Origin: Xanthomonas cassavae CFBP 4642
GTDB taxonomy: Bacteria > Pseudomonadota > Gammaproteobacteria > Xanthomonadales > Xanthomonadaceae
Direction: 5' to 3'
Assembly (NCBI RefSeq): GCF_000454545.1
Contig: NZ_CM002139.1
Span: 2,039,632-2,103,631, forward strand
Length of the DNA stretch: 64,000 nt
The translations under genes and the position numbers were made by a program. Below the pieces are notes generated by a model that was not told the DNA's origin, searched no databases, and saw only the letters and a program-made list of their open reading frames with translations. Positions 1-64,000 of this stretch are shown here, piece by piece (position 1 is the first letter of the stretch; each line of letters opens with the position of its first letter).

Positions 1-1
1 C

Positions 2-67
2 CACGAGCGCCCGAATATGGCGCTCGGCGGCATCACACCAGCGATGAAGTTGGCGATGGCCGCTTAG
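2..67 (+). CDS. IS3-family transposase, C-terminal end only (cut by window start)
   Basis: The open frame at the left edge reads HERPNMALGGITPAMKLAMAA and then stops at TAG. The RPN-x-x-LGG-x-TP pattern followed by a short basic tail is the usual C-terminus of the DDE transposase (OrfB) of IS3-family elements. Only 21 residues are in the window, so the rest of the element and its left end lie outside. It reads in the same direction as the DUF3732 gene just downstream. Family assignment rests on motif recognition; the subgroup is not determined. Confidence 0.7.
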   Translation, partial: HERPNMALGGITPAMKLAMAA

Positions 68-69
68 CT

Positions 70-106
70 CCACTTCTGGCGACCGCTAGAAGTGGGGGGA
101 TTACCC
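70..106. mobile_element. Probable right end of the IS3-family element
   Basis: Directly after the transposase stop there is a perfect 8-bp inverted repeat, CCACTTCT (70-77) and AGAAGTGG (88-95), with a 10-nt loop. It is followed by GGGGATTAC, which resembles the G-rich terminal repeat of IS3-type elements. The exact terminal base and any target duplication cannot be fixed without the left end. The start codon used for the next gene lies inside this terminal sequence. Confidence 0.5.
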
Positions 107-2089
107 TTTGTCCGCTACATCGGTGTCGTCGACACGGATGGCGATCTGCACCATGTCAAGTTCGAGCAGGGCCTTAATGTCATTACAGGCAAGTCCTCAA
201 CTGGCAAGAGCGCAATTCTTGAGATTTTTGACTACTGTCTGGGCAGTCGCGAAGATACGATCCCGGTTGGAATTATCACGGAGCGAGCAGAGACGTTCTT
301 TGTGGTCTGGCAGTTCCATGGGTATTTTTTGGTAACTGCACGTAACAAGAAATCCAATCGATGCTTCTTGCTTGAACAGCAAGGCACTGATCCTGATGCA
401 CTCTTGGCGCTAATCAAGCAGCCGGCGGCTTTTTTTGCTGAGAAGCACTTCATGCCGCTGGCTGATTTCATCAAGAGCCTCGGTCGCTACTTCTCAATTA
501 CGCTAGAAAATATCGATGAGGATCCATACTTCAAGCTCGCTGGTCGGAAGAAGGCTGCCACCCCGTCTGTGCGAAGCTTCTCTTCGTTCATGCTTCAACA
601 TCAGAACCTCGTCGCTAATAAACATGCGATTTTTTATCGTTTTGATGAGAAGGAAAAACGCGACCAAGCGATCAATCACTTCAAGATCTTTATGGGCTTG
701 GTCGATGAGGCCTATTTCGATCTTCTGAAAGAGCAAGAAATTGCCAGGAATGAGCTAAGAAGAGTTCAAACTCAGATCCCAAAACAAGCCGAACGCAAAG
801 CCGTTGCCATAGGGAAATACCGGGAGCTCCTCGCGCAGTTCAAGGCTTTGGCCGGTGTGGACCTGATCGAGGCAACCCCAGAGCAGATCCATGCGCGTCC
901 ACGCGAGCTGCTCCGTCAGATCTCCGGGCGACAGGTCAGAATTGATGTGCTGTCTGATCAGATCGAGTTCAGAAAAGAGGCGCTTAACCGCAGGCGGGTG
1001 GAGGCACTTCTTGAGAAGCGTCAGCTGCAAGCTCAGCTGAGGCTGGTCACAGAGTCGGTGAGTTCCGCAACGCAATTTAGCGTGGATACGAGGACAGACC
1101 GTCTACCTGCTTCGACTGAGCTTTTTGAAGCCCATTGTCCTGTCTGTGCATCCGAGACGGCGTTAGCGGCAACTGAGGCCAATCGGCTCGTAGACGCCAT
1201 CAACTGGCTCAACGGTGAGCTCACACTGTCGACCTACGCGCGCGAAAGCTTTGCAGCAGAGGGGCGAAAGGTTCAAGAACAGATAGGCGTCATCGATGGG
1301 CGGCTGCGTTCGATCATCGCTGAAATGCAACCTATTGACGAAGAGGCCGAAAGGCTTAAATCGTCGGGGTCCATCGACGAGCAGGCGACTAAGGCGAAAC
1401 TGTTACTTGAGATTGCAATCCAGGAGCAATTGGACAAGCCTGAGTCGGAATTGTCCGAGCAAGCTGCGCGATTGTCGGCAGAAGTTAGCCGACTCGGTCA
1501 GCTGCTGGCGCACTATGAGATTGAGCAGAGGCTTGCAGCGTTGAGCAAAAGCATCGATGCCAAACTGTGCAGGTTCGGCGATCGGTTTGGCTTTGAAAGC
1601 ACCTACAAGCCTTCGAGGCTGCGCTTTGATATCGAGACATTTGAGCTTTGGTATCAGCAAGACGATAAGAGCCGGGTCTATCTTCGGTCGATGGGAAGTG
1701 GTGCGAACTGGCTCTACTCACACTTGGCGCTCTTTTTGGCCTTGCATGCTCAGTTTGCAGCTGAGGCCAATTGCAAGATCCCACCCGTTCTCTTCCTGGA
1801 TCAGCCAACCCAGGTCTACTTCCCAGCGTCGTTGGATGACGGAGAGCAATTTGATCCGGAAGATTTGGCCAAGCAGTCCCGCCGTGAGACGCGAGTCGAC
1901 GAGGATATGAGTGAGGTGAACAACATGTTTACCCAGCTCGCCAAGTTCTGCGATCAGACGGCAGAGGCAACAGGGGTGATGCCACAGATCATCGTGTCTG
2001 ATCACGCGGACAAGCTCTCTTTGGGAGACCACTACGACTTCGGTAGCTTTGTTCGCGCCAGGTGGAGAACCAGGGGCTTCATTGAGTGA
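92..2089 (+). CDS. DUF3732 domain ATPase, possible ABC-three-component defence ATPase
   Basis: This 665-aa protein begins with an SMC/Rad50-like nucleotide-binding region. The Walker A motif GKSSTGKS is at residues 33-40, followed by the IFDYCLGS stretch typical of DUF3732 proteins. The middle is charged and probably coiled coil, with a CPVC pair at 349-352. The C-terminal part holds LRSMGSGANWLYSHLA and a Walker-B-like PPVLFLDQPTQV. From family knowledge, DUF3732 genes often sit with a small 'middle component' gene in three-component ABC conflict systems. No such partner is visible here. The GTG start lies in the terminal repeat of the IS element, so the first residues (MGGLP) are probably IS-derived and the native start replaced. 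AT-richer codon use than the neighbours suggests horizontal transfer. Confidence 0.75.
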   Translation: MGGLPFVRYIGVVDTDGDLHHVKFEQGLNVITGKSSTGKSAILEIFDYCLGSREDTIPVGIITERAETFFVVWQFHGYFLVTARNKKSNRCFLLEQQGTDPDALLALIKQPAAFFAEKHFMPLADFIKSLGRYFSITLENIDEDPYFKLAGRKKAATPSVRSFSSFMLQHQNLVANKHAIFYRFDEKEKRDQAINHFKIFMGLVDEAYFDLLKEQEIARNELRRVQTQIPKQAERKAVAIGKYRELLAQFKALAGVDLIEATPEQIHARPRELLRQISGRQVRIDVLSDQIEFRKEALNRRRVEALLEKRQLQAQLRLVTESVSSATQFSVDTRTDRLPASTELFEAHCPVCASETALAATEANRLVDAINWLNGELTLSTYARESFAAEGRKVQEQIGVIDGRLRSIIAEMQPIDEEAERLKSSGSIDEQATKAKLLLEIAIQEQLDKPESELSEQAARLSAEVSRLGQLLAHYEIEQRLAALSKSIDAKLCRFGDRFGFESTYKPSRLRFDIETFELWYQQDDKSRVYLRSMGSGANWLYSHLALFLALHAQFAAEANCKIPPVLFLDQPTQVYFPASLDDGEQFDPEDLAKQSRRETRVDEDMSEVNNMFTQLAKFCDQTAEATGVMPQIIVSDHADKLSLGDHYDFGSFVRARWRTRGFIE

Positions 2090-2353
2090 GGCTTATCACC
2101 GTTTGAGATCGCTCGGCGAGTTGCCTGAGCTGCTAAGGCGGGCGTATGCTCCCCAGACACTCACCAGGACACATTCCGGTTCGTGTTTTGCTTGCAGATC
2201 AGTGGGTTACGAGGCGTTACTTCGAATCCCACTCTCTCCGCCAACCGTAGTGCAAGCCATCAAGCGGCCGACCTTTCTTCCAGCCTCGGCAGCTATTCCC
2301 TCGCAGGCCCCGACGTTGCATGCGAACGATGGTCGGCATTTGGGCCGTCATGC

Positions 2354-4465
2354 TCACATCACCGTGGCTTTGACCTTGAACACCTCCACAGCGCGGCTCA
2401 GCTGCACGGCGTGGTCTTCCAGCGCATGCGCGGCGGTGCTTGCTGCCTCGACCAGGCGCACATTTTGCTGGGTGGTTTCGTCCATCTGGGCGATGGTGTG
2501 GTTGACCTGCTCGATGCCGCTGGCCTGTTCCTGCGAGGCGGCGGAGATGTGGCCCATGATGTCGGTGACGTGCTGGACGCTGGTGACCACCTCGCCCATG
2601 GTGGTGCCGGCGGTGTGCACCAGTGCCGAGCCGTCGGCCACGCGTTGCACCGAGTCGTCGATCAGGCGCTTGATCTCCTTGGCGGCATCGGAGGAGCGGT
2701 GCGAGAGGGTGCGTACTTCCGATGCCACCACGGCGAATCCGCGGCCTTGTTCGCCGGCGCGTGCGGCTTCGACGGCGGCATTCAGGGCGAGGATGTTGGT
2801 CTGGAAGGCGATGCCGTCGATGACGGAAATGATGTCGGCGATGCGTCTGGACGCCGCTTCGATGCCGGACATGGTGTCGATGACCTGGGCGACCACATCG
2901 CGGCCCTGCGAGGCAATGGACGCGGCACCAAGGGCAAGCTGATTGGCGCGGCCGGCGTGCTCTGCGTTCTGCTTGACGGTGGAGGTCAGCTCTTCCATCG
3001 AGGCGGCGGTTTCCTCGAGGCTGGCGGCCTGCTGTTCGCTGCGGCGTGCTAGTTCCTGGTTGCCGCTGGCGATGTCTTCGGCGGCAAATCCGATGCTGTT
3101 GGAAGTGGTCTGGATATGCGTGACGATGTCGGTGAGGCAGTGCACGGTGCTGTTGGCATCGTCGCGCATGGAAGCAAACACGCCGTGGAAGTTGCCGGAC
3201 ATGCGCACGGTCAGGTCGCCGTCGGCGATCGAGCGCAGCAGCTCGGAGAACCGGGCCAGGTTGGTGTCGGAGGTGGCCATCATGGTGTTGAGGTTTTCCA
3301 CCATCAGGCGAAAGTCGTGCTCGAAGTGTTCCGGTTGGCCGCGTAGCGCGAAGTCGCCGGCGCATGCGGCCTGGGTCAGTGTGTGGATCTGCGCATTGAT
3401 GGCGCGCAGGTTCTGCTTGACCTGCTGCATGGTGGCAGTGATGGCGGCTTTTTCGCCGGGATAGTGTTCGATCTCTGGTGCCAGGTCGCCAACGGCGTAG
3501 CGCCCCATGACCTCGGTCATGCGCAGCTGGGTTTGTACATGTGCATGCACCAGCGCATTGGTGTCCTGCACCATGTGGCCGTATTCGCCCGGAAAACGCT
3601 GCGCATCGGTGCGGTAGCTGATCTCGCCAGCGTCATGCCGACTCGCCATGGTGCGCTGTGCGGAGATCACGTCCTGCAGGCGGTGCTGCATCTGCTGCAT
3701 GGCGCGCAGCAACTGGCCGGATTCGTCGTTGGCGGTCGGGGTGTCCTGGCTGCGCAGATCGCCTTCGTTGATGCGCTCGGCCAGCCGCAGTGACTGGCGC
3801 AATGGCAGCACCACGCTGCGGGTGAGCAGGAACGCGATGCCTGCACCGAGCAGCAATGCAACGACGGTGGAGACCACCATCAACATCGCAAAGCCCCGTG
3901 CGGTGGCAACGGCCTGTTTGGCGGCGACGCGGTTCTTGGCTTCCTGCAGGTCAATGAAGGCGTTGATGCTGGCCAGCCAGTCGATGAAGGCAGGGCGGGC
4001 CTGCTGCAACAGCTGCTGTTCGGCGTGCGGTTTGTCCGAGGCATCGCGCAATGTGCGGACCTGCGCGATCAACGGCATGGTGCGTTGCTCGATGGATTTG
4101 ATCCGCTGCAGGATCGCCTTTTCGTTTGCGTCCGTTGACGCCGCAATTAAGGCATCCAGCGGTCGCGCGGAGCGGGCGTAGTCGGCGGCGAGCTTGTCGA
4201 TCAATTGCTCGGCCGCGTGGCGGTCTGCCGGCTCATCCATCAGCACCACATCGCGCAAGGCGATCGCGCGGTCATGCACGCTGCCGCGGAAGTTGATGGC
4301 ATAGCGTTGTTTGACGCTGTTGACTTCGTTGATGGCAGTGAGCTGCTGGTCGATGCTCCGCACGCGCTGGATGCCGACCACGGTCAGGATCACCATCAGC
4401 ACGATGATGGCGAGAAAGCCGAGCGCCAGGCGCTGACCAATGCGCAGATTCGAGAGGGAATGCAT
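2354..4465 (-). CDS. Methyl-accepting chemotaxis protein
   Basis: This 703-aa transmembrane chemoreceptor would signal to CheA/CheW. Starting at [10 protein letters not shown], a first membrane helix lies near residues 10-30. A periplasmic four-helix-type sensor region of about 160 residues follows, then a second helix ([18 protein letters not shown]) and a HAMP segment. The C-terminal half carries the conserved hairpin of the signalling domain ([20 protein letters not shown]). The C-terminus ([12 protein letters not shown]) lacks a CheR-docking pentapeptide. The frame stays open 74 codons further upstream, but that extension is proline/cysteine-rich and runs through a G tract, so I chose the ATG at 4465. 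The ligand is unknown. Confidence 0.92.
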
Positions 4466-5097
4466 AGGGTGATCCGACGAGCAGAAGGGCGGGAGGTCCC
4501 AGCAACAGGGGGGGGGAGGGCCTACGATACGGCCGGGGATGCAGCCGGAGTGCCGTAGCGTCGGATGTGTCTGGATCTGATCGGTAACGGCCTCGACCGA
4601 AAAAACTGAACGTTGCGCCGCAGCGAGTTCAGATGCGGTTCGATCGGCAGTCGCATCTGCTGCAGGTGGCCTGGCTTGCCGAATCACCTATGGCAATGCT
4701 TACCCCCAGGCCCGTTTGATCGCCTGGCCTGCCTGACGCGTGGCGCTCGCGTGGCTGTCTCGCGCACCACTACAGCCTGCGGTATCGGTGCAGCTTTCCG
4801 GGCCAGTGCAGCCGGCCAGGAGCCACCGACGCGCCCGCGAGGCGGAATGGCGATGTGATCGATTCAGTCGGATGGACGCTGGCTGCTGGACGTCGGCGGT
4901 CGCAGGCAAGATGATGTGCGGCCGGTGGTGGTGTTGATGCGCTGCGGGGCGTTCGTGTGTGGTGGGTCCTGGTCCTTCTCAATGGTTGAAACGATGCATC
5001 AATGGTTGACCGGTAAGCCGGCTGCACGCCACGCGGGGAATACTCGGTGTGATGCGCGCAGTGGCAATCGTCAAGCCGCGCCGTGCGCGAGCCCTGC
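4466..5097. other. Intergenic region between chemoreceptor and hybrid kinase, with a G9 tract
   Basis: These 632 bases separate two divergent signalling genes and should hold both promoters. I recognise no convincing gene. A run of nine G (4508-4516; C on the transcribed strand of the chemoreceptor) lies 43-51 nt upstream of the chemoreceptor start. Short open frames here have no supporting features. Confidence 0.6.
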
Positions 5098-7956
<2,859 letters not shown>

Positions 7957-8109
7957 TGCGCTCGGTTCGCGACGGCTGGGCAGCACGGCGCCCGCACTGG
8001 AGTAACCAGACGGCATGCCGGGCGATGTGGTCAAGACATCCTGCGGCTGATTTCACGATGCGTTCCAATCGACGCTCATACGGCGTCGAGTCGAAGCGCT
8101 CGCGCCCGG

Positions 8110-8484
8110 TTACAACGCGGTCTGCACGATGCCCAGCAGGTCGCGCAACGAGAATGGCTTGGTCAACAGACGCATGCCGGTGTCAAGGAAGTCTGCACGC
8201 TGGGCACTGACACCCGCATAGCCGGTCATGAAGACGATGGGGAGCGCGGGATAAAGCCGCCGTGCGTTGTCGGCCAGGTCACGGCCGTTCATGCCGGGCA
8301 GGCAGATATCGGACAGCAGGAGATCGAAAGGGCAGGCCGTGGTGAGTTGTTGCAGGGCCTGTTCGGCGTCGGCGGAGACAACCACCTGGTAGCCTTTGTC
8401 GCAAAGGATATCGGCGGTCATTGCACGAATGGCGTCGTCGTCCTCAACCAAAAGAATGCGTGCGTGGTGTGATGCGTCGTTCAC
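8110..8484 (-). CDS. Single-domain response regulator
   Basis: A stand-alone receiver of 124 aa starts from a GTG at 8484 (VNDASHHARILLVEDDDA). The acidic pocket EDDD, the phospho-acceptor Asp in DLLLSDICLPG (residue 59), a Thr in VFMTGYAG and the Lys in LTKPFSLRDLL are all present. There is no output domain, so it probably works as a phosphotransfer or protein-interaction partner. It closely resembles the receivers fused to the two hybrid kinases and lies convergent with the first and divergent from the KaiC-like gene. The frame extends further upstream, but that extension has no domain character. Confidence 0.85.
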   Translation of the reverse strand: MNDASHHARILLVEDDDAIRAMTADILCDKGYQVVVSADAEQALQQLTTACPFDLLLSDICLPGMNGRDLADNARRLYPALPIVFMTGYAGVSAQRADFLDTGMRLLTKPFSLRDLLGIVQTAL

Positions 8485-8744
8485 TGCGATCCTCGAGCGG
8501 TCGCAACAGCGCGGCCGCTTCCTGTACCACGCTATGCGCGCATGTGTGACGGATGTGTCGGAGTCGTCACAACGGGAGTGAGAGAGTCGCCAATGTCCAC
8601 ATCCGCAAATATCGGCAACAAATCGAATCGTCGAGAATGCCTCACCGGTCACGGTGAGCCCGGTCAACGGCCCTGAATCCAGGCGAGCTGATCAGTTCAG
8701 TTGCAGGCAATGGGCAATTACGCTTGCGTGATAAATTCGACGGC

Positions 8745-10259
8745 ATGGATAATGTGAAGCCGATGATCGCAAACCGTATCACCACCGGGACGACGGGGCT
8801 TGACACCATCCTCCGCGGTGGCCTGCCGGCCAACCGGCTGTACCTGCTGGAGGGCCAACCTGGCTCCGGCAAGACCACCATGTCGTTGCAGTTCCTGCTC
8901 GATGGCGCCGCCAAGGGCGAGAGCTGCCTGTATGTCACGCTGTCGGAAACCATCGACGAGCTCAACGAGGTGGCTGCCTCGCATGAGTGGTCGCTGGAGC
9001 CGCTGCACGTCTTCGAGCTTGCCTCGGCAGAGGCCTTCCTGGGCGATGGCCGCCAGCAATCCATCCTGCACCCCTGGGAGATGGAACTGGACGGCACGAT
9101 CAAGCTGATCCAGGCCGAGGTCGATCGGGTCAAGCCGACGCGGGTAGTGTTCGACTCGTTGTCCGAGTTGCGTCTGTTGGCGCAGGATTCGCTGCGTTAC
9201 CGGCGGCAGGTGCTGGCACTCAAGCAATTCTTCGCGCCGCGCAATATCACCGTGTTTCTGGTGGACGATCTGACCGATGAGAATGGCCAGCGCGACGCAC
9301 ATTTGCACAGCCTGTGCCATGGGGTGATCTCGCTGGAGCGGATGACGCTGGATTTCGGTGCGGCGCGGCGGCGGATGCAGGTGCAGAAGCTGCGTGGCGT
9401 CAATTTCATCGCCGGCTACCACGACATCACCATCGCCACCGGCGGTATGCGGATCTATCCGCGCCTGATCGCCTCCGACCACCATGTACCGTTCGTCGGT
9501 GATGCGGTGTCCAGCGGCGTGGAGCGCATCGATGCGCTGCTGCACGGCGGGCCGTTGCGTGGCACCATCACGCTGCTGACCGGGCCGGCGGGCTCCGGCA
9601 AGACCAACGTCGCCCTGCAATACGTGAGCGCGGCCTGCGAACGGGGCGAGCACTGCTGCGTGCTGCAGTTCGACGAGCGCACCGGCACGCTGCTGACGCG
9701 TGCCGAGAACCTGGGCATGGAGCTGCGCAAGCATCTGGCCTCGGGGTTGCTGGAACTGCATCAGATGGACCCGGCCGAGTTGACCCCGGGCGAGTTCGCC
9801 TGGGCGGTGCGCGAAAGCGTGGAGGCGCGCAACTGCCGCGTGCTGGTGATCGACAGCCTCAACGGCTATCTGTCATCGATGCCGCAGGAAAAGCAGCTGA
9901 TGTTGCAGATGCATGAGCTGTTGTCGTATCTCAACCAGAGCGGCGTGACCACGTTCCTGATCAATCCGCAAAATGGCCTGGTGGGCACGATGTCCACCGG
10001 CAACCTCGATATCTCCTACATGGCCGACACCGTCATCCTGTTCCGCTTCTTCGAAGCGCATGGGCGGATTCGCAAGGCCTTGTCGGTCATCAAGAACCGT
10101 AGCGGTGCGCATGAAGATTCGATCCGCGAGATGCGGATCGGCAGCGCCGGCCTGCACCTGAGCGAGCCGCTCGAGAAATTCCATGGGGTGCTGACCGGCA
10201 CGCCGCAATTCGTTGGAGACGGTGCGCCGTTGCTGGATCGTGCACTTGACCAGGTGTGA
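8745..10259 (+). CDS. KaiC-like double-domain ATPase
   Basis: This 504-aa RecA-type ATPase has two tandem KaiC domains. The first Walker A is GQPGSGKT (37-44) and the second GPAGSGKT (280-287). KaiC-like signatures include TTGTTGLDTILRGGLP, YVTLSETIDELNEVA and ALSVIKNRSGAHEDSIREM. In cyanobacterial KaiC the second domain is phosphorylated on adjacent Ser and Thr. By eye these align with Ser424-Tyr425 (ISYMADT), so the Thr is replaced. No kaiA or kaiB is visible, and the next gene is a hybrid kinase whose start overlaps this gene's end. The role is therefore probably signalling rather than a full clock. The start is the ATG at 8745 (MDNVKPMIANR); an upstream TTG is less likely. Confidence 0.92.
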   Translation: MDNVKPMIANRITTGTTGLDTILRGGLPANRLYLLEGQPGSGKTTMSLQFLLDGAAKGESCLYVTLSETIDELNEVAASHEWSLEPLHVFELASAEAFLGDGRQQSILHPWEMELDGTIKLIQAEVDRVKPTRVVFDSLSELRLLAQDSLRYRRQVLALKQFFAPRNITVFLVDDLTDENGQRDAHLHSLCHGVISLERMTLDFGAARRRMQVQKLRGVNFIAGYHDITIATGGMRIYPRLIASDHHVPFVGDAVSSGVERIDALLHGGPLRGTITLLTGPAGSGKTNVALQYVSAACERGEHCCVLQFDERTGTLLTRAENLGMELRKHLASGLLELHQMDPAELTPGEFAWAVRESVEARNCRVLVIDSLNGYLSSMPQEKQLMLQMHELLSYLNQSGVTTFLINPQNGLVGTMSTGNLDISYMADTVILFRFFEAHGRIRKALSVIKNRSGAHEDSIREMRIGSAGLHLSEPLEKFHGVLTGTPQFVGDGAPLLDRALDQV

Positions 10260-12318
10260 TGCAGATGGGTCGGTTGTCCATATCATTGCGCCGTTCGGGC
10301 GCGATGCCGACAGCATTGCCAGCATCGTCGGCAAGCGCGGGCTGACGCGCAGGGTCTACGGCGCATTGACCGCGCTGGCCGGCGACCTGCGCGACAGCTC
10401 CGGCGTGGTGGTCCTGACCGAAGAAGCGGTGGGCGGCAATCTGCAGGAGCTGCGGCGGATCCTGCAAGACCAGGCGGCATGGTCGGATATCCCGTTCGTG
10501 CTGCTGCGCGCACCGCGCGGCAGCCATGGTGGCCGGCATGCCAACCTGCCGACCGAAATGACCAATGTCATCGAGCTGGAGCGGCCGCTCAGTTCGGCCT
10601 CCTTGTTGAGCGCGGTCTCCACCGCGCTGCGGTCGCGGCAGAAGCAGTTCGTGATCCGCGACCAGATGGCGCAGCTGGCCGAGAGCCGGGCTGCCCTGGC
10701 GTTGAGCGAAGCCGAGCTGCGCCGGGTCACCGACGCCTTGCCGGTGCTGATCGCCTTTATCGACAAACACCTGGTGTACCGCTTCGCCAACCGCTCCTAC
10801 GAAGACTGGATCGGTATTCCGCCGCAGGATGTGATCGGCCGGCCGCTGGTGGATGTGATGGGGCCGGCGGTGGTGGCCGAGCGTCGCGCCTGGATCGAGG
10901 CGGCATTGGCCGGCCAGGCGCTCACCGTGGAAGCGAGCTGGCCGCACGCCGACGGACGCCGTCGTGATGCCGAGATCCGCTACATGCCGCGTTTCGATGC
11001 GGACGGGCAGGTGGACGGGTTTCATGTGTTTTCCACCGATATCACGGTGCGCGCGCAGGCGATGGAATCGATCCAGCACCAGGCCAGCCTGCTCGAGGCC
11101 AAGGTGGCCGAGCGCACTGCCGAGCTGCAGCAGCAGATGCTGGCGCGCGAATCCAGCGAGGCTGCGCTGCGCCAGGCGCAGAAGATGGAGGCGGTGGGTC
11201 AGCTGACCGGTGGCATTGCGCACGATTTCAACAACATGCTGACCGGCATCTTGTCGGCACTGGACCTGGCGCGGTTGCGCATCGATCAGGGGCGCACCGA
11301 AGGGCTGGGCCGCTTTCTGGATGTGGCCTCGGCAGCGGCGTTGCGTGCGGCAGCACTGACGCAGCGCCTGCTGGCGTTTTCGCGCCGGCAATCGCTGGAA
11401 GCGCGGCACCTGCACGTCAACGATCTGGTGATCTCGCTGCAGGATTTGCTGGCGAGCACGCTTGGCGAGTCGGTGCGCCTGGAGGCCGATCTGAGCGAGG
11501 CGCTGCCACAGGCCTATGTGGACGAAAACCAGCTGGAAAGCGCGCTGCTCAATCTGGCCATCAATGCCCGCGACGCGATGCCCGATGGTGGGTTGTTGCG
11601 TATCGCCACACGGCATCTGCGTGTGGAAGACAGCGCGCTGGAACTGGGGCGTGGCATCGCCCTGGCGCCGGGCGATTACGCGGTGGTGTCGGTGACCGAC
11701 ACCGGCACCGGCATGCCGGCGGATGTGCTGGAACGCGTCTTCGAGCCGTTCTACACCACCAAGCCGATCGGGCAGGGCACCGGCCTTGGCATGTCGATGA
11801 TCTATGGCTTCATGCAGCAGTCCCATGGACAGGTGTGGGTGGAATCGCAGGTGGGCGTGGGCACCACGGTCAGCCTGTATCTGCCGGCCGGCATCAGCGT
11901 GCAGAGCGTGGCGCTGGAGCCGCAGACCGACACGGTGCTGGCTGGCCAGGGGCAGCAGGTGCTGGTGGTGGAAGACGACGAACAGGTGCGCCTGCTGGTC
12001 ACCGAACTGCTGAGCGAGTTGGGCTACCAGGCCGAGGTGGTGGCCGATGCCGACGCTGCGCTGCCGATCCTGGCGTCGCCGCGACGGATCGACCTGCTGG
12101 TCACCGACGTCGGCCTGCCCGGTCTCAACGGGCGCCAGCTGGCGGAGATCGCGCGGCAGTCGCGCGGCGATCTGCCGGTGATCTTCATGACCGGCTATGC
12201 GGAGACCGCGCGCGACCGCGGCGAATTTCTCGGCGAGGGCATGAGCATGATCGCCAAGCCATTTACGCTGGGCGAGTTCAGCGGAAAATTGCACGAGGTG
12301 CTGGGGCCGTCGTCCTGA
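10240..12318 (+). CDS. Hybrid sensor histidine kinase coupled to the KaiC-like gene
   Basis: This protein of about 692 aa has an N-terminal degenerate receiver-like region (VHIIAPFGRDADSIASIVG) and one PAS domain (TDALPVLIAFIDKHLVYRFAN). A coiled linker leads to HisKA (GGIAHDFNNMLTGI, His near 328), the HATPase (AINARDAMPDGG, DTGTGMP, GQGTGLGMS) and a C-terminal receiver with Asp near 623 (LVTDVGLPGLNG). The chosen GTG lies 20 nt before the end of the KaiC-like gene, and TTG/GTG codons slightly upstream are also possible. The overlap implies translational coupling, and an N-terminal module of this kind beside a KaiC gene suggests a direct functional link. Kinase and receiver are well supported; the start and the N-terminal fold are less certain. 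Confidence 0.9.
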   Translation: MHLTRCDADGSVVHIIAPFGRDADSIASIVGKRGLTRRVYGALTALAGDLRDSSGVVVLTEEAVGGNLQELRRILQDQAAWSDIPFVLLRAPRGSHGGRHANLPTEMTNVIELERPLSSASLLSAVSTALRSRQKQFVIRDQMAQLAESRAALALSEAELRRVTDALPVLIAFIDKHLVYRFANRSYEDWIGIPPQDVIGRPLVDVMGPAVVAERRAWIEAALAGQALTVEASWPHADGRRRDAEIRYMPRFDADGQVDGFHVFSTDITVRAQAMESIQHQASLLEAKVAERTAELQQQMLARESSEAALRQAQKMEAVGQLTGGIAHDFNNMLTGILSALDLARLRIDQGRTEGLGRFLDVASAAALRAAALTQRLLAFSRRQSLEARHLHVNDLVISLQDLLASTLGESVRLEADLSEALPQAYVDENQLESALLNLAINARDAMPDGGLLRIATRHLRVEDSALELGRGIALAPGDYAVVSVTDTGTGMPADVLERVFEPFYTTKPIGQGTGLGMSMIYGFMQQSHGQVWVESQVGVGTTVSLYLPAGISVQSVALEPQTDTVLAGQGQQVLVVEDDEQVRLLVTELLSELGYQAEVVADADAALPILASPRRIDLLVTDVGLPGLNGRQLAEIARQSRGDLPVIFMTGYAETARDRGEFLGEGMSMIAKPFTLGEFSGKLHEVLGPSS

Positions 12319-12486
12319 GCCATGGCGTGGCATGGTGCTGTGCGGATGGCCAGGCATGCCTCACCCCTGCAGGCGTGTTTGGCGACGTGGGTGCAGGGTG
12401 CCGAGCAGCATTGCCGAACACCAGGGCTGTTCGAAGCGTGCATACGCGATGACATCGCGCTTCGATCAAGGCAGCCGCAGCAATGC

Positions 12487-13197
12487 TCAGCGCGCCGCGC
12501 GACCGGATTGCCGCGCACTGGCCATCGATTCGACCATGGCAATCTTGTCGGCGACCGCCTTCTGCATGGGCGAGCCGTTCTCCAGTAATCCATGCAGATG
12601 GCGCCAATGCGCGCTGGCCGCAGTGTAGTCGTGCTGCTGGAAATCGCTGATGCCCAGCAACCACAGCGCGCGCTGGTTGTCCGGCTCGCGCGCGATCAGC
12701 TGCTGTAGCCGCGTGCGTGAGGCCGCGTCGATGGCGAAGTCGCTGCGGGTTGCCATGTCGGCGGCGATCCAGCCGACGATGGCGGCACCGGTCCGCGGCG
12801 CGATCGTCAGCGCTTGCGCATAGGCATCGCGGGCCGCTGCGGGGCGGTTGTTCTGCTCATGCGTCTTGGCCTGTTGCATCCACGACTCCAGCGCCTGCAT
12901 CTGCGCGTCCGCCGCGGCACTGGCAGCCTGCGTTTGCGCAGGCGCGGCCACGGGCACGGCTTGTGCGCCTGGTGCGGCCGGTTGCGGCGGCGCAGCGACC
13001 ACACGTTGCACGATCGCCTCGGGCGCGCCCACCAGCCGATACAGACCGGCGGTAGCGATCGGCAGGGCCATGACCAACAAGACCGGCAGCGCGTAACGCC
13101 CGCCGCCATGGCGCGTGGGGTTGCGCAGCAGCGGCAACAGCACTAGCAGCAGCGCGGCGACCACCAGCACGGCGCTGGCGAGATAGAAACCGGTCAT
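12487..13197 (-). CDS. ccmI: CcmI-type cytochrome c biogenesis protein with TPR region
   Basis: This 236-aa inner-membrane protein has two N-terminal helices (FYLASAVLVVAALLLVLLPL and LPVLLVMALPIATAGLYRLV). A periplasmic Ala/Pro/Gln-rich linker and a TPR-like helical part follow (ALESWMQQAKTHEQNNRPA, LLGISDFQQHDYTAASAHW). CcmI holds apocytochrome c for heme attachment by CcmF/H. The protein is much shorter than enterobacterial fused CcmH but fits the separate CcmI of other proteobacteria. Its ATG overlaps the stop of ccmH (TGATG), and it is the last gene of the ccm run. Confidence 0.85.
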   Translation of the reverse strand: MTGFYLASAVLVVAALLLVLLPLLRNPTRHGGGRYALPVLLVMALPIATAGLYRLVGAPEAIVQRVVAAPPQPAAPGAQAVPVAAPAQTQAASAAADAQMQALESWMQQAKTHEQNNRPAAARDAYAQALTIAPRTGAAIVGWIAADMATRSDFAIDAASRTRLQQLIAREPDNQRALWLLGISDFQQHDYTAASAHWRHLHGLLENGSPMQKAVADKIAMVESMASARQSGRAAR

Positions 13198-13682
13198 CAC
13201 CACTCTTCCTCTGCCTGCGGTGCTGCCGGTGTGCCCACCCGCGCGCGTTTGCGCACGGTGTGGATCACCACGCCGGCCCCGGCACCCAGCATCAGCAGCG
13301 GCCCGAACCACAGCAGCCAGGTGCCGCGCTTGACCGGCGGGTCGTACAGCACGAAATCCGAATAGCGCTCGACCATGTACTGCTTGATCTGCGCATCGCT
13401 CCTGCCGGCCTGCAATTGCGCAAATACCTGATGGCGCAGGTCGCGTGCCAGGCTGGCGTTGGAATCGGCCAGATTCTCGTTCTGGCACACCAGGCACCGT
13501 AGTTGTGCGGTCAGCCGTTGATAGCGCGCTTCTTCGCTGCGGTCCTTGAAGGGGAGCGGGTCCACTGCCTGCGCCTGCACGCACGGCGCCAGCAGCACGC
13601 CCAGCAGCAACACCAGCAACAGGCGCAGCTGCCGGGCCTGTCGACGGCGGTGCGCCTGCAGGCGGCGATAGCCCGGAATCAT
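13197..13682 (-). CDS. ccmH: Cytochrome c maturation thiol reductase CcmH
   Basis: This 161-aa protein has an N-terminal signal/anchor (LRLLLVLLLGVLLAPCVQAQA) and the family motif LRCLVCQNENLADSN with the redox cysteines at 63 and 66. A C-terminal membrane helix (WLLWFGPLLMLGAGAGVVIH) follows. It reduces apocytochrome c heme-binding cysteines together with CcmG and CcmI. The start ATG overlaps the ccmG stop (ATGA). A much longer open frame runs upstream in this register, but it only shadows ccmG. Confidence 0.93.
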   Translation of the reverse strand: MIPGYRRLQAHRRRQARQLRLLLVLLLGVLLAPCVQAQAVDPLPFKDRSEEARYQRLTAQLRCLVCQNENLADSNASLARDLRHQVFAQLQAGRSDAQIKQYMVERYSDFVLYDPPVKRGTWLLWFGPLLMLGAGAGVVIHTVRKRARVGTPAAPQAEEEW

Positions 13683-14221
13683 GGCGCCCCCCTGGGCAAC
13701 GCGGCGATGGCGGGCAGCAACTCGGCATCGATGACGGCGGGGGTGAGCACGCCTACATGCTTGTAGCGGATCATGCCCTGCGCATCGATCAGGAAGGTTT
13801 CCGGCGCGCCGTAGACGCCGAAGTCGATCGCGGTCTGGCCCGGCTCGTCGGCGATCACCAGCGCATACGGGTTGCCGTAGTGCGCCAGCCACGCGCTGGC
13901 ATCGGCCGGTGCGTCCTTGTAGTTGTAGCCGATCAACGCTACGCCAAGCGTGCCGGCCTGCGCCATCAGCACCGGGTGCTCGTGCACGCACTCGGCGCAC
14001 CAGCTGCCGAACACGTTGAGCACATAGGGCTTGCCCAGCAGTTGTTCGCCGGTGACGCGCTGGTCCGGCGCATCCAGTCGCGGCAGCGAAAACGCCGGCG
14101 CTGGCTTGCCGATCAACGGCGAGGGCACCTCGCGCGGGTTGTGCTGCATGGTCCAGTAGATACCGAAGCCGAACAGCGCGGCGACCAACAAGAAGCCCAG
14201 CAGGGGCAGCATGCGCTTCAC
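13679..14221 (-). CDS. ccmG: Thiol:disulfide interchange protein CcmG/DsbE
   Basis: This 180-aa membrane-anchored thioredoxin-like protein reduces CcmH and/or apocytochrome c in the periplasm. An N-terminal helix (LLGFLLVAALFGFGIYW) is followed by a thioredoxin fold with the active site WCAEC (Cys75, Cys78), the family GxxAP-type start (GKPAPAFSLPRLD) and the later GAPETFLIDAQG. The GTG at 14221 overlaps the ccmF stop (GTGA); an ATG three codons later is possible. Confidence 0.93.
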   Translation of the reverse strand: MKRMLPLLGFLLVAALFGFGIYWTMQHNPREVPSPLIGKPAPAFSLPRLDAPDQRVTGEQLLGKPYVLNVFGSWCAECVHEHPVLMAQAGTLGVALIGYNYKDAPADASAWLAHYGNPYALVIADEPGQTAIDFGVYGAPETFLIDAQGMIRYKHVGVLTPAVIDAELLPAIAALPRGAP

Positions 14222-16206
14222 GGGTGCGACTCCTGCGCGACGAGGCGCGCACCGTATGCCGGCGAGGTAGCGGCCGTGGCTGCGGACACCGGCGCGCGGA
14301 AGCGGCGGGCGCCGGCGCTGACGAAGCCGCCCAGCATCATCAGCAGGCCGCCGGCCCAGATCCAGCGGATCAGCGGCTTGTAGTACAGCCGCAGCGTCCA
14401 GTCGTGTTCGATGTGCTGATCGTCCACCGGCTCACCGAGCGCCACGTACAGGTCGCGGGTGATGCCGGGGTCGATCGCCGATTCGGTCTGGATGCGCTCG
14501 CTGCTGTACAGGCGTTTTTGCGGATGCAGCTGCGCCACCACCTGCCCATCGCGGCTGACCTGCACGCTGCCTTGTTCGGCTTTCCAGTTCGGCCCGTCCA
14601 CCAGCTGCACGCCGTCGAAGCGGAAGCTGTAGCCGGCGATCTGCGCGCTCTGGCCGGGCGACAGCCGCACGTCGCGTTCCACCGACAGGCTGTCGGACAC
14701 CAGTACCCCGGCCACGAACACTGCCACACCCGCATGCGCGATCAGCATACCGGCCATCTCCGCCGGAAAGCGGCGGCCGCGCGGCATCTCGCGCCAGCGC
14801 TTGACCACGTACAACGCGGTGCCGGCCGCCACCCATGCGGCGACACCAATCCCGGCAATCGCCTTGGCCTGCCCGTCGGCAACCAAGCTGCCACCCAACG
14901 CACAGGCGATGGCGGCAATGCCGGCCCGCGTGCCCAGCGCCTTCAACGGCGCGGCCTCGGCCTTGCCCCAGCGCAGGTACGGGCCGAACGGCAGCAGCAG
15001 CACCACCGGCAGCATCAGCAGCGGAAACAACAGGCCGAAGTAGGGCGGGCCAACCGAGACCTTGCCCATGCCGAACGCGTCGGCGATCAGCGGGAACAGC
15101 GTGCCCAGCAACACCATCGCCGCGGCCACGCTCAGCAGCAAATTGCCGATCAGGATGCCGGTCTCGCGCGAGGCGGCGGCGAAGGGTTTGCCGCTGGCGA
15201 TCTTGGGCGCACGCAACGCGTACAGCAGCAGCGAACCGCCGACCACCGCGACCAGGAAGATCAGGATGTACAACCCGCGCCGCGGGTCGGCGGCGAACGC
15301 GTGCACCGAGGTCAGCACGCCCGAGCGCACCAGGAAGGTGCCCAGCAGCGACAGCGAGAACGCCAGGATCGACAACAGGATGGTCCACGCCCGCAGGCTG
15401 CCGCGCTTTTCGGTGACCGCCTGGGTGTGGATCAACGCGGTGCCCACCAGCCATGGCATGAAGCTGGCATTTTCCACCGGGTCCCAGAACCACCAGCCGC
15501 CCCAGCCCAGTTCCGCGTACGCCCACCAGCTGCCGGCCACGATGCCGGCGGTGAGGCAGGCCCAGGCGACATTGGTCCACGGCCGCGCCCAGCGCACCCA
15601 GGCCTGTTCCAGTTCGCCGCCGAGCAGCGCCGCCACGGCAAAGGCGAAAGCCACCGAGAATCCCACGTAGCCGGTGTACAGTACCGGTGGGTGGAAGGTC
15701 ATGCCCGGGTCCTGCAGCACCGGATTGAGCTCGTTGCCGTCCAGCGGAATCGGCGACAGCCGCCCGAACGGATTGGATGTCAGCAGGATGAAGGCCAGAA
15801 AGCCCACCGACACCAGCCCCAGCACCGCCAGCACGCGGGCGGCGAAATGCTGCGGCAGGTGCCGGCTGAAGGCGGCCAGCAGCACCGTCCAGGTGGCGAG
15901 GATGGCGATCCACAGCAGCAACGAGCCTTCGTGCGCGCCCCACACCGCGGCAAAACGGTAGTACCAGGGCAGGGCGATGTTGGCGTTGGCGGCGACATAG
16001 GCCACCGAAAAATCCAGCGACAGCAGCGACCAGGCCAGCAGGCCGAAGGCCAGCCACACGAACAGCGCCTGGCCGGCGACGGCAGGCCGTGCGATGGCCA
16101 TCAATGCGGGATTACCGCGCCAGGCGCCGATCAGTGGCAACACGCCCTGGGCAAGCGAAAGCAGCAGCGCCAGGATCAGTGCGATCTGGCCGAGTTCAGG
16201 CGTCAT
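14218..16206 (-). CDS. ccmF: Heme lyase subunit CcmF
   Basis: This polytopic inner-membrane protein of 662 aa, the usual CcmF length, starts MTPELGQIALILALLL. The tryptophan-rich WWD domain is clear (GWGGWWFWDPVENASFMPW) and many membrane helices flank it. A large periplasmic loop near the C-terminus (SVERDVRLSPGQSAQIAGYS) matches CcmF proteins. With CcmH/I it transfers heme from CcmE to apocytochrome c. It lies 64 nt downstream of ccmE in the same operon. The antisense open frame across it is a GC-driven shadow. Confidence 0.96.
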   Translation of the reverse strand: MTPELGQIALILALLLSLAQGVLPLIGAWRGNPALMAIARPAVAGQALFVWLAFGLLAWSLLSLDFSVAYVAANANIALPWYYRFAAVWGAHEGSLLLWIAILATWTVLLAAFSRHLPQHFAARVLAVLGLVSVGFLAFILLTSNPFGRLSPIPLDGNELNPVLQDPGMTFHPPVLYTGYVGFSVAFAFAVAALLGGELEQAWVRWARPWTNVAWACLTAGIVAGSWWAYAELGWGGWWFWDPVENASFMPWLVGTALIHTQAVTEKRGSLRAWTILLSILAFSLSLLGTFLVRSGVLTSVHAFAADPRRGLYILIFLVAVVGGSLLLYALRAPKIASGKPFAAASRETGILIGNLLLSVAAAMVLLGTLFPLIADAFGMGKVSVGPPYFGLLFPLLMLPVVLLLPFGPYLRWGKAEAAPLKALGTRAGIAAIACALGGSLVADGQAKAIAGIGVAAWVAAGTALYVVKRWREMPRGRRFPAEMAGMLIAHAGVAVFVAGVLVSDSLSVERDVRLSPGQSAQIAGYSFRFDGVQLVDGPNWKAEQGSVQVSRDGQVVAQLHPQKRLYSSERIQTESAIDPGITRDLYVALGEPVDDQHIEHDWTLRLYYKPLIRWIWAGGLLMMLGGFVSAGARRFRAPVSAATAATSPAYGARLVAQESHP

Positions 16207-16270
16207 GGGCGAGTCGCATGGTGCGGCAGAAGGAAGGTCATCGGGACGGAACGACGCGGGCGACGCCGCA

Positions 16271-16741
16271 TCAACGCGGCGCGGTCAATGGCGCGGCGAT
16301 GGCAGGGATCGGCTTGCCGACATGGCCTTCGGCCATCGCGTCCTTGAGTTCTTTCGGCATGTAGGTTTCGTCGTGCTTGGCCAGCACTTCGGTGGCGACA
16401 AACCGCTCGCCCTGCATGCGCCCGTTGGCGATCACCGATTGGTTGTCGCGGAACAGGTCGGGCAGGATGCCGGTGTACTCGACCTGGGTGGCTGCATGTT
16501 TATCGATGACGGTGAAGCTGACTTTCAGCGAGTCGCTGGCGCGCTGGATCGAGCCGGCCTTGACCATGCCGCCCAGGCGAAACTGCCGATAGCCGGATGC
16601 CTCGCCGGCATGCACCTGGCTGGGCGTGAACAGGTAGCTCATGTTCCGCTGCAGCGCCAGCACGATCAGCGTCCCAGCCAGCGCGGCGGCGGCCAGCACC
16701 CCGACCACCAGCCACAGGCGTTGCTTGCGCGTTGCGTTCAT
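16271..16741 (-). CDS. ccmE: Heme chaperone CcmE
   Basis: This 156-aa protein has one N-terminal membrane anchor ([19 protein letters not shown]) and a periplasmic OB-fold domain ([23 protein letters not shown]). The heme-binding motif [10 protein letters not shown] places the covalent heme-ligating His at 123 and the Tyr at 127. It carries heme from CcmC to CcmF. Its start overlaps ccmD by four bases. Confidence 0.96.
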
Positions 16742-16944
16742 GGCGCGTCGCGCTCCAGCGGTGGTACGGGCTGATCGCGCAGACGCCGCGGGGTTTGCCG
16801 CTGCAACCGGCCACGCAGTTCACGCGGCAGGCGCCGACGTCGCAGCCACGGTGCTGCAAGATCGGACAGCAGCACCAGCATGAACACTGCGTACGACGTC
16901 CACACGTACTGGCCGTAGCCGCCCATCGCCAGAAAGGTGCTCAT
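16738..16944 (-). CDS. ccmD: Heme exporter protein CcmD
   Basis: A 68-aa protein with one membrane helix ([18 protein letters not shown]) followed by a strongly basic cytoplasmic tail, the standard shape of CcmD. It stabilises the CcmC-CcmE interaction. It is slightly longer than the enterobacterial form. Start and stop overlap ccmC and ccmE, so all three should be co-translated. Confidence 0.9.
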
Positions 16945-17699
16945 GCGGTGCGCTCCGTCAATACGATGCGGCGTGCCCAGTCCTTACCGCTTTCCAGCGC
17001 CAGCAGGTCCACGCGCACGCGGCCGAACAGGCTGGCGACGTAGTAGCACTTGGTGGCCAGCATCATCGTCAGCAACGGCCACAGCATGTCCGCGCCCATC
17101 TTGGACGGGCCGAGCAGACGCACGGTGGAGCCTTGATGCAGCGTGTTCCACCACACCACCGAGTAATGCACGATGGGCAGATTCACCAGGCCTACCAGCG
17201 CAAGCAGGCCGGCCGCGCGCATCGCCTGGCGGCGATCTTCCACCGCGTAGTACAGGCCAAGCACGCCCAGGTAGAGGAACAGCAGCAGCAATTCCGAGGT
17301 CAGCCGCGCGTCCCAGGTCCACCAGGTGCCCCACATCGGCTTGCCCCACAGCGCGCCGGTGCACAGGGTGATGAAGGTGAACGCCGCGCCGATCGGTGCA
17401 GAGGCCATGGTCACTACTTCAGCGAGCTTGATCCGCCACACCAGCGCGATGAACGCCGACACGCCCATCGCGGCGTAGATGAAAAGGCTCATCCAGGCGC
17501 TGGGCACGTGGATGAAGATGATGCGGTAGGCGTCGTGCTGCTGATAGTCCGGTGGCGCCAGCACCAGCCCGCCATAAGCGGCCACTGCGCCGAGCAGCAA
17601 TGCCAGCGCCAGCGCCCACGGGCGCACGGCCCCTGCAAAGCGGTAAAACATCGGCGGCGAACTGAGCTTGTGCAGCCACAACGGGATCCACGTGGTCAT
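16941..17699 (-). CDS. ccmC: Heme handling protein CcmC
   Basis: This 252-aa inner-membrane protein contains the WWD-type motif GTWWTWDARLTSELLLLF, two periplasmic heme-ligand His regions (IIFIHVPSAWMSL and LPIVHYSVVWWNTLHQGS) and about six helices. It loads heme onto CcmE. In many proteobacteria ccmA and ccmB come directly before ccmC. Here the preceding gene on this strand is a subtilisin-like protease ending only about 10 nt upstream, so the ABC subunits must be elsewhere or absent. Confidence 0.95.
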   Translation of the reverse strand: MTTWIPLWLHKLSSPPMFYRFAGAVRPWALALALLLGAVAAYGGLVLAPPDYQQHDAYRIIFIHVPSAWMSLFIYAAMGVSAFIALVWRIKLAEVVTMASAPIGAAFTFITLCTGALWGKPMWGTWWTWDARLTSELLLLFLYLGVLGLYYAVEDRRQAMRAAGLLALVGLVNLPIVHYSVVWWNTLHQGSTVRLLGPSKMGADMLWPLLTMMLATKCYYVASLFGRVRVDLLALESGKDWARRIVLTERTA

Positions 17700-17709
17700 G
17701 CCGGTGTCG

Positions 17710-19044
17710 TCAGTTGGAATGTCTGGAAGGCGTCAGCGCATCGACTGCGGCGCCGGCATTGACCTGCAGCTGGCCGTCGGAGACCTTGCTGGTGCGCTGC
17801 AGGAGCTCGCGCAACGCACTGGCATCCATCGAGGGCTGCAGCGACAACAACAGCGCCGCCATGCCGCTGACATGCGCGGTGGCCATCGACGAGCCGGAGG
17901 TGAAGTCGTAGCGGCCGTTCGGCTGCGTGGTCAGGATGTCCTTGCCGGGTGCGCTCAGCACGCCGGGCATGGCCGCGCTGGCGCTGCTGCTGCGCACCAC
18001 CAGCACGCCCGGCACATCATTGGGAAACCCATCGAGCCGGCCATTGGGCGGCATCGCCGCGACCACGATGCGGCCCTGCTGCACCAGGTGCGCCAGCATC
18101 TTGCTCAGCAGCGGATCGGCTGGCCCGCCCAGGCTCAGGTTGACCACACGCGCGGAGCTGTTGTTGATCGCCGCCAGCGCCTTGGCCAGGGTGAATGTAT
18201 TGCAGCGTGCCGTGGCGCCGACGGTGGGCGCATACCAGCAGGCCTTGTAGATGTTGAGCATGGCCTTGGGCGCCATGCCGACGATGCCCTGATGGTTGTT
18301 GCTGCCGGCGGCGATGATCCCGGCCACTTCGGTGCCGTGCGAATCGCTGCTGGTCATGACCGGGGTGTTGTCGACCAGGTCATGCACTTCGCGGATGCGC
18401 GCCTTCAGGTCCGGGTGGCGGGTGTCCACGCCGGTATCGACCACCGCCACGACCACGCCGCGGCCCTGGGTTACCGCCTGCGCGCTGGCGGCATCGGTGT
18501 CGATGAAGCCGCGCTGCATGTCCACATACGGGTCGTTGTAGCCGGACAGTGGGGTGTGCTTGTCTGCGGCGGCATCGGCGGAGAACACCGAGAAATCCTG
18601 GACCGGCTGCACCAGCTCCACGCCTTCGTCGTCGGCCAGCGTGCTGACCAGCTCATCGCGCGAGACGCCCGGCGGCGGCTGCAGCACCGCGCAGTACAGG
18701 CCCAGCGAGGTGATCGGCCAGCCGGCCACTTCACGCAACTTGTAGCGCTGCTTGATGGCTTCCATGCGCACGGCGGCCTTCTGGCCGGCGCCGTAGTAGC
18801 TGGAGGCATAGCCGATCAGGCTGGAGCCGGCACGGGCCGGCGGTGCGCTGAGCGGGTTGGCCACCGCCAGCAGGATGTCGCGGCTGCTGTCGGGCGTGTG
18901 CGCATCGGTAGCAGCGGCTGCCGGCGCCGTGCCGGCGGCAGCGGTTTGCGCGGTGTCCTGCAGGGCTGCGGTGGCCTGCGCGGCGCCCTGCAGGCCCGTG
19001 CCAAGCAGGGCAGCGACCAGGCCGATGGGAAACAGACGGTTCAT
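17710..19044 (-). CDS. Subtilisin-like serine protease (S8), secreted
   Basis: This 444-aa protein has a signal peptide (MNRLFPIGLVAALLGTGLQG) and an Ala-rich pro-region. An inhibitor/propeptide-like segment (KLREVAGWPITSLGLYCAVL) precedes the S8 domain. The triad is visible: Asp in VVAVVDTGVDTRHPDL, His in DSHGTEVAGIIAAG and Ser near 386 in TSGSSMATAHVSGMAALLL. The ATG overlaps the stop of the upstream putative anti-sigma gene (ATGA), so sigma, anti-sigma and protease form one unit. The context suggests regulated secretion or an envelope-stress role. Whether it cleaves the anti-sigma factor is not shown. Confidence 0.92.
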   Translation of the reverse strand: MNRLFPIGLVAALLGTGLQGAAQATAALQDTAQTAAAGTAPAAAATDAHTPDSSRDILLAVANPLSAPPARAGSSLIGYASSYYGAGQKAAVRMEAIKQRYKLREVAGWPITSLGLYCAVLQPPPGVSRDELVSTLADDEGVELVQPVQDFSVFSADAAADKHTPLSGYNDPYVDMQRGFIDTDAASAQAVTQGRGVVVAVVDTGVDTRHPDLKARIREVHDLVDNTPVMTSSDSHGTEVAGIIAAGSNNHQGIVGMAPKAMLNIYKACWYAPTVGATARCNTFTLAKALAAINNSSARVVNLSLGGPADPLLSKMLAHLVQQGRIVVAAMPPNGRLDGFPNDVPGVLVVRSSSASAAMPGVLSAPGKDILTTQPNGRYDFTSGSSMATAHVSGMAALLLSLQPSMDASALRELLQRTSKVSDGQLQVNAGAAVDALTPSRHSN

Positions 19045-19691
19045 GGGGCGGAGACGATCTCGGCCAGCCGGATGCCCGGATTGGCACGCAGTTGCTGCAC
19101 GGTCTGCTGCGGCTGGGCCGGCGGCTGCGGTGCGGCCGGCACCACGGTGTAAGCGCCCATGTCGTTGGGGCCGCCCACCACCTGCAGCTGCTGCGCATGC
19201 AGCAAGCGGTCCCAGTCGGCCACGGTCATCTTCGCATCCGGCACCACGCGGATGGCGCCTTGCGGCACCGGCAACGCGGTGGCGCTGCTGAGTGTGCGGT
19301 AGTCGTGCGACGGCGTCGGCGAAGCCAGCTTGACGCCCATGACGCCCAGGCCGATGGCCTGTACCAATGCAGCGGCGGCCAGGGCGCGCACTGTCCAGCT
19401 GCCGGAGCGGCGGGCGGCCGGCGGCGGCGCGATGCGCTGTTCGGGCGCGTCCAGGCGGCCGAGCAGGCGCTGCAAGCCGGCGTTGGGGTCGAGCTTGACG
19501 GCGCATGGCAATGCCAGCGCCTGACGCAGGCGGTTCTGCTGGGCGAACTCGGCGCTGCAGGAGGCGCATTTGGCCACGTGCGCGATCAGCCAGGTACTCT
19601 CTTCCTCGGTGGCGCTATCCAGCAAGACAGCTGGCATCAGCTCCCAGGCGTGCGAGCATTCCTTGCCAGGCGCGATGAAAAACGTCTTCAT
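19041..19691 (-). CDS. Putative anti-sigma factor with zinc-finger-like N-terminus
   Basis: This 216-aa protein starts MKTFFIAPGKECSHAWELMP. The HVAKCASCSAEF segment looks like the ZAS/zf-HC2 H-x3-C-x2-C motif of anti-sigma factors. A hydrophobic stretch (VRALAAAALVQAIGLGVMGV) near residue 115 fits a single membrane span, followed by a periplasmic Pro/Gln-rich part. The start overlaps the ECF sigma gene's stop (ATGA), the typical arrangement of a cognate pair. Function is inferred from this arrangement and motif. Confidence 0.8.
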   Translation of the reverse strand: MKTFFIAPGKECSHAWELMPAVLLDSATEEESTWLIAHVAKCASCSAEFAQQNRLRQALALPCAVKLDPNAGLQRLLGRLDAPEQRIAPPPAARRSGSWTVRALAAAALVQAIGLGVMGVKLASPTPSHDYRTLSSATALPVPQGAIRVVPDAKMTVADWDRLLHAQQLQVVGGPNDMGAYTVVPAAPQPPAQPQQTVQQLRANPGIRLAEIVSAP

Positions 19692-20281
19692 TGCAGGGTC
19701 TCCGTGTAAGGAGCGATGCCGGCCAAGCCGGGCAGCACATTGCGTAATTTGACCCGGGCGTGGAACAGCCGGGCTTTGATCGTGCCCACCGGGCACTGCA
19801 TGATGTCGGCGACTTCTTCCAGCTTGTGGCCGACGCCGTAGACCAGCTCGATCACCAGGCGCTGGTCCGGCGACAGCCGCTCCATGCCCTTGTCCAGCCA
19901 GTCGCGCAGCTCGCGGTCGTCGCCGTCGTCGGTGCTGGGGGCGTGGTCTTCCACCACGGCGGTGTCGTCGATGGCCTCGCCGTCGTGCTGGCGCAGGCAT
20001 TTGAGCCCGCAGCGGTAAGCGATGCCCATGATCCAGGTGGACACCTGCGAATCGCCGCGGAAGTCGCCGGCCTTCTGCCAGGCGATCCAGAAGCAGTCGT
20101 TGATGGCCTCTTCGATGATGTCCGGCCGGCGGGTCAGGCGCGACAGGAACCGGCAGAGCCGACCGTGGTAGCTGTGGTACATGCTCGCCAGGGCATCGCG
20201 ATCGCCCGCTGCCATGCGGCGCAGCAGCATGCGATCGGTGGCATCGCCGAGGGTGTCGGAATCATTCATCGAAGCAGGCAT
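19688..20281 (-). CDS. ECF-type RNA polymerase sigma factor
   Basis: The protein is about 197 aa. Region 2 is visible in CRFLSRLTRRPDIIEEAIND and FRGDSQVSTWIMGIAYR, and region 4 in RLSPDQRLVIELVYGVGHKL and CPVGTIKARLFHARVKLR. It probably directs transcription of its own operon and other targets and is controlled by the overlapping anti-sigma gene. Starts at 20281 (MPASMNDSD) or 20269 (MNDSDT) are both possible; neither has a strong ribosome site. Because the protease and the ccm genes follow without gaps, its promoter could drive ten genes. Confidence 0.92.
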   Translation of the reverse strand: MPASMNDSDTLGDATDRMLLRRMAAGDRDALASMYHSYHGRLCRFLSRLTRRPDIIEEAINDCFWIAWQKAGDFRGDSQVSTWIMGIAYRCGLKCLRQHDGEAIDDTAVVEDHAPSTDDGDDRELRDWLDKGMERLSPDQRLVIELVYGVGHKLEEVADIMQCPVGTIKARLFHARVKLRNVLPGLAGIAPYTETLQ

Positions 20282-20332
20282 GGCAGAGGACACGTCTAGG
20301 TGCCCGCAAGCGGGCAAAAGGTTGCGGTTGGA

Positions 20333-21025
20333 TCAGAACGCGCGCGACACCATGCCCACCCACGGCGTTTCGCCCGGGCCGCCCTGCGCGCGCGGGGTGT
20401 TGCTGCTGGTCAATACCCGGTCCAGCTTCACGGTCCACGCGGCGTGGTTCCACTTCAGGCCCAGTTGCCCATACCGATAGCGGCCGGAACGCGGGGCGCC
20501 GTAGGCCATGGCCGGAAAGTCCGAGACGCCGGCGCCGGCCGAGAGACTGACACTGGCCGACAGCGGCACACTGGCGGTGACATCGACCGCCCTGTTCCAG
20601 GGCGAGCGCTGCGCACGCGGGAAGTTGAAGGTGGACAGCGAGAAGGTGAGCATGTCGCGGTAGGACCAGGCCAGGCTCGCCTCCTGGCGGTCGAAGGTGC
20701 GCGACTGGCGGTCGGTCGGGTAGGGGTAGTACAGCAGACTGGCCTGCATCTGCCAGCGATCGTCCAGCATCCAGGCGCGCGCGCCCTGCAACGTGAGCGC
20801 CACCGGTCTGCTGAAGGAGGGCGATTGCAGCGCCGCGGAGGCCGACATCGACCAGCCGGGTGCGGGCAGCCAGTAGCCGGCCGCCTGCAGGGTGACGCGA
20901 TTGGGGGCGATGGCGATGCCGCGGTCGATCAGGGTGGACGCGACGGCGACTGCGCCGCCCAGGGTGTCTGCCAGCGCGCTGCCGCAGGGGCTGGCCACCA
21001 ACGCAAGAAGCAAACCCCATTGCAA
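20333..21025 (-). CDS. Probable outer-membrane or exported protein of unknown function
   Basis: The protein has a signal-peptide-like segment (LLLALVASPCGSALADT) followed by about 200 residues of alternating polar/hydrophobic stretches rich in Tyr and Trp (WYLP-like turns, LYYPYPTDRQ, LSTFNFPRAQ) ending in Phe (GMVSRAF). This is the pattern of a beta-barrel. It is reminiscent of the TIGR02001/TorF-type exported proteins, but I am not sure. The start is unclear: the frame stays open to 21463 without a convincing ATG, and I use the TTG at 21025 just before the signal sequence. It lies downstream of the cytochrome genes on the same strand, separated by a long palindrome. Confidence 0.55.
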   Translation of the reverse strand: MQWGLLLALVASPCGSALADTLGGAVAVASTLIDRGIAIAPNRVTLQAAGYWLPAPGWSMSASAALQSPSFSRPVALTLQGARAWMLDDRWQMQASLLYYPYPTDRQSRTFDRQEASLAWSYRDMLTFSLSTFNFPRAQRSPWNRAVDVTASVPLSASVSLSAGAGVSDFPAMAYGAPRSGRYRYGQLGLKWNHAAWTVKLDRVLTSSNTPRAQGGPGETPWVGMVSRAF

Positions 21026-21518
21026 CCGGGTACGGCGAGGCGGGCGCAGCTGCCGGCAACACGGGTGCGGGCGGCGCAGGCCGCCGGAAAACAGCCGCCG
21101 CCACCATGACGCCGCACCGATCGCAGCCCACGGGTGCCCGTCGCAGGCGCCGCGGCGTCGCGTGCGGAAGAGGGGCTGCTTGGCGGGTGACACGTTCGGC
21201 AAGAGAGTGGGGCGGCGACACGGAGCGGGGCGCGATAGTGACCCATCACGCAGGACGAAACCGCCGCAGCTGCGACGGTTTCGTCCGTATACGCGAAGGG
21301 ACTGCATCAGGCAACGCGGCCCCGTGCACCTGTGCGGTGCTGCGACAGGGTATCCGTATGCCAGCGGCGAAGACTGCGGCCCGTCGGCTGTACCCGGCTT
21401 GAAGCAGGCACGGGCGGTGGGCAATGTCCTCACTTCCGCCAGGGAGCGCCGAACCCGGCCCACCCTATCCTTGCCTGCATCCCTATCTTGCCATCGGTGC
21501 CGTGCTCCAGGGCACGGT
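21026..21518. other. Intergenic region with a strong palindrome
   Basis: These 493 bases lie between two minus-strand genes. Part may belong to the 5' end of the gene at 20333-21025 if it starts further upstream. The clearest signal is the nested palindrome at 21253-21286. I see no separate gene. Confidence 0.5.
21253..21286. repeat. 34-bp nested palindrome
   Basis: Eleven-base arms GGACGAAACCG (21253-21263) and CGGTTTCGTCC (21276-21286) pair perfectly, and the loop contains a second perfect palindrome, CGCAGCTGCG (21265-21274). No T-run follows on either strand. It could be a factor-dependent terminator for the cytochrome operon, an operator, or a REP-like unit. Confidence 0.7.
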
Positions 21519-21908
21519 TCAGTGCAAGGTGTTGAGGTAGGCGATCAGGGCGTCCAGTTCCTTTTCGTCTTCCAGGCCCTCGTACTTCATCTTGGTGCCC
21601 GGCAGCGCCTTCTTGGAATCCTGTTTGAGGAAGCCCTTCAGGCTGGCCGCATCCCAGGTGCGCTTGCTTGCCTTGAGTTCCGGCGAATAGCCGCTGAAGT
21701 CCGCCACGGTGCCGGCTTGACGGTCGACGATGCCGAACAGCGAGGGGCCCTTCTTGTTCTTGCCTTGGGTGGCGCTGTGGCATTCGGCACATTCGGTGGT
21801 GAACACGCTCTTGCCATCGGCGGCACGTGCCGGGGTAGCCAGGGTGGTGCCGGCCAGCAGCAGGCCGGCCAGCGAAGCGCACATCAGGGTCTTGTTGAAT
21901 GGATGCAT
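21519..21908 (-). CDS. Small periplasmic c-type cytochrome (class I)
   Basis: This 129-aa protein has a signal peptide (KTLMCASLAGLLLAGTTLA) and one heme site CAECH (Cys40, Cys43, His44). A likely axial Met is at 108 (GTKMKY), with the class I ending LIAYLNTLH. It resembles cytochrome c2/c550-type electron carriers. It follows the outer-membrane-type heme protein by only 35 nt, suggesting an electron shuttle between the b561 and the barrel. The ccm genes needed for its maturation lie nearby. Confidence 0.93.
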   Translation of the reverse strand: MHPFNKTLMCASLAGLLLAGTTLATPARAADGKSVFTTECAECHSATQGKNKKGPSLFGIVDRQAGTVADFSGYSPELKASKRTWDAASLKGFLKQDSKKALPGTKMKYEGLEDEKELDALIAYLNTLH

Positions 21909-21943
21909 GTGGGTCCGTACGGTTGCGTGCAGCGTGGGGGAGG

Positions 21944-23290
21944 TCAGAACGTCAGGTTGACCGACATCGTGAAGCTGTTGAGATCGCGCGGATTGGTGAG
22001 TGGCGGCCCGCCGAACACGTTGGACGTACTGCCGTTGAACTTGTCGAAACGGAACCAGCCGGCCGACAGGCGCAGGTTGGCCATCGAGGTGTAGGTGCCG
22101 TCCTTGCCGAACGGAGTCCAGTACAGAAGGATCAGGTTGCTGGTGGTGTCGGGGATGCCCACCGGCAGGTAGCGCGCCGCATCGAACGAGCCGCTGTTGA
22201 TCATGTGCGCGGCCAGCACGCCGTAGGTCTGCTTGAACGCGTAGTTCATGCTGATGGTCTGGTCACGCACGCTGCCGCGGTCGAGTATCGGCAAGGTCGG
22301 GTCGGCCGATACCAGTGGGCTGCCGTATTTGCGCCGCTCGTAGATGTTGACGTAGGCCAGCGAGAGCACATGCTCGCGGGTGCCGAGGAACTGATAGGTC
22401 AGGTCGTAACCGAAGTCGGTCAGGTCGTCGCTGGGTCCGTTGCGCGGACGCTGGCGGCGTGTATTGAGCGCGGTCAGGCCCACCGAGAAGAACTGCCGCT
22501 TCATGTCCTTCATATAGGCCAGGCGCGCATAGCTGGTGTCGCTGAGCTTGCCCGGGTCGCCGTTGATCGGCCAGCCGAGGCGATCTTGCGCCGAGGGCGA
22601 CAAGGCACTGTAGCTGCCCACTTCGCCATACCAGTTCTTGTCGAACAGCCCGTACACGCTGGCGCCGATCACGCGGTTGGACAGCGACGAGGAGCTGAGC
22701 ATGGTGGACGCGCCGCCGTTGGAGGCCGGGGTCAGCGTGGAGGCATTGGGCAACACGTGGATCGGGTCGGAAATGCCCGGATTATTGTTGACGCTGACAC
22801 CGATCATGGCGTCTTTGCCGGCCATTTCGAACGGCTTGCTGACAAAGCGCAGATCCACATCGTCCAGGCGCGTATCGAAGGTGGCGTTGCCGCTGTTGTT
22901 GGAGCGGATCTTGGAGTAGCCGCCGACGTTGTCGCTGACCCGGCCGGCCAGATACAGGTCGGCCTGGGTCAGCCGCGCGGTGCTGTCGCCGCGGCTGGGA
23001 TTGCTGCGCGCCCAGGTGAGCTGGCCGGAGACCGGAATCTTGGTGCCCTCGCCATTGGTATCGGTGAACCCGCCCAGTTTGAAGCGCATGCCATAGGGCG
23101 TGAGGGAGGGGCCGTAGGAACCGACATGGCAATCCGCGCACGAAGAACCGGTCTGGCGTGCGAACGAGGGGATCGCCTGCGCCTGCGTGCTGGTCAGCAG
23201 CAACAGCGGACCGGACACGCACAACAAGGACGTCAGGGAGACAGTGCACGATGCGGCGGCGCGGCGCGAAGCAGGCTGGGAAGTAGGCAT
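21944..23290 (-). CDS. Outer-membrane-type barrel protein with one N-terminal c-heme site
   Basis: This 448-aa protein has a signal peptide (SLLCVSGPLLLLTSTQAQA) and a heme-attachment site SSCADCH at residues 49-55 right after cleavage. About 380 residues of amphipathic strands ending in MSVNLTF follow, the C-terminal Phe expected of a beta-barrel. I infer a heme plug or entrance fused to a porin-like barrel. An AAGGA ribosome site precedes the ATG at 23290, and the longer upstream open frame is a shadow of the b561 gene. It lies between cytochrome b561 and cytochrome c genes on the same strand. I do not recognise a named family. Confidence 0.8.
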   Translation of the reverse strand: MPTSQPASRRAAASCTVSLTSLLCVSGPLLLLTSTQAQAIPSFARQTGSSCADCHVGSYGPSLTPYGMRFKLGGFTDTNGEGTKIPVSGQLTWARSNPSRGDSTARLTQADLYLAGRVSDNVGGYSKIRSNNSGNATFDTRLDDVDLRFVSKPFEMAGKDAMIGVSVNNNPGISDPIHVLPNASTLTPASNGGASTMLSSSSLSNRVIGASVYGLFDKNWYGEVGSYSALSPSAQDRLGWPINGDPGKLSDTSYARLAYMKDMKRQFFSVGLTALNTRRQRPRNGPSDDLTDFGYDLTYQFLGTREHVLSLAYVNIYERRKYGSPLVSADPTLPILDRGSVRDQTISMNYAFKQTYGVLAAHMINSGSFDAARYLPVGIPDTTSNLILLYWTPFGKDGTYTSMANLRLSAGWFRFDKFNGSTSNVFGGPPLTNPRDLNSFTMSVNLTF

Positions 23291-23361
23291 GGGAAGTCCT
23301 TGTTCGACGGAACGGGGTAAGGCGGGGCGGAAACGGCGGCGGGCGGGGGAACCGGTAGTGC

Positions 23362-23982
23362 TCATGCGTGCTTGCCGGGCAATACGCGGCGCAGCAGGCC
23401 ATCGCGCAGTACCAGGTGGTGCCAGAGCGCGGCGCCGATGTGCACCAGCACCAGGGCCAGCAACGCCCAGGCGGCATTCAGATGCCAGGCACCCAGGGTG
23501 TCGCCCAGGTCTGCGTCGGCTTCCACCACGTTGGGCAGGGCCAGGCCGAACAGATAGACCGTCTTGCCGAAGGCGTTGCTGAGCGACCAGCCGATCAGCG
23601 GCAGCGCGAGCATCAGGCCGTACATCGCCAGATGGGTGCCGCCGGCGGCCAGACGCATGAGCAGCGATGCAGGTGGGCCGGGCGGCAGCGTGCGCAGCCG
23701 CAGGCGCAGGCCCACCCGCAGCACGAACAACAGCAGCACCATCAGGCCGAAATGGCGGTGGCCTTCCAGCAGCCATTGGCGCAGTGCGCGCCCATCCAGC
23801 TCGGCGCGCAACAGGATCAAGGTGGCCGCCATTACCAGGCACAGCACCGTCAGCCAATGCAGCACGCGCATGGGTTTGGGCAGCGGAACGACGCGCGCGG
23901 CCGGCGCGGTCTGTTCCGGCAGTGGCAGCGTGGGGGCGCTGGCGGTGGCTGCCGTATCGGGCGCCTGAGGGGATGAACGCAT
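23362..23982 (-). CDS. Cytochrome b561-type membrane protein
   Basis: This 206-aa four-helix protein has the His pattern of bacterial cytochrome b561: MRVLHWLTVLCL, GHRHFGLMVLLLF, GTHLAMYGLMLALP and WHLNAAWALLALVLVHIGAALWHH (given in parts). It has a Pro/Ala-rich N-terminal tail. It would carry electrons from quinol to a periplasmic acceptor. It is the first gene of the minus-strand cytochrome group, about 70 nt before the barrel gene. The start at MRSSPQAPD is chosen because the earlier frame lacks domain character; a start at MRVLHW is possible. Confidence 0.88.
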   Translation of the reverse strand: MRSSPQAPDTAATASAPTLPLPEQTAPAARVVPLPKPMRVLHWLTVLCLVMAATLILLRAELDGRALRQWLLEGHRHFGLMVLLLFVLRVGLRLRLRTLPPGPPASLLMRLAAGGTHLAMYGLMLALPLIGWSLSNAFGKTVYLFGLALPNVVEADADLGDTLGAWHLNAAWALLALVLVHIGAALWHHLVLRDGLLRRVLPGKHA

Positions 23983-24294
23983 CTGGTCGGTGTCCTCACC
24001 GGTGGTGGTCGTTGGTTCCGGCAGTTCGCACTGTGCTGCCAGGCTTGGCTCCCCACGCCGGCCGAACGGCGGCCAAGTGAGCGTGCACCGATATGTGCGG
24101 CAATGCCGATGAAAGGTTGCATCGCGCCAACGAATTTTTATCGCATCGTTGCGCGGTCGATGAGGCGTAGCACCGGTTGCTGCGCTTGCGCGGACGCGGC
24201 TTCGCAGGGTCGTGACGTCGCGCAACCTTTCGCGCATCCCGGCGCACTCAGGCATGTCGCACTACGTGCAGTCAGTGGTTACGCCCATCCGATC
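23983..24294. other. Divergent intergenic region, cytochrome group / polysaccharide cluster
   Basis: These 312 bases separate the minus-strand b561 gene from the plus-strand polysaccharide genes and should hold promoters for both. It has a locally AT-richer stretch around 24110-24150. A weak plus-strand promoter candidate is TTGCAT (24117-24122) with TATCGC (24139-24144) after a 16-nt spacer; the -10 matches poorly. No gene seen. Confidence 0.4.
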
Positions 24295-24732
24295 ATGGCC
24301 TTCGAACCCATCCAGTTGCATACCCACGGCGACGATCGCGGGCTGCTCATCTCGTTGGAGCAGCAGCGCAATGTCCCGTTCGAGATACGTCGCGTGTACT
24401 ACCTGTTCGGCACGCGCGATGACGTGCATCGTGGCCAGCACGCGCACCGGCAGCTCAATCAACTGGCCGTGGCCCTGCATGGCTCGGTGACGATTCTGCT
24501 CGACGACGGCAAGGGCGATGGCCCGACCGAGGTGCGCCTGGACGACCCGTCGCAAGGACTGCTGCTGGGCCGCATGGTATGGCGCGACCTGCATCGCTTC
24601 AGCCCCGACTGCGTGCTGATGGTGCTGGCCGACCAGTTCTACGATCCCGCCGACTACATTCTCGATTACGACCAGTTCCTCAGCGAAGTGCGCGCTGGCA
24701 GCGGTCTGGATGCACGCAGGCTGGAAGCATGA
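24295..24732 (+). CDS. fdtA: Sugar 3,4-ketoisomerase, FdtA/WxcM C-terminal type
   Basis: This 145-aa cupin-type enzyme converts dTDP-4-keto-6-deoxyglucose to the 3-keto sugar. The family's RRVYYLFGTRDDVHRGQHAH segment with its catalytic His residues is present, followed by LNQLAVALHGSV and a closing DYDQFL. ATG 24295 (MAFEPIQLH) is the natural family start; the frame is open further upstream but not conserved-looking. Its stop overlaps the next start. With the FdtB-like aminotransferase and the acyltransferase it gives a Fuc3NAc- or Qui3NAc-type donor. Which epimer is made cannot be decided here. Confidence 0.88.
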   Translation: MAFEPIQLHTHGDDRGLLISLEQQRNVPFEIRRVYYLFGTRDDVHRGQHAHRQLNQLAVALHGSVTILLDDGKGDGPTEVRLDDPSQGLLLGRMVWRDLHRFSPDCVLMVLADQFYDPADYILDYDQFLSEVRAGSGLDARRLEA

Positions 24733-25400
24733 GCGTGCACAAGCCCCTGGTGATCGTGGGTGCAGGCGAATTTGCGCAGATCGCCTGCGAGTATTTTCAG
24801 CACGACAGCGACTACACGGTGGTGGCCTTCAGCGTGGAGCGCGACTTCCTGTTGCGGCCCACGCTGGCCGAGTTGCCGGTGGTGGCCTACGAAGAGCTCG
24901 AGCAGCGCTATCCGCCCGAACAGTACGAGGTCTTCGTCGCCATCCCGGCCACGCAGCTCAATCGCCTGCGGACGCGCTTTTTCCAGGACATGCTACGGCG
25001 TGGCTATCGCTGCGCCAGCTATGTCAGCTCGCGTGCGTTCGTCTGGCGCAATGCGCAGATCGGCGCCAACTGTTTCCTGTTCGAAGGCAACGTGATCCAG
25101 CCATTCACCCGGATCGGCGACAACTGCATCCTGTGGAGCGGCAACCATGTCGGCCACCGCACCGTGGTGCAGGACAATGTCTTCATCGCCTCGCACGCGG
25201 TGATTTCCGGCTATTGCGAGATCGGGCGCGGCAGCTTCATCGGTGTCAACGCCACGCTCAGCGACAAGGTGCGCATCGCCGCCGACAACATCATCGGCGC
25301 CGGTGCGCTGGTCACCCGGCACACCGATGCAGAGCGTGTCTACGTCGGCTCGCCGGCGCGCGCGGTGGCCGGCAGATCCAGCTTCGACGTGGAGCTGTGA
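24729..25400 (+). CDS. Left-handed beta-helix sugar acyltransferase
   Basis: The protein has 223 aa. The N-terminal part is a PglD-like nucleotide/sugar-binding half (PLVIVGAGEFAQIACEYFQ). Hexapeptide repeats follow (IGANCFLFEGNVIQPFTRIG, GHRTVVQDNVFIASHAVISG), with the catalytic His probably in ASHAVISGYCEIG, and the protein ends YVGSPARAVAG. It probably N-acetylates the amino sugar made by the aminotransferase at 27.3 kb (FdtC-like role), though O-acetylation of the glycan is possible. ATGA overlap with fdtA. Confidence 0.85.
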   Translation: MSVHKPLVIVGAGEFAQIACEYFQHDSDYTVVAFSVERDFLLRPTLAELPVVAYEELEQRYPPEQYEVFVAIPATQLNRLRTRFFQDMLRRGYRCASYVSSRAFVWRNAQIGANCFLFEGNVIQPFTRIGDNCILWSGNHVGHRTVVQDNVFIASHAVISGYCEIGRGSFIGVNATLSDKVRIAADNIIGAGALVTRHTDAERVYVGSPARAVAGRSSFDVEL

Positions 25401-25402
25401 GC

Positions 25403-26356
25403 ATGTTTGCCTGGACCAAGCGCGGCCTGGTCTTCGACGTCGCACGCGATGGCGTGGGCGGCTGGATGCAGCACGCCGCGCTGACGCCGACGCCCTATCG
25501 GTTGTCTGCGCAGGTGCTGCGTGTCTATGCGGGCTTTCGCGATGCGCAGGGCGTGAGCCGGATCGGCTATGTGGACGTACGCGCCGAAGCACCGACGCAG
25601 ATCGTCGGCGTCAGCCCGCAGCCGGTGCTGGACATCGGCCGCGCTGGCTGTTTCGACGACAACGGCATGATTCTCGGCGATGTGGTGGCCGGGCCGGATG
25701 GGCTGTACATGTTCTATGTCGGCTTCCAGCGTGTGGCCAAGGCCAAGTTCCTGGCCTTCACCGGGCTTGCACTGTCCCGCGATGGTGGCGAGCGTTTCCA
25801 GCGCTTGCAGGACACCCCGCTGCTGGATCGCGCGCCCGGGCGCAGCACGATCGCCGCGGTGCATTCGGCACGCTTCGAGGAGGGGCGGTGGCGGCTGTGG
25901 TACGCGGTGGGCGACGATTGGGAAACCATCGGCGGCCAGCCGTATCCGCGCTACCACATCCGCTATGCGGAGACCGACGACCTGCGCCATATCCCTGCCG
26001 ACGACGCAGTGTGCCTGCGTCCGCAGGGCGACGAATACCGCATCGGCCGCCCGCGCGTGTATCGCCTGGGCGATCGCTATCTGATGTATTTCACCCGCGG
26101 CGATACGCACGGCGGTTATTTCCCGGGTTTCGCGTCCAGTCGCGACGGTGTGCAGTGGCAGCGCGATGACAGTCAGCTGGGGCTGCAGCGGTCCGAGCAC
26201 GGCTGGGATGCGCAGACGCTCTGTTACCCGGCCTTGATCCAGCAGCATGATCGGGTGTTGATGTTCTACAACGGCAATGCGATGGGGCAGGCCGGCTTCG
26301 GCCTGGCCGATGCCGCGTTGCCGCCGGGCTTGCAGGGGCGCCATGTTTTCGGTTAG
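25403..26356 (+). CDS. Beta-propeller glycosidase-like protein
   Basis: This 317-aa protein has repeated propeller-type blocks: GMILGDVVAGPDGLYMFYVG, SRDGGERFQRLQDTPLLDR, GRWRLWYAVGDDWET, GRPRVYRLGDRYLMYFTRG and RVLMFYNGNAMGQAGFG. These are the blade motifs of GH32/43/130-like enzymes. There is no signal peptide, so it appears cytoplasmic. Many such proteins in polysaccharide clusters have no known activity. Its end overlaps the next gene by 14 nt. Fold confidence is good; catalytic activity is unproven. Confidence 0.75.
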   Translation: MFAWTKRGLVFDVARDGVGGWMQHAALTPTPYRLSAQVLRVYAGFRDAQGVSRIGYVDVRAEAPTQIVGVSPQPVLDIGRAGCFDDNGMILGDVVAGPDGLYMFYVGFQRVAKAKFLAFTGLALSRDGGERFQRLQDTPLLDRAPGRSTIAAVHSARFEEGRWRLWYAVGDDWETIGGQPYPRYHIRYAETDDLRHIPADDAVCLRPQGDEYRIGRPRVYRLGDRYLMYFTRGDTHGGYFPGFASSRDGVQWQRDDSQLGLQRSEHGWDAQTLCYPALIQQHDRVLMFYNGNAMGQAGFGLADAALPPGLQGRHVFG

Positions 26357-27275
26357 GCCGTATCTCCCCGGCGATGCGCCTGCCTGGGATGCCCTGGTGG
26401 CGTCCTCGCGCAATGGCAATGTGTTGCATCGGCGCGGCTACATGGACTATCACGCCGACCGCTTCGTGGACGCATCGTTGCTGATCGAACGCGGTGGCGA
26501 GGTGGTGGCGGTGTTGCCGGCGAACGTGGACGGCGAGTGTGTCAGCAGCCACGCCGGCCTGACCTATGCTGGCCTGCTGTCGTCCACGGCCTTGCGCGCG
26601 GGAGCGACCTTGCAGGTGTTCGAACAGATCGCCGCGCACTATCGCGCGTGCGGGATGCGCGAGCTTGTGTACAAGCCGGTGCCGCATATCTTTCATGCGT
26701 ATCCGGCCGAAGAAGACCTGTATGCCCTGCATCGCGTGGGCGCGCAGCTGTACCGGCGCGATCTGTCCTCGGCGATCGCGTTGCGCGAGCCGTTTGCCTT
26801 CAGCGCCGAACGTCGACGCTCGCTGGGCAAGGCACGCAAGGCCGGTATGCAGATCCAGGCCAGCACCCGACTCGATGAATTTCATGCCCTGCTGACCGAG
26901 GTGTTGCAGCGCCATCACGTGGCGCCGACCCATCGGCTGGACGAGCTGCAATTGCTGCAACGCCGGTTTCCGCAGCAGATCGTGCTGCATGAGGCGCGGG
27001 CCGAAGGGGAGCTGTTGGCGGCAGCGCTGGTACTGGATTTTGGTCGCAGCGTGCACACCCAGTATTTGGCGGTGTCCGCGCGCGGTCGCCAGCTGGATGC
27101 GCTGAGCCTGCTGCTGGCCGAGCTGATCACCCAGGTGTATGCGCAGCGCCATTACTTCAGCTTCGGTATCTCGACCGAGCAGGCCGGCCAGGTGCTCAAC
27201 GACGGTCTGGTCGAACAAAAGGAACGTTTCGGCGCACGCGCCGTGGTGCAGGATTTTTATCGGTGGATGCTGTAA
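26343..27275 (+). CDS. GNAT/FemAB-like N-acyltransferase
   Basis: This 310-aa protein begins [19 protein letters not shown], a typical GNAT entry, with the later half [39 protein letters not shown] and [13 protein letters not shown]. It resembles the double-GNAT proteins found in surface polysaccharide clusters, which are thought to acylate amino sugars. The start ATG lies inside the end of the upstream gene, and the stop forms TAATG with the aminotransferase gene. The substrate is unknown. Confidence 0.75.
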
Positions 27276-28387
27276 TGGATGTGCCGTTCCTGGATTTGCG
27301 CGCGGTCAATGCGCGGTATGCGGATGAGCTGAAGGTCGCTGCGGCGCGGGTGATCGATGCCGGCTGGTATGTGCTTGGGCAGGAGCTGGCCGCCTTCGAG
27401 GAAGAATTCGCCAGCTACTGCGGCGCCGCGCAGACGGTGGGTGTGGGCAACGGGCTGGATGCGTTGTCGCTGATCCTGCGCGGCTATCGCGAGCTGGGCG
27501 TATTGCGCGAGGGCGACGAAATCATCGTGCCCGCCAATACCTTCATTGCCACCTTTCTTGCGATCAGTCAGAACCACCTGGTGCTGGTGCCGGTGGAGCC
27601 GGACCCTGCGACCTTCAACATCGACCCGGCCAGCGTGGAGAAGGCGATCAGCCCGCGCACGCGCGCCATCATGGCGGTGCATCTGTACGGGCAGCTGGTG
27701 GATATGGCGGCGCTACAGACGCTGGCGCATCGCTACGGGCTGCTGTTGATCGAAGATGCCGCGCAGGCGCATGGCGCCAGCGCGCACGGGCGCCGTGCCG
27801 GCGCTTTTGGCGATGCGGCGGCGTTCAGTTTTTTCCCGACCAAGAACCTGGGCGCACTCGGCGATGGCGGCGCAGTGGTGACCTCGGATACGCGCCTGGC
27901 CGAGCGCATCCGCGCGCTGCGCAACTATGGTTCGCAGGTGAAGTATCACTACCTTTGCCAGGGCGTGAACTCGCGGCTGGACGAGATGCAGGCGGCGTTC
28001 CTGCGGGTCAAGTTGGGCTATCTGGACGATGAGATCGCCCGCCGCCGCGCGGTGGCGCAGCGCTACCTGCACGGCATCGACAACTCCCTGATCACGCTGC
28101 CGACGGTGGTGGCCGAAGCGCAGCACGTCTGGCATCTGTTCGTGGTGCGCAGCGCCCAGCGCGATGCCTTGCAGGCGCATCTGCTGCGCTCGGGCATCCA
28201 TACCCAGATCCATTACCCGGTGCCGCCGCACCGGCAGCCGGCCTACACCACTTTGGGCGATGCCTGCCTGCCGGTGAGCGAGCGACTGCACCGCGAGGTG
28301 CTGAGCCTGCCGATGGGGCCTGCACTGGACGATGCGTCGGTTGCGCGCGTAATTGCCGCATGCCAGTCGTTTGGTGCCGCTGCATGA
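27275..28387 (+). CDS. fdtB: PLP-dependent sugar aminotransferase, FdtB-like (DegT/DnrJ/EryC1)
   Basis: This 370-aa enzyme starts [19 protein letters not shown]. Family landmarks are [41 protein letters not shown] and the PLP-binding Lys in [17 protein letters not shown]. The protein ends with the usual LPMGPALDD. Together with the FdtA-like isomerase it should make dTDP-3-amino-3,6-dideoxyhexose from the 3-keto sugar. TAATG overlap with the GNAT gene and ATGA overlap with wzx show a tightly packed operon. Confidence 0.9.
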
Positions 28388-29637
28388 ATGTCGTGCGCAG
28401 CAGCGCCTACACCGGCGTTGCGACGCTGGCCAAGCTGCTGGCCGCGCTGGTGGTTGTGAAGTTGGTGGCGGTCTACGCCGGCCCGCAGGGGGTCGGCCGG
28501 CTGGGCCAGTTCCTCAATCTGATGTCGGTACTGGCGGTGCTGGCAGGCGGCGGCATCAGTGCGGGCATCGTCAAGTACGTGGCCGAGTATCGTGACGATA
28601 CGGCTGCGCTGGCACGTCTGCTCAGCGCGGCGCTCTGGTACGCGTTCTGCGCGGCCTGCGTGATGGCGGTGCTGGCGTTGCTGTTCAGTGGCGCCATCGC
28701 CGAGCGCCTGCTCGGCGATGCGGCGTACCGGCCGCTGATCTGCGTGGTGGCGGTGGCGCAGCTGGGCATCGCACTGGCCAACTACATCCTGGCGGTGATC
28801 AACGGCTTCATGGACGTGCGCCGCCTGGCATTCGTGCAGGTCAGCGGTGCGGTGCTGAGCACGGCACTGGTGGCATGGCTGTCCAGCCGGGCACAACTGC
28901 AGGGCGCCTTGCTGGCGCTGGTGCTGGGCCAGGTGCTGTGGTTGCTGGCCGGCGTGCCGGCGCTGCGGCGCAGCAGTTATTTTCGGCGCGAGATGTTGCG
29001 CATGCGCTTCGATGCGCAGATGACGCGCAGGCTGGCGGCGTTCTCGGTGATGACGCTGACCTCCACGCTGGTGCCGCAGCTGGTGACCGTGCTGGTGCGC
29101 GACCATTTGGCGCTGCAACTCGGCTGGCAGCAGGTGGGGTACTGGCAGGCGGTGAGCCGGGTGTCGGATGCGTATCTGCTGTTCTTTACGACTGCGATCA
29201 ACGTGTATTACCTGCCCAAGCTGGCATCGCTGCAGGAGCGCGCAGCGCTCGGGCGCGAGCTGCGGGCCGCGTATCGCCATGTGCTGCCGGCGGTGATCGT
29301 GATGGCGCTAGGCGTGTACCTGTGTCGCGATTGGCTGACCTGGCTGTTGTTCGACGCCCGGTTTGCCCAGGCCATCCCGCTGTATGCCCCGCAGCTGCTG
29401 GGCGATGTGATCAAGATCGCCGCCTTCGTGCTGTCGTACGTGATGCTGGCCAAGGCGATGACGCGGCTGTTCGTGGTCTCCGAATGCGTGTTTGCCGCCA
29501 GCTATCTGGCGCTGGTGTATCTGTTCACCGCGCAATGGGGGCTGATCGGCGCGATGTATGCCTTCCTCGCCAACTACGTGCTGTATCTGCTGTTCAACAT
29601 CGTGGTGGTGCGGCGCTATCTGGTGCAGCCGGCATGA
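28384..29637 (+). CDS. wzx: Polysaccharide/O-antigen flippase (Wzx family)
   Basis: This 417-aa polytopic membrane protein has about 12 helices and begins [20 protein letters not shown]. It has the MATE/Wzx-like pattern [20 protein letters not shown] and several long hydrophobic runs up to the C-terminus ([16 protein letters not shown]). It would flip lipid-linked repeat units across the inner membrane. It is closest in style to WzxE/O-antigen translocases. It overlaps genes on both sides by four bases. Confidence 0.9.
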
Positions 29638-30584
29638 GCGATTCCACCCAACCCCTCGGGCGCGCACGCTGGCCGCTGCTATCGGTGCTGATTCCGGCCT
29701 TCAACCACGAACGCTTCGTGCAACGCTGCCTGGACAGCGTGCTGGACGACCCGTACCCGTGCAAGGAACTGGTCATCATCGACGACGGCTCCAGCGACGC
29801 GACCGGCGAGAAGATTGCGCAGTGGATCGCCAGCCATGGCCACCGGCTGCCGGTGCAGTTCGTGCAGCGCGCCAATCGCGGGGTGGCGGCCACGCTCAAC
29901 GAACTGGCGCTGCGTGCGCGCGGCGAGTACCTGCGGCTGGGCGCAAGCGACGATTATCTGCTGGCCGGCGGGCTGGATGCGCAGGTGCGCTACCTGCGTG
30001 CGCATCCGCAGAAGCTGGCGGTGATCGGCGATGCCTGCGTGGTCGACCAGCATGGGCAGCTGCTGCACGGCAGCGCCATGCGCGACCTGCATCGGGTGGA
30101 TGTGGACCTGTACCGCTCCGCGTCCGGTATCCGTCGCGCGGTGATCCAGCAGTGGGGGGTCGGCGGCGCGGTGGCCTTGCTGCGTCGCAGTGCCTTCGAT
30201 GCGCGCGCCGGCTGGAACGAGTCGTTGCGGATCGAAGACTGGGATTTTTTCCTGCGCCTGGCCGCGCGTGATGCGCTGGGTTTTGTCGACGTGCCGGTGT
30301 GCGCGTACCGGTTGCATGGCCATAATCTCAGCAAGACCGTGGACGTGCACGCGCGGATTGCCAACCTGAGCGAGTCGCGTCAGGTGGCACTGCGCTGTGC
30401 GGAATTGTTCGATGCACCCGAGCGCAGCTTGCTGCACGCGCAGTCGCACTACATCGCGGCCAAGGTGGCGTTCCTGCAGCGCCGGCCGCACCGGGTGATC
30501 GTGCATCTGCTCGCCTATGCCTGGGTGTCGCTGCCGGCCAGGTGGCGGCCCAGGCAGGCGCGCAGCACGGTGAAACCGGCATGA
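29634..30584 (+). CDS. Glycosyltransferase family 2
   Basis: This 316-aa GT-A enzyme has the N-terminal WPLLSVLIPAFNHERFVQRC, the nucleotide-binding ELVIIDDGSSD and GASDDYLLAGG (DxD-like), and the later EDWDFFLRLAARD (ED-type catalytic base) with VCAYRLHGHNLSK. It adds one sugar of the repeat unit on the cytoplasmic side. Donor and acceptor are not predictable. ATGA-type overlaps on both sides. Confidence 0.93.
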   Translation: MSDSTQPLGRARWPLLSVLIPAFNHERFVQRCLDSVLDDPYPCKELVIIDDGSSDATGEKIAQWIASHGHRLPVQFVQRANRGVAATLNELALRARGEYLRLGASDDYLLAGGLDAQVRYLRAHPQKLAVIGDACVVDQHGQLLHGSAMRDLHRVDVDLYRSASGIRRAVIQQWGVGGAVALLRRSAFDARAGWNESLRIEDWDFFLRLAARDALGFVDVPVCAYRLHGHNLSKTVDVHARIANLSESRQVALRCAELFDAPERSLLHAQSHYIAAKVAFLQRRPHRVIVHLLAYAWVSLPARWRPRQARSTVKPA

Positions 30585-31714
30585 GCACGCTGTTGCGCCG
30601 ACCGGCGACCTATCTGGCACTGCCGATGCTGTTCAGTTGCGCGCTGACGCTGCTGACCTACAGCTTGCCCGGCGACTACGCGGACGGCATCGCGCTGCTG
30701 GCCGCCGCCGCCGCCACGACCTGCGTGCTGGACGCCGTGCTGCGCGTGCAGTTGCCTGCGGTGGAGCGCTTTCGCGCCTACCGCTACGCCGGCACCCGCG
30801 ACGCCTTCCTGGTGCTGACGCTGGCCGCGGTGGTCACGCTGTTCTGCATTGCGGACGTGGTGCTGTTTCCGATTCCATTGTTCAGCGACCCGTCCTCGTA
30901 TGCCACCTTGAGCCCGCTGCGCTCGCATGTGCGGCATATCTCCAACATGTGCTGGATCCTGCCGCCGATTGCGCTGCTTTGTGTGCGCCATCGCGGCTTG
31001 CGTGCGGCGATGGTGGCGTTTGGGTTCGTCTTTCCGATCGTGGTGATCGACCGCAATCGCATCTTTGCCGGGCTGTTCTCCTTCGTGCTGGTGATGCTGC
31101 TGCGGCGAGACCCGGTGCGCCGGCTGCCGTGGAAGACGATCGGCGTGCTGGTGCTGGCCGGCGGTGGGGTATTTTCGGTGCTGGGCGCGCTGCGTTCGGG
31201 CTCGTTGGCCACGGTGGCGTTGCCGTTCGGCGCGTTGTATCGCGCCATGCCGCAGGGCGTGCAGTGGTTGCTGCTGTACATCAGCGCCGGGCCGTACAAC
31301 TTCGGCGCGATCCTGGCCAAGGGCTATGTCAACACCAGCTTCCTGGTCAATCAGCTGGTGCCGTTCAGTGGCTCTGTCGCCACCGCCGGCACCAGCATCC
31401 CGCTGGATGCGCCCAATATCAATGTGGGGACCGAATTCTTTCCGTTCCTGATGGCCTGGGGCGCGCCGGGCGCCCTGCTGGCGCTGCTGGCGTTGTATGC
31501 AGGGCTGGTGTGGAGCGTGCGCTTGCTCAACGGCTCACTGTCGATCTTCCATGTGCTGATCTTCCTGCGCATCGCCTATGCCTGCCTGATGTCGCCATTC
31601 GCGCCGCAGGCCTTTACCTGGACCAACTTCGGCTTTGTCGCGCTGTGCCTGGTGCTGCATGCCTGCACTGTGCTGTTGCCCACCCGCCACGCCGCATATC
31701 CGTCTGCCGCGTGA
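30581..31714 (+). CDS. wzy: Wzy-like oligosaccharide repeat-unit polymerase
   Basis: This 377-aa membrane protein has about ten hydrophobic segments (LALPMLFSCALTLLTYSL, LVLTLAAVVTLFCIADVVLF, IGVLVLAGGGVFSVLGAL). A large loop contains SAGPYNFGAILAKGYVN, similar in place to the periplasmic loop of Wzy proteins. Position between wzx, a glycosyltransferase and a wzz-like gene supports the call. Sequence identity within this family is always low, so the assignment rests on topology and context. Confidence 0.75.
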   Translation: MSTLLRRPATYLALPMLFSCALTLLTYSLPGDYADGIALLAAAAATTCVLDAVLRVQLPAVERFRAYRYAGTRDAFLVLTLAAVVTLFCIADVVLFPIPLFSDPSSYATLSPLRSHVRHISNMCWILPPIALLCVRHRGLRAAMVAFGFVFPIVVIDRNRIFAGLFSFVLVMLLRRDPVRRLPWKTIGVLVLAGGGVFSVLGALRSGSLATVALPFGALYRAMPQGVQWLLLYISAGPYNFGAILAKGYVNTSFLVNQLVPFSGSVATAGTSIPLDAPNINVGTEFFPFLMAWGAPGALLALLALYAGLVWSVRLLNGSLSIFHVLIFLRIAYACLMSPFAPQAFTWTNFGFVALCLVLHACTVLLPTRHAAYPSAA

Positions 31715-31754
31715 ACGCGGCGATTCCATCCTCCTGTTGCAGAGCCTGCGCATC

Positions 31755-32603
31755 ATGAATCAACACGACGAAATCTATCTGATCGACCTGTGGCGCATCC
31801 TGCGCCGCGAATGGCGCTGGGCGCTGGCCGCGTTCGTCGTGGTCGTGGGGCTCAGCGTTGTGTTCCTGCGCGTGGCCAAACCACAGTGGGAAGCCGCTGC
31901 GTGGATCCAGGTGGGTGAGATCGGCCCGACGCCGGCCGGCCGCGACCCGAAAGTCGAGCCATTCCAGCGCGTGATCGATCGCATGAAGACGCGGCTGTTT
32001 CAGGATGCGGTACTGCAGCGGGCCGGCGTGCCGCTCAAGGGCCGCGCCGCGCAGCTGTATCGGAGCAGCCTCAAGCCCGATCCCGAGCCATATGCCAATC
32101 TGATCGGCATCACCATCCGTGCCGCTTCCTCACAGCAGGCGCGCAGCCTGACCATGGCGACGGTGGACACGCTGAAACGCCTGCATGGCGACACCAATAC
32201 CACCGCGCTCACGCTCGCCCGCACCCGATTGCAGGGCCTGAGCGAGGACCTGCGTGTTGCCACGCGCAACCGCGAACAGCTGCAACGGCAACTCGACGCC
32301 GGGCAGAGTGGAGCGACGAGCCCGGCGCAGGTGCTGGCTGGTGTGCTGCTGACCGACAGCAACACCAACATCCGCGCGATCAAGGCCGAGCGCGACGATC
32401 TGGTTGCGCGGCTGACCGACCGCTATACCTATCAAACCTCGCTGGCGTGGCCGGTGTATGTGCCAGAGCAGCGCGCATTTCCGAACACCGCGATGGTGGG
32501 GGCGCTCGGTCTGCTCGGTGGTGCGGGGCTGGGGGTGTTGGTGGCGGTACTGCGCGATGCCTGGCGCCGCCGTGTGCTGGCGACGTCGGCGGCTGTCGCC
32601 TGA
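31755..32603 (+). CDS. Wzz-like chain-length determinant (no kinase domain)
   Basis: This 282-aa protein has a cytoplasmic start MNQHDEIYLIDLWRILRREW and an inner-membrane helix (LAAFVVVVGLSVVFLRVA). A periplasmic part has helical Gln/Arg-rich segments (TRLQGLSEDLRVATRNREQL) and a second helix near the C-terminus (VGALGLLGGAGLGVLVAVL) ends in a short basic tail. This is the polysaccharide co-polymerase layout, without a tyrosine kinase. It should tune polymer length together with the Wzy-like protein. A 40-nt gap separates it from wzy, and a 266-nt gap follows. Confidence 0.82.
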   Translation: MNQHDEIYLIDLWRILRREWRWALAAFVVVVGLSVVFLRVAKPQWEAAAWIQVGEIGPTPAGRDPKVEPFQRVIDRMKTRLFQDAVLQRAGVPLKGRAAQLYRSSLKPDPEPYANLIGITIRAASSQQARSLTMATVDTLKRLHGDTNTTALTLARTRLQGLSEDLRVATRNREQLQRQLDAGQSGATSPAQVLAGVLLTDSNTNIRAIKAERDDLVARLTDRYTYQTSLAWPVYVPEQRAFPNTAMVGALGLLGGAGLGVLVAVLRDAWRRRVLATSAAVA

Positions 32604-32869
32604 CATCAGCTGCTGCAGGCTGGCGCTTGGGACCGGCGTGCGGCAAAGCTGCGGTGCGCACGGCTGTCATGCGCGCTGCTTTCGGGATTGCGCCGGGCCC
32701 CAGTCCATTAATGCAGTTTGCAGGTGATTCCCACGCATCTGTGTGCCGACCGGCCTGCAACCAAACCGGCGGGCGCTGGCACTCACGGGTCTATCAAGCG
32801 ATGCCGCAGCGGCGGCTCCGCGTCCGGAGAGTGTCGTGAGTTCAGCAGGACAGGTGTGGGAGGCGATGC

Positions 32870-33712
32870 ATGTCGGTGGTCAGTGAGCATGCGGCGCGTG
32901 GCGGGACGGTCGCACCGGAGCAATTGCTGGAGACGCAACGTGCGTTCGACAGCGTCGCCCCCGATTACGACGGCCCGCGCGGCAACAATGCGCTGATCCA
33001 GCGCATGCGCACCACATTGTGGGACACGGTCGCGGCCGAACTGCCGGTGGGCTCGCATCTGGTGGACCTGGGCTGCGGTACCGGCTTGGATGCCGGCGAA
33101 TTCGCACGTCGCGGTTACAACGTGCTGGCCACCGACTGGTCGCCGGCGATGGTCGAGCGCACCCGCCACCGCGCGGCTACGCGGGGCCTGCAAGAGCGCC
33201 TGAGCGCGGCCCACGTCGGCATCCAGCAGCTCGACCAACTGGAGGGCACCTTCGACGGCATGTATTCCAACTTCGGCCCGCTCAACTGCGCACCGGACCT
33301 GCCGGCGGTGGCGGCCGAATGCGCGCGTCTGCTGCGCGCCGATGGCTGTCTGGTATTCTCGGTGATCGGGCGCATCTGCCCCTGGGAAATCGGCCATTAC
33401 GGCGTGCGCGGGCGGTTCAAGCGCGCTGCGGTGCGGGCCGCGCGCGGGGTTGCCGCGGTGGGCATGAACGGCCACACCATCTGGACCTGGTACCACCTGC
33501 CGCGCGAGTTCTACCGTGCCTTCGCCAAGCACTTCGTCCTGGACCGCTATCGCGCGTTGAGCCTGTTCCTGCCGCCGCCGTACCTGGTGGATGTCTGCGA
33601 GCGCCACCCGCGCCTGGCGCAGCGCCTGGGCGCGTTGGACGATCGGTTGGGCGGACTGCCGTTGCTGCGCGACATGGGCGATCACTTCCTGATCGTGATG
33701 CGCAAGCGCTGA
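32870..33712 (+). CDS. SAM-dependent methyltransferase
   Basis: This 280-aa class I methyltransferase has motif I LVDLGCGTGLDAGEFARRG, followed by LATDWSPAMVERTR (acidic loop) and YSNFGPLNCAPDLPAVA (motif IV). A Shine-Dalgarno-like GGGAGG precedes the ATG. It starts the second half of the cluster after a 266-nt gap. It probably methylates a sugar of the surface glycan or a related metabolite. Confidence 0.9.
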   Translation: MSVVSEHAARGGTVAPEQLLETQRAFDSVAPDYDGPRGNNALIQRMRTTLWDTVAAELPVGSHLVDLGCGTGLDAGEFARRGYNVLATDWSPAMVERTRHRAATRGLQERLSAAHVGIQQLDQLEGTFDGMYSNFGPLNCAPDLPAVAAECARLLRADGCLVFSVIGRICPWEIGHYGVRGRFKRAAVRAARGVAAVGMNGHTIWTWYHLPREFYRAFAKHFVLDRYRALSLFLPPPYLVDVCERHPRLAQRLGALDDRLGGLPLLRDMGDHFLIVMRKR

Positions 33713-33724
33713 GTGGAGAGCTCG

Positions 33725-34945
33725 ATGGCCATGGCCGATGTCTGTCTGCAGGGCGCGCGCGCGATCACCCTGGCCGGGGTGTCGCACGCGGCGGTCGGCA
33801 TGCGCAACGGCCGCTTCGGTGGCACGGTCGGCACTGGAACCTTGCGGCTGGATCTGCAGGGCCATGTGCTGGCGCCGGGCCTGATCAATGCGCATGAGCA
33901 CTTGCAGGTCAACTGCGTCCCGCCGCTGCTGCAGGTAGCGCCGTTTTCCAATAGCTATGCATGGATCGAGGCGTTCCAGGCGCATTTCCAGCATCCCGAC
34001 GTGGCCGCGGCACTGCGTGTGCCCAAGGCGGGACGGCTGCGTCACGGCGGCTTGAAGAATCTGCTCGCCGGCGTGACCTGCGTGGCGCAGCACGACCCCT
34101 GGCACGCCACCCTGGATGAAGCCGGGTATCCGGTGAACGTGCTGCGCGAGTTCGGTTGGAGCTACGCGCTGGGCTGGACGGGCTACGGGCCGCCGGTGCA
34201 GGCCAGCTTTGCGGCCACGCCATCGGCGCATCCATGGATGATCCACCTGGCCGAAGGCACCGATGCGGTGGCGCGCGCCGAGCTGGACGACCTCGACCGG
34301 CTGGGGTGTCTGGCGTCCAATACGGTGCTGATCCATGGCGTGGGCCTGGGCGAGCAGGACATCGAACGGGTCATCGCGCGCGGCGCAGCGGTGGTGTGGT
34401 GCCCGTCGAGCAATCTGACTCTGCTCGGTCGCACCCTGGACCCTTGGCGCCTGTGCATGGCCGGGCGGCTCGCGCTGGGCAGCGATTCGCGCGTGAGCGG
34501 CTCGCGCGATCTGCTCGACGAACTGCACGTTGCCGCCGACAGCGGCCTGCCGCCGGACCTGCTGCTTGGCCTGGTCACCGCGCAGGCCGCACGCATCCTG
34601 CGGATGGCAACGCGCGGGCGTATCGCGCCTGGTGCGGTTGCGGATCTGGTGATCGTGCGCGACCGCGGCGGCGAGCCCGCCAACAGCATCATCGGTTGCG
34701 ATCGCAGCGCGCTGCGCGCAGTGATCCGCGACGGCAAGCCACGCATTGCCGATCCGGATTTCGCGCCGTGGTTCGATGCCGCCGGCATACAGATCATTCC
34801 GGTGCTGCTGGACGGCCGCCCCAAGTTGCTCGACGCCGCGCTGGCAGATCCAGCGGTGCTGGCACTGGAGCCGGGCCTGCAATGCGTACAGCACGCAGCG
34901 CCTTCGGCAGCTGATGCGCTGGTCGCCATCGGGGTCGCGTCGTGA
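33725..34945 (+). CDS. Amidohydrolase-family metal-dependent hydrolase
   Basis: This 406-aa TIM-barrel protein has metal-ligand positions in INAHEHLQVN (HxH), DPWHATLDEA, TVLIHGVGLGE and LALGSDSRVSGS (Asp). It begins with the small beta-sandwich lead typical of the superfamily and ends with IAPGAVADLVIVRDRGG. It is related to chlorohydrolase/cytosine-deaminase-like enzymes. A role in a polysaccharide cluster is not obvious; it could remove an amine or acyl group. It sits between two methyltransferase genes. I use ATG 33725; a GTG at 33713 is possible. Confidence 0.85.
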   Translation: MAMADVCLQGARAITLAGVSHAAVGMRNGRFGGTVGTGTLRLDLQGHVLAPGLINAHEHLQVNCVPPLLQVAPFSNSYAWIEAFQAHFQHPDVAAALRVPKAGRLRHGGLKNLLAGVTCVAQHDPWHATLDEAGYPVNVLREFGWSYALGWTGYGPPVQASFAATPSAHPWMIHLAEGTDAVARAELDDLDRLGCLASNTVLIHGVGLGEQDIERVIARGAAVVWCPSSNLTLLGRTLDPWRLCMAGRLALGSDSRVSGSRDLLDELHVAADSGLPPDLLLGLVTAQAARILRMATRGRIAPGAVADLVIVRDRGGEPANSIIGCDRSALRAVIRDGKPRIADPDFAPWFDAAGIQIIPVLLDGRPKLLDAALADPAVLALEPGLQCVQHAAPSAADALVAIGVAS

Positions 34946-35640
34946 GCGCGGTGCCGGTGCTCGATCCGGTGGATGCGTATGCGCTATGGGCGCAGGCGTA
35001 TCCGCCGCATGCGCACAATCCGGTGATGCTGGCCGAAGAGCGCGCCATGCTCGGCCTGATGCCGGCGGTGCTGCAGGGCCAGCATGTGCTGGATGCAGGC
35101 TGTGGCAGCGGCCGTTACATGTTTCATGCCTTGCGGCGGGGCGCACGGCACGTCACCGGCATCGATCTGTCGCCGCAGATGCTGCAGCGTGCCGGCACCG
35201 AACTGGCGCAGCACTGGCCGCCTGGGCGGGTGAGCCTGCAGCAGGGCAGCCTCGATCACTTGCCGCTCGCCGATGCGGTGGCCGATTTCAGTGTCTGCGG
35301 GCTGGTGGTCGGGCATCTGCCGCGGTTGTGGCCGGCGCTGGAAGAGCTGCATCGCGTCACCCGTGCCGATGGCATCGTGCTGTGCAGCGACGTGCACCCG
35401 ATCGGCGATGCGCTGGGCTGGCGCCGCGATTTCAAGTCCGACGGCCGCCACTACGCGGTGCGTCACACCCAGCATCTGTATAGCCACTGGCATTGGGCCT
35501 GCACGAAACTGGGCTTTGCGATCGAAGCCGTTGCCGAGCCGATGCTGGATCCGGCCGATATTCCCGCAGGTGCGCATTTCGACAAGGTGGCGCTGCAGGT
35601 CCCGGTGGCCCTGGTGCTGCGGTTGCGGCGCGTCGCGTGA
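34942..35640 (+). CDS. SAM-dependent methyltransferase (UbiE/Methyltransf_11 type)
   Basis: This 232-aa enzyme has motif I HVLDAGCGSGRYMFHALRRG, the acidic loop TGIDLSPQMLQRAG, and DFSVCGLVVGHLP as motif IV. It starts with GTG overlapping the amidohydrolase stop (GTGA), so the two are coupled. It likely acts on the same substrate pathway as the amidohydrolase. Confidence 0.9.
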   Translation: MSAVPVLDPVDAYALWAQAYPPHAHNPVMLAEERAMLGLMPAVLQGQHVLDAGCGSGRYMFHALRRGARHVTGIDLSPQMLQRAGTELAQHWPPGRVSLQQGSLDHLPLADAVADFSVCGLVVGHLPRLWPALEELHRVTRADGIVLCSDVHPIGDALGWRRDFKSDGRHYAVRHTQHLYSHWHWACTKLGFAIEAVAEPMLDPADIPAGAHFDKVALQVPVALVLRLRRVA

Positions 35641-35755
35641 ACGAGCGGAGCGATAGGCGGTGCCCGCGCTGTGCGAGCGGTGCTCGCTGCTTGCCGCAGT
35701 GCTGCGGACGTGGGCGATGTGGCGTGCACGTCCATCGCGCGCTGCTGTGCACGCC

Positions 35756-36886
35756 ATGACCCTGCATGTGGCCCAGCTTAATCTGGTGGCGACTCCTGAT
35801 GGCCTGAGCATCGAGCAGGTGTTCGCGCAGTGGCCGTCGCTGGCCGACATTGCCGAGGCGGTGGCCAGTGCGGGTATCCGCGTGTCGGTGATTCAGGCCT
35901 CCGCGCTGGAGGCACGCTTGTCGCGGCACGGCGTGCAGTATTGGTTTACCGCGCTCGGCCTGCGGGGCAGCGCTGCACGCGCCAGCACACTGCAAGCGCT
36001 CCTGCAGGAACTCGACGTCGATGCAATCCATGTGCATGGCCTGGAATTCGCCGGCGATGCGCGACGGCTGGCGCGTGGGCTGCCGCACACGCCGATCCTG
36101 CTGCAGGATCATGCCAACCGCCCGCCGCGATGGTGGAACCGCGCGGTGTGGCGTGCACGTTATCGAGCCGCTGCAGGAATCGCCTTTACGTCCCTGGAAC
36201 TGGCGCGGCCGTTCCAGCGTGCGCGTCTGTTCGGTGCCGGCACGCAGCTATTTGCCATTCCCGAATCCAGCAGCCGTTTTACGCCGGGCGCACAGGCGCT
36301 GGCGCGCGAGCTGACCGGCCTGCATGGCGACCCCTGTGTGGTGTGGGTGGGTCATCTGAGCCCGGCCAAGGATCCCTTATGCGTGCTCGATGCGGTCGCC
36401 ATGGCCGCGCGTCGCGTGCCTGGCCTGCACCTGTGGTGCGTCTTCGACCAGGCGCCGCTGCTGGCGCAGATCCGGCAACGGCTGCGCGAGGATCCGCTGC
36501 TGGCGCGCCGCGTGCAGTTGTTGGGCAAGGTGGAGCATGGGCGCGTGCAGACCTTGCTGCAGGCCAGCGACATCTTCGTCTCCGCCAGTCATACCGAAAG
36601 CTGCGGCTACGCGGCGCTGGAAGCCTATGCCTGCGGCAGCCTGCCGCTGCTGACCGATATCCCTGCGTTCGATGCGCTCAGCGCTGCGGGCACGGTGGGC
36701 GAACTCTGGCCGGTGGGCGATACCGCCGCACTGTCGGAACTGTTGGTGCGCGTATCGCGGCAGCGGCCCAGCCGCGCGCACGTGCGCGCGCATTTCGATG
36801 CACGCCTTTCGTTTGCCGCAGTGGGGCGGCAGTGGGCCCAGGCCTACGCCAGCGTGCTGGGTGATGCGCAGGAGCATGCGCGATGA
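35756..36886 (+). CDS. Glycosyltransferase family 4 (GT-B)
   Basis: This 376-aa enzyme starts MTLHVAQLNLVATPDGLSIE. The C-terminal half shows the GT4 pattern VVWVGHLSPAKDPLCVLDAV, RVQLLGKVEHGRVQTLLQAS and the E-x7-E-like nucleotide-sugar motif in SHTESCGYAALEAYACGSLP. It transfers one residue onto the lipid-linked repeat unit. The frame is open upstream to 35660, but the family-like start is at 35756. Its end overlaps the next glycosyltransferase by four bases. Confidence 0.9.
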   Translation: MTLHVAQLNLVATPDGLSIEQVFAQWPSLADIAEAVASAGIRVSVIQASALEARLSRHGVQYWFTALGLRGSAARASTLQALLQELDVDAIHVHGLEFAGDARRLARGLPHTPILLQDHANRPPRWWNRAVWRARYRAAAGIAFTSLELARPFQRARLFGAGTQLFAIPESSSRFTPGAQALARELTGLHGDPCVVWVGHLSPAKDPLCVLDAVAMAARRVPGLHLWCVFDQAPLLAQIRQRLREDPLLARRVQLLGKVEHGRVQTLLQASDIFVSASHTESCGYAALEAYACGSLPLLTDIPAFDALSAAGTVGELWPVGDTAALSELLVRVSRQRPSRAHVRAHFDARLSFAAVGRQWAQAYASVLGDAQEHAR

Positions 36887-37995
36887 AACTGGCGCTGGTG
36901 GTGCCGGGAGGGGTGGACCGCAGTGGCGAGGTCCGCGTGATTCCGGTGTTCCTGACCTTGATCGAGTGGCTGGCGCGCCACCATGAGGTACACGTGTTCG
37001 TCTTGCATCAGGAGCCGCTGCCGGCCACCTGGATGCTGCGCGGCGCCAAGGTGCACAACATCGGTGAGCGGCGCACGCGCCTGCGTGCAGTGGCGGCCAT
37101 CGTCGAGGAACACCGGCGCGCGCCGTTCGATGTGATTCAGGCGATCTTCTCCGGCTACTGCAGCCTGATCGCCGTCCTCGCGGCGCGGCTGCTGCGGCGT
37201 CCCAGCGTGGTGCATATCGCCGGCGGCGAACTGGTGGCGCTGCATGCGATCGGCTACGGCGGCCGCCGGCGTTGGCGTGGACGCCTGCGCGAAGCGGTGA
37301 TCCTGCGCCTGGCCGACCGGGTGACCGCTGCCAGTGAACCGATCATTGCCTGTCTGCAGGCACTGGGCCTCCAGGCGCAGCGGGTGCCATTGGGCGTGGA
37401 TCTGCGCGCATGGCCGGCGGCGCCGCCGCGTGCCCGCCACGGTGCGAGCGCACGTTTGCTGCATGTGGCCAGCCTCAATCCGGTCAAGGATCAGCGCACC
37501 TTGCTGCAGGCAATGGCCGCGCTCAGGCGCGCCGGCGTCGCCTTTACGCTGGACATGGTCGGCGTCGATACGCTGGACGGTGCCATGCAGCGTCTGGTGC
37601 AGCAGCTCGGCCTGCAGGAGCAGGTGCGCTTCCTCGGCTTCAAGACCCAGCGCGAAGTGCGCCCGATCATGCTGTCGGCCGATCTGCTGGTGCTGTCCTC
37701 GCTGCATGAAGCTGGCCCGTTGGTGCTGCTGGAAGCCGCCGTTGCCGGCGTTCCCACCGTCGGCACAGCGGTTGGCCACCTCATCGAGTGGGCACCGGTC
37801 GCAGCGTTGGCGGTTCCGCCAGGCGATTGGGCGGGCATGGCCGAGGCCATCCGCCAAGTGCTTGGCGATGACGAACTACGCCTGCGCCTGGCCTGGGCCG
37901 CGCAATGTCGCGCGGTTCGCGAAGATGCGGCGTTCACCACACGCCAGTTTGAACACCTTTACCGTCAGCTGTGCGAGCGGCGACCGCTGCGCTGA
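36883..37995 (+). CDS. Glycosyltransferase family 4 (GT-B), second copy
   Basis: This 370-aa protein starts MKLALVVPGGVDRSGEVRVI, a typical GT4 entry with Gly-rich loop. The acceptor half has VVHIAGGELVALHAIGYGG and the donor half LLHVASLNPVKDQRTLLQAM, VRFLGFKTQREVRPIMLSAD and SSLHEAGPLVLLEAAVAGVP with the two conserved Glu. It is the last gene of the plus-strand operon, followed by a terminator hairpin. Confidence 0.92.
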   Translation: MKLALVVPGGVDRSGEVRVIPVFLTLIEWLARHHEVHVFVLHQEPLPATWMLRGAKVHNIGERRTRLRAVAAIVEEHRRAPFDVIQAIFSGYCSLIAVLAARLLRRPSVVHIAGGELVALHAIGYGGRRRWRGRLREAVILRLADRVTAASEPIIACLQALGLQAQRVPLGVDLRAWPAAPPRARHGASARLLHVASLNPVKDQRTLLQAMAALRRAGVAFTLDMVGVDTLDGAMQRLVQQLGLQEQVRFLGFKTQREVRPIMLSADLLVLSSLHEAGPLVLLEAAVAGVPTVGTAVGHLIEWAPVAALAVPPGDWAGMAEAIRQVLGDDELRLRLAWAAQCRAVREDAAFTTRQFEHLYRQLCERRPLR

Positions 37996-38107
37996 GTGTG
38001 TCGGTCCAGCAGGCGCGCCGTCGGACCGGTGTGGCTGGGCTGATCGGTCTCAGCACTGGAGCAGGGTTGCCGTCGCCGCGTGCGCAGCTGCACATCGCGG
38101 AAGTTGG

Positions 38108-38130
38108 GCGGGCGTCTTTGCCCGCATTTT
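38108..38130 (+). terminator. Rho-independent terminator after the polysaccharide operon
   Basis: The stem GCGGGC (38108-38113) and GCCCGC (38120-38125) has a 6-nt loop and is followed by ATTTTC. It lies about 110 nt after the last glycosyltransferase stop and before the convergent nucleotidyltransferase gene. Confidence 0.6.
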
Positions 38131-38240
38131 CAGCTGTCAGCGCGATAGTGCGGCGCATGCTCGGCAACTGGCAATGCCGGGCCAGCACGTCCATCGAGGG
38201 AAATAGCACAGCGACGCACCCGGTAGCCGGCGGCCCAGCC

Positions 38241-39455
38241 TCACGCCGGCTGCAGATAGCCATCCAGCGCCGCGCGCACGACGTACAGCATGTCGGTGCG
38301 CGGGATCGGGCGGGTCAGCCGCGTCATCAGCCGACGTGCCTGGGTCTGGCGCACCCATGGCTGACCCTGCAGCCAGAATTGGGTGTGCAGCATGTCGGCA
38401 CGCTCCTTGCGGCTTTCTGCCGACGGCACCACGCGTTCGCGCACGTATTGCCGCGCCTCGCTCAACGAACCAGACCACTCGATCCCGGGCAAGGCTGGCA
38501 GCCACAGGTTGGAGCACGAGGCGGTGGTGAGGGTCTGCCGGCCGGCACGCAGGCGCAGCAGGCGCGGGCACTCGGCATGCAACCGCGCCATCACCTGCGC
38601 CGGCACCACCGCGCGGTAGTAGCGCTGCAGCAACAGCAATGGCGGCAGCGCCCACCAGGGCGACACAGCCGGGTCTGCCCACAATTGCTGCCAGTCGCGC
38701 GGGCCCATGCGGGTCGCCAGCAACGCAAGATCATGCAGATGCATCAGCCGGATGCTGCGATGGCAGATGCCTCCGGCCGCGTGCAGCAGCAGGTGGCACA
38801 TCAGGGCGCCAATGGAAGGGTAGGGGTTCAGCCCCGGCTGCGCGTGTTCCGGCCAGATCCCTGCAGTGATGTCCACGCTGCGCACCGGCAGGCGTTCCTG
38901 GATGCGCGTATGCACTTCGATGTTGATGGGAGCATCGCGGTGTTCGCCCAATCCCGCCACGGCGTCGCCTTGCACCGGTTTGAACACCTGGTGCTTCCAT
39001 TGCTGAAACGAGGCTTCATACCCGAGTTCGCACAACAGCGCGGCCGTGGCCAGCGCGTCTTCGGGCGCCACCAGCAGGTCGATGTCCGCCATCGGGCGGT
39101 CGCCGGGCAGGTAGACGCCCAGCCGATGCAGGGCGGTGCCCTTCAACCCCACCAGCGCGATGCCGGCGCTGCGCGCGGCGCTGTCGATACGGGTCAGCAG
39201 CAGCGCGATACGCCGATGGCGGTCTTCGACATGATCGCGCTGCTCGCTCAGGAAACTGTTCCATTGCGCGTTCTGCCACAACGAGCGGCGCTGCAATAGC
39301 GGCGACACGCCATGTGCCGCTGCCGCCGCTGCGGCCAGTTGCCATTGCAGGCGGTCCCACTGTGGCGAACTGTCGCCTGGCTGCGCCAGCTCGTGCGCCA
39401 GCTGCTCGGTGGCCGTGTGCAGGCCGTGTCGGATGGTACGAAGCGAAAGCTGCAT
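38241..39455 (-). CDS. Nucleotidyltransferase-family protein (NTP_transf_5 type)
   Basis: This 404-aa protein has the motif LKGTALHRLGVYLPGDRP then MADIDLLV at residues 104-129. The DxD (Asp124, Asp126) fits a minimal nucleotidyltransferase site of the PF14907 kind. A His-rich segment (ALMCHLLLHAAGGICHRSI) and a long helical C-terminal half follow. From family knowledge, such proteins sit with HPr-kinase-like, PqqD-like and ABC exporter genes in peptide-modification or polysaccharide loci; their biochemistry is unknown. It follows the radical SAM gene on the same strand. ATG 39455 (MQLSLRTIRHG) is preferred to the longer frame. Confidence 0.8.
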   Translation of the reverse strand: MQLSLRTIRHGLHTATEQLAHELAQPGDSSPQWDRLQWQLAAAAAAAHGVSPLLQRRSLWQNAQWNSFLSEQRDHVEDRHRRIALLLTRIDSAARSAGIALVGLKGTALHRLGVYLPGDRPMADIDLLVAPEDALATAALLCELGYEASFQQWKHQVFKPVQGDAVAGLGEHRDAPINIEVHTRIQERLPVRSVDITAGIWPEHAQPGLNPYPSIGALMCHLLLHAAGGICHRSIRLMHLHDLALLATRMGPRDWQQLWADPAVSPWWALPPLLLLQRYYRAVVPAQVMARLHAECPRLLRLRAGRQTLTTASCSNLWLPALPGIEWSGSLSEARQYVRERVVPSAESRKERADMLHTQFWLQGQPWVRQTQARRLMTRLTRPIPRTDMLYVVRAALDGYLQPA

Positions 39456-39676
39456 GCGGGCGTGATCCGGGAGGTCGAAGGGGCGGGGCGCAATGGTGGT
39501 GTTGCGAGTCAGTGGCGGTGCTACATGGTGGCGGCGTATCGGCTCAGCGATGGCGTTGTTGCACGCCAAGATTGCATCGGGCGCGTCGAGCGCGTTGGCA
39601 CTCCTGCTCGGTCGCGCGAGCGATGGTGTGAATGCGCACCCGGCTATTTCGCGTCCACCGGCAAGTGCATGAATCG

Positions 39677-41167
39677 CTAGCCCACCAGCACCGTGGCCAG
39701 CTGCCGGGGTGGCCGTGCGGCCAGGGTGGCCAGCGGCTCGGTACGGTGCAGCTGTTCGGAGGCGATCAAGGCGGACCAGCGCGCTTCCAGCTGCTCGGAG
39801 GCCTGCGCAACGGCATCGGCCGTCATCGTGCTTCGTGCCTGCTGCAGGTCCACCTGGGTGTGCAACAGATCGCGCACGCTGCGGTAGAACTCCGAGTCGT
39901 AGGCGCCATGGAACATCATCGCCAGGTCGTCGCTATCCTGCCAATGCGTCTTGCCGCCGAGCTGGTTCTTCACTTCTTCGTAGAACTTGGTGCCCGGCAG
40001 CGGATAGGATACGCTGACGCCGATGATGTCCGGATTGGCCTGGGTCACCAGTGCACGCGTGGCCAGGATGTCGTCGAGTTCTTCGCCCAGATAGCCCAGC
40101 TGGATGAAGAAGCCTACGCGGATTCCGTGCGCGCCCAGGCGCTGGCGGGCGGCGATCACCTCGGTTACCTCGGTGCCCTTGGTCATCCTGTCGAGGATGC
40201 GCTGGCTGCCGCTTTCCGCACCGATCCAGGCCTCCGCACATCCGGCGCGCGCCAGTGCCGCGGCCATGCGCTCGCTGGCCAGATCCGCGCGGGTCTGGAT
40301 GGTGAATGGAATGGCGCCGTCGGCCTCGCTCAAACGCTGCGCAAACGCCTCCACCCAGTCGATATGGAAGCCGAAGATGTCGTCGGCCATCCACAGGTGA
40401 TCGGGCTGGAAGTTGCGTTTGAGATGGATCATCTCGGCAGCCACGTCCTCGGCGTCGCGACGCTTGTAGTGGTTGCCCCAGATCGGCTTGGCGCACCAGT
40501 TGCAGCGGAACGGACAACCGCGCGAGGCGGCCATGTTCAGGCTGAAATAGCCATGTCGCTTCCGCCAGAAGCGCTGGTAGCGCGGCATGTCGACCAGGTC
40601 CCAGGCAGGCAGGCCGCTCAGGCGCGCGTCCGGTGGCTGTGCACCCGGATGCGCGCGTACCGCTGCCGGATCGCTGGTGGCAATGCGTGCGACACCGGAC
40701 AACCAGGCCTGCATGTCGATCTGCGGATTGCGTTCGACCCGCTCGATCAACTCGATCAACGGTGCGATGCCTTCGCCGATCAATACCGCATGCGCACCGG
40801 CGGCCAGAAATGCGTCCGGGTTGTCGGACGCATCCGAGCCCGCCACCAACACCCGGCAGCCGGCCGCGCGCGCCTGTCCGATCATGCGGCACGCCGCCTC
40901 GCGCATGCGGCTCAGGCACATCTTGGTGAGGAAGTTGAAGTTGTCCTCATAGAACACCACCAACTCCGGTTGCGCATCGTGCAGCGCGCCGGCGTAGTCC
41001 TCGACATCGTCGGCCAGCATGGCGTCGAACAGGCTCAGGACATGCCCGCGTTCGCGCAGCAATGCCGCGATCTGCAAGGTGGCCAGCGGGGGGTACGGCT
41101 TGCCGCGTTCCCATTGCTTGGGGTCGTAACGCAGGAAATACGAATGACTGACCTGGATCTTTAGCAT
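39677..41167 (-). CDS. B12-binding-domain radical SAM protein
   Basis: The protein is about 496 aa. An N-terminal Rossmann-like cobalamin-binding-type domain (PPLATLQIAALLRERGHVLS, LVVFYEDNFNFL, VLVAGSDASDNPDAFLAAGA) is followed by a radical SAM core. Its 4Fe-4S motif is CPFRCNWC in RGCPFRCNWCAKPIWGN, with later AWIGAESGSQRILDRMTKGT and GFFIQLGYLGEELDD. These enzymes methylate or rearrange unactivated carbons. The classic DxHxxG cobalamin ligand motif is not evident, so B12 may be absent. ATG 41167 is chosen; GTG 41173 is equally close. The substrate is unknown. Confidence 0.88.
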   Translation of the reverse strand: MLKIQVSHSYFLRYDPKQWERGKPYPPLATLQIAALLRERGHVLSLFDAMLADDVEDYAGALHDAQPELVVFYEDNFNFLTKMCLSRMREAACRMIGQARAAGCRVLVAGSDASDNPDAFLAAGAHAVLIGEGIAPLIELIERVERNPQIDMQAWLSGVARIATSDPAAVRAHPGAQPPDARLSGLPAWDLVDMPRYQRFWRKRHGYFSLNMAASRGCPFRCNWCAKPIWGNHYKRRDAEDVAAEMIHLKRNFQPDHLWMADDIFGFHIDWVEAFAQRLSEADGAIPFTIQTRADLASERMAAALARAGCAEAWIGAESGSQRILDRMTKGTEVTEVIAARQRLGAHGIRVGFFIQLGYLGEELDDILATRALVTQANPDIIGVSVSYPLPGTKFYEEVKNQLGGKTHWQDSDDLAMMFHGAYDSEFYRSVRDLLHTQVDLQQARSTMTADAVAQASEQLEARWSALIASEQLHRTEPLATLAARPPRQLATVLVG

Positions 41168-41388
41168 CTGCACAAGGCTCTCGTTCTGTCGCCAGGTGGC
41201 GCGCAGCGGCGGCGTGCGCAGACACCGGCATTCGGCTCGGCAGTAGGTGCGCGCACAGGCGTCTTTGGTTGCGCTGCTGCGCTGCGTGAAATGGCAACCG
41301 ATGACGCCTGTTCAGCGCGTACAGCGATGCAACCTTTGCGCGCGCAGTCGGCACACACCGGCTGATCGATGCATTGGATGACAGGCAT
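41161..41388 (-). CDS. Possible small Cys-rich peptide (doubtful)
   Basis: This open frame of 75 codons, on the radical SAM strand, starts MPVIQCIDQPVCADCARKGC and ends in a Cys-rich tail (ALCRC), with its stop overlapping the radical SAM start. Four Cys occur in the first 20 residues. Against it: about 63% GC at third positions in the first 30 codons, lower than I would expect for local genes, no clear ribosome site, and overlap with the HPr-kinase-like gene's start on the other strand. I list it because of its place, not because I am convinced it is translated. Confidence 0.2.
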   Translation of the reverse strand: MPVIQCIDQPVCADCARKGCIAVRAEQASSVAISRSAAAQPKTPVRAPTAEPNAGVCARRRCAPPGDRTRALCRC

Positions 41389-42442
41389 GCCGCAGTCGGC
41401 TGCGTTGGCGCAATACCAGCCGCTGGAAGAGCGCGCACGCGACGCGGCCAAGGCCGCCGTGGCGGCGGACCCGTTCGGCGAACAGCGCGTGCGTGCCTTC
41501 AGCGTGCAGCGGCAGATTCTTGGTGCGCTGTTCCATTTCCACAGCGATAGCCCGGCGCTGCTGGCCCTGGTCGATGCCGCCTATGCCGGCTTGCCGGCAC
41601 ATCACCTACCGGGTGCGCTGCAGTTCCACATCACCCTGGATCTGCTGCCGGACGCGCACGGCAGCGTGGTCGCCGAGCCGCCGCCGGTGCGCACGCATGC
41701 AGTGGGCGGCCTGGTCTGTGGCGTGATGGATGCTTGCAACTACCTGATGCTGTCGATCCCGGAGCGCCGCGCCATGCTGGTGGTCTCGGAGGACATGCTG
41801 GCGCATGCGTACCACGTGCGCTACGAGCTGATCGAGTTTGCGGTGTTCCTGCTGGCAGCGCGTGGCATGGGGCTGGTGCCGCTGCACGGCGCCTGCGTGG
41901 GCCGGCGCGGCCGCAGCGTGCTGCTGCTCGGCGCCAGCGGCGCGGGTAAATCCACGCTGGCGCTGCACAGCCTGCTGCACGGGCTGGAGTTCATCGCCGA
42001 AGACGGCGTATTCGTGGCGCCGGACAGCCTGCTGACCACCGGCGTTGCCAACTTCCTGCATCTGCGGCCCGAGGTCTTGGGCCTGGTCGATGCGCCCACC
42101 CGCGCATGGATCACTGCCTCGCCGATCATTCGTCGCCGCAGTGGCGTGGAAAAGTTCGAAGTCGACATCCGTCACGGCCATGCCACGCTTGCGCCCACGC
42201 CCCTGCAGCTGAGTGCCGTGGTGATGCTGTCCAAGCAGCCGGCCAGCACATCGGGCAACGGACTGATGCCCGTGCCAGCCGCGCAGATAGCGCAGTGCCT
42301 GCAGCGCGACCAGCCCTATGCCGCCGGCCAGCCGGGGTGGCAACGCTTCGTGGCGCAGGTGCAGCGCATCGGCATGTTCACCCTGCACCGTGGCGCGCAC
42401 CCGCAGGCTTCGCTGGACGCCTTGCTGCAGGTGCTGCGGTGA
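41369..42442 (+). CDS. HPr kinase/phosphorylase-like protein (HprK-related)
   Basis: The protein is about 357 aa. The C-terminal half carries a P-loop GASGAGKST (188-196) in GRSVLLLGASGAGKSTLALH followed by LEFIAEDGVFV, as in HprK-like kinases. The N-terminal part (ALLALVDAAYAGLPAHHLPG) matches the extended HprK-related group rather than true HprK. No HPr gene is nearby. Such proteins occur with PqqD-like and nucleotidyltransferase proteins in uncharacterised clusters. Starts at 41369, 41378 or 41387 are possible. The ABC exporter gene follows after 58 nt. Confidence 0.82.
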   Translation: MHWMTGMPQSAALAQYQPLEERARDAAKAAVAADPFGEQRVRAFSVQRQILGALFHFHSDSPALLALVDAAYAGLPAHHLPGALQFHITLDLLPDAHGSVVAEPPPVRTHAVGGLVCGVMDACNYLMLSIPERRAMLVVSEDMLAHAYHVRYELIEFAVFLLAARGMGLVPLHGACVGRRGRSVLLLGASGAGKSTLALHSLLHGLEFIAEDGVFVAPDSLLTTGVANFLHLRPEVLGLVDAPTRAWITASPIIRRRSGVEKFEVDIRHGHATLAPTPLQLSAVVMLSKQPASTSGNGLMPVPAAQIAQCLQRDQPYAAGQPGWQRFVAQVQRIGMFTLHRGAHPQASLDALLQVLR

Positions 42443-42500
42443 GGCCGCTGCGCGAGCGGCAGCAGGCGCGGGTCGGCACTGCAGGCGATGTGCGCGGCTG

Positions 42501-44225
42501 ATGTTTCGGCACGCACGCAATCGGATCCGGGCGGTGCTGCATGGCTTCGTCGACACGCTGGTGCCGGCGGACCGGCCGGCCGTCGCGCTGTACGTGGCAT
42601 TGTCGCTGGCGGCCGCATGCATCGGCAGCCTCGTGGCGGTGTGTCTGTTGCCGTTGGTGCAACCCGGCCACAGCGTGCAGCTGGCCGGTTATCGGCTGGC
42701 CGTGCCCGGGGGACTGCCGGTGCAGGCAGGCGTGTTTGTAGTCGTCAGCGCGCTGTTCGCGCTGTTGCGTTGGCACGGCGCGCGGCTGGCCGCACGCCTG
42801 ACCAGCCGGTATGCGCTGGGCCTGCGCCGGCGCGTGCATGCGGCGCTGATGGATGCGCCGCTGCCGGCCTTGTCGGGCGCCAGTTCGGCGGAAATCGCCA
42901 ATGTGCTGACCTACAATATCGAAATCGCAACACAGGGGTTCAGCGCGGTCTTGCAACTGCTGGTGGCCGGCATCACCGCGCTGGTCAGCGTGTGCGTGGC
43001 GGTGTCGATCGTGCCTGCGTTGCTGCTTGCGACACCGCTGCTCGCGCTGCTGGCATGGCTGGGGCTGCGCATCTCCAGCAGCGATGTGCAGGCGCGCATC
43101 AGCCGCGACTACGTCGCCGACATGACCCAGCTGTTCTGGTTGAGCGAGGACTTCCCGCGCCGCCTGCGCCATGTGCGCTCGTTTGAGCGCGAAGCGGTGG
43201 AAACCCGGCAGTACGAGCACATGTCCACCCGCCTGGGACGCGGATACGCGCAGCAGCAGGAACTGGTGGCCGCCAGCCGCCTGGTGCTGGAGCTCACCGC
43301 GGTGGCTGCCATTGCCGGCATCCTGGTGCTCGCCAACCTGTGGCAGGGCGCCGACCGCGCGGCGCTGATCACGGTCGGTCTGTTGCTTGGCCGCCTGCTG
43401 CCGTATCTGGTCACCACGCGGCAGAGCGTGCAGCAGCTGCGCTCAGCCTGGCCGGCCCTGCAGCTGTGGCGGCGCTACGTGGATCTGGGCACGCCAGGTG
43501 CGCCTGCATCGAATGCGGCTGCCGAACGGCTGCCGGCCGTGCTGCATCTGGAGCGCATCGATCTGGCACCGCCGCTGCCCGCGCTTGCGATCGACGGCTT
43601 GCTGCTGGTGGCGGGGGAGATGACCTTGGTGGTCGGCCCATCCGGTATCGGCAAGAGCAGTCTGATGGACGTGCTGTCAGGGCAAACGCCGCCGCTGCTG
43701 TTCGAGGCGCATATGAGCGGGCGTCGGCTGGATTTTGCCGCCTATCGACAGCTGATCCGCCATAGCGCCTACGTCAGTCAGGCCGTGCGCCCCTGGCAAT
43801 GCAACGTGCGCGAGTGCCTGGACTGGGCGCTGCCGGGGACGCCCGATGACCGCATGTGGGACGTGCTGTGCGATGTCGGCCTGGGCGCACGGCTGCAACG
43901 CGAGGGGCAGGGCCTGGACACCGTCATCAATGGGCAGGAGGGCCGCCTGTCCGGCGGTGAGTTGCAACGCCTGCTGCTGGCGCAGGTGTTGCTGCGCGCC
44001 CCGACCCTGGCGGTGCTGGACGAGGCCACCAGCGCCCTCGATGCGGACGCCGAACAGCAGGTACTGGTGACCCTGCGGCAGCGGTTGCCGCAGACCGCCT
44101 TGGTGGTGGTGTCGCACCGCACCAGTCTGGCCGCGGTGGCCGATCGCACCGTTGCGCTGGGCGGCGCAGCGGTCGCGCAGGCGCAGGGCAGGGTCACGGC
44201 CATGGCGACCCGCCGCGGCGCCTGA
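42501..44225 (+). CDS. ABC transporter with fused membrane and ATPase domains (exporter)
   Basis: This 574-aa half-transporter starts MFRHARNRIRAVLHGFVDTL. About six helices (VALYVALSLAAACIGSLVAV, LQLLVAGITALVSVCVAVSI, VLELTAVAAIAGILVLANLW) precede the ATPase. Walker A is GPSGIGKSS, the Q-loop VSQAVRPW, the signature LSGGELQRLLLAQ, Walker B LAVLDEATSALD and the H-loop VVSHRTS. It should work as a homodimer exporting a peptide, lipid or glycan. Pairing with an HPr-kinase-like gene recalls the exporters of lasso-peptide-like loci, but the cyclase and leader peptidase are absent here. Confidence 0.92.
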   Translation: MFRHARNRIRAVLHGFVDTLVPADRPAVALYVALSLAAACIGSLVAVCLLPLVQPGHSVQLAGYRLAVPGGLPVQAGVFVVVSALFALLRWHGARLAARLTSRYALGLRRRVHAALMDAPLPALSGASSAEIANVLTYNIEIATQGFSAVLQLLVAGITALVSVCVAVSIVPALLLATPLLALLAWLGLRISSSDVQARISRDYVADMTQLFWLSEDFPRRLRHVRSFEREAVETRQYEHMSTRLGRGYAQQQELVAASRLVLELTAVAAIAGILVLANLWQGADRAALITVGLLLGRLLPYLVTTRQSVQQLRSAWPALQLWRRYVDLGTPGAPASNAAAERLPAVLHLERIDLAPPLPALAIDGLLLVAGEMTLVVGPSGIGKSSLMDVLSGQTPPLLFEAHMSGRRLDFAAYRQLIRHSAYVSQAVRPWQCNVRECLDWALPGTPDDRMWDVLCDVGLGARLQREGQGLDTVINGQEGRLSGGELQRLLLAQVLLRAPTLAVLDEATSALDADAEQQVLVTLRQRLPQTALVVVSHRTSLAAVADRTVALGGAAVAQAQGRVTAMATRRGA

Positions 44226-44249
44226 TCGCGCCGCCTCTCCATACAGCGC

Positions 44250-45659
44250 TCAGCCGGCGATCTCTTCCAGCGCGAGATTGCGTGTCCGCGGCCCGAACAC
44301 CGCGATCACGCTCGCCACGATCGACATGCTGATCACGATGAAGCTCAGCACGCCGTGGCTGCCGACCTGGGTGAGCAGCCAGCCGATCAGCACACTGCTC
44401 ACCGCCGTCGACAAGCGGCTGAACGAGTAGCAGAACCCGACTGCCCGCGCGCGCAGGCCGGTGGGAAACAGCTCGGCCTGGTAGCCATGGTAGGCAAAGC
44501 TCATCCAGGCATTGCAGAACGCAATCATCGCGCCGCACGCCACCATGCCAGCAGCCTGGTGCTGCAGCGAAAACAGCACGCCCAACAGCACCGCGCCCAG
44601 CGCCGATGCGGTGATCTGCCATTTGTTTTCCCAGCGCTGCGCAAAGCGCAGTAACAGCAGTGGCGCCAGCGGGTAGGCCAGCGAGATCGCAAACGCATAG
44701 GCCAGGCTCTTGGTCACCCCGGTGCCCTGCGCGGCGATCAGGGCCGGCAGCCAGTTGCCGAAGCCGAAGAAGCCGATCGCCTGAAAGACATGGAACACCA
44801 CCAGCATGCCGATACGCCCGCGATACGGCGCGCGCCATAGCAGCGACACCTGCGCCTGGGCGGCAGGCAGCGCATCGGGCGCCTGCGGCTTCGGCAATGG
44901 CGCACCCAGGTCGCGCTCGCAGCGTGCCTCCAGTTGCGCCAGCACCGCATCGGCCTCGGTGTCACGGCCCTGGGTGGCAAGCCAGCGGGCCGATTCCGGC
45001 AGGCGGCTGCGCAACCACCAGATCGCCAGCGCGAACACGCCGCTCAGCAGCACCACCCAGCGCCAGCCGCTGACGCCCAGTGGCGCGTGTGGCACCAGCA
45101 GCCATGCACTCAGCGCCACTGTCGGCACCGCCAGGAACTGCACGAAGAACGCAAACGCGAACGCCGCACCGCGCATATGCCGGGGTACCAGTTCGGACAG
45201 ATAGGTGTCGATGGTCACCAGCTCGATGCCCAACCCGATGCCGACCACAAAGCGCAGCACGATCACGCCGGTGGCCGTACTCTGCAGCCCCATCGCCACG
45301 GTAGCCGCGGTGTACCAGACCAGGGCGAAGGTGAACACCAGGCGTCGACCGAAGCGATCGGCGAACGGGCTCAGGAGTGCGGCGCCCACGAACAGCCCCA
45401 GAAAGGTGGCTGCGGCGAATGCGGCCTGATCGGACATGCCGAATGCGCCATCGCTGCCCTGGGCAAAGATGCCGTCGGCGATCAAGCCCGGACTGATGTA
45501 GGCGGTCTGGAACAGGTCGTACAGCTCGAAGAAGCCGCCCAGCGCCAGCAGGGCGACCAGCCGCCACAAGGTGGCGCTGGCGGGCAGGCGATCGATACGC
45601 GCGGCAATCCGTGCAACGTCGGCACTGCGCGCGGATGCAGCAGGGGAGGTCATGGTCAT
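44250..45659 (-). CDS. MFS transporter (sugar porter-like)
   Basis: The protein has 469 aa and 12 helices. MFS signatures include ADRFGRRLVFTFALVW after helix 2 and LPESARWLATQGRDTEAD in the central loop, with GYQAELFPTGLRARAVGF before helix 10. This fits the metabolite:H+ symporter group (aromatic acid, niacin or sugar substrates). The start is ATG 45659 (MTMTSPAAS); the frame is open upstream but without MFS character. It converges with the ABC exporter gene, 24 nt apart. The substrate is not predictable. Confidence 0.9.
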   Translation of the reverse strand: MTMTSPAASARSADVARIAARIDRLPASATLWRLVALLALGGFFELYDLFQTAYISPGLIADGIFAQGSDGAFGMSDQAAFAAATFLGLFVGAALLSPFADRFGRRLVFTFALVWYTAATVAMGLQSTATGVIVLRFVVGIGLGIELVTIDTYLSELVPRHMRGAAFAFAFFVQFLAVPTVALSAWLLVPHAPLGVSGWRWVVLLSGVFALAIWWLRSRLPESARWLATQGRDTEADAVLAQLEARCERDLGAPLPKPQAPDALPAAQAQVSLLWRAPYRGRIGMLVVFHVFQAIGFFGFGNWLPALIAAQGTGVTKSLAYAFAISLAYPLAPLLLLRFAQRWENKWQITASALGAVLLGVLFSLQHQAAGMVACGAMIAFCNAWMSFAYHGYQAELFPTGLRARAVGFCYSFSRLSTAVSSVLIGWLLTQVGSHGVLSFIVISMSIVASVIAVFGPRTRNLALEEIAG

Positions 45660-45939
45660 ACCGTGCAGCCAGGTGAACGCCATCATAGCCAGCGGCCGCT
45701 CGCCACCCGGCAGGTGCTTCGTCGGGCGCTCGACGCGTTCGTCTCCGCGTGCGTACCGGCCGGCAGCAAGGGACATCGGCGCGTTCGACTTCCACCCGTA
45801 CACGGCCGAGGTCGCTGGCTGGCCGCCGCGCTGTTTGATGGCTGGAATGCTGTAATCCTGCCCGGCGGCGGCAAGGCGACTGGCAAAGCCGCCGGTCAGC
45901 CCCATCTCTGGCATATCGTCTTTGATCCGGAGTCATTCC

Positions 45940-46941
45940 ATGACCCCCATTTCCGTACTCGATCTGGCGCCGGTCTGCGAAGGCAGCGACACCACCCACG
46001 CCTTTACCAACATGCTGGATCTGGCGCAGCACGCCGAGCGTTGGGGCTACCAGCGCTACTGGCTGGCCGAACACCACAACATGCCGGGTATCGCCAGCGC
46101 CGCCACTGCGGTGCTGATCGGCCACGTGGCCGGCGGCACCACGACCATTCGCGTCGGCGCCGGCGGCATCATGCTGCCCAACCACGCACCGCTGCAGGTG
46201 GCCGAGCAGTTCGGCACGCTGGCCTCGCTGTATCCGCAGCGCATCGACCTGGGCCTGGGGCGCGCCCCAGGCACCGACCAGCCCACCGCACGCGCGCTGC
46301 GTCGTTATTTCGACAGCGCCGACCAGTTCCCGCAGGACGTTGCCGAGCTGCTGCGCTACTTCGCGCCGGCGGTGCCGGGGCAGCTGGTGCAGGCCGTCCC
46401 CGGTGCCGGCCTCAACCTCCCGGTGTGGCTGCTGGGGTCGAGCCTGTTCAGTGCGCGGCTGGCGGCGGCCATGGGCTTGTCGTTCGCCTTCGCCTCGCAT
46501 TTCGCGCCCGAGGCGATGGATGAAGCGGTGGCGATCTATCGCCGCCACTTCCGCCCGTCCGCGCAGTTGGCCAAGCCGCACGTCATGCTGGCCTTGAACG
46601 TGGTGGCCGCCGAAACGCAGGCGCAGGCACGCCGGCTGTTCACCACCCAGCAGCAGAGCTTCGTCAATCTGCGGCGCGGCAAGCCGGGCAAGATTCCAGC
46701 GCCGATCGACGACATCGACAGTTTCTGGCAGCCGCACGAGCGCGCCGGAGTGGAGCGCGCGCTTGCCTGCACGGTGCTGGGCGACGCCGAGCAGGTGGCG
46801 CAGGGCGTGGCGACCTTCATCGAGCGGCATGCGCCCGATGAGTTGCTGTTCACCGCCAACATCTACGAGCACAGCGCGCGTTTGCGCTCGTTCGAAATTG
46901 CCGCCGCCGCGGTGCGCGAGCTGAGCGTGACCACGGTGTGA
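45940..46941 (+). CDS. Luciferase-like flavin-dependent monooxygenase
   Basis: This 333-aa TIM-barrel enzyme has the single-domain LLM pattern: [60 protein letters not shown] and [13 protein letters not shown]. These match YhbW-type group 1 luciferase-like proteins, which use FMNH2. A CGGAG site precedes ATG 45940. It is divergent from the MFS gene; the substrate is unknown. Confidence 0.92.
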
Positions 46942-47000
46942 TTCACGTCGCTTTGCGCGTCAATCCGCTCAGATGCGTGCACATCCATTAGGAGGCACGC

Positions 47001-47501
47001 ATGCAACTTCACGAACGCGGCCAGAGCATCAAGCAGCTGGCCGAATTGATCCGCGGGGTAGATATCGCCATGTTCACCACCGTCTCGGCCGACGGCAAGC
47101 TGGTGAGCCGCCCGTTGGGCACGCAGGAAGTGGAATTCGACGGCGACCTGTGGTTCGCCACCGCCGCCGACAGCCCGAAGGTGGCAGAAATCGCCGCCGA
47201 TCCGCGCGTCAACGTGGCCTACGCTTCGGCATCGAAGAATACCTATGTGTCGGTGGCCGGCACCGCGCAGGTGGTGCACGACCGCGCCAAGATCGAGAAA
47301 CTGTGGTCGCCGGCGATGAAGGTGTTTTTCCCCGGTGGCAAGGACGACCCAAGCTTGCGCCTGATCCATGTACGCGCCGAATCGGCCGAATACTGGGACG
47401 GCCCGAGCGGCCTGCTCGGCAAGGCGCTGTATTTCGTCATGACCGCCGTCACCGACGACCCCGGCAGCCTGTCCGACAACCGCGTGGTCGATCTGAAGTA
47501 A
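47001..47501 (+). CDS. PPOX-fold general stress protein (pyridoxamine phosphate oxidase-like)
   Basis: This 166-aa split-barrel flavoprotein has IAMFTTVSADGKLVSRPLGT at the start of the barrel, then DLWFATAADSPKVAEIAADP, VNVAYASASKNTYVSVAGTA and WSPAMKVFFPGGKDDP. These match the general-stress-protein 26 group. A TAGGAGG ribosome site lies ideally before the ATG. It probably binds FMN and has a role in stress; exact substrate unknown. Confidence 0.92.
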   Translation: MQLHERGQSIKQLAELIRGVDIAMFTTVSADGKLVSRPLGTQEVEFDGDLWFATAADSPKVAEIAADPRVNVAYASASKNTYVSVAGTAQVVHDRAKIEKLWSPAMKVFFPGGKDDPSLRLIHVRAESAEYWDGPSGLLGKALYFVMTAVTDDPGSLSDNRVVDLK

Positions 47502-47837
47502 AGCCCCAATGGGCCACCGCTGGTAAATGCAGAATAGTCTGCTAGTGCAGCACAGCGCTTAAGTCCCTCTGCCTGCGCGATTGGCCCATCACCTCCGCGC
47601 ACCTGGCCCCTCTCCCCGCGGGAGAGGGGTTGGGGTGAGGGTACGGCATCGTTGCGGGCGACGAACGGCTGCACTTTAAGACCGGCCAGTCCCGATGCAA
47701 TGACCCGCACGCCTGTTCGTCGGCCCGGCGTACAGTTCGGCACCGGGTAATTCAAACACTCGCAGCGCCAAGATATGCGGAAGTAAAGACGCTACAACCC
47801 TGAGCCCCCTCCGGCCTTATCGCCAAGCTTCCGGCCA
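47502..47837. other. Intergenic region with one REP-like hairpin
   Basis: These 336 bases lie between two convergent genes. The only clear structure is the hairpin at 47607-47629 listed separately. No gene recognised. Confidence 0.6.
47607..47629. repeat. REP-like hairpin (B-type unit, reverse orientation)
   Basis: CCCCTCTCCC and GGGAGAGGGG pair perfectly with a 3-nt loop and are followed by TTGGGGTGAGGG. The same unit recurs, inverted, at 59067-59089, and in a variant form near 54742. Confidence 0.75.
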
Positions 47838-48488
47838 CTATCCGCGAATCAGGTCCACCAGCTGATCCGAAGTCACGCCGAACACGGCCACCGAGATCAG
47901 CGCCGCCACCCAGCCTGCCAGCAGCAGCGCGCCGTCGCGTTCCAGCAAGGCCAACGCGAACAACAGCAGGATCAGCCCGAAGAGGTAGTTGGTGAACGGA
48001 ATCGGCAGCGTCAGCAGGATGCCGACCAGCACCAGCAGCAGCCCGGTAAACACCTGTGCCGGCAGGCGATCCAGCAGCCCATGCAGGCGTGGCTTGAGCA
48101 GGCGGTCCAGCCGCCGCAGGGTGGGCGCAAGTTTGGCCACGAAGCGCTGGCTGGTACGCCGCCGCGGCCCGCGTTCGCCAATGAAGCCCGGCACCCACGG
48201 TTTGCGCAGGCAGCACATCATCTGCAGCCCGATCAGCACGGTCAGCGGGCCGCTGATGCCGCCGGCCACGCCGGGAATCGGAATGAACGAGGGCAGGATC
48301 GCCAAGAACAGGAACACGCCGAACGCGCTCTGCTGCAGGTCCGCCAAAATCTCGCGCACGCGCAGCACCTGCTCCGGGTCGCCATCGCTGAAGGCCGCCA
48401 GCAGGCTGCGGATGCCTTCGTTGCGATAGCGCATCTGCTCCTCGTCCGCATCCCCGGGCGGCGGCCCACCCTCAGCCGACGATGTCAT
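47838..48488 (-). CDS. exoD: ExoD family membrane protein
   Basis: This 216-aa protein has the ExoD layout: a cytoplasmic N-terminus (GIRSLLAAFSDGDPEQ), then GVFLFLAILPSFIPIPGVAGG, GPLTVLIGLQMM and three more helices (VFTGLLLVLVGILLTLPIPF, LFGLILLLFALALLERDG). ExoD proteins are linked to exopolysaccharide production and alkaline tolerance in rhizobia. Its start lies 17 nt inside the end of the CNNM-type gene, so the two are translated together. Confidence 0.88.
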   Translation of the reverse strand: MTSSAEGGPPPGDADEEQMRYRNEGIRSLLAAFSDGDPEQVLRVREILADLQQSAFGVFLFLAILPSFIPIPGVAGGISGPLTVLIGLQMMCCLRKPWVPGFIGERGPRRRTSQRFVAKLAPTLRRLDRLLKPRLHGLLDRLPAQVFTGLLLVLVGILLTLPIPFTNYLFGLILLLFALALLERDGALLLAGWVAALISVAVFGVTSDQLVDLIRG

Positions 48489-49812
48489 CGCTGTCCTCGT
48501 CGCCGACCCGGCTCAGCAACAGCTTGTCCACGCGCGCGCCGTCCAGGTCCACGATCTCGATGCGCCATCCGGCCCAGTCGAAGAACTCGCCGGCCTGCGG
48601 AATACGCCCGAAATAATAGATGCACAGCCCGGCCAGCGTGTGGTAATCGCCATCCTCGGCGTCCGGCAATTCGGCGCCCAGCACTTCGCGCAGTTCTTCC
48701 ACCGGCAGCGAGCCGTCGATCAGCAGCGACCCGTCGGCGCGCGTGACCACCAGCGCGTCCTCGTCGGTATTTTCGACAGCCTGCAGCCGCCCGACCACCG
48801 CGCCCATCAGGTCGCTGATGGTCACCAGCCCGCGGATCTCGCCGTATTCGTCCACCACCAGCGCCATCGACTGCTGTTCTTCGCGGAAGATCTCCAGCAG
48901 CTTCATCGCATGCGTGGATTCGGACACGAACAACGTGTCGCGCAGCGCCTGGAACAGGTGCGCGCCGTGCCCATCCAGACGCGTGACCAGCGATTTGACT
49001 TCCAGCACGCCGGCGATGTCCTGGTCGCTGCCGCGATACACCGGATAGCGGGAGAATTCGTGTTCGCGCATGACCGCCAAGTTGCGTTCCGGCTCGGCGT
49101 TGGCGTCCAGCCAGGCGATGCGGTTGCGCGGCGTCATCAGGCTGTCGGCGGTGCGGTCGCCCAGCCGCATCACGCGGTTCATCATGTCGCGCTCGTGCGC
49201 GTCGATCACCCCGGCCTCGTGGCTTTCGGCCACCAGCATGCGGATCTCTTCTTCGGTCACCGAAGCCGATTCGTCCTTGCCCATGCCCAGCAGACGCAGC
49301 ACCAGCCGGGTGGAGCGCGCCAGCACCCACACGCCGGGCGCGGCGATCCTGGCCAGCCAGGCCATCGGCACCGCGACGACGCCTGCGATGTCCTCGGAAT
49401 TGCGCAGGGCCAGTCGCTTGGGGACCAGTTCGCCGAAGATCAGCGTCAGGAAGGTAATCAGCGCCACCGCCAGCGTGCTGCCGATCACCACCGAATACGG
49501 GCGCGGCTTGCCGACCAGCTCGAAGGTGGCCGACAAGGCGGGGAACAGCCCCTGCAGCCAGTTGCTGATGGCCTCGCCGATCGCCTCGCCACCGAACACG
49601 CCGGTCAGGATGCCGATCAGGGTGATGCCGATCTGGACAGTGGACAGGAAGTTTTCCGGGCTTTCGGCCAGTGCCAGTGCGCGGGCGGCGCGCTTGCTGG
49701 AGCCGGCCATCTGCTTCAGCCGGCTCTTGCGCGAGGTCATCAACGACATTTCCGACATCGCGAAGAAGCCGTTCAGCAGGATCAGCGCGATGACGATCAG
49801 AAACTCAACCAC
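48472..49812 (-). CDS. CNNM/CorC-type membrane protein ('hemolysin family')
   Basis: The protein has 446 aa. An N-terminal DUF21/CNNM membrane domain (FLIVIALILLNGFFAMSEMS, VQIGITLIGILTGVFGGEAI) is followed by a CBS pair (DSLMTPRNRIAWLDANAEPE, MALVVDEYGEIRGLVTISDL) and a C-terminal CorC_HlyC transporter-associated domain (GDYHTLAGLCIYYFGRIPQA). Related proteins handle Mg2+ or Co2+ efflux; the 'hemolysin' name is historical. Starts MVEFLIVIA at 49812. Overlaps exoD. Confidence 0.92.
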   Translation of the reverse strand: MVEFLIVIALILLNGFFAMSEMSLMTSRKSRLKQMAGSSKRAARALALAESPENFLSTVQIGITLIGILTGVFGGEAIGEAISNWLQGLFPALSATFELVGKPRPYSVVIGSTLAVALITFLTLIFGELVPKRLALRNSEDIAGVVAVPMAWLARIAAPGVWVLARSTRLVLRLLGMGKDESASVTEEEIRMLVAESHEAGVIDAHERDMMNRVMRLGDRTADSLMTPRNRIAWLDANAEPERNLAVMREHEFSRYPVYRGSDQDIAGVLEVKSLVTRLDGHGAHLFQALRDTLFVSESTHAMKLLEIFREEQQSMALVVDEYGEIRGLVTISDLMGAVVGRLQAVENTDEDALVVTRADGSLLIDGSLPVEELREVLGAELPDAEDGDYHTLAGLCIYYFGRIPQAGEFFDWAGWRIEIVDLDGARVDKLLLSRVGDEDSDDIVG

Positions 49813-50017
49813 GGGCGCAGTCCCCGGTCAATGAAGGGGAGGGCGGGGTTGCACTGCATTGGCCGGCGCGCACGGGGGCGGGGCGGCAAGCGGGGGGGAT
49901 AGGGTCGTCTTCCATAGGGTGCGCCCGAAGGCGCGCAGGCATGGTAGCAAACCACAGGGTGGTTCGAGCCGGGAAATGCCGATGTGAAGGCCATCGGCGG
50001 CACCGATATACCCAGAC

Positions 50018-50035
50018 AGGTCATGGAACGGTCAT
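50018..50035 (+). promoter_or_regulatory. PHO-box-like site upstream of the phosphate transport operon
   Basis: Two 7-mers with an 11-bp period, AGGTCAT (50018-50024) and CGGTCAT (50029-50035), match the PhoB half-site CTGTCAT at 5 and 6 of 7 positions. They sit 50 nt before the DUF47 start. A CATAAT -10-like hexamer (50033-50038) overlaps the second half-site, which would fit repression at least as well as activation. The call rests on resemblance and context. Confidence 0.5.
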
Positions 50036-50084
50036 AATTCGCCCTTGGTGCCGTCCTCCCTCGACGGCAGGAAGTTCTCCACCC

Positions 50085-50711
50085 ATGTTCTCGTTGCAGA
50101 CCATCTTCGGTTCCGGCAAGCAGTTCTATTCGCTCCTGAACGAAGCGGCGCAGGCCGCCTACGACAGCACCAAGGCCTTGCATGCCATGATGCGCGAGTC
50201 CGATCGGCAGCCCGCGCTGGACGCCTTCAAGCTCGCCCGCCTGCGCGAACGCGCGGCCTCCGACAAGATCGGCCAGGCCCTGGTGGACAGTTTCATGACC
50301 CCGATCGAGCGCGAAGACATCGAAGCGCTGGGCTCGGCGTTGTACAAGATTCCCAAGCAGGTGGAGAAATTCGCCGACCGCTATTCGCTGGCGACCAAGC
50401 ACCTGGAACACATCGACTTCGCCCCGCGCGCAGCGATGCTGGAACAGGCGGCCGCGGTGGTGGTGGAAATGGTCGACGACCTGCCGCGCATGAACATCGA
50501 TCGCATGACCGCGCTCAACGACAAGCTGCGCATGCTCGAGAACGAGGCCGACCGGCTGATGCTCGAGCTGTACCGCGACATCTATTCCGGCCGCCTGGAC
50601 ACGCTGCAGATGTTCCTGCTCAAGGAGTTCTTCGAGATCCTGGAAAAAGCCATCGACCGTTGCCGCGAGGCGGGGGTGGTGGTGTACCAGATCGTGTTGA
50701 AGAACAGCTGA
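50085..50711 (+). CDS. DUF47 family (PhoU-like) protein, partner of Pit
   Basis: This 208-aa all-helical protein starts MFSLQTIFGSGKQFYSLLNE and contains the PhoU-like helical repeats VDSFMTPIEREDIEALGSAL and MTALNDKLRMLENEADRLML. DUF47 genes usually precede low-affinity phosphate transporter genes and probably modulate them. The pit gene begins 9 nt after its stop. The frame is open upstream, but the family start is at 50085. Confidence 0.93.
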   Translation: MFSLQTIFGSGKQFYSLLNEAAQAAYDSTKALHAMMRESDRQPALDAFKLARLRERAASDKIGQALVDSFMTPIEREDIEALGSALYKIPKQVEKFADRYSLATKHLEHIDFAPRAAMLEQAAAVVVEMVDDLPRMNIDRMTALNDKLRMLENEADRLMLELYRDIYSGRLDTLQMFLLKEFFEILEKAIDRCREAGVVVYQIVLKNS

Positions 50712-50720
50712 GGCCGCCGC

Positions 50721-51848
50721 GTGCTTACCCTTGTTCTGGTGGTGATCCTGGCCGCGTTGGTGTTCGAATTCATCAACGGCTTCCACGACACCGCCAATTC
50801 CATCGCCACCGTCGTCGCCACCAAGGTGCTCTCGCCGGGCTGGGCGGTGATGCTGGCGGCCGGCATGAACCTGATCGGCGCCCTCACCGGCACCGCAGTG
50901 GCGCTGACCATCGCTTCGGGTCTGCTCAACACCAATGTGGTGGACGTCACTCCGCAGGTGATCCTGTGCGCGCTGTTGGGCGGCATCATCTGGAACCTGA
51001 TCACCTGGTGGAAGGGCCTGCCGTCGTCGTCCTCGCATGCGCTGATCGGTGGCCTGTGCGGCGCCGGCCTGGCCGCCGCGCACAACAACTGGGATGCGCT
51101 GATCTGGTCGGAGAACATCGGCAACTGGGCCAAGAACAAGGGATTGTTGTGGAAGGTGTTCGTGCCGATGATCACCTCGCCGATCGCCGGTTTCCTGCTC
51201 GGCATCGTGGTGATGGTGCTGCTGTGGGCGATCATCGCCGGCATGTCCAGGCTTGGCGGCCCGATCGGGCGCCTGGCACGCCCCCGCTGGGTCAACGCGT
51301 TCTTCGGCAAGGCGCAGATCGCCTCGGCCGCGTACATGGGCTACGCACACGGCCATAACGATGCGCAGAAGACCATGGGCATCATCGCCATGACCCTGAT
51401 CGGCGCGCAGTCGGCCGGCGCGCTGGACAATCTGCCCGGCTGGCTGGCGTTCCTGCATCCGGGCACCGGGCTGGCGGCCGGCGATGGCATCCCGATGTGG
51501 ATCGTGCTGACCTGCGCAGTGGTGATGGCGGCCGGTACTGCGTCCGGCGGCTGGAAGATCATCAAGACGCTTGGCCACAAGATGGTCAAGCTGCATCCCA
51601 TCCATGGTTTTGCCGCCGAAACCAGCTCGGCCACCGTGCTGACCATGGCGGCGCATTTCGGCATGCCGGTCTCCACCACCCACAGCATCTCCACCGCCAT
51701 CATGGGCGTGGGCTTTGCCAAGAACCCGCGTTCGCTGCGCCTGGGCGTGATCGAACGCATCGTCTGGGCGTGGATCCTCACCATCCCGGCTGCCGGCGGC
51801 GTGGCGTACCTGATCCTGCGCGCCTTCGAGCTGTTCGGCTGGACATGA
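50721..51848 (+). CDS. pit: Low-affinity inorganic phosphate transporter Pit
   Basis: This 375-aa membrane protein has the two PiT signatures, GFHDTANSIATVVATKVLSP near the N-terminus and GYAHGHNDAQKTMGIIAMTL in the middle, plus the repeat elements SSSSHALIGGL and PVSTTHSISTAIMG. It takes up phosphate with a proton or metal. GTG start 9 nt after the DUF47 gene; two-gene operon. Confidence 0.95.
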   Translation: MLTLVLVVILAALVFEFINGFHDTANSIATVVATKVLSPGWAVMLAAGMNLIGALTGTAVALTIASGLLNTNVVDVTPQVILCALLGGIIWNLITWWKGLPSSSSHALIGGLCGAGLAAAHNNWDALIWSENIGNWAKNKGLLWKVFVPMITSPIAGFLLGIVVMVLLWAIIAGMSRLGGPIGRLARPRWVNAFFGKAQIASAAYMGYAHGHNDAQKTMGIIAMTLIGAQSAGALDNLPGWLAFLHPGTGLAAGDGIPMWIVLTCAVVMAAGTASGGWKIIKTLGHKMVKLHPIHGFAAETSSATVLTMAAHFGMPVSTTHSISTAIMGVGFAKNPRSLRLGVIERIVWAWILTIPAAGGVAYLILRAFELFGWT

Positions 51849-51955
51849 GCGGTGTCGCGGTGCGGTCATGCACCGTGGGCACGCTGCGATGCCGTTACCG
51901 CGTAAACCCGCTACCGTCGGGTCTGCCCGCACGTTATGAATGAGATCCTTCCGCG

Positions 51956-52717
51956 ATGATGCTGGCCCTGGTGTGCGTATTGTTCGGGTTCGCCTGGTTG
52001 ATCGACCGCCGCGGATTGCGGCGCTTTTCCCGCGTGTTGGGTCTTACCAGTCTGTTGCTGGTGTTTGCGGTCGGTTGCGGCCCATTGCCTTCCTGGATGC
52101 TGCAACACCTGCAGCACACCGGGGTCAACGATTTCAACGCATGGGGCGCGCGCAACGTCATCGTGTTGCTGGGCGCCGGCACCGTGCGTCCGGAAGGGCG
52201 TGACGCGGTAGCCGAAGCCAACATGTTCGCCTACGGCCGCATCGTCGAGTCGGCGCGGCTGTATCAGAAATGCCGGCACAGCGGTGGCGATTGCAAGATC
52301 GAAATCAGCGGCGGCGATGCGCGCGGGCTGGGGTTATCCGAAGCAGTGGTGTATCAGCGCGTGTTGGTTGGCCTGGCGATTCCGCAGGCCGACTTGATCA
52401 TGGAGCCCTCGAGCATGAACACCTGGCAGAATGCGCAGTTCAGCCAGCCCCTGCTGCGCGCGTACCGGCCCGATCGCATCGTGCTGGTGTCATCGGCCAC
52501 CCATCTGCGCCGCGCCGAACTGTACTTCCGCCATTTCGGCATCGATGCCACGCCGGTGCGCGCGGATTGGTTGACTGCCACTTGGTCGATCCTGCCGCAG
52601 AGCTACAACTTCACTCTGGCCGATGTGGCGCTGCACGAATATCTGGGCATTGCGCGCTATCAGCTCTACCAATGGATGGGCTGGAACGTAAAAGCAACCG
52701 CGCCTGGCGCAGTGTAG
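51956..52717 (+). CDS. YdcF family (DUF218) membrane-anchored protein
   Basis: This 253-aa protein has an N-terminal hydrophobic part (MMLALVCVLFGFAWLI, VLGLTSLLLVFAVGCG) and a DUF218 domain: NVIVLLGAGTVRPEGRDAVA, IEISGGDARGLGLSEAVVY, IMEPSSMNTWQNAQFSQPLL and IVLVSSATHLRRAELYFRHF. Some family members act in envelope or vancomycin-related functions; the activity here is unknown. Confidence 0.88.
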   Translation: MMLALVCVLFGFAWLIDRRGLRRFSRVLGLTSLLLVFAVGCGPLPSWMLQHLQHTGVNDFNAWGARNVIVLLGAGTVRPEGRDAVAEANMFAYGRIVESARLYQKCRHSGGDCKIEISGGDARGLGLSEAVVYQRVLVGLAIPQADLIMEPSSMNTWQNAQFSQPLLRAYRPDRIVLVSSATHLRRAELYFRHFGIDATPVRADWLTATWSILPQSYNFTLADVALHEYLGIARYQLYQWMGWNVKATAPGAV

Positions 52718-52738
52718 TCGCCACGCTATTTCGCTGAT

Positions 52739-52768
52739 CATCGCCGGACGTTGAGATGCCCGGCGATG
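52739..52768. terminator. Hairpin between convergent genes
   Basis: CATCGCCGG (52739-52747) and CCGGCGATG (52760-52768) form a perfect 9-bp stem with a 12-nt loop, 21 nt after the YdcF stop and 7 nt before the S10 peptidase stop. No T-run follows on either strand, so termination is inferred from position. Confidence 0.45.
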
Positions 52769-52775
52769 GACGCAT

Positions 52776-54293
52776 TCAGCGCGTTTCGTACATCGCCTTG
52801 ACGTCGTTGCGGAACGCACTCTGGCTGTCGGCGCGGTTGTAGAACATGTGGCCGCCCGGATATTCGCGTACCTGCACGCGTTTCGGGTCGCTGCCCATCG
52901 CCGGCATCTGATCCACCGTGAGCACCGAGCCCATGAACGGGCAGGAGAGGTCGTTCCAGCCGTGCGCGATCAATACGCGCAACTTCGGATCGATCGCCAC
53001 CGACTGACGCAGTTGGGTCACCGCACCCTTGCGCAGTTCGTCGTTCCAGTCCCAGAGTTTGTTGACGTCGTAGTTGAGCGCGCGATATTGCGCATCGATT
53101 TTCCAACCGACCACGCGGGTGACGAAATCCACCATCGCAGTGGTGGTGGGAGCAATGATGCTGTCCAGCAGCGGGTCGTTGGCGCGTTGTTCGGCATCGT
53201 TGGGAAACGGGTCGAAGGCGGTGACGTTGGAGTCGTAACGGCTACCCAATTCGCCCTTGTCGCGAAACACCTCGCGCAGATACGCCTGGGTTTCCAGGCG
53301 TCCGCCGGAGCGGCGCACATAGGCCGGGTCCAGCCCGGTCATGCGGGTGACCTGCTGCAACATCGCCTCATGCGCCTGCGGGTCGGTACGTCCTTTCATC
53401 AGCGCCACCGCGTAATCGCCGCGGGTGTAGTCGATCACCTGGCGCATCGCGCTGTCGCTGAGCTGGCCCTGGCGCTCCAGGTGCGCGGCGGCGATCGAGG
53501 GCAGTGTCAGCATCCATGCCAGCGGTGAGACATCGCCGTTGTCGTCCAGGGTCGGGTTGAGATACGGCGACACCAGCACCACGCCGTTCATCGCCACGCC
53601 CAGCCGGGTCTGCAGGTAGTGGGTGATCCGCGGACCGCGGAAACCGCCATAGCTCTCGCCGACCAGATACTTGCGCGCCTGCAGGCGGCGGTTCTTGAGC
53701 AGCCAGTCGTAGATCACGCGCGAGAGATATTCCACATCCGCCTGCGGGTTGTAGAACTGCTTCTTGGCATCGTCGTCGCCGATCAATGCGCGACTGAAGC
53801 CGGTGCCCACCGGGTCGATGAACACCAGGTCGGTGAAATCCAGCCAGGTGCCCGGGTTGTCGCGCAGCGCGGCCGGTGCCGAGGCGCTGTCGCCTTCGGC
53901 GCCGAACGACACCACCTTTGGCCCGATCGCACCCAAATTCAGATACACCGACGCCGCGCCCGGGCCGCCATTCAATGCAAAGGTCACCGGGCGTTCCTTG
54001 CCGTCGACGGTGTAGGCGGTGAACACCACCTCGCCGGTGGTCTTGCCCTGCGCATCGCGCACCGGCAGGGTGCCGACGGTGGCGGTGTAACTCAGCGACC
54101 GGCCGGCCACGCGCGTGCTCTGACGCACGCTGACATCGGCCGGCAACGGTGCCTGTCTGGCGGCAGCGGCAGCGGCGCTGGCGTCGCGTTTTGCATCGCT
54201 TTTATCGGTTCGCTCTGGCGCATCGGCCAGAGCGGCCCCGCTGAGCAGGAAGCAGGCCAGCAAGCCGGCACGGAGAAAGGAGGGCATGGGCAT
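52776..54293 (-). CDS. Serine carboxypeptidase-like peptidase (S10 family), exported
   Basis: This 505-aa protein has a signal peptide (MPMPSFLRAGLLACFLLSGA). The alpha/beta-hydrolase landmarks are VTFALNGGPGAASVYLNLGA, DLVFIDPVGTGFSRALIGDD, the nucleophile Ser in YLVGESYGGFRGPRI, an Asp in IAHGWNDLSCPF and the His in YPGGHMFYN. This is the S10 arrangement seen in bacterial secreted peptidases. Substrate unknown. Confidence 0.9.
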   Translation of the reverse strand: MPMPSFLRAGLLACFLLSGAALADAPERTDKSDAKRDASAAAAAARQAPLPADVSVRQSTRVAGRSLSYTATVGTLPVRDAQGKTTGEVVFTAYTVDGKERPVTFALNGGPGAASVYLNLGAIGPKVVSFGAEGDSASAPAALRDNPGTWLDFTDLVFIDPVGTGFSRALIGDDDAKKQFYNPQADVEYLSRVIYDWLLKNRRLQARKYLVGESYGGFRGPRITHYLQTRLGVAMNGVVLVSPYLNPTLDDNGDVSPLAWMLTLPSIAAAHLERQGQLSDSAMRQVIDYTRGDYAVALMKGRTDPQAHEAMLQQVTRMTGLDPAYVRRSGGRLETQAYLREVFRDKGELGSRYDSNVTAFDPFPNDAEQRANDPLLDSIIAPTTTAMVDFVTRVVGWKIDAQYRALNYDVNKLWDWNDELRKGAVTQLRQSVAIDPKLRVLIAHGWNDLSCPFMGSVLTVDQMPAMGSDPKRVQVREYPGGHMFYNRADSQSAFRNDVKAMYETR

Positions 54294-54776
54294 CGGCGTC
54301 GGAGCAGGGGAGTGCCGATGCTAGGCTGCGGCAGCGCTCGGTGTAATGTGCAGGAAGGCATGGATGGCGCGTGGACCGATGCAGCATGCTTGTCTAGAGC
54401 CGGATGTGCTGCGGCAGGAAGCCGTCTGATCTGAACGGTCAGGTCTGCGCGGTCCGCTGAAACAAGCATCGACCTGCAAGAAAACCGATAAAGCTCCCTT
54501 CTCCCCTCGAGACATTGTCCTCCTTGATGGGGGAGAAGGTGCCCCGCAGGGGCGGATGAGGGTGCGACGCAGAGAGTCACCGGTTCCCGCAATGACAAAC
54601 GCGTCGCCACGCGCCTTCAAAGGTGACGCACCCACTGCTTCGCCCCTCACCCCAACCCCCGCTCCGCGCCCCGGCCCGCGCTCGCAGCGCGGGCGCTCCA
54701 AGGCACGCGCGCCAGTGGCGCGCAACCCGTGCCTTCTCGCCCCGGCGGGAGAGGGGCTTTCAAAGCTTCCGGGTTT
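54294..54776. other. Intergenic region with a composite REP-like element
   Basis: These 483 bases lie between the S10 peptidase and parE genes, both on the minus strand. The main content is the composite repeat listed at 54487-54760. No convincing gene. Confidence 0.6.
54487..54760. repeat. Composite REP-like element (A and B units)
   Basis: The A unit begins with CCTTCTCCCC, then GGGGGAGAAGGTGCCCC and GGATGAGGGTGCG (54487-54567). The B unit has CCCCTCACCCCAACCCCC near 54642-54661 and a variant CCCGGCGGGAGAGGGGCTT near 54742-54760. Between them is unique sequence with GC-rich inverted repeats. Order and orientation match the copy at 58913-59089. Confidence 0.65.
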
Positions 54777-56666
54777 TCAAACTTCCAGCGACGCCAAATC
54801 GCCCTTGGTTTCCAGCCACTGCTTGCGGTCGCCCGCGCGCTTCTTGGCCAGCAGCATGTCCATCAACGAACGGGTCTGCTCGCCATCGTCGATGGTCAGC
54901 TGCACCAGCCGGCGCGTATCCGGGTGGATGGTGGATTCGCGCAGCTGCTGCGGATTCATTTCGCCCAGGCCCTTGAAGCGGGTCACGCTAATCTGGCCCT
55001 TCATCTTCTCGCGCGCGATCTTGTCCAGCAGCGTGGTCTTTTCTTCTTCGTCCAGCGCGTAGAACACCTGCTTGCCCACGTCCACGCGGAACAGCGGCGG
55101 CATCGCCACGAACACATGGCCGGCGGCTACCAGCGCGGGGAAATGCTGCAGGAACAGCGCCGTCAGCAGCGTGGCGATGTGCAGGCCATCGGAGTCCGCA
55201 TCTGCCAGGATCACCACCTTGCCGTAGCGCAGCCCGGTGATGTCGTCCTTGCCCGGATCGCAGCCGATCGCGATCGCCAGGTTATGCACTTCTTCGGAGG
55301 CCAGCACGCTGCCGGAAGCCACTTCCCAGGTATTGAGGATCTTGCCACGCAGCGGCAGGATCGCCTGGAAGTCCTTGTCGCGCGCCTGCTTGGCCGAACC
55401 GCCGGCCGAATCGCCTTCCACCAGGAACAGCTCGGTGCGCGACAGGTCCTGGCTGATGCAGTCGGCCAGCTTGCCGGGAAGGGCCGGGCCCTGGGTGACC
55501 TTCTTGCGGATGATCTGCTTTTCGGTCTTCAGCCGTGCGCTGGCGCGGTCGATGGCGATCTGCGCGATCTTCTCGCCGATCTCCACGTTCTGGTTGAGAT
55601 ACAGGCTGAAGGCATCGTGCGCGGCGCCTTCGATGAAGCCGGCGGCCTGGCGCGAGGACAACCGCTCCTTGGTCTGCCCGGAGAACTGCGGGTCGGTCAT
55701 CTTCAGGCTGAGCACGAAGGCGACCCGGTCCCAGACGTCTTCCGGCGCCAGCTTGACGCCGCGCGGCAGCAGATTGCGGAAATCGCAGAACTCGCGCAGC
55801 GCATCGGTCAGGCCCGAACGCAGGCCGTTGACGTGGGTGCCGTGCTGCGCGGTCGGAATCAGGTTGACGTAGCTTTCCTGCACCAACTCGCCTTCCGGCA
55901 CCCAGGCCGCGGCCCAGTCCACGATCTCGGTGTCCTTCTTCAGGCTGCCCACGAACAGCTCGGCCGGCAGCAGTTCGTGCTCGGCCATCTCGCCTTTCAG
56001 GTAATCGCGCAGGCCGTTCTCGAAATACCAGCTGTCCTGCTCGCCGGTGGCTTCGTCGTGCAGCTTGACGGTCAGGCCGGGGCACAGCACGGCCTTGGCG
56101 CGCAGCAGGTGGCGCAGCGCACGCACATTGAATTTGGGCGTATCGAAATACTTCGGGTCGGCCCAGAAGCGCAGCCGCGTGCCGGTGTTCTTCTTGCCGA
56201 CCGTGCCGACCACTTCGAGCTTGGAGGCGGCATTGCCGTCGCGGAACTCCATACGGTGCTCGCTGCCTTCGCGCTTGATGAACAGCTCGACCTTGGTCGA
56301 GAGCGCATTGACCACGCTCACGCCCACGCCGTGCAGGCCGCCGGAGAAGGTGTAGTTGCGATTGCTGAACTTGCCGCCGGCATGCAGGCGGGTCAGGATC
56401 AATTCGACACCTGGGATCTTCTCTTCCGGATGGATGTCCACCGGCATGCCGCGGCCGTCGTCGGACACCTCGCAGCTGCCATCCTTGTACAGGGTGACTT
56501 CGACCTGCTTGGCGTGGCCGGCGAGCGCCTCGTCGACGGAGTTGTCGATCACTTCCTGCGCCAGATGGTTCGGGCGCGCGGTGTCGGTGTACATGCCCGG
56601 GCGGCGTTTGACCGGGTCCAGACCCGACAGCACTTCAATATCGGCGGCGTTATAACGGGTGTTCAT
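54777..56666 (-). CDS. parE: DNA topoisomerase IV subunit B
   Basis: This 629-aa type IIA topoisomerase subunit has the GHKL ATPase N-terminus (RRPGMYTDTARPNHLAQEVI, VSDDGRGMPVDIHPEEK, FSGGLHGVGVSVVNALS), the TOPRIM motif EGDSAGGSAKQARDK, DADSDGLHIATLLTALF, and the RFKGLGEMNPQQL ending. The length fits ParE rather than GyrB, which is about 800 aa in these bacteria. It decatenates chromosomes with ParC. The start at MNTRYNAADIEVL is clear; the open frame upstream is not part of the gene. Confidence 0.96.
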   Translation of the reverse strand: MNTRYNAADIEVLSGLDPVKRRPGMYTDTARPNHLAQEVIDNSVDEALAGHAKQVEVTLYKDGSCEVSDDGRGMPVDIHPEEKIPGVELILTRLHAGGKFSNRNYTFSGGLHGVGVSVVNALSTKVELFIKREGSEHRMEFRDGNAASKLEVVGTVGKKNTGTRLRFWADPKYFDTPKFNVRALRHLLRAKAVLCPGLTVKLHDEATGEQDSWYFENGLRDYLKGEMAEHELLPAELFVGSLKKDTEIVDWAAAWVPEGELVQESYVNLIPTAQHGTHVNGLRSGLTDALREFCDFRNLLPRGVKLAPEDVWDRVAFVLSLKMTDPQFSGQTKERLSSRQAAGFIEGAAHDAFSLYLNQNVEIGEKIAQIAIDRASARLKTEKQIIRKKVTQGPALPGKLADCISQDLSRTELFLVEGDSAGGSAKQARDKDFQAILPLRGKILNTWEVASGSVLASEEVHNLAIAIGCDPGKDDITGLRYGKVVILADADSDGLHIATLLTALFLQHFPALVAAGHVFVAMPPLFRVDVGKQVFYALDEEEKTTLLDKIAREKMKGQISVTRFKGLGEMNPQQLRESTIHPDTRRLVQLTIDDGEQTRSLMDMLLAKKRAGDRKQWLETKGDLASLEV

Positions 56667-56828
56667 GCATCTCGTTGGCACGTGAAACGACGCGCAAGTG
56701 TGCGGGCTGGGGCGACTTTTTGCACGCGGCAGGCGTTCAGTGCAGGGCTGGGTGGGCTTGGCTACCCTGGCGTTGGTTTCGGAACCGAACGTCCCCACCT
56801 GAGGATGTGACCGAACCGGAGGACACTC

Positions 56829-57071
56829 ATGACGTTCAAACATATTCTGATGCTCACCCTGGATGCGGCCGCCGTGGCGGCACTGCCGGCGCTGGCCCAG
56901 GCCGCCCCGCAGCAGACCGGGCAGGGCGCCACCGCGCAGAAGACCGACGACGCCAAGGCCAAGACCGACGCCGAGCGCAAGGCCGAGCGCCGTGCCGCTG
57001 CTGCCGCGCAGAAGCCCAAGGCCGACAGTGCTCCACGCGAGGAAGAGGAAGAAGAGAAGCCCGCGCGCTGA
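56829..57071 (+). CDS. Small exported protein with charged tail, unknown function
   Basis: This 80-aa protein has a signal peptide (MLTLDAAAVAALPALAQAAP) followed by a low-complexity Ala/Lys/Glu-rich tail ending REEEEEEKPAR. A strong CGGAGG ribosome site stands before the ATG and a terminator hairpin follows the stop, so it looks like a real, independently expressed gene. No domain is recognised. Confidence 0.75.
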   Translation: MTFKHILMLTLDAAAVAALPALAQAAPQQTGQGATAQKTDDAKAKTDAERKAERRAAAAAQKPKADSAPREEEEEEKPAR

Positions 57072-57097
57072 GTCTGCCCGCGTCGCTGCGCGACATG

Positions 57098-57123
57098 GAC
57101 GCCCCGGCCTCGGCCGGGGCGTC
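57098..57123 (+). terminator. Terminator hairpin after the small exported protein
   Basis: GACGCCCCGGCC (57098-57109) and GGCCGGGGCGTC (57112-57123) pair perfectly over 12 bp with a TC loop, followed by TGCATTTG. It lies 27 nt after the stop. Confidence 0.7.
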
Positions 57124-57211
57124 TGCATTTGCGCAGCGGCACGGTCAAATGTCGAGCGCAGGAGGACCTCGTCACCACGCAACCCTTGGGCATTCGCCCG
57201 CCACCCGTTAA

Positions 57212-58906
<1,695 letters not shown>

Positions 58907-58912
58907 GCAGTC

Positions 58913-59089
58913 CCTTCTCCCCTTGGGAGAAGGTGCCCTGAAGGGTTGGATGAGGGTGCGCCGCAACGCACTGGAAGATGGCAGCCATGGCGAGCGCGTG
59001 GCTACGCGCCAGCCAGGGCGAACCATTTTGCTTCAGCAGTACTTCGCAACCGCACCCTTACCCCAACCCCTCTCCCGGTGGGAGAGGGG
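58913..59089. repeat. Composite REP-like element between pyrG and kdsA
   Basis: A-type hairpin CCTTCTCCC/GGGAGAAGG (58913-58933), then GTGCCCTGAAGGGTTGGATG and AGGGTGCG. About 100 nt later comes the B unit with CTTACCCCAACC and the hairpin CCCCTCTCCC/GGGAGAGGGG (59067-59089). It ends 22 nt before kdsA, so it may affect that gene's translation or mRNA stability. Confidence 0.75.
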
Positions 59090-59111
59090 CTTCAATCAAC
59101 AAGGTGACCTG

Positions 59112-59945
59112 ATGAAACTGTGTGACTTCGAAGTCGGCCTCGACCAGCCGCTGTTCCTGATCGCCGGCCCCTGCGTGATCGAGTCGATGCAGCTGCAGCT
59201 GGACGTGGCCGGCAAGCTGAAGGAGATCACCGGCAAGCTCGGGATCAACTTCATCTTCAAGTCGAGCTTCGACAAGGCAAACCGCACCTCAGGCACCAGC
59301 TTCCGCGGCCCGGGCCTGGAAGAGGGTCTGAGGGTGCTGGAGGCGGTGAAACAGCAGATCGGCGTGCCGGTGCTGACCGACGTGCACGAATACACCCCGA
59401 TGAACGAGGTCGCCGCCGTCGTCGACGTGTTGCAGACTCCGGCCTTCCTGGTACGCCAGACCGACTTCATCAAGAATGTCTGCGCCGCCGGCAAGCCGGT
59501 CAACATCAAGAAGGGCCAGTTCCTGGCGCCGTGGGACATGAAGCCGGTGGTGGACAAGGCCAAGTCGACCGGTAACGAGCAGATCATGGTCTGCGAACGT
59601 GGCGCCTCGTTCGGCTACAACAACCTGGTCAGCGACATGCGCTCGCTGAGCGTGATGCGCGACACCGGCTGCCCGGTGGTGTTCGATGCGACCCATTCGG
59701 TGCAGTTGCCGGGCGGGCAGGGCAGCAGTTCCGGCGGCCAGCGCGAATTCGTGCCGGTGCTGGCGCGCGCGGCGGTGGCGGTGGGCATTTCCGGCCTGTT
59801 TGCCGAAACCCATCCAGACCCGTCCAAAGCCTTGTCGGACGGTCCCAACGCTTGGCCGCTGGACAAGATGGAAGCCTTGCTGGAGACGCTGCTGGCGCTG
59901 GACAGCATCACCAAGCGTCACGGCTTTCTTGAGCAAGGCGTCTGA
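59112..59945 (+). CDS. kdsA: 3-deoxy-D-manno-octulosonate 8-phosphate synthase
   Basis: This 277-aa enzyme joins PEP and arabinose 5-phosphate for Kdo in LPS. Landmarks are [47 protein letters not shown] and [20 protein letters not shown]. Start ATG 59112 ([10 protein letters not shown]). A REP-like element ends just upstream. Confidence 0.97.
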
Positions 59946-60219
59946 TCAGGCGATGCAGTGGAGCACGCGGCCGCTGCTGCGTGGTCCCTTATCGCTGCAG
60001 GTGCGGCTGCGCAATGTGCCGACACGCGTTGAACGATGCCGCGTGCGGCTGCAGCTGAACCAGCTGCACTGCGCTGTCCGCCGCGGCGGCCACGCACGGT
60101 TGCGGTGCGGGGATGTGCCTCCAGCGCGGCGGCCGGGCGATCACGCCATTTGGCAAGCCGCAGTCCTGCGGCGATAATCCGGCAGCTTGTTTCCGGTGTA
60201 CTTCCCCTCTTACTGGTAA

Positions 60220-61524
<1,305 letters not shown>

Positions 61525-61527
61525 GCC

Positions 61528-61893
61528 GTGCGCAACTGGCGCTGGCTACTGCTGGTGCTGGCGGTGCTGCTGGCTTGGCTGCAGTACCGCTTCTGGTTCG
61601 GGCCTGGGAATTCCGGCGAAGTCATGATGCTGGAAGCCCAGGTCGCGCATCAGACACAGGACAACGAAGGTCTGCGCCAACGCAACCAGGCGTTGGCAGC
61701 AGAGGTGAAGGATTTGAAGGATGGCGAGGCGGCAATCGAGGAACGCGCGCGCAGCGAGCTGGGCATGATCAAGCCGGGCGAGACGTTCTACCGCGTGGTC
61801 GAGGATGCACCGCTGCCGTCCCCTGCAGCGGCTGAGGTTGCGGCTCCTGCACAGCAAGCGCCGGCCTCCGCCGACCCGGTGGATCACCCATGA
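61528..61893 (+). CDS. ftsB: Cell division protein FtsB
   Basis: This 121-aa protein has one membrane helix ([20 protein letters not shown]) and a coiled coil ([20 protein letters not shown]), then [15 protein letters not shown], the FtsB ending, plus an Ala/Pro-rich C-terminal tail longer than in E. coli. It forms the FtsQLB complex. GTG start three bases after eno; its stop overlaps ispD. Confidence 0.93.
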
Positions 61894-62702
61894 CCGGCTC
61901 GATCTGGGCCATCGTGCCTGCCGCCGGACGCGGCACCCGGTTTGGTGGGCCCACGCCCAAGCAATACCTGCACGCTGCCGGGCAGCCGCTGATGGCCTAC
62001 ACCCTGGCGGCACTGGCTGCACACCCGGCCGTGGCCGGCATCCTGGTGGCGATCGCTGCCGACGATGTCGATTGGCCGGGCTGGACGGCGGTGCAGTCCA
62101 AGCCGGTGCTGACCTGCCTCGGCGGTGCGACGCGCGCAGCGTCGGTGCTGGCGGGCTTGCTGGCATTGCCCGACAGCGTACGCGCGGACGATTTCGTGCT
62201 GGTGCACGATGCGGCGCGCCCGAATCTGGCATTGGCCGATCTGGACCGACTGCTGGAAATCGGCCGCGGCGACCCGGTGGGCGCCATTCTGGCGGCACCG
62301 GTGCGCGACACCCTCAAGCGTGCCGGCGACGATGGCGGCATTGATGGCACCGAGCCACGCGAACGTCTATGGCGCGCGCTCACTCCGCAGTTGTTTCGCC
62401 GGCATCAACTGATCCGCGGCCTCACCGAGGCCTCGGCCGCCGGTGTGGACGTGACCGACGAGGCAATGGCGATGGAGCGGCTGGGATTGCGCCCCTTGCT
62501 GGTGGAAGGGGCCGAAGACAACTTCAAGGTCACCACCTCCGCGGATCTGGCACGGTTTGAATTCGAACTGGCGCGCCGCGGCGTTACGGTCGATGCCGAG
62601 TCGTCAGGTGCGCAGGTCACCGATGTGCCGACCACCGCGCGCAACGCCGCTGCCCAGTCGGTCACTGCCGGGTACGGCAACGACGTCACTCAATCACCAT
62701 AG
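61890..62702 (+). CDS. ispD: 2-C-methyl-D-erythritol 4-phosphate cytidylyltransferase
   Basis: This 270-aa MEP-pathway enzyme has the CTP-binding [20 protein letters not shown] and [20 protein letters not shown], then [20 protein letters not shown]. The family core ends at about residue 235, and a short Ala-rich tail follows. ATGA overlap with ftsB; ispF follows. Confidence 0.95.
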
Positions 62703-62709
62703 GGTCTGC

Positions 62710-63201
62710 ATGTCCTTCAATTTCCGCATCGGCCAAGGCTACGACGTCCATGCGTTCGGCCCTGGCGACCACGTGATGCTCGGCGGCGTGCGCGTGGCGC
62801 ATGGCCACGGCGTGCTCGCACACAGCGACGGCGACGTGGTGCTGCACGCGTTGTGCGATGCCATGCTGGGCGCGCTGGCGCTGGGCGACATCGGCCAGCA
62901 TTTTCCGCCCAGCGATGCGCGCTGGAAGAATGCCGACAGTGCGCAATTCCTGCAGCATTGCGATCAGTTGCTGCATGAACGCGGCTGGCGGGTCGGCAAT
63001 GCCGATATCACCGTGATCTGCGAGCGTCCCAAGGTCGGCCCGCATGCGCTGGCGATGCGCGAACGTATTGCCGGCTTGCTGGCGGTCGAACTCGATGCTG
63101 TCAGCGTCAAGGCCACCACCAGCGAAAAGCTCGGCTTCACCGGCCGCGGCGAAGGCATTGCCGCACAGGCGGCGGTGCTGCTGGGCAAGATCGCTGCCTG
63201 A
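62710..63201 (+). CDS. ispF: 2-C-methyl-D-erythritol 2,4-cyclodiphosphate synthase
   Basis: This 163-aa enzyme has metal ligands in [20 protein letters not shown] and the conserved [20 protein letters not shown] and [18 protein letters not shown]. It acts two steps after IspD in isoprenoid synthesis. The start is ATG 62710 ([10 protein letters not shown]), 7 nt after the ispD stop. Confidence 0.97.
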
Positions 63202-63303
63202 TCCGATCCTGCTTGCCGGGCCTGTCCGGCGGGCGAGGTGACATTCCGCGCCGAGCCATCGGCCCACAGCGCACGATGCGTCGGCGCGAAGGCGAACCAC
63301 AGC

Positions 63304-64000
63304 ATGAGCGAAACCTCTGTTCTTCCACGCGCGCATGGCGTGGCCGTGTTGCGTGCGGCCATGCGCAGCACGCCGGACGACTTCCAGGTAGATGAGTTGC
63401 CGGCATTCGCGCCTTCCGGCGAAGGCGAGCATCTGTTGCTTACCATCCGCAAGCGTGGCCAGAACACTGCCTATGTCGCCAAGGCGCTCGCGCATTGGGC
63501 AGGCATCGCCGAAACGGGCGTCAGCTACGCCGGGCTGAAGGACCGCCATGCGGTGACCACGCAGCGCTTCAGCGTGCATCTGCCCAAGCGCATCGCGCCG
63601 GAGCTTGCCACGCTCGACGGCGATGAGATGCAGGTCATCGCCAGCACCTGGCACAACCGCAAGCTGCAACGCGGCGCATTGCTGGGCAATCGTTTCGTGT
63701 TGACGTTGCGCCAGGTGCAGGGCGAGCGCGCGGCGATCGAACAGCGCCTGCAGGCGATCGCCGCGCGCGGTATCCCGAACTGGTTTGGCGAACAGCGTTT
63801 CGGCCGCGATGGCGGCAACGTGGCCTCCGCGCTGGCGATGTTCGGTTATGTGTCCAATGCCGACGGCACCTTGTCGGCGGCGCCGGCATCCCGGCGGCGG
63901 CTGCGCAACGATCAACGCTCGATGCTGCTGTCGGCGGCGCGCTCGGCGTTGTTCAATCGGGTGCTCACCGCACGCGTGGAGCAGGGCAACTGGGACGCCG
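63304..64000 (+). CDS. truD: tRNA pseudouridine synthase D, N-terminal part (cut by window end)
   Basis: This enzyme makes pseudouridine 13 in tRNAs. The first 232 residues are visible: the [20 protein letters not shown] lead, the catalytic-Asp motif [19 protein letters not shown] and [14 protein letters not shown] of the TruD insertion. The frame stays open to the window edge; the full protein is expected to be about 350 aa. Confidence 0.95.

Follow-up and report, generated by a model that had tools for sequence, protein, structure and literature searches.

Why does the genome of Xanthomonas cassavae CFBP 4642 hold a nucleotidyltransferase, a B12-type radical SAM protein, an HPr-kinase-like kinase and an ABC exporter back to back, and on what substrate would they act? 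In the window (the whole analysed stretch of 64,000 nucleotides, within which all positions are given), the NTP_transf_5 nucleotidyltransferase and the B12-type radical SAM protein are encoded on the minus strand, and the HPr-kinase-like kinase and an MsbA-type ABC exporter on the plus strand. Analysis of the locus and its relatives suggests, with a probability of roughly 0.55, that a Wzx/Wzy surface-glycan locus ends in this unit, which would serve for tailoring and export and combine phosphorylation, group transfer and radical chemistry.

The four-gene divergent unit

All four open reading frames proposed by the initial annotation are present where it had placed them and match the families it named (Pfam):

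38241..39455, minus strand: NTP_transf_5 nucleotidyltransferase-fold protein (PF14907, E 2.8e-27, 96.3 bits against a cut-off of 31.2; the ORF extends upstream to 39569)
39677..41167, minus strand: B12-type radical SAM protein (PF04055, E 8.8e-16; alternative GTG start at 41173)
41174..41368, no strand: divergent intergenic region of 195 bp between the radical SAM and kinase genes
41369..42442, plus strand: HPr-kinase-like kinase (PF07475 Hpr_kinase_C, E 1.9e-5, below its cut-off)
42501..44225, plus strand: MsbA/HepA/PglK-type ABC exporter (PF00005/PF00664; Walker A and signature motifs)

Comparison with relatives places the start of the NTP_transf_5 gene probably near 39455, not 39569; the ATG at 41167 is the probable start of the radical SAM protein, because the aligned family begins MLKIQ, and the exporter probably starts near 42501 rather than 42318, because translation from the latter would overlap the kinase gene and the proteins of relatives have about 574 amino acids.

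The fold assignments of the kinase and the NTP_transf_5 protein rest on sequence families. The NTP_transf_5 protein carries the motifs KG, R-P-M-A-D-I-D and E-x-H, invariant in 21 aligned sequences, and has no match up to E 1 in a PDB sequence search; its family (PF14907) is widespread: in the phylum sample, 122 of 299 genomes score above the cut-off. At least 97% of 80 kinase sequences retain H173, E211-D212 and the P-loop residues between 188 and 196, and nearly all of 120 homologues among the matches listed carry PF07475 (precomputed annotation); the kinase falls short of TIGR00679 (HPr(Ser) kinase; 23.2 bits, cut-off 240), and its PDB sequence matches are weak (KaiC, HPr kinase and a few others). 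Cysteines C220, C224 and C227 of the CxxxCxxC cluster motif of the radical SAM protein are invariant in 29 aligned sequences, its PF02310 B12-binding match lies below the cut-off, and no NCBIfam function model is matched above its cut-off (best score 90.9 versus 360). HpnJ, BchE, AprD4 and TIGR04072, which share with it a weak B12-type N-terminal domain and the CxxxCxxC motif, are among its best NCBIfam and PDB matches, but every NCBIfam score is far under the curated cut-off. The named close relatives among the matches listed belong almost all to genera of the Xanthomonadales, and a profile of the protein applied at E 1e-90 to 369 genomes of the class finds its own genome only. The radical SAM genes of Xanthomonas in PMC3130047, PMC8336823 and PMC2883993, as described in the accessible parts of these papers, are apparently other genes.

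The compact divergent arrangement is genuine and is conserved across relatives. Of 397 genomes of the order, 84 have the kinase and 83 the radical SAM protein, all 83 together with the kinase; the unlinking in relatives that the initial annotation had named as counter-evidence is not observed, since all 82 same-contig radical SAM-kinase pairs are adjacent and divergent, their matched ends 107-449 bp apart. Purifying selection acts on all four genes (dN/dS 0.06-0.33 in 24 comparisons, four genes by six Xanthomonas loci). The predicted shared promoter region of 200 bp agrees with the 195-bp gap in size; as a promoter, positions 41174-41368 are a candidate only, because a sigma-70-type scan found 0 promoter-like sites there. 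Promoter- and terminator-like sites in 37900-44400 do not exceed those in shuffled sequence, and an Rfam scan of 23000-45000 gave no match. A plasmid origin was rejected: tblastn against plasmids returned 28 records, all below 60% identity and none covering 80%.

The wider surface-glycan locus

The initial annotation overlooked a wider locus that the unit terminates, of which the FdtA gene is the first conserved gene:

24103..24732, plus strand: FdtA/WxcM-C type sugar ketoisomerase (PF05523, E 5.8e-44; position kept in 10/10 extended loci; start uncertain)
24579..25400, plus strand: hexapeptide acyltransferase, perhaps FdtC-like (PF00132, E 3.4e-19; start uncertain)
24710..26356, plus strand: ORF without a Pfam family (matched in 10/10 extended loci, several only in part; the real gene looks like the second half, about 25400-26356)
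26277..27275, plus strand: FemAB/GNAT-like acyltransferase (PF13480; 39.5 bits against TIGR03019, far below the cut-off of 260)
27263..28387, plus strand: DegT/DnrJ/EryC1 sugar aminotransferase (PF01041, E 4.2e-109)
28360..29637, plus strand: Wzx flippase, WzxE-like (PF01943, E 1.4e-11, 44.8 bits, cut-off 28.2; 292.7 bits against the PRK15099 WzxE model, under its cut-off of 325)
29634..30584, plus strand: family 2 glycosyltransferase, GT2 (PF00535, E 1.5e-18 in the longer ORF 28875-30584; start uncertain)
30542..31714, plus strand: Wzy-like multi-pass membrane protein, probably the polymerase by its position (no Pfam family; seven hydrophobic segments in a simple scan)
31635..32603, plus strand: Wzz chain-length regulator (PF02706, E 6.1e-9, 36.5 bits, cut-off 25.5)
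32870..33712, plus strand: class I methyltransferase MT1 (PF13649, E 7.5e-17)
33713..34945, plus strand: amidohydrolase (PF01979, E 7.7e-16)
34942..35640, plus strand: class I methyltransferase MT2 (PF08241, E 5.9e-21)
35660..36886, plus strand: GT4 glycosyltransferase a (PF00534, E 4.7e-15)
36883..37995, plus strand: GT4 glycosyltransferase b, EpsE-like (PF00534, E 2.6e-25; EpsE 101 bits, cut-off 400)

In each of the 10 longer stretches from relatives (core Xanthomonas not among them), the four-gene unit ends a glycan locus of invariant order with FdtA, the FemAB-like protein, DegT, Wzx, GT2, the Wzy-like protein, Wzz, two methyltransferases, the amidohydrolase and two GT4 glycosyltransferases; core Xanthomonas loci have the same gene order within their 10-kb flanks. 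The best 80 of 255 confirmed loci contain the nucleotidyltransferase (80), the radical SAM protein (80), the kinase (79), the ABC exporter (78), GT4 b (76), GT4 a (75), MT2 (70), the amidohydrolase (69), MT1 (61), Wzz (56) and the Wzy-like protein (54), counts that drop with distance from the anchor, where flanks and contigs end; locus L070 gives no ABC match. In non-core relatives, MT2 and GT4 a are separated by a further B12 radical SAM gene, present in all 44 non-core loci that include both flanking genes and in 0 of 26 core Xanthomonas. The placement of the unit at the end of a larger surface-glycan locus, shared by Xanthomonadaceae and Rhodanobacteraceae, is well supported, and the stand-alone system that had been envisaged gives way to the end of a Wzx/Wzy-type locus whose order is kept across two families.

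Wzx/Wzy loci of the enterobacterial common antigen or O-antigen type resemble this locus in FdtA, the hexapeptide acyltransferase, DegT, the WzxE-like Wzx, GT2, the Wzy-like protein and Wzz. It differs from them by the additional amidohydrolase, methyltransferases, B12 radical SAM protein, HprK-like kinase, NTP_transf_5 protein and ABC exporter, and by the initiating phosphoglycosyltransferase, none being seen among the locus genes scanned; both PF00953 matches in the genome lie outside the window.

Related loci and the search for peptide-system parts

The unit is a divergent variant of the "HPr-rel-A" association (TIGR04352 HprK_rel_A, TIGR04353 PqqD_rel_X and NTP_transf_5), with which it shares an HPr-kinase-like protein and NTP_transf_5. 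It differs in that its kinase scores 30.4 bits against TIGR04352 (cut-off 200; controls L199 and L212 reach 395.6 and 345.2 bits), no PqqD was found in the window, and the kinase and nucleotidyltransferase genes lie on opposite strands, accompanied by a B12 radical SAM protein and an ABC exporter. The HPr-rel-A locus L199 precedes an XrtA/PEP-CTERM amidotransferase (TIGR03108); thus HPr-rel-A also occurs near glycan genes. The earlier suggestion that the four families recur in poorly understood loci holds for the kinase, a relative of which accompanies NTP_transf_5 in 18 of 20 loci sampled elsewhere, but not for the radical SAM protein, found in none of these 20; therefore, the full foursome seems peculiar to the group of Xanthomonas and its relatives.

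Paeninodin- and pseudomycoidin-type lasso peptide clusters contain a kinase of the HPr-kinase type and an exporter. To our knowledge, the joint chemistry of such a kinase and an NTP_transf_5 protein is known from one lasso peptide case only. Like the unit, these clusters combine a kinase (PadeK/PsmK) with a nucleotidyltransferase (PsmN); according to the accessible part of a review, serine is phosphorylated and then hexosylated on pseudomycoidin by PsmK/PsmN, although the PsmN precedent is ambiguous in itself and concerns a peptide (PMC9266682). The window differs from such clusters in having neither PqqD nor an Asn-synthase-like cyclase, no precursor was found in the gaps searched, and a radical SAM protein and glycan genes are present instead.

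A ribosomal peptide product is nevertheless the foremost alternative, though an unlikely one: the kinase, nucleotidyltransferase and radical SAM protein would modify a precursor encoded elsewhere or missed, the ABC protein would export it, and the glycan linkage would be a neighbourhood effect or reflect attachment of the peptide to the glycan. HMM searches of the 20 other NTP_transf_5 loci, which found PqqD-like genes in 13 and Asn-synthase-like genes in 10, speak for a peptide, as do the strong ABC matches beside NTP_transf_5 in two of them (L200 and L213), though at about 35% identity in the aligned part, and the RiPP maturases among the weak NCBIfam matches of the radical SAM protein. The glycan genes that accompany the unit in every extended stretch argue against it, as does a search for ORFs of 18-130 amino acids (gaps longer than 1200 bases skipped) in five gap types of the 80 loci: Wzz-MT1 (55 loci), radical SAM-HprK (79), HprK-ABC (75), GT4b-NTP (57) and past-ABC (74). 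Among the top-ranked ORFs of each gap type, no small ORF other than gene tails was conspicuous across genera, so that neither a precursor gene nor the constantly associated small ORF for which the initial annotation had advised a search was found; the cross-genus ones are tails of Wzz, HprK and the nucleotidyltransferase.

Other small ORFs were likewise set aside. Past the ABC gene, the top-ranked ORFs from outside Xanthomonas resemble the tail of that gene, and a 31-residue low-complexity past-ABC ORF of Xanthomonas, present in two loci outside that genus, was taken as chance. Counterparts of a cysteine-rich ORF located in the divergent gap (41161-41451, minus strand) occur in as many as 25 loci, no more than one of them outside Xanthomonas; this ORF overlaps the start of the radical SAM gene and probably represents conserved promoter or ribosome-binding DNA.

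The lack of other peptide-system parts, as previously claimed, is also confirmed. PF05402 (PqqD) occurs at two places in the genome, neither within the window, and a PqqD-like HMM found 0 of 80 loci, with limited sensitivity because it missed the PF05402 place in L229; the seven PF00733 (Asn synthase) matches listed in the genome all lie outside the window, and the corresponding HMM also found 0 of 80 loci; and the locus proteins scanned include no Pfam match to a transglutaminase-type leader peptidase. Action of the unit on a peptide, one of the two kinds of substrate first proposed, is not supported by its position at the end of a glycan locus and by the small-ORF search.

Proposed chemistry

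The chemistry of the tailoring end of the glycan locus we infer as follows. The locus would produce an undecaprenyl-linked oligosaccharide with a dTDP-derived acetamido-dideoxy sugar; the HPr-kinase-like enzyme would phosphorylate a hydroxyl of this intermediate or of a linked group; NTP_transf_5 may then attach either a nucleotidyl or a sugar group to this phosphate, by analogy with PsmK/PsmN; the B12 radical SAM protein would introduce a C-methyl group or make a similar radical modification; and the ABC protein would move the product across the inner membrane. Because the locus also encodes a Wzx flippase, the ABC protein may act on a different substrate. More specifically, it is conceivable, if doubtful, that the kinase and NTP_transf_5 form a phosphorylate-then-transfer pair acting on a glycan or lipid carrier, leaving a phosphodiester-linked group on a radical-SAM-modified surface polysaccharide.

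Counting for this mechanism are the order in the ten extended stretches and in the flanks of core Xanthomonas loci, the gene counts in the 80 loci, the 82 divergent pairs, the genes taken as glycan decoration between GT4 b and the nucleotidyltransferase in some relatives (below), the related kinase in 18 of 20 other loci and the PsmK/PsmN precedent as far as the review excerpt gives it. Counting against it are the position of the radical SAM gene between the kinase and nucleotidyltransferase genes, which are not neighbours; the Wzx of the locus itself; L070, with no ABC match; the initiating transferase, not seen among the locus genes scanned; the ambiguous, peptide-based PsmN precedent; the radical SAM scores, under every NCBIfam cut-off; and the interval genes of L078 (below).

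No description of the locus was recognised in the literature searched, in part with other aims, and neither a product nor a mutant nor biochemical work came to light, which also counts against the mechanism; a true phosphorylate-then-transfer pair would represent a class of glycan tailoring apparently absent from that literature. The locus offers a kinase and nucleotidyltransferase with no detectable PqqD or cyclase, in fixed order and in cultivated genera; the neighbouring glycan pathway has an isolable product, so that the substrate would be directly testable, and the locus could reveal whether xanthomonad surface polysaccharide is tailored by B12 radical SAM enzymes.

The half from MT1 to the ABC exporter could alternatively be an independent small-molecule pathway beside the Wzx/Wzy half, whose product, a glycosylated and radically modified metabolite, would leave the cell through the ABC protein. 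The genes from MT1 to GT4 b lie close together, with a gap (median 158 bp, 56 loci) between them and Wzz, and the three genes scanned between GT4 b and the nucleotidyltransferase in L078 encode no glycan decoration enzymes but aminotransferases and an FAD oxidoreductase; but Wzx, GT2, the Wzy-like protein and Wzz stand alongside in the same order in all ten extended stretches, and such a pathway is distinctly improbable. In some relatives the same interval contains sulfotransferase, acyltransferase 3 and methyltransferase genes, which we take to be glycan decoration genes. Least probable is a regulatory kinase that would phosphorylate a protein controlling glycan output, with the other genes as independent tailoring functions: HPr kinases are protein kinases, and this one is encoded in the same direction as the exporter and set apart from the other two, but it is far from true HPr kinases by its TIGR00679 score, and the recurrence of a related kinase near NTP_transf_5 in other organisms points to joint chemistry.

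The four genes of the divergent unit

An ORF check of the window finds the four open reading frames of the divergent unit where the initial annotation had placed them, with 195 bp between the two gene pairs. For three of the genes relatives suggest other starts, given in the list below.

38241..44225, both strands: the divergent unit as a whole
start near 39455, reverse strand: nucleotidyltransferase, NTP_transf_5 (Pfam PF14907, E 2.8e-27)
start 41167, reverse strand: radical SAM protein (Pfam Radical_SAM match; B12-binding domain below cut-off)
forward strand: HPr-kinase-like protein (Pfam Hpr_kinase_C, E 1.9e-5, below cut-off)
start near 42501, forward strand: ABC exporter (Pfam)

None of the four reaches any NCBIfam cut-off (for the exporter, among its best 25 matches). 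Residues of the active sites are conserved in all four proteins: C220, C224 and C227 of the radical SAM protein in 29 of 29 aligned sequences; P-loop residues of the kinase between G188 and T196, together with H173 and E211-D212, all of the sort that HPr kinases use, in 97% or more of its 80 sequences; KG, D124-I-D126 and E180 of the nucleotidyltransferase in 21 of 21; and the Walker A, signature and Walker B residues of the exporter in at least 97% of 77. The unit and five neighbouring genes are under purifying selection, with dN/dS of 0.06-0.33 (54 comparisons, nine genes in six Xanthomonas loci). Interrupted copies, which may reflect real decay or draft errors, occur in X. phaseoli (L061, nucleotidyltransferase in two pieces), X. 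vasicola (L063, radical SAM gene in two pieces), X. pisi (L041, exporter in two pieces) and genus-sample genome G176 (in-frame stop in the radical SAM gene).

Distribution and linkage of the unit

Of the named relatives listed for the radical SAM gene, that of Xanthomonas floridensis is closest (98% identity). Genus-sample genomes match it in 32 of 35 cases, the window's own genome counted and two copies being incomplete or interrupted (G092, G176); the other three (G151, G162, G163) give no match at E 1e-20. Matches occur in 10 of 149 family genomes (2 of 54 genera), in 83 of 397 order genomes (11 of 98 genera) and, at E 1e-90 among 369 class genomes, in the own genome alone; the gene is thus confined to a section of a single order, in the families Xanthomonadaceae and Rhodanobacteraceae, as far as these samples show. 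One close radical SAM protein and one close kinase protein are filed under an Acidobacteriaceae metagenome bin, possibly through misbinning.

The initial annotation made its proposal depend on linkage of the genes in relatives, and this linkage holds. The kinase is present in 84 of the same 397 order genomes, comprising all 83 with the radical SAM gene and G092, in which only the first 162 radical SAM residues are found, close to a contig end. Kinase and radical SAM genes share a contig in 82 of the 83 genomes (G749 has them on separate contigs); in every one of these 82 pairs the genes are direct neighbours that diverge, their matched ends 107-449 bp apart. In the 80 named loci examined, the best 80 of 255 confirmed, the nucleotidyltransferase and radical SAM genes are both present 80 times, the kinase 79 and the exporter 78; L064 lacks kinase and exporter because its contig stops there, and L070 has no exporter match though its contig runs on.

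The glycan locus closed by the unit

The same best 80 of 255 loci have neighbours in constant order: the family 4 glycosyltransferases GT4b (76) and GT4a (75), the class I methyltransferase MT2 (70), an amidohydrolase (69), the methyltransferase MT1 (61), Wzz (56) and a Wzy-like protein (54), the counts dropping with distance from the anchor because the flanks stop at 10 kb. Stretches of 40 kb from ten genomes of eight genera other than Xanthomonas, selected for long contigs, all have one gene order: FdtA; an ORF of no family; a FemAB-like protein; DegT; Wzx; the family 2 glycosyltransferase GT2; the Wzy-like protein; Wzz; MT1; amidohydrolase; MT2; a second radical SAM protein; GT4a; GT4b; and, closing the locus, the unit, with nucleotidyltransferase and radical SAM genes reversed, followed by kinase and exporter. 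The glycan part is of the same type as an ordinary Wzx/Wzy locus, the polymerase being assigned from position alone. FdtA, a hexapeptide acyltransferase and DegT in the window suggest an acetamido-dideoxyhexose.

The second radical SAM protein is about 505 aa long and matches PF02310 (60 bits, over cut-off) and PF04055. Among the 54 non-core loci (L064-L117, a few being Xanthomonas of other clades), 44 have both flanking genes, and in all 44 it sits between MT2 and GT4a. It is found in none of the 26 core Xanthomonas loci (L038-L063), and a search of the own genome at E 1e-10, run without a positive control, gives no match; core Xanthomonas has probably lost it. The interval between GT4b and the nucleotidyltransferase is a variable slot in relatives such as L080, L081, L085, L106 and L112, with about 1-11 kb of extra sequence in some. 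Nine of its proteins were scanned: a sulfotransferase, an acyltransferase 3 family protein, three methyltransferases, a flavin-reductase-like protein and, from L078, two aminotransferases and an FAD oxidoreductase.

At 17710-24255, next to the glycan locus, are a subtilase gene, a zf-HC2 anti-sigma-like gene, an ORF of no family and genes for a CxxCH haem-type protein and for cytochrome b561. All but the last of these recur in this order in six of the ten stretches, and the haem-type protein in seven; two of the ten start too late to show them.

Related loci and proposed chemistry

Matches to PF14907 exceed its cut-off in 122 of 299 phylum-sample genomes. Among 20 other NTP_transf_5 places (11-18 kb stretches, selected by score and contig size), 18 contain a relative of the kinase, by an HMM built from this locus; it adjoins the nucleotidyltransferase in most and lies some kb away in L200, L206 and L213. 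The radical SAM HMM matches none of the 20 at E 1e-3, and the exporter HMM matches seven, two strongly. An HMM for PqqD-like proteins, made from six of the 20 loci, matches 13, some weakly, and none of the 80 relatives' loci, although it also misses a known PF05402 place in L229; one for Asn synthases, made from a single locus of the 20 plus the own genome's second cluster, matches ten and none of the 80. By NCBIfam, both the HPr-rel-A kinase and PqqD are confirmed for L199 and L212, PqqD for L205 and an XrtA amidotransferase for L199. The initial annotation saw no PqqD or Asn-synthase-like gene with the unit, and the own-genome search finds PF05402 and PF00733 nowhere inside the window. By the curated test, the unit is outside HPr-rel-A (kinase 30.4 bits vs a cut-off of 200, no PqqD); nor is it a member of the lasso clusters. 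The kinase and nucleotidyltransferase may nonetheless work like their counterparts there.

Those of the lasso peptide pseudomycoidin are PsmK, which we take to be of HPr-kinase type, and PsmN, presumably of the PF14907 family. By analogy, the kinase would phosphorylate a hydroxyl, and the nucleotidyltransferase would then transfer a group onto the phosphorylated hydroxyl. According to a review, PsmK phosphorylates the C-terminal serine and PsmN then adds one or two hexoses onto the phosphoserine, host glycosylation after nucleotidylation being left standing as an alternative for the PsmN product (PMC9266682). The initial annotation suggested seeking a small ORF constantly tied to the unit; in the five types of gap searched, no precursor was found, and no small ORF stood out across genera other than tails of known genes. 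With this result, and with a glycan locus always beside the genes, we infer that the acceptor would be the glycan or its carrier, and a peptide substrate appears unlikely. The proposed radical SAM reaction and exporter substrate are likewise what we infer. The combination of kinase, nucleotidyltransferase, radical SAM, exporter and glycan genes in fixed order amounts to a new variant, and a literature search, with most subscription papers beyond its reach, recognised no paper describing the locus.

Outside the window, the own genome has an RiPP- or lasso-like cluster (G000:C6:138637-157550, partly covered by L229) in which NTP_transf_5 is joined by one PqqD-domain place and two that are Asn-synthase-like. 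L213 (1660-9235) shows a similar divergent arrangement in a cyclase-bearing locus: an ABC gene and an HprK-like gene diverge, with an Asn-synthase-like ORF and NTP_transf_5 next in line.
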